From Candidatus Dormiibacterota bacterium (GTDB lineage: Bacteria > Chloroflexota > Dormibacteria > Aeolococcales > Aeolococcaceae), in contig PLNE01000102.1 in assembly GCA_003141695.1 (NCBI GenBank), positions 5,749-39,705 of the forward strand: 33,957 bases of DNA. Direction: 5' to 3'. Every line of letters starts with the position of its first letter. The stretch's first letter is position 1. Below are positions 1 through 33,957 of this stretch, one piece after another. The position numbers were made by a program, and so were the translations under genes. The notes below the pieces were generated by a model. It ran no database searches, was not told the origin of the DNA, and saw nothing but the letters and a program-made list of their open reading frames with translations.

Positions 1-235
1 GCAGTGCTGCCCCTCCCCAGAGTGACGCATTCGGTCGTAGATGAGGAAGTCGCCGCCAACCTCCTCCGGCTGGAGGCCGACTTCCTGCTCCGCAGCCTCG
101 AACCGCCAGGCGGACTCTCACCTGCACCCAGGCCCCCTTCGCCAAGCTGACGCGGGTCCTCTCACGAATGGCCTGCGCGAGACACGGCCGCAACTCGAAC
201 GCCTCGGCTTGGGGGTGGGTGGAACAATATGTGCG

Positions 236-1117
236 ATGGTTGAGACGTCGGGCGAGTTCTCCAGCGTCGCTGGGCGCCGAGTCATGTTCAGTCGCTACGG
301 ACCGGCTGACGGCCACCGGATCCTATTCCACTACGGCAGTCCCGGGACCCGCCATCTGGGGTCGCGCATGGCCGAGGTGGTGGAGCGCCACGGCGTTCAG
401 CTCTTGGTCTTGGATCGCCCCGGATATGGAGCGTCCACCCGCTGGCCGGGCCGGCGCATCGCAGACGTCGTCGAGGACGTAGCCATGTTGGTCGACATCC
501 TCGGCTGGGAGCGCTTCGCGGTATGGGGCGGATCTGGTGGTGGCCCGCATGCTCTTGCTTGCGCCAGCTTCCTGGCCGACCGGGTCGACCGGTGCGCCTC
601 GGTGGTCGGGCCTGCCCCGTACGGCGCCGACGGGCTGGGCTGGCTCGAAGGGATGTCGGCGGGCAACGTCGAGGAGTTCACCCGCGCGCTGGAGGGGGAG
701 GAGGCCTATCGCCCGCTCGTCGAGCGGCTGGCTCGGGCGGCGGTAGAAGCGGCCCGGGCGGGAGAAGTATCGATCCCCTCAGACTACGACCTACCGGAGG
801 CCGACCTGGCCGCTTTGCGAGCCCGCCTCGCCGACCCCGGCCACCTGGAGAGGATCATCGCCGCTAATACCGACGGTGTCGATGGTTGGATTGACGACTG
901 CATGGCCATGACCCGACCGTGGGGATTCGATCCAGCCAGTATCCAAGTACCGGTGAGCATCTGGTACGGACCCGACGACGTGCTGTGCCCTCGGGGTCAC
1001 GCGGAGTGGCTCCTGTCGAGAATCCCCGGCTCCGAGCGCCACGAGCTTCCCAGCGGCCACGTGCTCGGGGCCGATGAGCTGGATGCGATCTACAGCTGGC
1101 TGGTTCTCCGCCCATAA
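236..1117 (+). CDS. alpha/beta hydrolase
   Basis: Probable serine hydrolase of the alpha/beta fold, 293 aa from the ATG at 236; the substrate is unknown. An HYGSPG loop at residues 32-37 fits the oxyanion HGxPG element. LDRPGYG follows at 59-65, and the nucleophile elbow GGSGGG has Ser at about residue 100. Near the C-terminus, GPDD supplies a candidate acid and SGHVLG a candidate catalytic His, so the triad looks complete. The frame is open upstream to 41, but that part is Arg/Ser-rich and unlike the family, so 236 is preferred. No good Shine-Dalgarno sequence is visible. Nothing else was recognised in bases 1-235. The next gene lies about 115 bp downstream on the same strand. Fold is confident; exact function is not known. 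Confidence 0.82.
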   Translation: MVETSGEFSSVAGRRVMFSRYGPADGHRILFHYGSPGTRHLGSRMAEVVERHGVQLLVLDRPGYGASTRWPGRRIADVVEDVAMLVDILGWERFAVWGGSGGGPHALACASFLADRVDRCASVVGPAPYGADGLGWLEGMSAGNVEEFTRALEGEEAYRPLVERLARAAVEAARAGEVSIPSDYDLPEADLAALRARLADPGHLERIIAANTDGVDGWIDDCMAMTRPWGFDPASIQVPVSIWYGPDDVLCPRGHAEWLLSRIPGSERHELPSGHVLGADELDAIYSWLVLRP

Positions 1118-1232
1118 CAATCCGCTCCACATTGAGACGAAACCGCGAAGCTCACGCTCTTCGGCGATCTCCAGGCTCGACCGATCTGGCACGGGCAATG
1201 ACGCCGAACAGGGGCCTACAATTGTTGCGCTC

Positions 1233-1739
1233 ATGGCCCTCGACTACGAATCGCTCCCCCGCGTCGCCGACGAACGCACCACCCTGACCGCATTCCTGGA
1301 GTGGCAGCGAGCGACCCCCGCCCGCAAGTGTGAGGAGCTCACGGCGGATCAGCTCCGGCTCCGCGCCGCCCCGCCGTCGACCCTTTCGCTGCTCGGCCTA
1401 GTCCGGCACATGGCCGACGTCGAGCGTGGCTGGTTCCGGCGGGGCCTGGCTCAGGAGAGCATCGACCCGATCTACTCGTCGGAGGCCGACCCCGACGGCG
1501 ACTTCGACAACGTGGAGACCGCCGACGCCGACGAAGCCTTTGCCACCTGGCGAGCCGCGTGCGAGGAGGCGCGAGCGATCCTGACGGCGCATGCGCTGGA
1601 TGACACCTTCCCCCGGGAGGGCACCGGACAGACCATCTCGGCGCGCTGGATGCTCACCCACATGGTCGAGGAGTACTCCCGTCACAACGGGCACGCCGAC
1701 CTTCTACGCCAGCACATCGACGGCGCGGTCGGGTACTAA
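1233..1739 (+). CDS. DinB-family / DUF664 protein
   Basis: Four-helix-bundle DinB-like protein of the DUF664 type, 168 aa. Members of this superfamily bind a divalent metal and several are thiol-dependent transferases (mycothiol- or bacillithiol-type); the substrate here is unknown. His59 in VRHMADVE and the C-terminal EEYSRHNGHAD block (His151, His154) are the expected metal ligands. The frame opens at 1074, but homology begins with MALDYESLP at 1233. A -10-like TACAAT at 1217-1222 is 10 nt before this ATG, with no Shine-Dalgarno, so the message may have a very short leader. A paralogue with the same His pattern lies on the minus strand at 15792-16340. Confidence 0.82.
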   Translation: MALDYESLPRVADERTTLTAFLEWQRATPARKCEELTADQLRLRAAPPSTLSLLGLVRHMADVERGWFRRGLAQESIDPIYSSEADPDGDFDNVETADADEAFATWRAACEEARAILTAHALDDTFPREGTGQTISARWMLTHMVEEYSRHNGHADLLRQHIDGAVGY

Positions 1740-1852
1740 CCGCATCTCCACCGGCGGACTCGTTGTGCCTGGTGTCCTCCCGTCAAGGCTCTCCTCAACC
1801 TGATTGGGGCGACGTCCCAGGCTCGCTGGAAATGTGAGCCGCGCGCCAGGAC

Positions 1853-1918
1853 AGCGGGAGACGAGACTCGAACGCGCGACATCCAGCTTGGAAGGAATGT
1901 TCATGAATTCGAATACGG
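1853..1918 (-). repeat. tRNA-Gly(UCC) 3'-half repeat, copy 1
   Basis: Read on the minus strand, this begins in an anticodon loop CTTCCAA and runs through a T-arm and the acceptor 3' strand. No matching 5' half exists here. It differs from the other copies by one base in the T stem (aacgcgcg instead of aactcgcg) and lacks the CCA complement. The adjoining tail keeps a GAATTCGAATACGG-type sequence resembling copy 4. It is interpreted as a displaced attachment-site scar. The 310-bp interval 1740-2049 holds no gene that I can see. Confidence 0.8.
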
Positions 1919-2049
1919 CTTGCTGCAGAGCCTAGACGCTCTATAGGGCCAGACTGAAGGTGCTGAGGGCTGGCGCTCAACCGCGCGTGGGGTGAACCGC
2001 TTGCCTCCAGGTGTCTGGAGCTCCGGGGGCAGGACTGCCTAGTCGGTGC

Positions 2050-2436
2050 CTACGCCGCTACGGAAACGACCTCACCTCGAGAGATGCGCAGCGCCAGCAC
2101 GACCCGCTCGAAGTTGGACGGCCCCAAACGCTTGGAGATCCCCCAGACGTCGACCTCCCCACGCCCGTCCCAGAGGTCGTGGGCGGTGTCCACCAGGAGG
2201 CGCTCGCCTCCCGACATCGTCTCGGTCGCGGCCAGGAGGCCGAACCAATCGAAGTCTCCGTCCTGCATGTATGGCCGGGTTCGCGCCGCGATTCTGGGGC
2301 TCTCCAGGATGTGCCGAGCGGCGAAGTAGGCGGCAGATGGGTGGCGAGTCTCGTCGGGGCTGTGATCTGGCCTCGCCTCAGCAGTCGCGCGCCCGAGGAT
2401 CGCCTCGGGCTCCCTTGGTGTCCGGGTCGTGGTCAT
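2050..2436 (-). CDS. hypothetical protein, 128 aa
   Basis: Not recognised as a named family. The 128-residue product is mixed alpha/beta with no signal peptide or membrane segment. The N-terminal 25 residues are charged and probably disordered; the conserved-looking part is the C-terminal half (LVDTAHDLWDGRGEVDVWG, then a helix around NFERVVLALRI). The start is well supported: the ATG at 2436 is preceded by AGGAGGAGCC, a strong Shine-Dalgarno. Upstream on the same strand is an AT-richer stretch (about 2455-2480) that probably holds the promoter. It is transcribed alone; the next minus-strand gene is separated by antitoxin debris. I infer a real gene from the RBS and base composition, with unknown role. 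Confidence 0.6.
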   Translation of the reverse strand: MTTTRTPREPEAILGRATAEARPDHSPDETRHPSAAYFAARHILESPRIAARTRPYMQDGDFDWFGLLAATETMSGGERLLVDTAHDLWDGRGEVDVWGISKRLGPSNFERVVLALRISRGEVVSVAA

Positions 2437-2556
2437 TGGGCTCCTCCTTGGTTTGGTAATACAATCCTACAAAACAGGGACGGTTACGGGTCGCGGGAGC
2501 CGGTGGATCGGCGACGGCGAGACCTCGCCACCCGCGTGAGCCGTCAGCGCCCCACC

Positions 2557-2690
2557 TCCTGGCAGGAGATCATCCGCCGGGCCGTGCTGGACCGCTACGA
2601 GCCCGGTTGAGCATCGGTCCGAACTGGCCTCCACCCGCGCGAGGTGTCCCGGAGATGGAGAAAGCCCTGACCGCTCTCACCGAGGCCGAG
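2557..2690. pseudogene. scrambled remnants of an RHH antitoxin gene
   Basis: Three adjacent pieces match the intact RHH antitoxin gene at 12883-13089. Bases 2558-2604 encode, on the plus strand, its middle (QEIIRRAVLDRYE). Bases 2606-2647 match its 3' part but in the opposite orientation. Bases 2650-2690 encode its N-terminal part (PEMEKALTALTEAE) on the plus strand. The pieces are thus out of order and one is inverted, so no functional antitoxin can be made. This shows a related Doc-type toxin-antitoxin locus, or a copy of it, was once present here and was broken up. Confidence 0.75.
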
Positions 2691-2693
2691 CCC

Positions 2694-3068
2694 TCAGGCG
2701 GCCCGACCCGGCTCGGTGCCGACGATGTCCGACTTGAGCGGGGCCAGGGCGGCGACGATCTGTGGAATGAGGTCGGCGGGGACCGCGAGCTCCCGTAGGG
2801 TGGCGACCAGGTGGGCAACCACCCCATCGAACGCCGCCTCGGTCACCCCGCGGCCGGCATGGGCCTGCCGGATCGTAAGGCCGCTGTAGGTATCGGGGCC
2901 ACCGAGCGCAGCTGTCAGGAAGGCCCGCTGATGGGCCTTAAGCCGGCTTATGTCGGTCTGCGCGTAATAACCGCGGATGTCAGGGTCAGCGAGGATCCTG
3001 TCGTAGAGACGTTCTACTGCCGCCTCGACAGCCCCGGCTCCCCCGATCTCCTCGTACACCGGTGCCAT
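2694..3068 (-). CDS. group 1 truncated haemoglobin
   Basis: Small haem protein of the truncated haemoglobin family, 124 aa, the normal size for the 2-on-2 globin fold. Family roles include O2 binding, NO dioxygenation and protection from nitrosative stress; which applies here is unknown. Visible hallmarks are the N-terminal YEEIGG start, the B-helix Tyr pair at 34-35, the AHQRAFLTAALGGP segment (residues 45-58) and the proximal His70 in QAHAGRG. The start at 3068 is chosen because AAGGAGGGGAG lies just upstream; the longer start at 3089 would read through that RBS. The 3' end abuts antitoxin debris, so the final few residues may have been altered by rearrangement. Confidence 0.88.
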   Translation of the reverse strand: MAPVYEEIGGAGAVEAAVERLYDRILADPDIRGYYAQTDISRLKAHQRAFLTAALGGPDTYSGLTIRQAHAGRGVTEAAFDGVVAHLVATLRELAVPADLIPQIVAALAPLKSDIVGTEPGRAA

Positions 3069-3291
3069 GCTCCCCTCCTTGCGTCCCACGAGTCGCTACA
3101 CGTGCTTCCCATCGTGCCAGATAACCTCGACGCTGTCGAATGCAACCCGCGTGGGCGATCAGCGCTGGCCGGCTCTGGGATCAGGCGGCCCGGGGCACCC
3201 CTTCGCCAGCGACCGTGGAGCTTGACGCCGCACACAATACCGCTGCTGGACGGGGTCCGTGCGAGCCCCACCCGTCCCAGCCGCTCCTCAT

Positions 3292-3870
3292 TTAGGTGAG
3301 CGCAGCGCTGGCGGCTCGCAGGTCGTCGAGTGATTGACGGGCGAGTTCGCTGAACGTCTCCTGGTTTGTCGGGTCGGACCAGCGCGCATGGGTACGCTTG
3401 AGGGCGAGGACTCCAAGTTCGGCAGCGAGGCTTGAGGTCGGATCAGGTACACCGCGCTTCAGGAGTGCTTCCGCAATGGCGGAGGCGAGGCTGGTGCGCT
3501 TCAGCGCGTCGCGCTCTTGCAGTTCGGTGTTGGCAGCGATGACCGCCTCGACCTGAGGTCCGAAATCGCGGCGCTCAGGCGTGAACGCCGACGCTGCAAA
3601 GTCGAGTGCTGCGGCCACCGCCTCGAGAGGCGTGGCGGTGCTGGGGGCGCTGGCGATTCCGTCCGTGAGGAGCTGGCACAGCGCGTCCTGACCGGCGACC
3701 AGAACCTCTCGCTTGCCAGAGAAGTGTCGGAAGAACGTGCTCTTCGTCACGCCAGCCCGCTCGGCGATCTGCACGACGGTGGTGTTGTCGTATCCCTGCT
3801 CAGTGAACAGGTCGAGCGCAGCACGCACCAGGCGCTCGCGAGCGTCCGGTTCCCATCTGGCCATGCACAC
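3292..3870 (-). CDS. TetR-family transcriptional regulator
   Basis: DNA-binding repressor of the TetR family, 192 aa or 190 aa if MARWEP at 3864 is the start. The N-terminal helix-turn-helix is clear: RLVRAALDLFTEQGYDNTTV, then QIAERAGVTKSTFFRHFSGK at about residues 37-56. The C-terminal two thirds form the helical ligand and dimer domain. It is transcribed divergently from the NAD(P)-binding gene at 3979. The 108-bp intergenic region carries two related palindromes spaced 33 bp apart, so autoregulation and control of the neighbour are likely. The inducing ligand is unknown. Confidence 0.9.
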   Translation of the reverse strand: MCMARWEPDARERLVRAALDLFTEQGYDNTTVVQIAERAGVTKSTFFRHFSGKREVLVAGQDALCQLLTDGIASAPSTATPLEAVAAALDFAASAFTPERRDFGPQVEAVIAANTELQERDALKRTSLASAIAEALLKRGVPDPTSSLAAELGVLALKRTHARWSDPTNQETFSELARQSLDDLRAASAALT

Positions 3871-3878
3871 AGCGTACG

Positions 3879-3933
3879 TGATGCGACCATGGTCCCGTCA
3901 TCCCGGTATAGTGATGGGACAAGCGTCTCATCA
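3879..3933. promoter_or_regulatory. twin TetR-type operators and plus-strand promoter
   Basis: Two 22-bp imperfect palindromes share the half-site TGATGxGAC: one at 3879-3900 (9 of 11 pairs) and one at 3912-3933 (8 of 11 pairs). Their centres are 33 bp apart, three helical turns, so two dimers would bind on one face. A -10-like TATAGT at 3907-3912 lies between them and points toward the gene at 3979. Binding by the adjacent TetR protein is inferred from position. Confidence 0.6.
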
Positions 3934-3978
3934 CAGGTCGCCCTCGACTTGCGAAGCCAACCAAGAGGAGTACTGCTC

Positions 3979-4857
3979 ATGCGTGTCTTTGTGACTGGCG
4001 CCACCGGCGGGATTGGATCGGTCGTCGTTGCTGAACTCATCGCCGAGGGCCACGAGGTGGTCGGCCTGGCCCGTTCCGACACCTCGGCGCAAGCCCTCAC
4101 GGCCGCCGGGGCCTCAGTGCTCCGCGGCGATCTCAATAACCCCGAGGCCCTGCGCGCCGGCGCAAACCAGTCCGACGGAGTGATCCACCTGGCCTTCGGT
4201 TCCCCCAACGACTTCCCAAAGGCGATAGCGGAGGAGACCCTGGCGGTCGAGGCCTTCGGAACGGCCCTCGAAGGAAGCGGAAAGCCGTTCGTTATCGCAT
4301 CCGGTACGCCCGCCGTGCCGGGACGCGCTGCAACTGAGCAGGATCCGTGGCCCACTGACGGACCCCTGGGTGGCCGGGGCCGCAATGCCCAGAGTGTGCT
4401 GGGCCTGGCCGAGCGTGGCGTCCGCTCCGCGGTCGTCCGCCTCCCGCGGTCGGTCCACGCCAAGGGGGAGCGTTGTGGATTCGCCTCGGTGCTCGTCGAT
4501 GCCGCCCGGCGCAGCGGGGTCTCCGGTTATGTGGGCGATGGCACCCAGCGGTGGCCAGCCGTACATCGCCTCGACGCCGCCCGGCTATTCCGTCTCGTCC
4601 TCGAACAAGCTTCTCCTGGCACGGTGGCTCACGCCGTCGCCGACGAGGGCGACACCATGCGCTCCATCGCCGACGTCATCGGCCGCCAGCTCGACCTGCC
4701 CGTCGGGATCATCCCAGCGGAGAGCTTCGGATTTCTTGGCATCGTCTTCGGCGTTGACCAACCGGCATCCAGTGCATTGACCAGAGAGACGTTCGGCTGG
4801 CAGCCCACCCACCCGAGCCTGCTCGCAGACCTCGAAGCCGGGAACTATCCGGCCTGA
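3979..4857 (+). CDS. NAD(P)-binding epimerase-like protein (atypical SDR)
   Basis: Rossmann-fold protein of the extended or atypical short-chain dehydrogenase family, 292 aa. The N-terminus MRVFVTGATGGIGS carries the GxxGxxG dinucleotide-binding motif, and RSDTSAQAL and RGDLNN segments follow as in NAD-dependent epimerase or NmrA-like proteins. A classical YxxxK active site is not obvious, so catalysis is uncertain. The ATG at 3979 has AAGAGGAG at 3963-3970 as its RBS; an in-frame extension to 3517 is antisense to the TetR gene and is rejected. It is probably repressed by the divergent TetR regulator. An MFS transporter remnant follows directly after its stop codon. Confidence 0.85.
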   Translation: MRVFVTGATGGIGSVVVAELIAEGHEVVGLARSDTSAQALTAAGASVLRGDLNNPEALRAGANQSDGVIHLAFGSPNDFPKAIAEETLAVEAFGTALEGSGKPFVIASGTPAVPGRAATEQDPWPTDGPLGGRGRNAQSVLGLAERGVRSAVVRLPRSVHAKGERCGFASVLVDAARRSGVSGYVGDGTQRWPAVHRLDAARLFRLVLEQASPGTVAHAVADEGDTMRSIADVIGRQLDLPVGIIPAESFGFLGIVFGVDQPASSALTRETFGWQPTHPSLLADLEAGNYPA

Positions 4858-5290
4858 TCGCCGACATCGACGAGGGTCTGTCCGGGAGCACGCTGGTGAT
4901 GGGGGCCGGCTTCGCTGTCGCGTTCCAGCTAACCGCCACCGTCTGGCAGGTCATGTTGGTCTGCATGATCATCGGCGCGGGTATCGGCATCAGCTTTGCC
5001 GCCATGCCGGCGCTGATTCTCGGCGCGGTCCCTCTGACGCAGACAGCCGCAGCGAACGGCCTCAATTCCCTCATGCGCTCGATCGGCACGTCCACCTCGG
5101 CGGCGGTCATGGGCACCGTCCTCGCGCACATGACGATGAAGCTGGGGCCCGCGACGCTACCCTCCATGGGGGCCTTCCACCCGGCATGCCTGATCTCGCT
5201 GGCCGGGGCCTGGCTGGCATTCCTCCTCACGGCGGCGATCCCTGGCCGTACCCGCGCCGCGCTTCCGAGCTCGCCCCGGCCGGCCTCCAT
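4858..5290 (+). pseudogene. C-terminal fragment of an MFS drug exporter
   Basis: The reading frame encodes the last part of a major facilitator protein of the DHA2 (EmrB/QacA-like) type. Hydrophobic spans are visible around FAVAFQLTATVWQVMLVCMI, then an IGISFAAMPALI segment, the family signature NGLNSLMRSIGTSTSAAVMG, and a last span LISLAGAWLAFLLTAAIP. About ten N-terminal helices are missing. The fragment begins exactly at the stop codon of the SDR gene with no start signal of its own apart from a GTG/ATG pair at 4896-4901. The open frame runs on to 5402, but the residues after about 5250 are not membrane-like. It is read as a deletion remnant; the lost gene may once have been a cargo of the TetR locus. 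Confidence 0.75.
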
Positions 5291-5313
5291 CGGCCGAACG
5301 GCCTCAGGAATCC

Positions 5314-5376
5314 GAGCCCTCCGGCCGTGTCCCGACCGCGTGGAAGATGACAAAGTGGGAACACGCCGGAGGGCTC
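5314..5376. promoter_or_regulatory. long hairpin in malic enzyme leader
   Basis: GAGCCCTCCGGC at 5314-5325 is the exact reverse complement of GCCGGAGGGCTC at 5365-5376. The stem continues inward with one bulged base through GTGT/ACAC and CCC/GGG, giving about 19 pairs. The right arm ends 22 nt before the malic enzyme ATG. There is no U-tract, so a leader structure or the terminator of the upstream fragment are both possible. Confidence 0.55.
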
Positions 5377-5398
5377 CTCCCCCGACCGCGCCAGGTGG

Positions 5399-7144
5399 AT
5401 GAAGACCGTGGCTGACCGCCCGAACGGATCGGTGCAGGCCCAGCAACCGGCACCCTCGGACACGCCCCGGGGGCAGGAGTTGCTGGCCAACCCGCAGCTC
5501 AACAAGGACGCCGCCTTCACCGATCAGGAGCGAGCCGACCACGGCCTGCGCGGGCTGCTCCCCTGGCGGGCGCTGACCATCCCCGAGCAGGTGGCTCTGG
5601 AGCTCGAGCACCTCCGGCACAAGGGGGATGACCTCGAGCGCTACATCGGCCTGACCGCGCTCCACGACCGTAACGAGACCCTCTTCTACCGGATGCTCAC
5701 CGACCATCTCGAGGAGCTGGCACCGATCGTCTACACGCCCACCGTGGGATACGCGTGCCGGGACTTCAGCCACATGCTACGGCGCCCCCACGGACTCTGG
5801 ATCACCCCCGACGACATGGACCGCATCCCGGAGCTGCTGCGCAACGCAGGCCGGCCAGACGTCCGCCTGATCGTCGCCACCGACAACGAGCGCATCCTCG
5901 GCCTCGGCGACCAGGGCGCGGGCGGCATGGGCATCCCCGTCGGGAAGCTGGCGCTCTACACCGCCGGAGCCGGAATCCGTCCCACCCTCACGCTGGCCGT
6001 CTCGCTGGACTGTGGGACCGACAACGTCGATCTCCTGGGCGATGGGCTGTACCTCGGCTACCCCAAGCCGCGGCTTCGAGGCGCCGCCTACGACCGCTTC
6101 ATCGAGGCCTTCGTGGTGGCCGTGGAGGACGTCTTTCCTCACGCGCTGCTGCAGTGGGAGGACTTCAAGCAGCACAACGCGATCCGGCTCCTGGACCGAT
6201 ACCGGAAGCGAATACCCTGCTTCAACGACGACGTGCAGGGAACCGCCGCGGTGGTGCTGGGGGGCATCCTGGCGGCGCTGGGGGAGACCGGGGGAACGCT
6301 GGGAGAGCAGCGCGCGGTGTTCGTCGGGGCCGGTGCCGCGGGCGTCGGCATCGCCCGGCTGCTCCAGGTGGCGATGCGGGGCTCCGGTGCATCCGAGGAG
6401 ACGGTGCAGCGCGCGGTGGTCATGATCGACTCGCGCGGCCTGATCTTCGAGGGCCGCGACCAGGTTGAGGACGACAAGCTCCCCTTCGCGCTGCGCCGCG
6501 AGGAACTGGCGCGACTCGGGCTCGACCCCGGCCCCTCCTGCGACCTGGAGAGGGTGATCCGTCAGGTGGCGCCCACCGTGCTGGTGGGCACCAGCGGCCG
6601 GGCCGGCGTCTTCACTGAGGCCGCGATCCGCGCGATGGCCGGGGGCGCCCGCCGCCCCGTGGTCCTGGTGCTCTCCAACCCGACGTCGAGCTCGGAGGCG
6701 GTGCCTGCCGACGTGCTGGCCTGGAGCGGCGGGCGGGCCCTGGTGGCAACGGGAAGCCCGTTCCCGCCGGTCGTGGTGGAGGGCCGGCAACACGTCATCG
6801 CGCAGGCCAACAACGTCTTCGTCTTCCCCGGGGTGGGGTTGGGCGCCCTGGTGGCACACGCCCAGGAGCTCACCGACGGCATGTTCCTTGCGGCCGCATC
6901 CTCGCTGGCCGAGATGGTGACCGCCGAGCGGCTGGCCGCTGGCGCGCTCTACCCGGCGCTCACCGACCTGCGGGCGGTCTCGCGCCGGATCGGCATTGTC
7001 GTCGCGCGCGCGGCTCGCGACCAGGGGCTGGGTCGCCTGGCGACCGACGAGCAGATCGAGGACGCGGTGGACGCGAACATGTGGGACCCGGCGTACGAGG
7101 GCTCAGATCCCGGAACAGGAGCGTCGTCGACCTCCTTCTCCTGA
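5399..7144 (+). CDS. maeA: NAD-dependent malic enzyme
   Basis: Oxidative decarboxylation of malate to pyruvate with reduction of NAD(P), in the cytoplasm. The 581-aa length matches the large (SfcA/MaeA and eukaryotic-like) malic enzymes rather than the short MaeB-type core. Key residues are in place: Tyr112 in VYTPTVG, Lys183 in GKLALYTAGAG, metal ligands Glu254-Asp255 (WEDF) and Asp278 (FNDDVQG), and the nucleotide loop GAGAAG at 310-315. NAD preference is inferred from family type, not proven. The start is ATG 5399 or the in-frame GTG 5408; AGGTGG at 5393-5398 is better spaced for the GTG. A long hairpin precedes it. It is convergent with sthA, the other pyridine-nucleotide enzyme here. Confidence 0.93.
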   Translation: MKTVADRPNGSVQAQQPAPSDTPRGQELLANPQLNKDAAFTDQERADHGLRGLLPWRALTIPEQVALELEHLRHKGDDLERYIGLTALHDRNETLFYRMLTDHLEELAPIVYTPTVGYACRDFSHMLRRPHGLWITPDDMDRIPELLRNAGRPDVRLIVATDNERILGLGDQGAGGMGIPVGKLALYTAGAGIRPTLTLAVSLDCGTDNVDLLGDGLYLGYPKPRLRGAAYDRFIEAFVVAVEDVFPHALLQWEDFKQHNAIRLLDRYRKRIPCFNDDVQGTAAVVLGGILAALGETGGTLGEQRAVFVGAGAAGVGIARLLQVAMRGSGASEETVQRAVVMIDSRGLIFEGRDQVEDDKLPFALRREELARLGLDPGPSCDLERVIRQVAPTVLVGTSGRAGVFTEAAIRAMAGGARRPVVLVLSNPTSSSEAVPADVLAWSGGRALVATGSPFPPVVVEGRQHVIAQANNVFVFPGVGLGALVAHAQELTDGMFLAAASSLAEMVTAERLAAGALYPALTDLRAVSRRIGIVVARAARDQGLGRLATDEQIEDAVDANMWDPAYEGSDPGTGASSTSFS

Positions 7145-7176
7145 CCCAGCCCAACTCCGCTGGCGATAGGGTCGCT

Positions 7177-7212
7177 CCGTGGCGGCGCCGGAGCGCGTTA
7201 CTTGAGCTTCTG
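7177..7212. repeat. tail-only relic of the tRNA-Gly repeat family
   Basis: This 36-bp segment closely matches the distal tail of copy 2 at 12397-12432 (both contain GGAGCGCGTTACTT.AGCTTCTG), but no tRNA portion precedes it. It sits between the convergent malic enzyme and sthA genes. It is read as a decayed attachment-site relic. Apart from it, the 250 bp between those genes holds nothing recognisable. Confidence 0.55.
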
Positions 7213-7395
7213 ATGACGCCCGGACGCTCGATTCTGCCACCGCACCTGGCACGCCACACGCGTCGCACGCTGCGAAGTTGGCCAATGTCCTTAGCGATGG
7301 CATTTGCCCCGCCACACTGGGTCTGTTGACCTGCCACTGCCCTCACCGTCGTCGCGAGCGCTGGGATGATCGGTGGCCAGCGTTCTCCTTCCTGG

Positions 7396-8811
7396 CTAGG
7401 CTCGGGCCTCGAGGCGCTGCAGCCCGTCGTAGGCCGCGTACTTGTAGGCGTCGGCCCGGGTCGGGAAGTTGAAGGTCGTGTCGATGAACTCGTCGATGGT
7501 CCCGCCTTGGTGGAGCACGGCCTGCGCGATGTGGATCAGCTCGGCGGCCTCCTCGCCCAGGATGTGGACGCCGAGGAGACGCTTGTCGGCGGCCCGGAAC
7601 ACCAGTTTCAGCAGGCCCTCGGTGGAGCCGGCGATCCGCGCCCTGGCGTTGGCCTCGAAGAGGGCACGGCCCGTCTCCACATCCTCGCCGGCGGAGCGCG
7701 CGGCCTCCTCGGAGAGGCCGACCATCGCAGCCTCGGGCAGCGTGTAGATACCGGCGGGCACCACCGGGTCGATGGTCTCCTTGAACGGGATCTCGAAGGC
7801 GCGGCACATGGCGACGCGGGCCTGCTCCATGGCCACAGAGGCGAGGCCAGGAGGCCCGGTGATGTCGCCCGCCGCGTAGATGCCGGGGGCGGTGGTCTGG
7901 AAGTTGGCATCCACCCGGACGCGACCGCGATCGTCGGACTCCACGCTCGCCGCGGCCAATCCCAGGCCCTCGACGTTCCCGGCGCGTCCGACCGCGTGGA
8001 GCACCAGCTGCGGGCGCAGAACCTCGCCGTCGACGCGAACGATCAGGCCATCGGCATCACGCCCCATCGTGTCCAGCTGCGCCCCGAACATGAGACGCGC
8101 TCCCGAGCGCCGCATGCTCGCCGCGAGGGCCTCCGAAAGCTCTGCGTCCAGCATCGGCAGCAGCCGCTTCCCACGGTCGACCAGGGTGATCTCGGTCCCG
8201 AGGGCGGCGAAGATCGAGGCGTACTCGCTGCCCACCGGTCCACCCCCCACCACCACCATCGTCTCCGGCAGACGCTCGATCCCCAGCACCGTCTCCGAAT
8301 CGTGGACGTCGGGGTCGTCGAACGGCACCCCTGGGGGGTGGTGGGGACGCGAGCCGGTGGCGAGCAGGATCACGCGGGCTCGCAGCGTCCGCTCCACCCC
8401 GCCGTCGGAGCGCACGATCACGGTCCGCTCCGGACCCAGCCGGGCCTCGCCCTGCACGAACTCGACGGCGTGGCGCTCGAGGTTCGCTTGCACGGCGGCG
8501 TTCATGGTCGCCACCACGTCGCGGGTGCGGGCTCTCAGCCGGTTCATCAGCAGGTCGGGCACGAGGCTGATGCCGACGCCGTAGACATCCCGGCGCGCCC
8601 AACCGGTCAGATAGACGGCCGTGTCTCTCAGAGCCTTCACGGGCACCCCGGAGACCGCGATCGCCGCCCCTCCCGCCTGGCTGCGACGCTCGACCACCGC
8701 CACGCTGTGGCCGTGGTAGGCAGCCTGAGCCGCCCCTTTCTCTCCAGCCGGGCCGGAGCCGATCACCACCAGGTCGAAGGAATCCGGTTCCTCGAAGCCG
8801 CCTCGCCGCAT
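7396..8811 (-). CDS. sthA: soluble pyridine nucleotide transhydrogenase
   Basis: Flavoprotein of the pyridine nucleotide-disulphide oxidoreductase family that exchanges hydride between NADH/NAD and NADPH/NADP in the cytoplasm. It has 471 aa from the ATG at 8811. The FAD-binding GSGPAG is at residues 18-23. A second Rossmann motif is VVVGGGPVGSEYASIF, the second FAD motif is GIYAAGDITG, and the C-terminal dimer domain ends with TTFNFPTRADAYKYAA, close to the SthA family pattern. The redox CxxxxC site of lipoamide dehydrogenases is absent (GGAAIAVSGVPVKAL), as expected for a non-disulphide member. GCGGAG just before the ATG may be the RBS; an upstream ATG at 8904 adds an Arg/Ala-rich tail and is less likely. 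It diverges from the cyclase gene. Confidence 0.88.
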   Translation of the reverse strand: MRRGGFEEPDSFDLVVIGSGPAGEKGAAQAAYHGHSVAVVERRSQAGGAAIAVSGVPVKALRDTAVYLTGWARRDVYGVGISLVPDLLMNRLRARTRDVVATMNAAVQANLERHAVEFVQGEARLGPERTVIVRSDGGVERTLRARVILLATGSRPHHPPGVPFDDPDVHDSETVLGIERLPETMVVVGGGPVGSEYASIFAALGTEITLVDRGKRLLPMLDAELSEALAASMRRSGARLMFGAQLDTMGRDADGLIVRVDGEVLRPQLVLHAVGRAGNVEGLGLAAASVESDDRGRVRVDANFQTTAPGIYAAGDITGPPGLASVAMEQARVAMCRAFEIPFKETIDPVVPAGIYTLPEAAMVGLSEEAARSAGEDVETGRALFEANARARIAGSTEGLLKLVFRAADKRLLGVHILGEEAAELIHIAQAVLHQGGTIDEFIDTTFNFPTRADAYKYAAYDGLQRLEARA

Positions 8812-8966
8812 GCTCCGCAGAGTACCAGCCGCTGCACGTCCCGCCCGATCCCGGCGAGCCGGCGGCGCGCCCGAGCACCGGTCGCTCCCGGGACGGCACC
8901 CCAACCGTCACGCATTCGCACGCCGCCGGCTCTGCCGAGAGGAATGGCGCGTCTGGCCGGCCTCCG

Positions 8967-8972
8967 TATAAT
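8967..8972 (+). promoter_or_regulatory. -10 element of the cyclase gene
   Basis: A perfect TATAAT lies 30 nt before the first ATG of the cyclase gene, in the intergenic region shared with divergent sthA. No convincing -35 hexamer is visible at 16-18 bp. Confidence 0.45.
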
Positions 8973-9001
8973 CGGTTCCACTGGCAGAGAGCCTTCGGGC
9001 C

Positions 9002-12000
9002 ATGGCGAGCTCCTCCGTTGGGAGTGCATCATCGGAGCATGGCGATCGGAGCGCCGATGACCGGCGACCACTCAGGGTGATGCAGCAACAGGAAGTCACC
9101 CGAACGCTCGCGTTCCTGTTCACCGACATCGAGGGGAGCACGACGCTCTGGGAGCGCTTCCCCCTGGCGATGAAGGGTTCGCTGGAGCGTCATGACGCGA
9201 TGCTCCGCACAGCCGTGGAGTCCGCGGCGGGGGAGGTCGTCAAGACGACGGGCGATGGCCTCATGGCGGTGTTCGCGACCGCGCGCGACGGCATTCGCGC
9301 CTGTGTCGCCGCCCAGCTGGCACTGGCCCACGAGGTGTGGAGCGAGGCCGGCCCGCTCCGCGTCCGCATGGGGCTTCACGTGGGAGAGGCTGCCGCGAGC
9401 GATGGCGACTACCACGGTCCCACCGTGAATCGTGCCGCCCGCATCATGGCCGCCGGCCATGGGGGCCAGATCCTCCTCTCGGCGGTAGCCGCCGCGCTGG
9501 TCGGGGATGCGCTGCCCGACGGCGCGACACTGCGGGGTCTCGGTGAGCACCGGCTGAAGGGCCTGGAGCGCCCCGAACAGATCTTCCAGCTGGTCGATGG
9601 CCGCCTGCCAGCCGGCTTCCCCCCGCTTCTGACCGTCGGCGGGCAGCGGGACGACCTGCCAGTCGAACCTGCCGGCTTCGTCGGCAGAGAGGCGGAGCTG
9701 GCGCAGATCGAGGCGCGCCTGCGAGAGGACGGCGTCCGCCTCCTGACGCTCCTCGGGCCGGGGGGCATCGGCAAGACGCGGCTCGCGCTCCGCGCCGCGG
9801 CGAACGTTCGCGACGTCTTCGACGACGGCGTGCGCTTCGTGAATCTGGAGGCTACCCGCAGCGCGGCAGCGGTCCTGGTCGCCATCGCCCGCGCGGTCGG
9901 GTTGACCGACACGGACGAGGGCTCGCAGCTCGACGAGCTGGTCAGCCGCCTGCGGGGTCGGCGATGTCTCATCATCCTCGACAACTTCGAGCAGGTGACC
10001 GTCGCCGCATCGACCGTGTCACGTCTCCTGGACGACTGTCCCGGGACCAAGTGGCTGGTGACGAGTCGCGAAGCCCTCCACCTCCGCGGTGAGCACCGCT
10101 TCCCGGTGCCACCGCTGACCCTCCCGGACTCCGCCGCGCGGCGCCCTTCGGCGGGACAGTTGCTGCGGTCCGAGGCCATCCGGCTCTTCGTCGAGCGGGC
10201 CCAGGCCATCCAACCGGCGTTCGAGCTGACCGACGACAACGCTCCCGCGGTAGCGCAGATCTGCCTCCGCCTCGACGGGCTGCCGCTGGCCATCGAGCTG
10301 GCCACGGCGCGGATCGGCCTCTTCTCCGCCGAGGCGCTTCGAGAGCGCCTGGAAACCCGGCTGACCCTGCTCCGGGGCGGCGCCCGCGACCTGCCCGCGC
10401 GGCAGCAGACGCTGCGCTCAACGATCGAATGGAGCTACCAGCTCCTCGAACCGCGGGAGCAGCGGCTCTTCGAGCTGCTCTCGGCCTTCGCGGGGACCGG
10501 GATCGAAGCGGTCGAGATGGTGGCGGGCAGCCTGAACGGACAGCTCGCCGGGATCGACCCCATCGAGGGCCTCACCTCGCTCGTCGACAAGAGCCTCGTC
10601 CGCCCGGCGGTCTCTGGCGACGATGCGCGACGCTTCGTGATGCTGGAGACAATCCGCGAGTATGCGGGCGAGCGCTTGGGGGCTCTGCCCGACTTCCGCG
10701 AGGCGGTGCGGCGCGCCCACGCGACCTACTTCGCGGACCTGGCTCAGCGCCAGATTGACCAGCTGCGTGGCCCCGGGCGCACCGCGGCCCTGACCGCGAT
10801 GGCGGCGGAGGCGGAGAACCTGCGTCTCTGCTGGCGCTATTGGGTCGGCGCGCGCGACCTCGACCGTCTGAACCACATCGTCGACGGCCTCTGGGCTCTG
10901 TATGACAGCCGCGGCTGGTACCGGGCGACGATCGAGCTGTCGTCCGATCTCCTCGAAGTTCTCGCGTCGACGCCCACCGGAGCCGAGCGCACCGCCACCG
11001 AGGTCACCCTGCGGATGAGCCAGGCCAGGGCGTTGATGGCCATGGAGGGGTACACCCCCGCCGTGGAGGCTGAATACACGCGCGCCCTCGAGCTGATAAA
11101 GGACAGTGACGACCGTCCCCAACTCTTCCCGGTGCTGCGCAGCCTTGGGTCCTTCTACAACTTCCGCGCCGAGTTCGAAAGGGCGGCCGAGATCGGACGC
11201 GAGATCCAGGTCCTGGCAGAGCGTCAGAACGACCCCAGCATGCGCGTGGACGGCGATCTGCTGGTCGGCGTCAACGTCGGCTTCGTCGGAGACCTCCGGG
11301 GCGGCAGCGAGCTGCTCGACGCGACGATCGAGTCGTTCGAGGCACACGCCTACCAGGCCTCGCGCTTCCGCCTGGGCAGCGACCCGCGCGTCCCGTGCCT
11401 GACAAGCTCGGCATTCTTCCACTGGCTGCTGGGTTTTCCGGACCAGGCGCTGGAGCGCGCCGATCGGGCAGTCCAGCTGGCCGTCGTGCTCCAGCACCCC
11501 ACAAGTCATGCCTACGCGATCTTCCACTCCGGCTTCCTCCACCTCTGGCGCCGGGAGCCGGCGATCGTGCGATCACGCGCCCTGGCCCTGATCGAGATCG
11601 CCGACGATCACGATCTCCCCATCTGGAGCGCGATCGGGACCTTTCTGCTCGGGGCTGCCTCTGCCGGACTGGGCAACGTCGAGGAGGGACTCTCCGCGCT
11701 CCGGCACGGGATCGCCCGCTACCAGGACATGAAGACCCCGCCGGTCTTCTGGCCGATGCTGCACCACGTGCTGGCCGAGGCGTACGCACGCGCGGGGCGG
11801 ACGGACGAAGGCCTCGCGTCCATCGATCAAGCCATCGCGATGCTCGGCGAGGACAGCAGGGCGGCCCTCATCCCCGAGATGTTCCTGGTCAAGGGCGACC
11901 TCCTGAGTGGCTGCGACCGGCCCGCGGCCGATGGTCCAGCCATCTGGTACCGCCGCGCGCTGGAGCGGGCCGCCGCGCTCGACGCCCGGATGTCGCAACT

Positions 12001-12148
12001 CCGGGCGTCGATCAGGCTGTGCCGCATGCCGTGGGATCCGGACACCACGCGGAACTGCCGCGCCGAGCTTGAGACCCTCTACGCGACGTTCACGGAGGGC
12101 TTCACCACTGTGGACCTCGCCGAGGCGAGGGAGCAGCTCGCGACCTGA
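9002..12148 (+). CDS. class III cyclase - STAND ATPase - TPR protein
   Basis: Large signalling protein of 1048 aa with three parts. Residues 35-200 form a class III nucleotide cyclase: metal Asp42 (FTDIEGS) and Asp85 (TTGDG), and NRAAR at 143-147 with the transition-state Asn/Arg, so it may be active. Residues 225-560 form an AAA/NB-ARC-like STAND ATPase: Walker A GPGGIGKT at 252-259, Walker B LIILD at 323-327, then TSREAL and LPLAIELA motifs. The C-terminal 450 residues are helical, TPR-like repeats that probably sense a ligand or partner. No C-terminal HTH is visible, unlike MalT/LuxR-type relatives. ATG 9002 or ATG 9080 could be the start; the latter has CAGGGTG upstream. It is a single gene behind a TATAAT promoter. 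The signal and nucleotide product are unknown. Confidence 0.9.
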   Translation: MASSSVGSASSEHGDRSADDRRPLRVMQQQEVTRTLAFLFTDIEGSTTLWERFPLAMKGSLERHDAMLRTAVESAAGEVVKTTGDGLMAVFATARDGIRACVAAQLALAHEVWSEAGPLRVRMGLHVGEAAASDGDYHGPTVNRAARIMAAGHGGQILLSAVAAALVGDALPDGATLRGLGEHRLKGLERPEQIFQLVDGRLPAGFPPLLTVGGQRDDLPVEPAGFVGREAELAQIEARLREDGVRLLTLLGPGGIGKTRLALRAAANVRDVFDDGVRFVNLEATRSAAAVLVAIARAVGLTDTDEGSQLDELVSRLRGRRCLIILDNFEQVTVAASTVSRLLDDCPGTKWLVTSREALHLRGEHRFPVPPLTLPDSAARRPSAGQLLRSEAIRLFVERAQAIQPAFELTDDNAPAVAQICLRLDGLPLAIELATARIGLFSAEALRERLETRLTLLRGGARDLPARQQTLRSTIEWSYQLLEPREQRLFELLSAFAGTGIEAVEMVAGSLNGQLAGIDPIEGLTSLVDKSLVRPAVSGDDARRFVMLETIREYAGERLGALPDFREAVRRAHATYFADLAQRQIDQLRGPGRTAALTAMAAEAENLRLCWRYWVGARDLDRLNHIVDGLWALYDSRGWYRATIELSSDLLEVLASTPTGAERTATEVTLRMSQARALMAMEGYTPAVEAEYTRALELIKDSDDRPQLFPVLRSLGSFYNFRAEFERAAEIGREIQVLAERQNDPSMRVDGDLLVGVNVGFVGDLRGGSELLDATIESFEAHAYQASRFRLGSDPRVPCLTSSAFFHWLLGFPDQALERADRAVQLAVVLQHPTSHAYAIFHSGFLHLWRREPAIVRSRALALIEIADDHDLPIWSAIGTFLLGAASAGLGNVEEGLSALRHGIARYQDMKTPPVFWPMLHHVLAEAYARAGRTDEGLASIDQAIAMLGEDSRAALIPEMFLVKGDLLSGCDRPAADGPAIWYRRALERAAALDARMSQLRASIRLCRMPWDPDTTRNCRAELETLYATFTEGFTTVDLAEAREQLAT

Positions 12149-12320
12149 GCGGCCGCCCCACGACCGGCCTGGGAGCTGAAGCGCTCAACCGAATTCGGCG
12201 TGGCGCCGTCGGTCACCTCTCCTGCCCTGTCGCGCACCAAGAGCCCGGAATGTCTCGGCATGGTGGCCCGGGTTCTGCGCGACTTCTTCACCGAACCATG
12301 AGGACAACGCGACGTTCCGA

Positions 12321-12432
12321 TGGAGCGGGAGACGAGACTCGAACTCGCGACATCCAGCTTGGAAGGAACGTGCTCAGATTCGTATTCGGTTTCGCGCCGT
12401 GGCGTCGCTGGAGCGCGTTACTTCAGCTTCTG
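12321..12432 (-). repeat. tRNA-Gly(UCC) 3'-half repeat with tail, copy 2
   Basis: The minus strand reads anticodon loop CTTCCAA, a TCGCGAGTTCGAGT T-arm, and an acceptor strand ending in CCA (TGG at 12321-12323). The 5' half of the tRNA is absent; instead the repeat continues into a conserved tail with CAGATTCGTATTCGG and GAGCGCGTTACTTCAG. It is a complete copy and separates regions 2 and 3. The 357-bp interval 12149-12505 contains no gene that I can support. Confidence 0.85.
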
Positions 12433-12505
12433 TTCGTAAGGCGAAGGCGCTCGGGAAGAGATCGTAAATCCAATCCCTCCCGCCCCCGAGGCGCGCAAGC
12501 CCGGG

Positions 12506-12886
12506 TCAGTTCGTCGGCATGGGAGCGACTCGGAGCCTGGTGGCGATCTCCTCGACCCCAACGGCGCTCTGGGCGGTATCCATCACCAAATCAAAGGCGG
12601 CCTGGTCGTCGAGGTCGGAGACGTGCTGGTTCAGGTCCAGGAACACAACTGTAGCCAGCCACGCCAGCCGCCTATTGCCATCCACGAGAGCGTGATTGCA
12701 GACGAGCGAGTGGAGGAGCGCCGCCGCCTTGAGCTCGAGCGTTGGGTAGGCGTCAGCTCCGAACGGGCTCGATCTCGGCCGAGCGGCCGCCGAATCGAGG
12801 AGGCCGACGTCCCGCACTGGCCCGACCCCCATCGCGCGAACCAGCCCCAGCAGGTCCTCGAGATCGAGGTACTCGACCTCGGTCAC
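12506..12886 (-). CDS. doc: Doc-family toxin (death on curing)
   Basis: Fic/Doc-fold toxin; characterised Doc proteins phosphorylate elongation factor Tu and halt translation. The signature HALVDGNRRLAW is the Doc version of the Fic HxFx(D/E)GN(K/R)R motif, with the catalytic His and the Asn-Arg-Arg segment present. Helices before and after (LLHSLVCN, LATVVFLDLN) fit the family. The best start is the GTG at 12886, which overlaps the antitoxin stop as GTGA and gives 126 aa, the classical Doc length; the ATG at 12919 would extend 11 residues into the antitoxin. Translation is therefore probably coupled to the antitoxin, which is made first. Debris of a second copy of this antitoxin is at 2557-2690. 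Confidence 0.85.
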   Translation of the reverse strand: MTEVEYLDLEDLLGLVRAMGVGPVRDVGLLDSAAARPRSSPFGADAYPTLELKAAALLHSLVCNHALVDGNRRLAWLATVVFLDLNQHVSDLDDQAAFDLVMDTAQSAVGVEEIATRLRVAPMPTN

Positions 12887-13089
12887 GCCCGGCCGAGGCG
12901 CTCCAGGACGTCCCCCCACCGGTTGAGCATGCGGTCCGAACTGGCCTCCACCCGGGCGAGATGTCCACGTCGCTCGTAGCGGTCCAGCACGGCCCGGCGG
13001 ATGATCTCCTGCCGGGAGGCGCCCTCGGCCTCTGTCAGGGCGGTCAGGGCCTTCTCCATTTCAGGGTCCGTGCGAACGGTCATGGCCAT
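12883..13089 (-). CDS. ribbon-helix-helix antitoxin of the Doc pair
   Basis: 68-aa CopG/Arc-type DNA-binding antitoxin. The N-terminal MAMTVRTDPEMEKALTALTE gives the beta strand and first helix; SRQEIIRRAVLDRYER forms the second helix of the RHH fold. The C-terminal tail (RMLNRWGDVLERLG) should bind and block Doc. It precedes the toxin with a 4-nt overlap, the common antitoxin-first order. Two ATGs lie at 13089 and 13083; no Shine-Dalgarno precedes either, and a -10-like TATCAT ends 6 nt before the first, so a leaderless message is likely. Pairing an RHH antitoxin rather than Phd with Doc is a known mix-and-match arrangement. Confidence 0.85.
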   Translation of the reverse strand: MAMTVRTDPEMEKALTALTEAEGASRQEIIRRAVLDRYERRGHLARVEASSDRMLNRWGDVLERLGRA

Positions 13090-13095
13090 GGCCCG

Positions 13096-13115
13096 ATGAT
13101 ACCACTCTGGTACCA
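13096..13115 (-). promoter_or_regulatory. antitoxin promoter and tandem operator
   Basis: On the minus strand, TGGTACCA and TGGTATCA form a direct repeat with centres 11 bp apart (13108-13115 and 13097-13104), one helical turn, the usual spacing for adjacent RHH dimers. TATCAT within the second repeat is the probable -10 and stops 6 nt before the start codon. Autorepression is inferred. Confidence 0.55.
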
Positions 13116-13215
13116 GCCGGACCTCCGTGTGCTCGGGATATGGGTGAATACCTGGAGGGAACGGTCCGCTTCGCGGATGGGACGACGATCGGTCGGAGCG
13201 GTGACACCGTGGTAC

Positions 13216-13243
13216 TTGCTGTACTAACTTAGTATGCTATATT
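13216..13243 (+). promoter_or_regulatory. marR promoter with spacer palindrome
   Basis: TTGCTG (13216-13221) and TATATT (13238-13243) are separated by 16 bp and form a promoter. The perfect 13-bp palindrome TACTAACTTAGTA fills most of the spacer (13222-13234), where a bound repressor would occlude polymerase. The -10 ends 7 nt before the ATG at 13251. Self-control by the MarR protein is inferred. Confidence 0.65.
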
Positions 13244-13250
13244 AGTGGGC

Positions 13251-13700
13251 ATGCCCACAAAGTTGAGCTACGAGCTGCACAAGCTGACCGCTCGTCTCGA
13301 TCGCGTCGCTGACGGACTCCTGCGGGAGGCGGCGGGCGTGTCCTACCACAGGTTCCTGGCGTTGTTCGCCGTGCGGGAGTACGGGGGCACGCAGCGAGAC
13401 ATCGCGGGTTGGCTCGGCCTCAGCGAACCGTCCGCCAGCCGCATGGTCCGTGTCCTCGCCGATGATGACTTACTCGAGGTCAAGACCATCGCTGGCCAGG
13501 GCAACCGTCGCCACGTGCGGCTGACCGCCAAAGGTGACGAACTGGTCGACCGTTGCTGCGGGCTGCTCGAAGCGCGCTTCGAGGCGTTCGTGAAGGACTG
13601 CGGTGTCGACTACTGGACCTACCAGGATCAGACGCGGCGGCTGCTGGAGAAGCTCGAGGCGGCACCGACGGCCAACCTTCGACGTCTGGACATGGGATGA
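13251..13700 (+). CDS. MarR-family transcriptional regulator
   Basis: Winged-helix repressor of the MarR family, 149 aa, the typical length. Helices around KLSYELHKLTARLDRVADGLL and YHRFLALFAVREYG lead to the DNA-binding part GTQRDIAGWLGLSEPSASRMVRVL and the wing region VKTIAGQGNRRHVRLTAKG. The start is ATG 13251; a GTG at 13245 is in frame, but the -10 TATATT ends at 13243, so transcription probably begins at or next to the ATG and the mRNA is leaderless. Its stop codon overlaps the hydrolase start (ATGA), so the two form an operon, probably autoregulated through the spacer palindrome. Confidence 0.9.
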   Translation: MPTKLSYELHKLTARLDRVADGLLREAAGVSYHRFLALFAVREYGGTQRDIAGWLGLSEPSASRMVRVLADDDLLEVKTIAGQGNRRHVRLTAKGDELVDRCCGLLEARFEAFVKDCGVDYWTYQDQTRRLLEKLEAAPTANLRRLDMG

Positions 13701-14560
13701 GCACTGCCCTGTTCGACGGTGTGCGCACCGCCTCGACCGTTTCCGCAGACGGCACGACTATCGCCTACCACGCGCTCGGCCAGGGGCCAGGGCTGGTCAT
13801 CGTGGGCGGCGTGCTGTGGGACGGCTCCGACTACCTCCCGCTCGCCCGGGCCCTAGCGGACGACTACCAGGTCCACATCATGGAGCGGCGCGCCAGGCCA
13901 GGAAGCGGCCCGCAACGCGAGCACCATGGCATCGACGACGAATGCGCCGACCTCGTCGCCATCGCTGCAGCGACCGGGGCAAAGTCAGTCTTCGGTCACA
14001 GCTTCGGCGGTCTCGTAGCTCTCGAGACAGCCCGACGCCACAACACAATCGCCGAGGTGTTCGTCTACGACCCCGGGATCCCCCTGCGCGGACAGTTCGG
14101 GACCGGGTGGTTCGACGGATACGGGCGACTGCTCGACCAGGGAGATCGGCGGGGGGCCTTCGCCTGGATGACAAAGCACTCCGGTTTCGCGCCCGGGCCG
14201 GCCCGCCGCCTCCCGCTCTGGTACCTCCGCCTAGTCCTACGAGGCGTCATCCGGGGGGAGGCCTGGTACCGCATGGATCGGCTCCTCGAATCCAACCTCG
14301 TCGAGCATCGCCTTCAAGCAGCCCTCGACGCCCCCGACCCCTCGCGGTTCTCCCACATCACCGCCCGCACCGTGCTCCTCGGCGGAGCCAAGAGCCCCGC
14401 TGCGCTCAGCAGGGCCCTGCTGCCTGAGCTCGCACACGCCATTCCCGGGTCAACCGTCGCCCTTCTGAAAGGGCTTGGGCACTTCGCCCCCCGAGATCAG
14501 CCCGCCCGCCTCGCCGTCGCAATCCTGGAGGAGCGAAGCTCCGGCAGGGCGCCAAGATGA
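13697..14560 (+). CDS. alpha/beta hydrolase, MarR-operon partner
   Basis: Alpha/beta hydrolase of 287 aa. The nucleophile elbow GHSFGG is clear at about residue 100, and LKGLGHFAP near the C-terminus holds the catalytic His. The acid residue is less obvious. A strand with LVIVGGVLWDG takes the place of the usual HG oxyanion loop. Translation is coupled to the MarR gene by a 4-nt ATGA overlap, so the enzyme should be induced when MarR releases its operator, perhaps by a compound the hydrolase cleaves. This regulator-enzyme logic is inference. The frame opens upstream at 13553 inside marR, but the overlap start is preferred. Confidence 0.85.
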   Translation: MSTALFDGVRTASTVSADGTTIAYHALGQGPGLVIVGGVLWDGSDYLPLARALADDYQVHIMERRARPGSGPQREHHGIDDECADLVAIAAATGAKSVFGHSFGGLVALETARRHNTIAEVFVYDPGIPLRGQFGTGWFDGYGRLLDQGDRRGAFAWMTKHSGFAPGPARRLPLWYLRLVLRGVIRGEAWYRMDRLLESNLVEHRLQAALDAPDPSRFSHITARTVLLGGAKSPAALSRALLPELAHAIPGSTVALLKGLGHFAPRDQPARLAVAILEERSSGRAPR

Positions 14561-14722
14561 CGGCACACCCTGCCCATCGCAGCGCACTCCAGCACATACA
14601 CGTCCGGGATATTCTCCACCGGAGGCGCACCCATGTTCGCGCCCCAAGGCAGACGCCCCCGAACCAGATGAGCTTGCCCCACGAATTGCCGTCGGTGGGG
14701 TGATACTCGGCTCGTCGTCGCA

Positions 14723-14742
14723 GCCCTGGTTCACCCCAGGGC
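14723..14742. terminator. possible terminator hairpin
   Basis: GCCCTGG and CCAGGGC form a 7-bp stem around the 6-nt loop TTCACC, 160 bp downstream of the hydrolase. There is no T-tract. The 14561-14794 interval otherwise shows no gene that I can support. Confidence 0.35.
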
Positions 14743-14794
14743 ACCGGCCGCATCGACGATGCACCATCGCCGCTGCCTGCGCGATGATCCGTCG

Positions 14795-15631
14795 ATGCCA
14801 CACCGGGCGCTGGTCTCAGCCGAGATCTCCTTACCCGCGCACCCCGCTACTGCACGCGTCACAGAGCGGATCGCACAGCTGGCGCAGGACGTCGAACTGG
14901 TCGTGCTCACCGACAATCACGCTGGGCAGGCGCGGATGTCGCCACTTGCGGCGGTGGCCCTGGCGCGGGAGCAGGGGGTCCGCACCGTGGTCCATATCTC
15001 GGCGCGGGATCGCAACCGGTTAGCGCTCCAGAGCCAGGTGATTGGCGCTGCCGCCCTCGGCTGCGACGGAATCGTCTGCCTCCACGGCGACGACGTTCCC
15101 GGGATCCGCCGGGTGGGCGACATGACCGGGACGCAGTTGCTCGCGGCTGCCGGGGAATGGCTGGCCCCGCTGCCCATCGCGCGAGGCTGTGTAGTGAACC
15201 CGTTTGCCACCGATCCAGATAGAGAGCTGCGGCTGCTGCGGCGCAAGGTCGAGTGCGGCGCAACCTTCGCTCATACCCAGATGTGTTTCAGCATCCCCGC
15301 ACTGACCCGGTTCCTGGATCGCGCTGGCGAGGCGGGGCTGCTGAAGGGACTGCGTGTTTACGTGACCGTAGGAGTCCTGCGGACTCGCGCCATGGCTGAT
15401 CGTGCCCGCTCCCTGCCTGGCTGCGACCTGCCTGACTCGGCCTATACCCAGGTGTGCGCCGGGGGAGGATGCGAGTTGGCCCTTGAGATGGCACAGCGCC
15501 TAGCCGATCTTCCGGTCGTGGACGCGCTTCATGTCATGCCCCTAGGCGACGAGCCCACCGCTGCCCAGGTGGCAGCCTCGTTCCGCCGTGCCCGACGGGT
15601 CGCCACGGGGCATGGGGTCGCGAGTGCTTGA
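14795..15631 (+). CDS. methylenetetrahydrofolate reductase-like protein
   Basis: TIM-barrel protein of the methylenetetrahydrofolate reductase (MetF-like) superfamily, 278 aa from the ATG at 14795. Visible family features are the N-terminal SAEISLP with the conserved Glu, an ARDRNRLALQS segment, a strand with GIVCLHGDD, the later GATFAHTQMCFS strand and a YVTVGVL strand. Classical MetF reduces methylene-THF to methyl-THF for methionine synthesis; some relatives act in other C1 or corrinoid systems, so the precise reaction is not settled. A start at 14759 is possible but Arg-rich. No Shine-Dalgarno is obvious. No methionine-pathway neighbour is present, so it is probably a lone cargo gene. Confidence 0.72.
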   Translation: MPHRALVSAEISLPAHPATARVTERIAQLAQDVELVVLTDNHAGQARMSPLAAVALAREQGVRTVVHISARDRNRLALQSQVIGAAALGCDGIVCLHGDDVPGIRRVGDMTGTQLLAAAGEWLAPLPIARGCVVNPFATDPDRELRLLRRKVECGATFAHTQMCFSIPALTRFLDRAGEAGLLKGLRVYVTVGVLRTRAMADRARSLPGCDLPDSAYTQVCAGGGCELALEMAQRLADLPVVDALHVMPLGDEPTAAQVAASFRRARRVATGHGVASA

Positions 15632-15791
15632 CTGGCCCAATGCAAGCGAAGGGCCGACACAGCGCTCAACGATCGTCGCCGTGACCGCCCGACGCGCCTC
15701 AAATCAACAGCTGACCTGCCTCCCTCGGGAGCTCGCGAAGGCCGCCAGCAGGGCCTCTACGACACCCTCACGAACTTACGCCACGGGCCAC

Positions 15792-16340
15792 TTAGTCTTG
15801 GCCGGGGAGAGGAACGTGCTCCTCGGGCGAGGGGAAATCCCCCGTCCTCCCGTCGATCCGCTCCCGGATCAGGTCAGCGTGACCGTTGTGCCGGGAGTAC
15901 TCCTCAATCATGTGGTTGACCATGCAGCGCGCCGACATCTCGAGGTAGTCGGGGGTGCTGAAGGTCACGTCCAGCGAGTCCAGATCGTTCAGGATGGACC
16001 GCGCGATCCGGCACTCATCCCCCCACATCGAGAAGGCCTCGGCAACATCGGCGTCCGCGACCGAATCGAAGTCGGCGTCGGGCTGAGCCTCGGTACACCA
16101 GATCCGCCCAATCGGCTCCCCAGAGAAGCGCCGACGGAACCAGCTTCGCTCGACTTCGGCCATGTGGCGGACAAGTCCAAGCAGGGTGAGATTGGAGGGA
16201 GGGACCGACGGCGTCTTGAGCTGAGCGTCGGAGAGTCCCTGACACTTCCAGGCCAGGGTGGATCGCTGATCCTCAAGGAAACCCGTCAGGGTCGTTCGCT
16301 CATCCCCGTTCCACGCCGGGTCGGGAGTCTGCCCAAGCAC
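15792..16340 (-). CDS. DinB-family / DUF664 protein, second copy
   Basis: Same family as 1233-1739, clearly homologous over DERTTLT.FL, LLGLVRHMA.VER.WFRR and the C-terminal EEYSRHNGHADL block. The metal-binding His pattern is intact, so a thiol- or metal-dependent enzyme is expected with unknown substrate. The start is uncertain: the frame is open to an ATG at 16433, but that N-terminus is Pro/Arg/Ser-rich and unlike the paralogue, so I use the GTG at 16340 (182 aa). It is divergent from the PPOX gene. The two copies sit in different tRNA-bounded regions, which suggests independent acquisition or duplication. Confidence 0.8.
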   Translation of the reverse strand: MLGQTPDPAWNGDERTTLTGFLEDQRSTLAWKCQGLSDAQLKTPSVPPSNLTLLGLVRHMAEVERSWFRRRFSGEPIGRIWCTEAQPDADFDSVADADVAEAFSMWGDECRIARSILNDLDSLDVTFSTPDYLEMSARCMVNHMIEEYSRHNGHADLIRERIDGRTGDFPSPEEHVPLPGQD

Positions 16341-16483
16341 GGTTCCATCATAGTCACGAGCGCAGATGTCGTCCGTCGAGCGAGGGGTGAGTGGTCGGGA
16401 CCGAGGAGACGGCGGCGATCGCGGCGGATACACAGCCGGTCCTGGACGATAGAACTACCTCAAAGGCGTCAAGGAGGTCGGCG

Positions 16484-16987
16484 ATGCCCACACCGGTGAC
16501 CACTCTGGACCCGCGGTACAGTGACCCGGTGGCGGTCGCCACCCCATGGGATGAGACCCGCCGCGTACTCGAGAAGGCCGAGCTGTTCTGGATCTCTACC
16601 GTCAGGGCCGACGACCGGCCACATGTGACCCCAGTGGTCGCGGTGTGGGTCGACGAGGCTCTCCACTTCTCCACCGGAGCCGACGAGCAGAAGTACGCCA
16701 ACCTGCGCAGCAACCCGCACGTGGTGCTGACCACTGGCTGCAACGGCTGGGACGGCGGGCTGGACGTGGTCGTCGAGGGCGACGCACTGCGCGTCACTGA
16801 CCACGAGGTGCTTCAGCACCTCGCTGCAGCCTGGGGAACCAAGTGGGACGGGCGGTGGCGCTTCATGGTTCGAGACGGCTGCTTCTACGATGGAGGCTCC
16901 CCGAGCCATGTGTTCCGGGTGGCGCCGACCAAAGTCTTCGCGTACGCCAAGGGCGATCCCTTCGGGCACACCCGCCACAAGTTCTGA
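16484..16987 (+). CDS. pyridoxamine 5'-phosphate oxidase-family flavoprotein
   Basis: Split-barrel flavin-binding protein, 167 aa. The sequence LFWISTVRADDRPHVTPVVAVW is the typical first two strands that hold FMN or F420, followed by ALHFSTG, the KYANLRSNPHVVLTTG block and VVEGDA. Such proteins are often called PPOX-class F420-dependent enzymes; cofactor and substrate cannot be decided from sequence alone. The start is fixed by a strong RBS, AAGGAGG at 16471-16477, 6 nt before ATG 16484; the open frame from 16391 is not coding-like. It lies divergent to the DinB gene and is the last gene before tRNA-Gly copy 3. Confidence 0.85.
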   Translation: MPTPVTTLDPRYSDPVAVATPWDETRRVLEKAELFWISTVRADDRPHVTPVVAVWVDEALHFSTGADEQKYANLRSNPHVVLTTGCNGWDGGLDVVVEGDALRVTDHEVLQHLAAAWGTKWDGRWRFMVRDGCFYDGGSPSHVFRVAPTKVFAYAKGDPFGHTRHKF

Positions 16988-17052
16988 GCCGGGGCCTTCA
17001 TCCCGCCGAGACCGCTGGGGTGAGCGGCGAGGCAACTCGGATTCGGAGCCGA

Positions 17053-17160
17053 GAGCGGGAGACGAGACTCGAACTCGCGACATCCAGCTTGGAAGGAATG
17101 CGCTCAGATTCGTATTCGGATCGGCTCGGTGGCGGCGCTGGTGCGCATTGCTTCGGGTTG
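17053..17160 (-). repeat. tRNA-Gly(UCC) 3'-half repeat with tail, copy 3 (next to integrase)
   Basis: The minus strand carries the CTTCCAA anticodon loop, the T-arm and the acceptor 3' strand, but the CCA complement is changed (GAG in place of TGG). The tail CAGATTCGTATTCGGATC and a degenerate GGTGCGCATTGCTTC block follow. The integrase gene begins about 140 bp to the right, the usual layout of an attL site. The interval 16988-17301 contains this repeat and the integrase upstream arms. Confidence 0.85.
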
Positions 17161-17238
17161 TGATGAAAGGCCAAGTATTGCCACGGCGTCTAGCGGAGAT
17201 CGGGAAACCCCTTCAATAGCAGGCAGATTGGGTCAGGC

Positions 17239-17279
17239 TGTGCCAGCCCGTGCCAGCAAATGGCACAGTGAAAGGCACA
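17239..17279. repeat. GTGCC/GGCAC arms upstream of integrase
   Basis: Four GTGCC or GGCAC units occur in 41 bp, two in each orientation. GTGCCA-GCAAA-TGGCAC is a perfect inverted repeat, and TGTGCCA/TGGCACA gives an overlapping one. Position between the att-like repeat and the integrase start suggests arm-type integrase sites or an int operator. Similar units recur at about 30968-31135. Confidence 0.5.
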
Positions 17280-17301
17280 GTTGTGGTAGCCTCCGGCCAC
17301 C

Positions 17302-18381
17302 ATGGCGGCGATCGAGCGGCACCGGCACAAGGGGGACGGGTACCGGCGCGACGACGGCCTCTGGGTCATCCGGGTCCAGCTGGCGGACGGGAAGCGGGTC
17401 GCCTGCTACGGCCGGACCCTGGCCGAGGCCCGACGCAAGGCCGAGGCGAAGAGGGGGGAGTGGCGGCCGGCCGCCGAGGCCTCGGTCGCGTCCTTTGCCC
17501 AGGACTGGCTGAGCGAGCGGCGGACCTCGATGAAGCCCCAGGGGTGGGCCACCTATGAGCGGACCCTCCGGCTCCACGTCCTCCCGGTGCTGGGCGACGT
17601 TCCCCTGGCCAAGGTCACCGAGCGCCACCTCGCCGATCTCTACGGCCGGCTGGCTGCCCAAGGGCTGGCCGGGTCCTCCGCCAACTTCGTCGGCGTGATC
17701 CTCAAGGCTCTCCTCAACGACGCGGAGAAGCGGTCGCTCATCCAGCGCAACCCGTCGCGCAACGTCCGGCTCCCACGCAAGGTCTACACCCGGGAGAAGG
17801 TGATCCTCGACGCCGCGGAGGCCAGGCGGTTGATCGAGGCGGCGAAGGGGGAGGGGTTCGCGGCCCTCTACACCCTGGCGCTGACCACGGGGATGCGCTC
17901 GGGCGAGATCCGCGCCCTGCGTTGGAGGGACATCGACCTCGAGGGCGGCCGCGTCCTGGTCCGCGGGACGGTCACCACCCGGATCGGCGGAGGCCGGATT
18001 ATCGACACCCCCAAGACCACCCGGAGCCTCCGCGACATCCCGATCCCGCAGGTCACCGTCCAGGCCCTGGCGGCCCACCGGGCAAGGTCAGCGCCGGCGG
18101 ACGGGATGGTCTTCCCGGGGAGCGACGGGACCCTCATGCACTCGCAGACCCTCGGCCGGGCCTTCCACACCCACCTGGACAGCGCCGGGCTGCCTCCGAT
18201 GACCTTCCACGCGCTGCGCGATACCGCGGCCACCCTGATGCTTCAGGGCGGCGTGCCAGCTCACGTCGTCAGCCGCATCCTCGGCCACGCCTCGGAGGCG
18301 ATCACCCTCTCGGTCTACGCCCATGTCACCCGCGGCATGGAGGCCCAGGCGGCCGCCGCCGTCCAGGCCATCTTCGGGTAG
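17302..18381 (+). CDS. int: tyrosine-recombinase integrase
   Basis: Site-specific integrase of the phage/ICE type, 359 aa. An N-terminal arm-binding region (residues 1-60) is followed by a SAM-like core-binding domain (about 61-155) and the catalytic domain. All active-site residues are visible: Arg199 (TGMRSGEIRAL), Lys238 (TPKTT), His303-x-x-Arg306 (FHALRD), His329 (LGHAS) and the nucleophile Tyr339 (SVYAHV). It should cut and join DNA at the tRNA-derived attachment site. It lies just to the right of tRNA-Gly copy 3, with paired GTGCC arms between them, as expected at the left end of an integrated island. It is the only integrase found in the window. A candidate excisionase lies 4.4 kb away on the other strand. 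Confidence 0.95.
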   Translation: MAAIERHRHKGDGYRRDDGLWVIRVQLADGKRVACYGRTLAEARRKAEAKRGEWRPAAEASVASFAQDWLSERRTSMKPQGWATYERTLRLHVLPVLGDVPLAKVTERHLADLYGRLAAQGLAGSSANFVGVILKALLNDAEKRSLIQRNPSRNVRLPRKVYTREKVILDAAEARRLIEAAKGEGFAALYTLALTTGMRSGEIRALRWRDIDLEGGRVLVRGTVTTRIGGGRIIDTPKTTRSLRDIPIPQVTVQALAAHRARSAPADGMVFPGSDGTLMHSQTLGRAFHTHLDSAGLPPMTFHALRDTAATLMLQGGVPAHVVSRILGHASEAITLSVYAHVTRGMEAQAAAAVQAIFG

Positions 18382-18493
18382 CCTCCGGCGCTGGCGACCG
18401 TCGCCCGCTCATCGCTGAGCAGCGGGGGATGCTGTTGCGCCGACCGTAGTGATTGTCTTCCCTTCGCGGCCGCGTATCCTTCGTGCCGCCGCA

Positions 18494-19120
18494 ATGCCTG
18501 CTGCCACAGCGCAAGGGTCCGTCGAGCTGGTCCTACGACCTCGCTTCAGTCGGACACGGCTTGTGCGGTGGTACCCACCGAGCGCCGTGGTGATACTGGC
18601 CGCGATGGCCGCCGCCAGCGGGGTGGCCACCGGCTGGACTCCTCTGACCCTGGCATTCACCGGTGGCTTTGTGATGCTCCTCGGTGGCGCGATCGAATTC
18701 GGCGTCATCACCCGCGACCTGGTGACGGTCCGCGGAGGAGCGATCACCGTCCGGAGACCTCTTCGGCACGACATCCAGCGGCCAATATCGACGGTGATGC
18801 GCGTCAGCCTGCTCCCCGGCCGGCCTGCCACCGGTCGCCGAGGGGCCGGCGGCTGGTACGCACTGATTCTCGATGACGGATCGACCCTGACAGTGCTTCT
18901 CAAGCGGAGATATCGGAGCGATGACCTCTCCACCTTCCTGGCGCTTCTGCCAGCGCCCGAGCCGGTCGAGGATACCCTGGAACGTCGTGACATCTTCAGG
19001 TCGTTCAGGGCTTCAGCACGTTCCTCGGGGCAGGACCTTGTGCTGGTGGGCCTCTCCTACGTACTCGTTTTCGGTGGCGGGGGGATGGCCCTCGCCGGCC
19101 TCCTGGCGATGCACAGGTAA
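18494..19120 (+). CDS. membrane protein of unknown function
   Basis: Family not recognised. Two N-terminal membrane spans are visible (YPPSAVVILAAMAAASGVA and LTLAFTGGFVMLLGGAIEF), then a soluble beta-rich middle (RDLVTVRGGAITVRRPL, WYALILDDGSTLTVLL) reminiscent of bacterial PH-like domains, then a C-terminal span (LVLVGLSYVLVFGGGGMALAG). About 208 aa from ATG 18494; a GTG at 18449 would add 15 residues. It follows the integrase by about 110 bp on the same strand and may be island cargo. A hairpin at 19256-19284 could end its transcript. Confidence 0.55.
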   Translation: MPAATAQGSVELVLRPRFSRTRLVRWYPPSAVVILAAMAAASGVATGWTPLTLAFTGGFVMLLGGAIEFGVITRDLVTVRGGAITVRRPLRHDIQRPISTVMRVSLLPGRPATGRRGAGGWYALILDDGSTLTVLLKRRYRSDDLSTFLALLPAPEPVEDTLERRDIFRSFRASARSSGQDLVLVGLSYVLVFGGGGMALAGLLAMHR

Positions 19121-19255
19121 GTCAACGGTGGTGGATACGACGTCGGGATTGGTGCTGAGGAGTGGACGGCTCGCGACTGGCCAATTCCCGGATTGGGTGT
19201 CAGTTAGCCTCGTCAGCCGCGTCCTGCCGGGTTGCGCTGGCAAGGTAGCGCGATA

Positions 19256-19284
19256 GGCCCCTCGGCGTGACCGAGCCAGGGGCC
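19256..19284. terminator. hairpin between convergent genes
   Basis: GGCCCCT and AGGGGCC flank a 15-nt loop that can form an inner CGG/CCG stem. It lies between the membrane-protein gene (plus) and abiEii (minus), so it could act as a bidirectional terminator. There is no T-tract. The rest of 19121-19359 shows nothing. Confidence 0.45.
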
Positions 19285-19359
19285 GCCTCGTCCGGCGGGG
19301 ATATCGAGTCCTAGCTGATCCACGGAGAGTGCACGCACGTGCTCACCTGGAACGGGCGA

Positions 19360-20304
19360 TCACGGTGTCAGGCGTGGTCGGATTGCGACCAGGGTTTGGA
19401 GCACGCTCTCGAAGGATGGCGAGGCGCCAAAGAAGAGGCTGCGGTCACGCTCGTATTCTCGGGCGAGTGTGGTGCGGAGTGGTTCATCGGGGAAGAGACC
19501 CGAACTGCCAGCGAAGTCGAGATCGGGCGGACCAAGGTGGTTGCGGAACTCCCGTGAGCCGAGCGCGTCGTGATCCTTTGCCATCTGCCAGAATGCGCCG
19601 GTTCCGACGGAGGCCCTGACACTGTCATCGCCCAGGAGTCTGATCACATCGTAGTAGTGACGGCCAATGCGCGTCAGTGAGGACGTGTCGGGATCGCTCA
19701 GGTGCCGTGCAACCGTGCCGTGGATGACGAAGAGCTTCTCGACCAGGGTTCGCTCGGCGCCCAAGACGGACAGGCTGCACGAGGGAAGCTCCGCATCGGC
19801 GGCGGGCACCGCATCGGCGAGCAGGGTTCTCAGCTGCAGAGTGGCGACGGGAGCGAACGCGCTCCTCACTCCCATCTCCAGCAGGACGCTCGGCTGCACC
19901 AGTTCGCCCCCAGCCCATATCGCATCGAAGCCGTAGGCCAGGGTCCGGTGCTGGCCCCTGCCACTGTCCTTAAGCTTTGAGGGCAGGGAGCACTGATCGG
20001 CGACAGTGCGCGCGATGCCTTTCAGCAAGGTGTCTCGAGCCGCCTCCCCGCGCCCGCCGGGGTTGACGGCGAGGTCGATGTCCTCGCTGAATCGCTCGGT
20101 GAGATGCCAGCCCTTTGAGAGGCTCGTACCGCCCTTGAGGACGACATCGTCGGAGTGCCCGTCGGCGATGGCGCAGAGGGCGCGGGTCACCCAGTAGTCC
20201 TTCTCGAGGATCGCCAAGAGTGCCGGGTTGTTGCTGTGCAGGGCATCAGCAGCGACCCGACAGAGGTCGGCAAAGTCTGCCTTGTCGACGCGTGGGTCGA
20301 TCAC
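19360..20304 (-). CDS. abiEii: AbiEii-type nucleotidyltransferase toxin
   Basis: Toxin of the type IV AbiE system, a nucleotidyltransferase-like protein that in characterised members blocks growth, in some cases by modifying tRNA, and can abort phage infection. From the GTG at 20304 it has 314 aa, the normal size. Motifs seen are EKDYWV at residues 34-39, the nucleotide-binding LKGGTSLSKG at 56-65 and the metal site RFSEDIDL with Asp75 and Asp77. The GTG overlaps the antitoxin stop as GTGA, so translation is coupled. A longer start at 20367 lies inside the antitoxin gene and is rejected. Confidence 0.87.
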   Translation of the reverse strand: MIDPRVDKADFADLCRVAADALHSNNPALLAILEKDYWVTRALCAIADGHSDDVVLKGGTSLSKGWHLTERFSEDIDLAVNPGGRGEAARDTLLKGIARTVADQCSLPSKLKDSGRGQHRTLAYGFDAIWAGGELVQPSVLLEMGVRSAFAPVATLQLRTLLADAVPAADAELPSCSLSVLGAERTLVEKLFVIHGTVARHLSDPDTSSLTRIGRHYYDVIRLLGDDSVRASVGTGAFWQMAKDHDALGSREFRNHLGPPDLDFAGSSGLFPDEPLRTTLAREYERDRSLFFGASPSFESVLQTLVAIRPRLTP

Positions 20305-21008
20305 TGAGCTCCCCAGGATCGGGCAGTCGGGAGGTCGCGCAGCGGACCGAAGGCGTAGCGGGAGCAAGGATGGACCATCTCTCGGTATCGCTTCACAACC
20401 GCGGCCGGGGCCTCGACGGCCTCAGCCAGGGCGCCAAGCATGGCTCGGACCCTTGGCGGCTCATCCCAGGCTGCGGTGGCCATGCGATCCAGAGAAACGA
20501 CCCCATCGCGGATGAGTTGAACGGCCCGAGCGCGGGTCTCCTCCGCGGAGAGATCCGAGAGGTGTTTGATGTCGCGGAGCACCTCCAGAAACGCATTCTC
20601 GTCAAGGGTCAGGGAGCGCCTCGCCGGGCTTCTCTCGAGAATCCGGAGCCCCTCCAGCCCCCGTCGGCGCAGCCGCCGGCCTCGGGTCGAGATGATGTCG
20701 GCGCGCCCCATGGGCAGCTGAGTGGTGAAGCCGAGGGTGTTGGCCGCGGTCACGCCGCCGGGCGTGTAGCGGACCTCATCGAGGGCTGAGAGAGCGACGT
20801 GGAGACGGTCAGCCGGGACAGGTCCGAACCTGCTCGTCCTCGGCACGTAGTAGTGGCCACGTCGAACGCGTACGAGTTCCCCTCGGGCCGCCAGACGGGA
20901 CAGGGCATGAGCCGCCGTCGATGGCGGGAGCTCGCGGAAGGTGGTTGCCGTGACGATGTGGCCCGGCTTGGTTTGACGGTGGGCGGCAAGGGAGCTCGTG
21001 CGGGCCAT
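20301..21008 (-). CDS. abiEi: AbiEi-type antitoxin
   Basis: Antitoxin and autorepressor of the AbiE pair, 235 aa. The N-terminal winged helix is visible in the FRELPPSTAAHALSRLAARG region followed by GELVRVRRGHYYVP, typical of AbiEi. The C-terminal domain (about residues 60-235) contains the LSALDEVRYTPGGVTAANTLGF and RGRRLRRRGLEGLRIL segments. It precedes the toxin with a 4-nt overlap. The ATG at 21008 has no Shine-Dalgarno; a -10-like TAGTAT ends 6 nt upstream, so the mRNA is probably leaderless. A near-palindrome at 21033-21048 is a likely operator. Confidence 0.85.
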   Translation of the reverse strand: MARTSSLAAHRQTKPGHIVTATTFRELPPSTAAHALSRLAARGELVRVRRGHYYVPRTSRFGPVPADRLHVALSALDEVRYTPGGVTAANTLGFTTQLPMGRADIISTRGRRLRRRGLEGLRILERSPARRSLTLDENAFLEVLRDIKHLSDLSAEETRARAVQLIRDGVVSLDRMATAAWDEPPRVRAMLGALAEAVEAPAAVVKRYREMVHPCSRYAFGPLRDLPTARSWGAQ

Positions 21009-21014
21009 GGCGCC

Positions 21015-21048
21015 ATACTAGCACATAAATGATGGCAAATATATGCCA
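21015..21048 (-). promoter_or_regulatory. abiE promoter and operator
   Basis: TAGTAT on the minus strand (21020-21015) is the probable -10. The 16-bp near-palindrome TGGCAAATATATGCCA at 21033-21048 covers the expected -35 region and fits AbiEi autoregulation. The AT-rich patch stands out from its surroundings. Confidence 0.5.
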
Positions 21049-21128
21049 CTTACCCGGTCACCGCCCCGACCGGACCAAGGCGCGCTCGGCTGCACGCCGT
21101 GCCTGCCGACTCCGTTCGGCTTCTGGGT

Positions 21129-22148
21129 TCACGACGTGGGTCGCCTGAGGTCACGGAGGTGCTCGGCAGCCTCTTCCCCGCGGACACCGAGATGACGCAG
21201 GTCTGCGAAGATCCGGGGCCAGGGGGCGATCCGCAGACCATCGGTGTCTGTGGTGAGATGTCGCGTTCCGGCGCTCGGGAACGGCCGGAGGATCAATCGC
21301 CCACCGGCCATCGGCTCGCGACTGCCAGCCTCGGCCACAAGGCGCAACGCGGGCTCGGTGCGGGCGTCGACAAAGACGTCGGCGGAGGAGACAGTGGTCA
21401 GCAAGGGGGCGACGAGGCTGGCGGCCATCGCCCCGGTCAGCGCCCAGCTGATGCGGCGCTGAGCCCAGCGGTCACCCAGATCCCGGAGTTCCGAAGCCGG
21501 ATCGCGCCAGAGGATGCCAACCTCCAGCCGCAGAGGCGGGGCGAGGCGTGCCACAGCGTCCGCGTAGTCGTCCAGCAGTCGGTCCCACTCGGCGATCCTC
21601 CGTGCCGCATCCGGCCCGCGCCGCTTCTCCGCTCGCAACAGACCGCGCGTCTCGAGGAGCGCCAGCCCCACCTGTGCCGATCTCGGCGAGTACCCGGTCG
21701 CTCGGGAGATCGCGTCCACGGTCCCTCGAACCCCGGAGAGGAGCGCCTCCGCGATTCCGAGGGTGGACGGGCGCCAGCCGCTCGGCTCTGGGGTGAACCG
21801 GTGCGAGCCGCTTCGTACGACGAGAAGCGTCGGTGTGCTGATCTCTGCGGCGCCGCTCTCATCGAGCCACCCAACGGAGTGACGCCGGGCGACTTCCTGC
21901 GCTCCTGGTGACATCTGGGGGGCGATGACCACGTCGGGAAGCGGTCGCTGGTTCAAAGAGTTGGTGAGATCGCGAGGCCAGCCGCGCGGCACCCACCGCA
22001 CGGAAAGGCGCCTCCCGTTCAGGCGCAGCAGGCTGTCTGCACCGGACTCGTCGAGGATCTCCACCCGGGCGGTCGGCGGCAGGACGCCGCGGAGGGCCGC
22101 CACGACGCGCTCCGCACGGGGAGAGGAGCGGACTTTTAGGCTAACCAT
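21129..22148 (-). CDS. solitary AbiEi-like regulator (COG4861-like)
   Basis: 339-aa protein, tentatively placed with uncharacterised AbiEi-like antitoxins (COG4861-like). An N-terminal domain has VRWVPRGWPRD and DVVIAPQMSPGAQEVARRHSVGWLDESG, a pattern like the restriction-endonuclease-like fold of such proteins. A winged helix follows (GVRGTVDAISRATGYSPRSA, LLETRGLL). The C-terminus has WALTGAMAASLVAPLL, VFVDARTEPAL and ends RIFADLRHLGVRGEEAAEHL, common in this group. No toxin gene is next to it in operon order; it lies upstream of abiEi but is separated by 120 bp with its own promoter. A perfect 17-bp palindrome overlaps its promoter, so it is probably autoregulated. The ATG at 22148 has a -10 (TATACT) 7 nt upstream and is likely leaderless. 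Confidence 0.65.
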   Translation of the reverse strand: MVSLKVRSSPRAERVVAALRGVLPPTARVEILDESGADSLLRLNGRRLSVRWVPRGWPRDLTNSLNQRPLPDVVIAPQMSPGAQEVARRHSVGWLDESGAAEISTPTLLVVRSGSHRFTPEPSGWRPSTLGIAEALLSGVRGTVDAISRATGYSPRSAQVGLALLETRGLLRAEKRRGPDAARRIAEWDRLLDDYADAVARLAPPLRLEVGILWRDPASELRDLGDRWAQRRISWALTGAMAASLVAPLLTTVSSADVFVDARTEPALRLVAEAGSREPMAGGRLILRPFPSAGTRHLTTDTDGLRIAPWPRIFADLRHLGVRGEEAAEHLRDLRRPTS

Positions 22149-22155
22149 ATGCCAT

Positions 22156-22174
22156 AGTATACTGCGGCAGTATA
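22156..22174 (-). promoter_or_regulatory. palindromic operator over -10
   Basis: TATACTGC-G-GCAGTATA at 22158-22174 is a perfect inverted repeat. The minus-strand -10 TATACT (22161-22156) partly overlaps it, and a second TATACT sits in the other arm. Binding by the downstream gene product is inferred. Confidence 0.6.
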
Positions 22175-22302
22175 GTAAGAGATAAATTAGTCCTTAAAGT
22201 CTCCCACGCGGCCGTCTCCACTGGATGGTGCCGGCAGACCAGGCTCTTCGGGGCGGCGCCAGAACCAGGGAATCGCCGCGCCTTGAGCCCAAGCGAGCGA
22301 GC

Positions 22303-22331
22303 TTGTCATTATGAGTGAGCGGTCATAGACT
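22303..22331 (+). promoter_or_regulatory. promoter of the XRE gene
   Basis: TTGTCA (22303-22308) and TAGACT (22326-22331) are 17 bp apart. The -10 ends 9 nt before the ATG, and no Shine-Dalgarno is visible. The 22175-22302 stretch holds nothing else recognisable. Confidence 0.5.
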
Positions 22332-22340
22332 GAGGCCATC

Positions 22341-22655
22341 ATGAGCGGCTGGGACGAGTTCTACGCGGAGATCGAGGCCGAGGCGAAGGCCGAAGGGCCG
22401 GCGGCCGTTCGCGACCTCCGAGCCAAGGAGCTCAAGTACAGCCTCATCACCTCCCTCATCGCCGGCCGGCGTGATCTGCACCTCACCCAGGCTCAGCTCG
22501 CTGCCCGAGCAGGAGTGGCCCAGGAGGAGATCAGCAGGATCGAGCGCGGCCGCAAGAGCCCCACCATCGACACCTACGCGCGGATCGCCGCCGCCTTGGG
22601 TCTCCAACCTCAGCTGCGCCGCCGCGTTTCCCGCGCCCGGGCTCGCGTCGCCTGA
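22341..22655 (+). CDS. XRE-family HTH regulator
   Basis: 104-aa Cro/CI-type DNA-binding protein. An N-terminal acidic helix (WDEFYAEIEAEAKAEG) precedes a clear HTH: LTQAQLAARAGVAQEEISRIERGRKSP at about residues 48-74, followed by TIDTYARIAAALGL. The layout resembles HigA-type or prophage antitoxin regulators, but no toxin gene lies beside it on the same strand, so it is an orphan. It could control the excisionase-like gene that faces it from the minus strand. A TTGTCA/TAGACT promoter places the transcription start at or just before the ATG. Function is known only as DNA binding. Confidence 0.82.
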   Translation: MSGWDEFYAEIEAEAKAEGPAAVRDLRAKELKYSLITSLIAGRRDLHLTQAQLAARAGVAQEEISRIERGRKSPTIDTYARIAAALGLQPQLRRRVSRARARVA

Positions 22656-22766
22656 CCCGGCATCTCGAGGCGGACCGGCAACGGGAGGGCAGAGCGCGCC
22701 CGACGGCCGAAGTCGACAAGCGTGGGCGTTGCAGCTAGCCAAGCTCTCATTCGATCGACCTCAGAC

Positions 22767-22991
22767 CTATCCTGCGGCTCTCCGCACCGGCCGTCGATGC
22801 CAGCGGGAGGCGCGGGCTGCGAAGTCGCGGATCGCCTGATCACTGATCCGCGCCGACCCTCGGATGTGCGCGACGGGAAGAGTGCCGTCGTCGACCAGGC
22901 GCCAGACCGTCCGCACGCTGACGCTCAGCATCCGGGCTGCCTCGGGGACAGTCCGCAGCAGCGGGGCGACACGGGTTCGGCCCGTGCCCAT
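22767..22991 (-). CDS. excisionase-family DNA-binding protein
   Basis: Small winged-helix protein of the MerR/excisionase type, about 75 aa from the ATG at 22991. The core LRTVPEAARMLSVSVRTVWRL, then VDDGTLPVAHIRGSARI and AIRDFAAR, matches the HTH_17/Xis pattern. Such proteins act as recombination directionality factors for tyrosine integrases or as plasmid regulators. The frame is open to 23165, but the extra N-terminus is encoded by the GTAC-repeat DNA and is unlike the family. Its upstream side is packed with GTAC-centred motifs, plausible binding sites. It may serve the integrase at 17302, though they are not adjacent. Confidence 0.68.
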   Translation of the reverse strand: MGTGRTRVAPLLRTVPEAARMLSVSVRTVWRLVDDGTLPVAHIRGSARISDQAIRDFAARASRWHRRPVRRAAG

Positions 22992-23040
22992 GGGGAGCGG
23001 CTCGACGAGAGGCTGCTGCACGGTGCCATCCCAGCAGCCG

Positions 23041-23310
23041 GCGCGTACGAATCGCGTACGAGTCGCCTCCGGGCCCCGCGCCCTTACCGCAGCGAGCGAC
23101 GAGTACGCAGCATACGCTGCGTACGTCACGGCGCTGGTGTGACGTGATCGTGGGTACAGACGCAATCCCCCGAAGCGTGTGAGCGTACAGACGCGCTTGT
23201 CGGTGGCCGTTTGCGCGTACAGGAGCGTACGCGGCGATCTGGTCCGTTACAACCTTGTCACACACCTTGTCTGCAGGGTCGACGATCACCCTCCGCCTCG
23301 TACGCGGCGG
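23041..23310. repeat. cluster of GTAC-centred motifs
   Basis: Nine GTAC tetramers occur in 270 bp (first bases 23043, 23054, 23101, 23119, 23152, 23185, 23217, 23227 and 23300), mostly in CGTAC contexts such as GCGTACG and GCGTACAGACGC. Three more follow at 23528, 23587 and 23596. About one would be expected by chance. It lies directly upstream of the excisionase-like gene. Candidates are arm-type recombination sites or iterons of an integrated plasmid origin. The rest of 23311-23730 holds no gene that I can support. Confidence 0.55.
23101..23122. repeat. 22-bp inverted repeat in the GTAC cluster
   Basis: GTACGCAGC and GCTGCGTAC are perfect 9-bp arms around ATAC. Immediately right, CGTCAC/GTGACG (23122-23142) gives a second, smaller inverted repeat. 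These stand out as likely protein-binding or strand-transfer sites. Confidence 0.55.
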
Positions 23311-23730
23311 CATCCGCAGGTTTGCTCGTCTTGAGCCCTCCCTGATGCGCTGGCGGAGGTAGGCACGGCGCGCCGGCCCGTCCGGCGTGGCCCAGCCGTC
23401 TGCCGAAAGGTCTGACCCCGGCCAGGCGCACGACGTGACGGGCTCAGAGCTCCTAGAGGCCGCCGGTTTGGGGCCGACGTGGCGCCAGGGAACGGTGGAT
23501 CGAACAGATGACCGGAGGGTGCATAGGGTACGGTATCCATGAACGGCGCAAACGCAAGAGAGGTGAGCGTGGAGGCGGGGGAAGGCGTACGCGGCGTACG
23601 GAGCGTTCGGATGATGGCGTCATGGGCGGGTCTGGCGATGACCAGAGACGACCCGGTGAGCCGTGGGCACCGTCCGCGTCATGGGCGTGTTGGTCCCTGA
23701 TACTCGGCGGCGAGATGCTACGGTTGGACC

Positions 23731-23964
23731 ATGACCCGCGCTGACCTCCACCGCCTGGTCGACGAGCTGCCCGAGGCCTCCCTGGAGCCCGCGGCGGTGC
23801 TGCTCGAGCGTGCCCAGGACCCGGCCATCGCCCGCCTGGAAGCTGCCCCCTGGGACGACGAGCCGTTCACTGACGAGGAGCGCCGGGCGGTCGACGAGGC
23901 CCTCGCCGACCCCCGCCCCAGCATCCCCTGGGAAGAGGCTAAGCGGGAGCTGCTCGCTGACTGA
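23731..23964 (+). CDS. RelB-like antitoxin
   Basis: 77-aa acidic protein directly upstream of a RelE-type toxin. The N-terminal half is helical (LHRLVDELPEASLEPAAVLLERAQD), and the acidic linker PWDDEPFTDEERRAVDEAL resembles short antitoxins found with RelE/ParE toxins in Actinobacteria and Chloroflexota. No classical RHH strand is obvious, so the DNA-binding fold is uncertain. The ATG at 23731 has no RBS; TACGGT at 23719-23724 ends 6 nt upstream and suggests a leaderless message. The frames of the two genes overlap by 8 nt. Confidence 0.75.
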   Translation: MTRADLHRLVDELPEASLEPAAVLLERAQDPAIARLEAAPWDDEPFTDEERRAVDEALADPRPSIPWEEAKRELLAD

Positions 23965-24214
23965 GCCGAGCTACCGGATCGACGTCCGACCGGAGGCCCA
24001 GAAGTCGCTCCGCCGGCTGGGGCGTGACGTGCGGGAGCGGCTCGCACGGGCCATCGACGGGCTGCCGGAGGGGGATGTCAAGCGCCTGGCCGGCAGCGTC
24101 GGGCTGTGGCGGCTGCGGGTGGGCGACTGGCGGGTGATCTATCGTCGCGACGAAGCCGACCTGGTGATCACTGTGGTCACCGTGAGCCCACGGGGCGGCG
24201 CCTACAAGCCCTGA
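23957..24214 (+). CDS. RelE/ParE-superfamily toxin, CTG start proposed
   Basis: Small basic toxin of the RelE/ParE fold, about 85 aa. Visible pattern: YRIDVRPEAQKSLRRLGRDV, then RLAGSVGLWRLRVGDWRVIYRRDE and VITVVTVSPRGGAY, the usual RelE strands with the conserved GLWRLRVGDWRVIY block and a C-terminal aromatic. RelE-type toxins cleave mRNA at the ribosome. No ATG, GTG or TTG exists in frame near the expected N-terminus; CTG 23957 is the best candidate, with GGAG at 23946-23949 and 7-nt spacing, overlapping the antitoxin stop. The frame continues upstream to 23810 inside the antitoxin, which is unlikely to be used. A strong hairpin follows 40 bp after the stop. Confidence 0.82.
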   Translation: MTEPSYRIDVRPEAQKSLRRLGRDVRERLARAIDGLPEGDVKRLAGSVGLWRLRVGDWRVIYRRDEADLVITVVTVSPRGGAYKP

Positions 24215-24256
24215 CGATCTCCGCCGGACCGGGGCTGACGGGCCTCGGCACGGACA

Positions 24257-24297
24257 CCGTCCCGCCGTCCCCACGGTCCTTCAAGACGGCGGGGCGG
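24257..24297 (+). terminator. hairpin after the RelBE-like pair
   Basis: A 13-bp GC-rich stem with one mismatch (CCGTCCCGCCGTC / GACGGCGGGGCGG) and a 15-nt loop. There is no T-tract. Its position fits a terminator of the toxin operon. Confidence 0.5.
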
Positions 24298-24393
24298 CGG
24301 GGGTGGTGCCTGCCTCGATGGCGCCGTCGGCGCCCACCTGACCCGGCTGCCGAGGCGCTGACCTGGGAGGGTGCGGGCCATGTAACACAGCAC

Positions 24394-24460
24394 CCTCTCG
24401 ATACCTCCCCTGAACTCGCGCCTGAATTCGGGGCCCTCCGAATTCCCGGGTATCGAGAGG
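24394..24460. repeat. nested inverted repeats
   Basis: The outer arms CCTCTCGATACC (24394-24405) and GGTATCGAGAGG (24449-24460) are perfect complements. Inside, GAATTCGG (24424-24431) and CCGAATTC (24438-24445) form a second hairpin. A related CCTCGATAC occurs again at 24477. There is no T-tract. It lies in the 330-bp non-coding interval between the toxin and the Rhs fragment; a cruciform or recombination site is possible. Confidence 0.6.
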
Positions 24461-24547
24461 CTGCCTGCGGGGTGCCTCGATACTGGCGGTGACGACGTCG
24501 CCGACATCGCCCCTTTAGTCGCCCGCCTGGCCGACAATCACTCCTCG

Positions 24548-25300
24548 ATGCCGGCCGCCGTGACCCCCAGCGCCCCCCCGACCGCCTCCGGCGCCGAGGC
24601 CGTGTGCCCCGAAAACCGCGTTAAGGCGCTCGACGTCCTCTCCTGGCCGCGCGTCGGGGTCCGCAGGCCGGAATCCCCAGACCGGTGCTGGGAAAACCGG
24701 TCGAGGTACGACGGGAAGGCGGTGGGCACCCTTCTTGCCCGCTATTACGATCCCAGCACCGGTCAGTTCCTCAGCGTCGATCCCCTGGTGGCCAAGACCC
24801 TGAGCCCTTACGGCTACGTCCAGGGGAATCCACTCAACAGCTCCGACCCGAGCGGGGACTGTGGGCTTTGGGGCAGCGACACCTGCTGGGGTGACGCGGC
24901 AGGTTGGGTGAACGACGCCGTCCACAACAATGAGTTCGGCTGGTGCGTTCAAGCCTCGGCTGGAGCTGCGGTCGGCGTGAGCGGCTCAGGCTGCTTCGTC
25001 TTCAACGCCAACGGCATCGGGTTCACCGGAACCATTGGCGGCCAATTGACTGCCGGAGCCAGCGCGGGGATAACGACAGGACCGTTTGTGGGCATCGGCG
25101 CCCGGACACCAGAGGACCTTGGAAACAACTTCGACTACGCCGGCGCTTCCGGCGGTGCAGGCCCCTCGTTTGACGCGACAATCGCGGGTGGGACTGGGAG
25201 TTGCGGGCAGCAGGTGACCACAATCTATGTCGGCGGTGGATTGGGCGTCGGGATCAGCGGCCAGGCAGGTGTAAGCAACACCTGGGTGTGGCAACCGTGA
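24548..25300 (+). CDS. orphan Rhs C-terminal fragment with variable tip
   Basis: Residues about 60-105 match the Rhs core junction: LLARYYDPSTGQFLSVDPL, then PYGYVQGNPLNSSDPSG. In full Rhs proteins this ends a long YD-repeat shell, and what follows is the variable C-terminal tip, often a toxin. Here the whole shell is missing. The first 55 residues are not Rhs-like, so homology really begins near 24725 and the protein may be a displaced, silent tip. The tip (about 145 aa) is Gly-rich, with GWCVQASAGAAVG and GGGLGVGISGQAG, and matches no toxin that I recognise. A small gene 53 bp downstream could be its immunity gene. A second core junction lies 1 kb downstream. Confidence 0.6.
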   Translation: MPAAVTPSAPPTASGAEAVCPENRVKALDVLSWPRVGVRRPESPDRCWENRSRYDGKAVGTLLARYYDPSTGQFLSVDPLVAKTLSPYGYVQGNPLNSSDPSGDCGLWGSDTCWGDAAGWVNDAVHNNEFGWCVQASAGAAVGVSGSGCFVFNANGIGFTGTIGGQLTAGASAGITTGPFVGIGARTPEDLGNNFDYAGASGGAGPSFDATIAGGTGSCGQQVTTIYVGGGLGVGISGQAGVSNTWVWQP

Positions 25301-25353
25301 TGCCGGGTACACACGCGCCGCCGAGGGGCGGGGAAGCGCGGTTGACCGGGGGT

Positions 25354-25707
25354 ATGAAACTGGGTCTCTTCAACGCTTCAATCCCCCTGGCCCACCTCAC
25401 CTTGCGTGCGGACTCGCTTCGTATCGGCCTACGAGCACCGATGAGCTTCTTCTTTGGGTGGTGGGTGCGCGGATCGGATATCTCGTATGAATCTATCCGC
25501 GCACTAGGGATGGTCCGTTCCGACTTCGGAACGCGGGGACTCGAAGTCATAAGAAAGGAGCGCAAACTGTTGGTCTTCTGGTACCGCGCCCGGGACGAAA
25601 CGGCGCTACTTCTCGAGCTTAGGCAGCGTGGATTAACCGTGGCGACTCTGAACCGATCGATCGGCATCTTCACGAGACGATCAGCTCATGTCCCACCGCC
25701 ACCGTGA
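25354..25707 (+). CDS. small protein, candidate Rhs-tip immunity gene
   Basis: 117-aa protein starting at ATG 25354 with a GGGGG stretch just upstream. It is basic and mostly beta strand: LAHLTLRADSLRIGLRA, then FFFGWWVRGSDISYESIRALGMV and LEVIRKERKLLVFWYR, ending with a helix LLLELRQRG. This arrangement resembles a bacterial PH-like domain, a fold used by some small soluble proteins. No family assignment is certain. Its position directly after an Rhs tip, before a second Rhs core junction, is exactly where immunity genes sit, so that role is inferred from context only. The frame open from 25201 overlaps the Rhs fragment and is not used. Confidence 0.55.
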   Translation: MKLGLFNASIPLAHLTLRADSLRIGLRAPMSFFFGWWVRGSDISYESIRALGMVRSDFGTRGLEVIRKERKLLVFWYRARDETALLLELRQRGLTVATLNRSIGIFTRRSAHVPPPP

Positions 25708-25721
25708 CGCTTTGTGCACCG

Positions 25722-25835
25722 CTCTTGCCCGCTATTACGACCCCACCGTCGGCCAGTTCCTCACCGTGGACCCAGACGTGGCAACCACGCTGTCCCTCTA
25801 CGGCTACGTGCAGGGGGATCCGCTGAATTCGGCGG
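25722..25835 (+). pseudogene. second Rhs core-junction fragment
   Basis: The segment encodes ALARYYDPTVGQFLTVDPDV, then LSLYGYVQGDPLNS, homologous to the core junction at 24731-24850. It begins and ends at nearly the same points as the first copy and has no shell in front. After it the frame passes directly into DUF885-type sequence, so its own tip has been lost. Such repeated cores are typical of orphan Rhs tip arrays that exchange by homologous recombination. Confidence 0.7.
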
Positions 25836-26663
25836 CGCGGGCGGTCCACGGGGAGGACGACCTGAGGGTGTTCCTCCAGGACTTGATGGACCGGACGATC
25901 GCGGACCTCGACGGGACCCACTTCGACATCCCGGAACCGCTGACAAGGGTCGAGGCGATGATCGCTCCGCCCGGCGGAGCCGCCGCGGCCTACTACACCG
26001 GTCCGGCGGAGGACTTCAGCCGGCCCGGTCGCACGTGGTATCCCAAGGACGGACCGTCTTTCCGCTCTGGGCTGAGGTCACCACCTGCTACCACGAGGGG
26101 GTACCGGGCCATCATCTCCAGATCGGCCAGGTGCGCTACCGGAAGGATTGGCTGACACGCTTCCAGCGCAGCGTATGGATCAGCGGCCACGGTGAGGGGT
26201 GGGCGCTGTATGCGGAGCGGCTCATGGGCGAGCTTGGCTATATGGAGAGGCCCGAATACCGGCTCGGCTTCCTGAATGCCCAGCTGTTGCGGGCTGTCCG
26301 AGTGGTGGTCGATATCGGCATGCACCTCGAGCTCCGGATCCCCGTCGAAGAGCGCTTTCACCCCGCGAAGACGTGCACCCCCGAGCTCGGCCGGGAGTTC
26401 CTGTTCACCCGGACCTGCTCTGCACGCGACTTCCTGGCCAGCGAGCTTGATCGTTACCAGGAAGGCCAGGGCAGGCCATCGCTTACAAGGTGGGAGAGCG
26501 AGCGTGGCTCACCGCCCGCGACGAGGCCAGGCGGCGCCTCGGTCCGGCGTTCGATCTCAAGAGTTTCTACGCTGCTGCCCTCGACCTCGGCCCCCTTGGC
26601 CTCGATCGACTCGTCGCTGAGTGTGCAGCTTGGGCTGGGGGCATCGCGGCCGACGGCTCGTGA
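25836..26663 (+). pseudogene. DUF885 family protein, 5'-truncated and frameshifted
   Basis: Remnant of the C-terminal half of a DUF885 protein, a large family with a zincin-like HExxH-type site and probable peptidase activity. It is split over three frames. Frame 1 (to about 26050) carries LTRVEAMIAPPGGAAAAYYTGP and GRTWYPK. Frame 2 (about 26055-26465) carries the active-site block TTCYHEGVPGHHLQIGQ, then SGHGEGWALYAERLMGELGY and a FLASELDRYQ helix. Frame 3 (about 26469-26663) carries the usual end, GQAIAYKVGERAWL and FDLKSFYAAALDLGPLGLD. At least two frameshifts and the missing N-terminus make it non-functional. The Rhs core piece is joined directly to its left side. Confidence 0.82.
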
Positions 26664-26825
26664 TCCGCCCCTGCAGTCCATCAGCCCCTGCGGCGCGGGG
26701 CATGATCAAGGGCTCAGCTTCGAGGGCGATCCACTCCAAGAGCTGACGGCACGCCGGGCTAAACCGCCCGGGGTTCGTTGGAGATTCTGGGGTGTCCTGA
26801 GTTCGGTGGAGCCCGATTCTTGGAC

Positions 26826-27699
26826 TCATGCTGCCGTCGTTGGCTGGTGGCGAACCTCGAACTCGACCGGGGTGAGCATACCCAGAGACGAGTGTCGACG
26901 CTGCCGATTGTGAAAGATCTCGAGGTACTCGAAGATCGCGCTGGCCAACTCGATCCGCGTTTCCCAGCGCTTTCGATCCAGCAACTCGACCTGCATCCTG
27001 CTCCAGAATGATTCGATGACCGCGTTGTCGAAGCAGTCACCCACCGAGCCCATGGATGGCAAGAGGCCGGAATCGACAGCTCGGCGAGTGAAGGCCCACG
27101 AGGTGAATTGGGTGCCCTGGTCGCTGTGGATGATGGTCTCCCCTTGGGGCCGGCGCTGCTCGATGGCCATCCCCAGAGCGTTGGTCACGAGCGCTGTGCT
27201 TGGTGTTCCGTCGATCGACCAACCGACCACCCTTCGTGAACAGGCATCGAGAACGACGGCGCAGTAGACTTTGCCCTCCCTGGTTGAGTGCTCGGTGATG
27301 TCTGTAACCCATAGCTGATCCAGATCGTCGCGATGAAACTGCCGATCCATGTGGTCGCTGGCGGTGGCCATGCCGGGGATGTGCCGGAAGCGAGGGCGAC
27401 CCGAGATCCCGTGGATTCCGGCACGGCGCATGAGCAACTCGACGGCCTGATGGCCGATGGCGACACTCTGCCCGAGGGTCAGGTCGGCGTGAACGGGACG
27501 GATCCCATAGGTTCCCCGCGAGGCGCTGTGGACCTATGGGATCAGATCGGTGAGCCAGGCGTGTCGGACAGCCCGCGCGGAAGGCGCACGCGACCGCCAA
27601 GCGTAGAAGCCGGACTCGGACACCTGGAGCACACGACAGGCGAGCTGTGCTGGCAGAGCGGACGCGGTGATCACCTCAATGGCCGCGCACCTACTTTTG
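26826..27699 (-). pseudogene. IS3 transposase OrfB with internal amber stop
   Basis: DDE-type integrase-core half of the transposase, in the -1 frame relative to OrfA. The N-terminal CRVLQVSESGFYAWRSRAPSAR segment is followed by an in-frame TAG at 27536-27534, where relatives have a sense codon before IHxxSRGTYG. After the stop the sequence continues without shift: SRGTYGIRPVHADL, LMRRAGIHGISGR, then LWVTDIT with the first Asp, IIHSDQGTQFTS with the second Asp, DNAVIESFWSRMQVELL with the Glu, and HNRQRRHSSLGMLTPVEFE. The catalytic core is intact but cannot be made as a full OrfAB fusion without stop suppression. An ATG at 27437 could still produce the catalytic part alone. Confidence 0.88.
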
Positions 27700-27976
27700 G
27701 GCTTGTCGCTTCTTTCAGCAACTCGGCGGCCTTGCGGTGGATGCCGAGCTCGCTCTCGAGCTCTCGGATGCGTCGCCGGGCCGCCGCCAACTCGGCGCGC
27801 TCCACCGAGGTCAGACCCGCCTCGACCCCTTGGTCCACCCGCGCCTGTCTCCGCCAGCTGTATACGGTCTGGTCGCTGATGCCGAGGTCGCGGGCGACAT
27901 CGCCGACACGGCGGCCTGCTGCGACGAGGTCAAGCACCCGTTGACGGAACTCCGGCGGGTAACCCCTTCTTCCCAT
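27671..27976 (-). CDS. IS3 transposase OrfA
   Basis: 101-aa OrfA from the ATG at 27976. GYPPEFRQRVLDLVAAGRRV leads into an HTH, VGDVARDLGISDQTVYSWRRQ, followed by the leucine-zipper-like helix LAAARRRIRELESELGIHRKAAELLKE. This is the DNA-binding and dimerising half of the transposase. CTGTCCTCCTG is on the plus strand, so AGGAGGACAG precedes the ATG on the minus strand as RBS; the longer frame to 28027 passes into the terminal repeat. Near its 3' end the heptamer CCCAAAA (27701-27695) is a canonical -1 slippery site leading into the OrfB frame. Confidence 0.88.
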   Translation of the reverse strand: MGRRGYPPEFRQRVLDLVAAGRRVGDVARDLGISDQTVYSWRRQARVDQGVEAGLTSVERAELAAARRRIRELESELGIHRKAAELLKEATSPKVGARPLR

Positions 27977-28137
27977 GCTGTCCTCCTGGTGCGACAACAG
28001 CATGCCAGTCCAGTAATCCGACTCCACAAAACCCAGGGCAGACCATTCAGCAGTTTGGATTTCGTCTCCCTGACCCTCACGAGTGGTCCGGGAGCTCTGT
28101 CGGAGGTGAAGAGGCCGTGGTCACGGAGCTGAGACCG

Positions 28138-28191
28138 ACCAGTACCCCCTGCAGGACTCGAACCTGCGACCTGCGCGCTTAGAAGGCGGCT
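28138..28191 (-). repeat. tRNA-Arg(UCU) 3'-half repeat, copy 1
   Basis: 54 bp identical to copy 2 at 30787-30840. The minus strand reads anticodon loop CTTCTAA (UCU), the T-arm GCAGGTTCGAGTCCTGC and an AGGGGGT acceptor strand. No D-arm or matching 5' acceptor strand lies upstream, so this is a 3' half, not a tRNA gene. No CCA is encoded. It marks the left edge of the sigma/propeller module. Confidence 0.88.
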
Positions 28192-28238
28192 GGCCTTCCT
28201 TCTGCCTGCTCGCTCAGATCGGAAGGTAGGCACGCGGC

Positions 28239-30065
28239 TCACCCGGGGGGAGGTGAACCGGGTGCCACCGTGAAAGCCACCCTCTCAGTGCTCGAACCAT
28301 ACGTGGCCTGCATCGTCCAGCAGCCGGCGGCGGTGGGCATGAGCCGACCCTCGACGAAGGCCCAGCCGTTCGCGGTGGGTGCGATGGTGACGGTCTGCTC
28401 GCCCTCGAAGGTCGCGCTGCTCCCGGTCGGGCCAGTGAAGCTCACCGTGACCGGATCACGGACGCTGGGGTCGACCATGATCGCGGTCTCGTCGCCGGAC
28501 TCGTACCAGACGAGCTGACCGGTCAGGTACACGGGTCCCGAGCCGTATCCGTAGCTGAACAGGAGGCCGTGATCGAGTTGCGTGTACTCGGCGGCGGGCA
28601 GAGGAGAGGGCGCCACGGCCGCGAGGTCATCCTGATACGCGGAGTCGCAGCCAGGGATCGGGGTGGCCGGAGATATGTTGGAGCCTCCGCCCCCAGAGCC
28701 CGGAGAGGGAGGCGACGTGGAGCTGAGCGGGCTACCGGACGCCGACACATTGGTGGCGTCGCCGACCGCCCAGCAGTCGTCGGGCGCCGAGCAGGCCACG
28801 CCGTTGAGCTGGACGCCGGTCGGAGGGGTCGACACCACCGATGTCCACTCGCTGCCCTGCCACTGCTCAACCAGCGTCTCCTCGGCGGCGGCGCCCGAGT
28901 TGTCCACGGACCCGACCGCCCAGCAGTCGTTGGGCCCGGCGCAGGTGACGGCCACGAGAGCAGGCGGTCCAGTTACCGGCCATGACGGAGCACTGAGGAC
29001 GCTCCACCCGGTGCCGTCGTAGTGGACCACGCCATTTCCGACCGCCCAGCACTCGTCCGGTCCCGAACAGCTGACGCTCTCTAACGAAAACCGACTCAGA
29101 CTCGTGGACCCAAAGGCCACCACCCATGCGGTCCCGTCGTAATGCCAGATCAGGCCGGAGGAGGTCGAGGAGTCGCTGCCCACCGCCCAGCAGTCATCGG
29201 AGCTGGCACACGTGACCGCCCGGAGGTCGATCTCGTCGGGTCCGCTGCCCGTCGGACTGGGCGGCCCGGTGACGACCGTCCATCCGGTGCCGTCATACCG
29301 CTCGAGAAGGGGCTCAAGCACGGGCTCGAGCGCGGTTGAGTTCGGACTCGTGGCCCCCACCGCCCAGCACTCGTTGGACGTCGGGCAGGTCATGCTGAGG
29401 ATCTCCCCCTGTGGCGGGCCAACGGCTGCGCTCCAGACGCGACCGTCGTAGTGCTCGAACGCGGCCGTCGACTGGTTCGCGGCCGAGCCACCAACTGCCC
29501 AGCAGTCGGTGGAGCTTGCGCAGGAGATCACGTCGAGGACGGAGGAGGGCTGGGCGGCGACGCTCCACGAACCGCCAGCCAGATGATCGATCAGCCCGTG
29601 CGCGTTGACCTCGCCGACCGCCCAGCAGTCGCCCGGTGCCGGGCAGGCGATGGCCTGCAACACCGGCATACTCGCCCCTGGACCGCTCTTGGCAGGGGGC
29701 GCCGTGCGCGGTTGCACCAGTGCCCAACCCCCACCGGTGAGGCGCTCGATTCCTGCTCCGACCTGATCCGCTGTGGGTCCGAACACCGGCGAGGGTGCCA
29801 CCGGGGACGGGCTGGGGGTGCGCTGCACCACCGTGTGACGGTGCGAGCCGGAGCCAGCTGTCGCGACCACGAGGATCGCAGCCGTGACGGCGGCCACGAC
29901 CACGAAGACCACTACCGCACCGATTCCCCGTGCGCCAAAGCGGCGGCGCCGGCGCGGCGGCGCCAGCCAGTCCTCGAGTCCGGCGGGAGCTGGGTGAGAT
30001 GTCGACTCCCCAAGGAAGCGTCGGAGCCGGGCGCGGCTCTCCTGGTCGAGCTCGTCGTCGGTCAT
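28239..30065 (-). CDS. membrane-anchored seven-bladed propeller protein, sigma-operon partner
   Basis: 608-aa protein from ATG 30065. A short cytoplasmic N-terminus (MTDDELDQESRARLRRFLGE) is followed by one transmembrane helix at about residues 48-75 (AVVVFVVVAAVTAAILVVA) and a large extracytoplasmic part. That part holds seven repeats of CxxxxxCWAVG (GDCWAVG, TDCWAVG, NECWAVG, DDCWAVG, DECWAVG, NDCWAVG, DDCWAVG), alternating with HYDGxxW units, the pattern of a seven-bladed beta-propeller with disulphides. An Ig-like C-terminal domain follows. The gene overlaps the ECF sigma gene by 4 nt (ATGA), and GGGAGGTGATG supplies an RBS. The layout of short cytoplasmic tail, single span and sensor suggests an anti-sigma or co-sensor. 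No classical zinc-finger anti-sigma motif is seen. Confidence 0.82.
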   Translation of the reverse strand: MTDDELDQESRARLRRFLGESTSHPAPAGLEDWLAPPRRRRRFGARGIGAVVVFVVVAAVTAAILVVATAGSGSHRHTVVQRTPSPSPVAPSPVFGPTADQVGAGIERLTGGGWALVQPRTAPPAKSGPGASMPVLQAIACPAPGDCWAVGEVNAHGLIDHLAGGSWSVAAQPSSVLDVISCASSTDCWAVGGSAANQSTAAFEHYDGRVWSAAVGPPQGEILSMTCPTSNECWAVGATSPNSTALEPVLEPLLERYDGTGWTVVTGPPSPTGSGPDEIDLRAVTCASSDDCWAVGSDSSTSSGLIWHYDGTAWVVAFGSTSLSRFSLESVSCSGPDECWAVGNGVVHYDGTGWSVLSAPSWPVTGPPALVAVTCAGPNDCWAVGSVDNSGAAAEETLVEQWQGSEWTSVVSTPPTGVQLNGVACSAPDDCWAVGDATNVSASGSPLSSTSPPSPGSGGGGSNISPATPIPGCDSAYQDDLAAVAPSPLPAAEYTQLDHGLLFSYGYGSGPVYLTGQLVWYESGDETAIMVDPSVRDPVTVSFTGPTGSSATFEGEQTVTIAPTANGWAFVEGRLMPTAAGCWTMQATYGSSTERVAFTVAPGSPPPG

Positions 30066-30739
30066 CGGCTCATCACCTCCCGGAGAGCGACTAGGGCGCG
30101 ATGCAAATGGCTGCGCGCGGTCCCGGGCCGGCAACCCATGATCTCAGCAGACTCGTCGAGCGAGTAGCCGAAGAAGTAGTGGAGCATGACCACCGCGCGC
30201 TGCTGCGCCGTGAGGCCGTCAAAGGCTCGCGCAAGCTCGGGATCGAAGGGCTCGGGGTCGTGGCCCATCATCTGCGCGTGCAGGGCTGTCTCCCGGGTCC
30301 GGAGCCGGCGAAGGTGGATGCGGCGACTGAGGCTGCGATTGACGCAGATCCGGGTCAGCCAGGGTCCCTGGTCAGCGAATCGGTCGGTGCGGCGTCAGGC
30401 TCGCCAGGCACGCACCAAGACGTCCTGGACGGCGTCCTCTGCCTCTGCCGGGTCGCGCAGGATCGTATAGGCAATACCGAAGAGATGGCGGGCCTCGCGC
30501 CGGGCCACCGCCTCGAAGCCTGCGTCGTCGCTTTTGTCGGCTGGGGCACCCTCCACGGTCGGTAATTGGACCACGTCGTAAAAACCCCGGAGCGGCGACG
30601 CCGGTTTACCTGCAGGGAGTCCCGGGCTCAAAGGCCCGCCGGGCGCCCCGCCAAGGCAGATGTCGCCCTTGACAGCTGGGCCTGACCCCGTAAGACGGAC
30701 CACGATGCTGTGGGGGGCAACCAATGCGGTGTAACGCAT
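30062..30739 (-). pseudogene. ECF sigma factor interrupted by in-frame TGA
   Basis: Extracytoplasmic-function sigma-70 factor. Region 2 is clear upstream of the stop (FEAVARREARHLFGIAYTILR, then DPAEAEDAVQDVLVRAWR). Region 4 is clear after it (LTAQQRAVVMLHYFFGYSLDESAEIMGCRPGTARSHLHRAL). Between them a single TGA at 30397-30395 stands in the same frame, at a position where Arg is usual; the flanking linker (RRTDRF, then GPWLTRICVNRSLSRR) stays conserved without any frameshift. A CGA to TGA change explains it. Unless read through, only region 4 could be made, from MMGH at 30271. The true start is unclear because residues 1-55 are not sigma-like. The downstream receptor gene is intact and coupled. 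Confidence 0.82.
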
Positions 30740-30786
30740 GTGGCGGGTACGCTGTTATCGGGCCCAAGGTGCTCATCTCGTCGCAC

Positions 30787-30840
30787 ACCAGTACCCCCTG
30801 CAGGACTCGAACCTGCGACCTGCGCGCTTAGAAGGCGGCT
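30787..30840 (-). repeat. tRNA-Arg(UCU) 3'-half repeat, copy 2
   Basis: Identical over 54 bp to copy 1 and in the same orientation, 2,649 bp away. The flanks beyond the repeat differ (TTTCTATTGATTAG here). No 5' tRNA half is present. It marks the right edge of the sigma/propeller module. Confidence 0.88.
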
Positions 30841-31158
30841 TTTCTATTGATTAGGCGGTTGCTTAGTACCTCGCGAATTCAGGTGCATCATCTAGCTGGG
30901 CCAGCCCAGCGTCCTCTCTCATGACGTCCGCTGGAGGCGGCGGGGTGGCGTCTCAATAGGCTCAGTAAAGGCACAGTGCCGTGGGAAACCCCTTATATAT
31001 CAGTGCAATGTCCGCGCTGTTCCGCAAGTACAAGTTTGGACGCGGCTGCGGGAGCCCGGAACTGCAAACGCGCTGATCACGTGCCAGGCCCGCTGACTTT
31101 TCATCTTGCCCTCAACTTGCACGGATTGGCACGGCCGCTGGTCCGTGGTCAAGGAGCC
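30841..31158. other. non-coding stretch resembling integrase upstream arms
   Basis: No gene is apparent. AAAGGCACAG at about 30967 and GGGAAACCCCTT at about 30983 both recur just upstream of the integrase (AAAGGCACAG at 17271, GGGAAACCCCTT near 17203). Further GTGCC/GGCAC units lie at about 31082 and 31129. It looks like the att-proximal arms of a related integrase gene that has been lost, next to tRNA-Arg copy 2. Confidence 0.4.
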
Positions 31159-31187
31159 TTGACAGGCGCTCAGCGTCAAGATACCCT
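31159..31187 (+). promoter_or_regulatory. promoter of the small HTH gene
   Basis: A consensus TTGACA (31159-31164), 17-bp spacer and TACCCT (31182-31187). The ATG follows after 6 nt, so the transcript should begin at or next to the start codon. Confidence 0.65.
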
Positions 31188-31193
31188 GACGCC

Positions 31194-31481
31194 ATGGACA
31201 TCATCGAGGCCCTCAATCGGCACCTCCGGGAGGCAGCAGCAAGCGACCCCCTAGTTGCCTTGGCCGAGATCGCTGCGATCAAGGCGGCGGTCGCAGAGCG
31301 GGAGCGTGAGGCCGTCCGCTCTGCACTCCCCCACCACTCGTGGCGTGAGATCGGAGAAGCGCTGGGTGTGACCAAGCAGGCGGTGTTCCAGCGGTTCGGC
31401 GCCGAATGGGCCGGCCGCATCAAAAGTTCGATGCCCAAGAAGCAGTGGCATGAGGAAGTGCGTCGAAGCCTGCGCGATTGA
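31194..31481 (+). CDS. small HTH protein
   Basis: 95-aa protein with an N-terminal helix pair (MDIIEALNRHLREAAASDPLVALAEIAAIKAAVAERE) and a C-terminal helix-turn-helix HSWREIGEALGVTKQAVFQRFG at about residues 48-69, similar to sigma-region-4-like or ParB-like HTH units. DNA binding is probable; target unknown. The start is supported by a TTGACA-17-TACCCT promoter whose -10 ends 6 nt before the ATG, and no Shine-Dalgarno is present. It stands alone and faces the Mth938-like gene. Confidence 0.75.
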   Translation: MDIIEALNRHLREAAASDPLVALAEIAAIKAAVAEREREAVRSALPHHSWREIGEALGVTKQAVFQRFGAEWAGRIKSSMPKKQWHEEVRRSLRD

Positions 31482-31538
31482 TGACGTATGGGGCCTTCGC
31501 GCTCGGCTGACACGCCAGGGGCCGAGGGCGACCCGCGG

Positions 31539-31901
31539 TCAGCAAGTGACGTGGAGGATGGCGTTGGTATCCTTCGCGTCGCTGGCGAGAACGTCGATGG
31601 CCTGCGCGGTCGGCACCGTCACCAGCTCCACATGGCGGCGGCGGGCCTCAGCCTTCACCGCCTCCATCACCGGCAGCGCGCCGGCGGCCCCGGTCCCGAT
31701 CACCAGCCTCCGGCAGCCCCATGGGATCTTCTCCTCGGCTGACAGCGGGGTGTGGCCGTAACTCTCGCGATGGCGCTTCGACGCGCCCTTCCGGCGCTCC
31801 CGCACCCGCCCTCGGTCGATGACCACATCGTGGTGATAGGTTTGCCCGCCGATCCGGATCGAGCCGAAAGAGAAGTTGTCGATCCGCACTCCCGGTTCCA
31901 C
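31539..31901 (-). CDS. Mth938-like (DUF498) domain protein
   Basis: 120-aa protein of the Mth938-like family, whose biochemical role is unsettled. Typical features are the opening RIDNFSFGSIRIGGQTYHHD, a central RRLVIGTGAAGALPV glycine-rich turn and the ending VELVTVPTAQAIDVL. It lacks signal or membrane segments. The start is the GTG at 31901. TAGGCT on the minus strand (31914-31909) ends 7 nt before it and may be a -10 for a leaderless message. It is the last gene before tRNA-Gly copy 4. Confidence 0.8.
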   Translation of the reverse strand: MEPGVRIDNFSFGSIRIGGQTYHHDVVIDRGRVRERRKGASKRHRESYGHTPLSAEEKIPWGCRRLVIGTGAAGALPVMEAVKAEARRRHVELVTVPTAQAIDVLASDAKDTNAILHVTC

Positions 31902-32023
31902 AGGCCCGAGCCTACTCGCCCCGGTCGCCCGCTGCCAGGGCGGCCCTGCTCAGCAAGGCGCGATGCGGGCTGGCCTGGGCGAGCAGCCATGGCGGGTAGC
32001 CCAGGCGAACCGTCTCACTCGCG

Positions 32024-32133
32024 GGAGCGGGAGACGAGACTCGAACTCGCGACATCCAGCTTGGAAGGAACGTGCGCGGATTCGAATTCGGATTCTGCGA
32101 AAACCACCGTTTGAGCGCCTTCACTCAGCTTCT
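32024..32133 (-). repeat. tRNA-Gly(UCC) 3'-half repeat with tail, copy 4
   Basis: Same tRNA segment as the other copies, exact from the T-arm to the anticodon loop, followed by the tail GGATTCGAATTCGGATTC and TTGAGCGCCTTCACTCAG. The CCA complement is changed (GGG in place of TGG). It marks the right boundary of the integrase-bearing region. Confidence 0.85.
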
Positions 32134-32251
32134 GGCAGTGGGACAAAGATCGGTCGAACGTCGCCCTGCGCTCCCCGACAGACCACGCCTGCTCTGGCCG
32201 GACGGTCATGAGCCTCGGCACCAGTATCACCAAGCTGGCTTTCCCGCCTGG

Positions 32252-32674
32252 TCAGGCTTGCGCTACCACCGCCGCGCTCTCGACCGACAGCCATGCCGCC
32301 GCCTCCTCGACGGTGGCGAACGCCTCAGTCTCGACGTATTCCCGGTAGCCGCACATCAAGCTCTCGACCGTGCCGAGAGCCACCTGGCTAATCGGCAGGA
32401 CGATCGCCAGTCGCTTCAAACCGAGAGCCGCCGCTTGAGGGACCCAGCTTCCCATGAGCAACTTCTGCGCATCGGGCTGCACGACCCGTCGGTGTCGCGA
32501 GTCGCTCAAGCACTTGGTAGCCCGGTGATCCCGCTGCGCCTTGAGGAACGCCTCCATCCCGGTATCCACCTCCGCAGTGGCGAACCACTCCCGATACTCG
32601 ATGTATATCCACCGAGCCTCGCTGTCCCAGTGCACCCGCACTCTGGATGTTTCGAGGTAGACCTCAATGCTCAT
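32252..32674 (-). CDS. STAS-like hypothetical protein
   Basis: 140-aa soluble alpha/beta protein. The pattern of an N-terminal strand pair (VHWDSEARWIYIEYREW), a helix FLKAQRDHRATKCLSDSR, the strand-helix AQKLLMGSWVPQAAALGLKRLAIVLP and a C-terminal EAAAWL helix resembles STAS/SpoIIAA-like proteins often annotated as hypothetical. No catalytic residues can be named. It is the only gene in the 1.15-kb segment between tRNA-Gly copies 4 and 5. GAAGGCAGAG before the ATG may serve as RBS. Confidence 0.65.
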   Translation of the reverse strand: MSIEVYLETSRVRVHWDSEARWIYIEYREWFATAEVDTGMEAFLKAQRDHRATKCLSDSRHRRVVQPDAQKLLMGSWVPQAAALGLKRLAIVLPISQVALGTVESLMCGYREYVETEAFATVEEAAAWLSVESAAVVAQA

Positions 32675-33171
32675 CTCTGCCTTCGCCTACGAGGTGATGT
32701 CCTCTCCGAGGGGCCCGATCCAGAGCGATCGTAGCCCTCGAACCAGTAGGGCTCAGGTGGCGGAGCTGTCACACGGGTGGGCACTCGATGTGACAAGGGT
32801 GCGACGACCGGCACTCTGATCCCGGGAGCGGCTGGGACCATGCGGGAAGGCGGTGCAGCCGCTTGAGCCGGCGGCCGACACCCAGCTTGGGAGGCAGTAG
32901 CTGCATCTCCAGGCTATGCGCCGACCCAATCTGAATTCGACAGGAGCACCTGCCTGCCGGACTGTGGTCTTCAGCGCCGGGACCAGGGTGCCGCATCCGG
33001 GCCGCCTCGTGGTGATCGTCCCAGGGGGTGGGCACTCCTCCACACCGATCCGCTGGTCCTTGCCGTGGCTAGGGTCTCTCGTCGGCATCAGGTACCTGTT
33101 CGACCCCACGTCGTGCGCCGCGAGCCCCCCTGTGCTCGTGGCCGACCTCGACCCGCACTCATGATCGACGA
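32675..33171. other. non-coding stretch, nothing recognised
   Basis: Several open frames exist on both strands, but none has a family pattern, a ribosome binding site or coding-like composition. No inverted repeat or promoter stands out. It may contain gene remnants too decayed to identify. Confidence 0.4.
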
Positions 33172-33275
33172 TGGAGCGGGAGACGAGACTCGAACTCGCG
33201 ACATCCAGCTTGGAAGGAACGTGCCCAGATTCGTATTCAGATTCCTGGGAACCAGGCGTTTGAGCGCATTGCATC
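33172..33275 (-). repeat. tRNA-Gly(UCC) 3'-half repeat with tail, copy 5
   Basis: Full-length copy with the CCA complement (TGG at 33172-33174), T-arm, anticodon loop and tail CAGATTCGTATTCAGATTC, then TTGAGCGCATTGCATC. The tRNA 5' half is again absent. The 142 bp between it and 33417 shows no gene. Confidence 0.85.
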
Positions 33276-33417
33276 GCCTTCTTGCACTTGGGCGAACGGC
33301 GATGACCTTGAGACGCGCTTCCTGGCCCCCCAACAGATCGACGCGTTCATAGAACGGGCCCCGGCCCTCGAACCCCTCCCCTCCTCTGCCCACCCCATGA
33401 GACCAAAGCCGTGAAGC

Positions 33418-33957
33418 TCATGGTCTGCGACTGCTGGGAGATCGCCCTCTTCCGCCCTCCACCGCGCCCTCGCGTCGCCGCGGGCCACGCCCCTTTTCTG
33501 CCAGGGTGGTGGGCATCAACACGCCCGCTACGATGCGCCGTCGCCGCCCCGGGGCGGGAGCGTTCGCCATGCGGGGCTGGACCACCGGAGCCAAGTCATG
33601 GAGGAACTCGGCAAGCTCCGCGTCGGTGAGCCACAACGCACCCATGCGGTAGCCCACGCCGTCGCGCGCCGGGTCGGGTTCACCCAGAGCGAGGTAGCGG
33701 TCGAAATCGCCGAGCAGTCCCGCGACGAAGGCCATGAACGCTCGCCGGTGTTCCTCGGTGGTCATGGCGGCGTCAGCCTGGGCGGCAGCCACCCGGAGGA
33801 TGTACGTGCGCTCCACGGCGCCGCGGACCCGATGTTCCGCGGCGATGCCGAGCACGCCGGCGCTCAGCAGCAAACCGACGTGGCGGTACAGGCTCCCGGG
33901 AGGCACGTCGGGCAGCTCGGCGGCGAGTTTGCTTGTGGTGAGCGCCCGATCGCCCAG
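33418..33957 (-). CDS. winged-helix regulator, 5' end outside the window
   Basis: The gene runs off the right edge, so its N-terminus is missing. The visible part, about 180 residues, starts with an ArsR/HTH_20-like winged helix: LTTSKLAAELPDVPPGSLYRHV, then LLLSAGVLGIAAEHRVRGAVERTYIL. The remainder is a helical domain (EHRRAFMAFVAGLLGDFDRYL, then LWLTDAELAEFLHDL) seen in regulators that bind small ligands. A GTG at 33906 could be taken as a start but would cut the HTH in half, so it is internal. The target is unknown; it lies just to the right of tRNA-Gly copy 5. Confidence 0.75.
   Translation of the reverse strand: MGDRALTTSKLAAELPDVPPGSLYRHVGLLLSAGVLGIAAEHRVRGAVERTYILRVAAAQADAAMTTEEHRRAFMAFVAGLLGDFDRYLALGEPDPARDGVGYRMGALWLTDAELAEFLHDLAPVVQPRMANAPAPGRRRRIVAGVLMPTTLAEKGRGPRRREGAVEGGRGRSPSSRRP

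Follow-up and report, generated by a model that had tools for sequence, protein, structure and literature searches.

The window analyzed here, a stretch of 33,957 nucleotides on contig C160 of a Candidatus Dormibacterota MAG (G000; G002, G004, G005 and G006 are congeners), contains two 54-bp direct repeats around a 2.65-kb segment, and the question raised by this locus is whether the segment arrived as a single mobile unit at a tRNA gene or forms part of a larger structure. We think it likely that the segment is one cassette in the remnant of a tandem array of tRNA-Arg(UCU) halves, into which a recombinase acting in trans would insert circles, with the array growing outward.

The two repeats are identical at all 54 positions, as the original prediction held, and start 2649 bp apart (Table 1); the number of such 54-bp pairs expected by chance in 34 kb is effectively zero. 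Their 49-nt core is the 3′ half of tRNA-Arg(UCU), beginning in the anticodon arm, and is identical to that of an intact gene on contig C182 of the same assembly (7124-7198, minus strand), which adjoins tRNA-His; the earlier reading of the repeats as tRNA-Arg(UCU) halves was therefore correct. ARAGORN labels the C182 gene Pyl(CUA), its anticodon loop CTTCTAA is that of Arg(UCU), and the gene scores 56.6 bits with the Rfam tRNA model. Read by eye, its anticodon stem appears to carry two mismatches, 27-43 and 28-42; anticodon-stem mismatches and the miscall as tRNA-Pyl are seen at both tRNA-Arg(UCU) loci L012:7123-7198 and L049:2203-2277. The window holds no intact tRNA, and its contig no intact tRNA-Arg. 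A search of three genomes with the anticodon loop and T-loop returned array cores and the C182 gene only, which makes the latter the sole tRNA-Arg(UCU) seen in assembled sequence. A check for an intact tRNA-Arg(UCU) nearby, suggested in the original prediction, was thus negative for the window contig and positive for the assembly, where the intact gene heads an array on C182, as it does in G004 on C78.

One operon fills the space between the repeats, as had been claimed: an ECF sigma factor gene and an anti-sigma-like repeat gene joined by an ATGA overlap, the sigma frame being broken by an in-frame TGA. In the earlier label 'sigma/propeller' the first half was borne out by Sigma70 region 2. 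The propeller fold was not confirmed, as the repeat protein has no Pfam match and AF2 run on one sequence gave a pLDDT of 39; the seven DCWAVG-type repeats make a beta-propeller probable. The nearest sigma ortholog, on G005:C105, lies beside genes read as nrnA, truB and ribF on a contig that carries no Arg core, so the genus also has this operon at an ordinary chromosomal locus. No integrase is encoded within the 2.65-kb segment, in agreement with the prediction that mobility would require a recombinase in trans. The further suggestion of a recent or actively maintained unit was not supported: the distal core has no conserved extension on its cassette side and the sigma gene is interrupted, so that the cassette looks decayed and, from the missing extension, is probably no longer a competent unit. 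Among the relatives compared we found neither the focal cassette in an array, nor the same outer flanks, nor an empty junction.

The outer flanks place this cassette in a wider context. To the left of the distal core lies the end module of a neighboring Arg cassette, of a different class from the module 'a' that ends the focal cassette, and module 'a', the proximal core and the ~53 nt of extension beyond it match four cassettes with different cargo. The extension belongs to the right-hand neighbor, where it ends early at 30893. Since both outer flanks match other Arg cassettes, the region is the remnant of at least three of them, situated between the Gly cores that begin at 17054 and 32026. 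The Arg sites are of a type distinct from the tRNA-Gly(UCC) cores, as first proposed. Two identical direct repeats enclosing one operon are also what a single autonomous island, inserted once at tRNA-Arg and bounded by attL and attR, would leave behind, but with about 11 copies genome-wide, outer flanks that match other cassettes and no intact tRNA-Arg on this contig, an isolated insertion of that kind is very unlikely. An IS3-like transposase remnant (HTH_Tnp_1, 27037-28027) is located directly left of the distal Arg core.

Table 1. Position of features in the window.
Feature	Position	Strand	Remarks
tRNA-Gly(UCC) half core 1	1853..1895	-	
tRNA-Gly(UCC) half core 2	12324..12366	-	With its own extension
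tRNA-Gly(UCC) half core 3	17054..17096	-	
secA 3′-tail-like attachment core, before integrase	17172..17231	+	80% to secA tail + arm, G006:C181
Tyrosine integrase, secA-tail-targeting family	17302..18381	+	95% to G006:C181, 86% to G004:C79
End module of left neighbor Arg cassette	28050..28142		80-87% match to cassette ends in G002:C69, G006:C72, G000:C179
Distal Arg core	28138..28191	-	49-nt tRNA-Arg(UCU) 3′ half 28143-28191 + 5 nt; no conserved extension on cassette side
Anti-sigma-like protein	28239..30065	-	Short N-terminal domain, one likely TM helix, seven DCWAVG-type repeats
ECF sigma factor gene, interrupted	30062..30595 (start approximate)	-	Sigma70_r2; ortholog G005:C105 73% identical
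In-frame TGA in sigma gene	30395..30397	-	Trp in ortholog G005:C105
Cassette end module 'a' (~115 bp)	30676..30786		82-90% matches, one shared boundary; four cassettes with other cargo
Proximal Arg core	30787..30840	-	Core 30792-30840 + 5 nt
Shortened conserved extension, begins next Arg cassette	30843..30893		~53 of ~140 nt
tRNA-Gly(UCC) half core 4	32026..32068	-	
tRNA-Gly(UCC) half core 5	33175..33217	-	

The same architecture recurs across the genome and the genus. In G000 there are about 11 Arg cores on five contigs (five plus a degenerate copy on C63, two each on C160 and C182, and one each on C179 and C236), one of them within the only intact tRNA-Arg(UCU) found, and pattern or extension searches located Arg sites in five of the six congeners searched. 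Matches in the public genome collection came from the Candidatus Dormiibacterota MAGs fen_878 and fen_839 and from UBA12275, labelled Chloroflexi. Most cores carry a conserved extension of ~140 nt on the anticodon side, and some cassettes have an end module of ~115 bp on the opposite side; the 3′ half thus delimits units of ~0.7-13 kb with unrelated cargo, which sustains the idea that the repeats bound cassettes. The Arg extension was not found in the 103 other genomes of the class searched and core plus extension had no match in viral contigs, while matches in phages and plasmids were confined to ~50-65 bp around the tRNA half, which is ordinary tRNA similarity, with no att module.

Over 14 distinct extension-bearing cassettes from five genomes, mean pairwise identity was 97% for the core, fell to 86% over the initial 60 nt of the extension and to 67% over the stretch that follows (a value pulled down somewhat by the shortened extension of the focal right-hand core, which is among the 14), and was 33% over 60 nt of the other flank. 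With the core at 97% beside such diverged flanks, the identity of the two focal cores is uninformative on the age of the insertion; what had been taken as a sign of recent insertion is, as read from this alignment, constraint and not recency. Two hypervariable nucleotides lie between the invariant core and the extension (L050:1418-1419; columns 50-51 of alignment A1), and the pair seems to travel with its cassette.

Comparison of junctions in 50-nt identity steps located the switch between shared and unrelated sequence at the core. Cassette A of G000:C182 and G002:C69 is ~100% identical up to the core and the first part of the extension, beyond which the neighbors differ, and cassette Y of G000:C182 and G002:C25 is 100% identical from inside the core onward, the other side being unrelated. 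For G000:C63 and G002:C135, and likewise for G002:C69 and G006:C72, a common cassette extends up to the core only. Cassette content at the same tRNA-Arg also differs between relatives: in G000 and G004 the tRNA side is ~82-96% identical, the core is identical and the cassettes beyond are unrelated. Shared cassettes thus have different neighbors, and the drop between species from 99-100% identity to unrelated sequence at the core implies that cassettes were exchanged at core sites. Since the shared cassettes are 99.5-99.9% identical, far above the level of about 85-92% at most G000-G002 chromosomal loci compared, the interspecies transfer looks recent on sequence grounds, unless contigs were mis-binned. 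In addition, G000:C63 and G005:C41 share an 8.3-kb unit in circularly permuted form, the two ends of which meet at an Arg core over a scaffold gap of two N, as a circle or a tandem copy would give; this is suggestive only.

Such exchange could also be the work of ordinary homologous recombination between copies of core plus extension, in which case no dedicated recombinase would currently be at work and the array would be a relic of past insertions. The ~190-bp repeats, at 80-97% identity, are good substrates, the Arg contigs lack a recombinase save the secA-type one discussed below, and the focal cassette is decayed. However, the core is near-invariant while the extension drifts, as would be expected of a site that must match both tRNA and recombinase, and in two comparisons (G000:C182 with G002:C25; G000:C63 with G002:C135) the extension remains in full with its cassette and the breakpoint lies within the 49-nt core, observations that leave this explanation unlikely.

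All of the genomes are fragmented MAGs in which contigs frequently stop within a core or an extension, and the junctions are known from assemblies, not from reads; some junctions could therefore be mis-assembled or mis-binned. That the apparent shuffling is largely an artifact of short-read assembly or binning at repeats of 49-190 bp would fit the contigs ending in cores or extensions (C63, C179, C236, G002:C25, G005:C41), yet several MAGs show the pattern, some of them from different samples and years according to record titles, and the cassette ends are conserved modules, making it a rather improbable account of the whole. The G000-G004 integrase locus beside tRNA-Thr, at 99.9% identity, is either another mobile element or a binning problem.

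We searched for the enzyme that the arrays would require. Across seven genomes, Phage_integrase matches placed a tyrosine recombinase on no Arg-core contig except C160, and clustering of the tyrosine recombinases of these genomes tied no candidate to the arrays. The C160 integrase was considered as the Gly or Arg enzyme and judged unlikely: its relatives in G006 and G004 sit at what reads as a secA tail, and the integrase is itself preceded by a secA-like core, so that it more likely belongs to a separate element. Sequence at 21070-23555 also matches related secA-tail elements, and together with 17172-18381 appears as a secA-3′-tail integrative element within a tRNA-Gly unit, with 85-96% matches in G002, G004 and G006; there is a weak candidate for its right end near 30975-31037. 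The intervening stretch 18381-21070, which has no match to the related elements, holds an AbiEii/AbiEi-like type IV toxin-antitoxin pair (19360-21008). Our guess at the Arg recombinase is a 348-aa Xer-like gene present in five of the seven genomes.

Many small cassettes behind a fixed site, apparently served by a recombinase in trans, recall a true integron, which would have folded single-strand sites resembling attC and an integrase of the IntI type. The sites here are tRNA halves, however, with a weak fold (z -1.73) and hardly any covariation, the covariation term being -0.05 kcal/mol and 3 of 45 pairs showing a double change. Ten integrases tested fell well below the XerC, XerD and integron-integrase cut-offs, the integron-integrase models giving 26-57 bits against cut-offs of 265 and 435. 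We regard an integron in the strict sense as extremely improbable.

In the cassette-array mechanism that we favor, a cassette in circular form would carry an attP-like site made up of its end module, core and extension. Crossover, by a tyrosine recombinase acting in trans, would take place in the portion of the core that corresponds to the anticodon loop, and insertion of the circle would rebuild the tRNA, so that the array would grow outward from the tRNA gene. The focal cassette, having a distal core devoid of extension, would probably no longer take part. Against this mechanism, no recombinase has been identified and no excised circle seen, and homologous recombination between the ~190-bp repeats could also swap cassettes.

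Other tRNA halves are organized in a comparable way. Halves of tRNA-Gly(UCC) occur 12 times, once in an intact gene, with an extension of their own, and the Rfam tRNA search detected further partial tRNAs that read as Pro(UGG) and Thr halves with conserved extensions; these half arrays lie at L218, L219, L220 and L222-L226. Each of the seven genomes of the genus has the Pro extension, as against none of 103 others of the class; the extension contains GAAGCAAGTG twice, the reverse-complement motif of which is in the core. Cargo is common to different array types: the MTHFR gene of a Gly unit (14610-15799) is 95% identical to that of an Arg unit (C63:16866-18058), and 33355-33957, in a Gly-type unit, shares 92% identity with a portion of an Arg unit on C63. 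Sharing at 92-95% implies that cargo moved between array types. An intact tRNA-Gly(UCC) (L009:13292-13366, G000:C63) lies inside an Arg-type unit beside two partial copies of the Arg extension. Tentatively, and with the balance of probability against it, one may picture an integron-like system in the genus in which tRNA 3′ halves (Arg-UCU, Pro-UGG, Thr, Gly-UCC) and their extensions would be the recombination sites, stand-alone recombinases such as the 348-aa Xer-like protein would act in trans, and tRNA genes would double as array leaders.

Among known systems, the Arg arrays come closest to additive flexible genomic islands anchored at tRNA genes, of which we consider them a variant: they work alike, and the features tested, namely repeats of a tRNA 3′ part as bounds, an intact tRNA at the array head and content that varies among relatives, were all found. 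In Alteromonas fGI1, gene cassettes that vary by strain, some being shared at >99% identity, are targeted to a conserved tRNA, and another Alteromonas island terminates in a directly repeated copy of the final 52 nt of tRNA-Leu (PMC4119200). As in Alteromonas, a tRNA serves here as cassette target, a tRNA-end repeat marks the boundary and the cassettes vary, some being near-identical; unlike fGI1, the Dormibacterota cassettes are small, have a long shared attP-like module and use four tRNA types in one genus. The additive fGI-2 of Ca. Methylopumilus has repeats of the last 20 bp of tRNA-Lys around islands of 330 bp-42 kb with variable content (PMC10872708). Recurring tRNA-end direct repeats mark variable islands in both cases, whereas the repeat here is a 49-nt half with a ~140-nt conserved extension, at several tRNAs and in a different phylum. 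Tycheposons are tRNA-bordered, cargo-carrying elements of 4-200 kb with a tyrosine recombinase (xerD) (PMC10872708); the Arg cassettes are likewise tRNA-bordered and carry cargo, but their arrays have no tyrosine recombinase of their own, the secA-type one on C160 aside. Integrons and CALINs resemble the Arg arrays in their small cassettes with varied cargo and, presumably, in a recombinase acting in trans; they differ in having attC where tRNA-half sites stand here, and no IntI was found among the ten integrases. The long conserved site, several tRNAs per genome and arrays devoid of a recombinase are what differ from known additive islands. Within the open-licence literature, no paper on the subject emerged when the phylum name was searched together with tRNA and integrase.

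These arrays show that, throughout a genus of a largely uncultured soil phylum, species exchange small packets of metabolic, defence and regulatory genes by way of tRNA-half sites, with several tRNA genes in use simultaneously. Should the recombinase acting in trans be found, the system would represent integron-like gene capture with a very different kind of site, and the movement of integrase-less tRNA islands would become testable.
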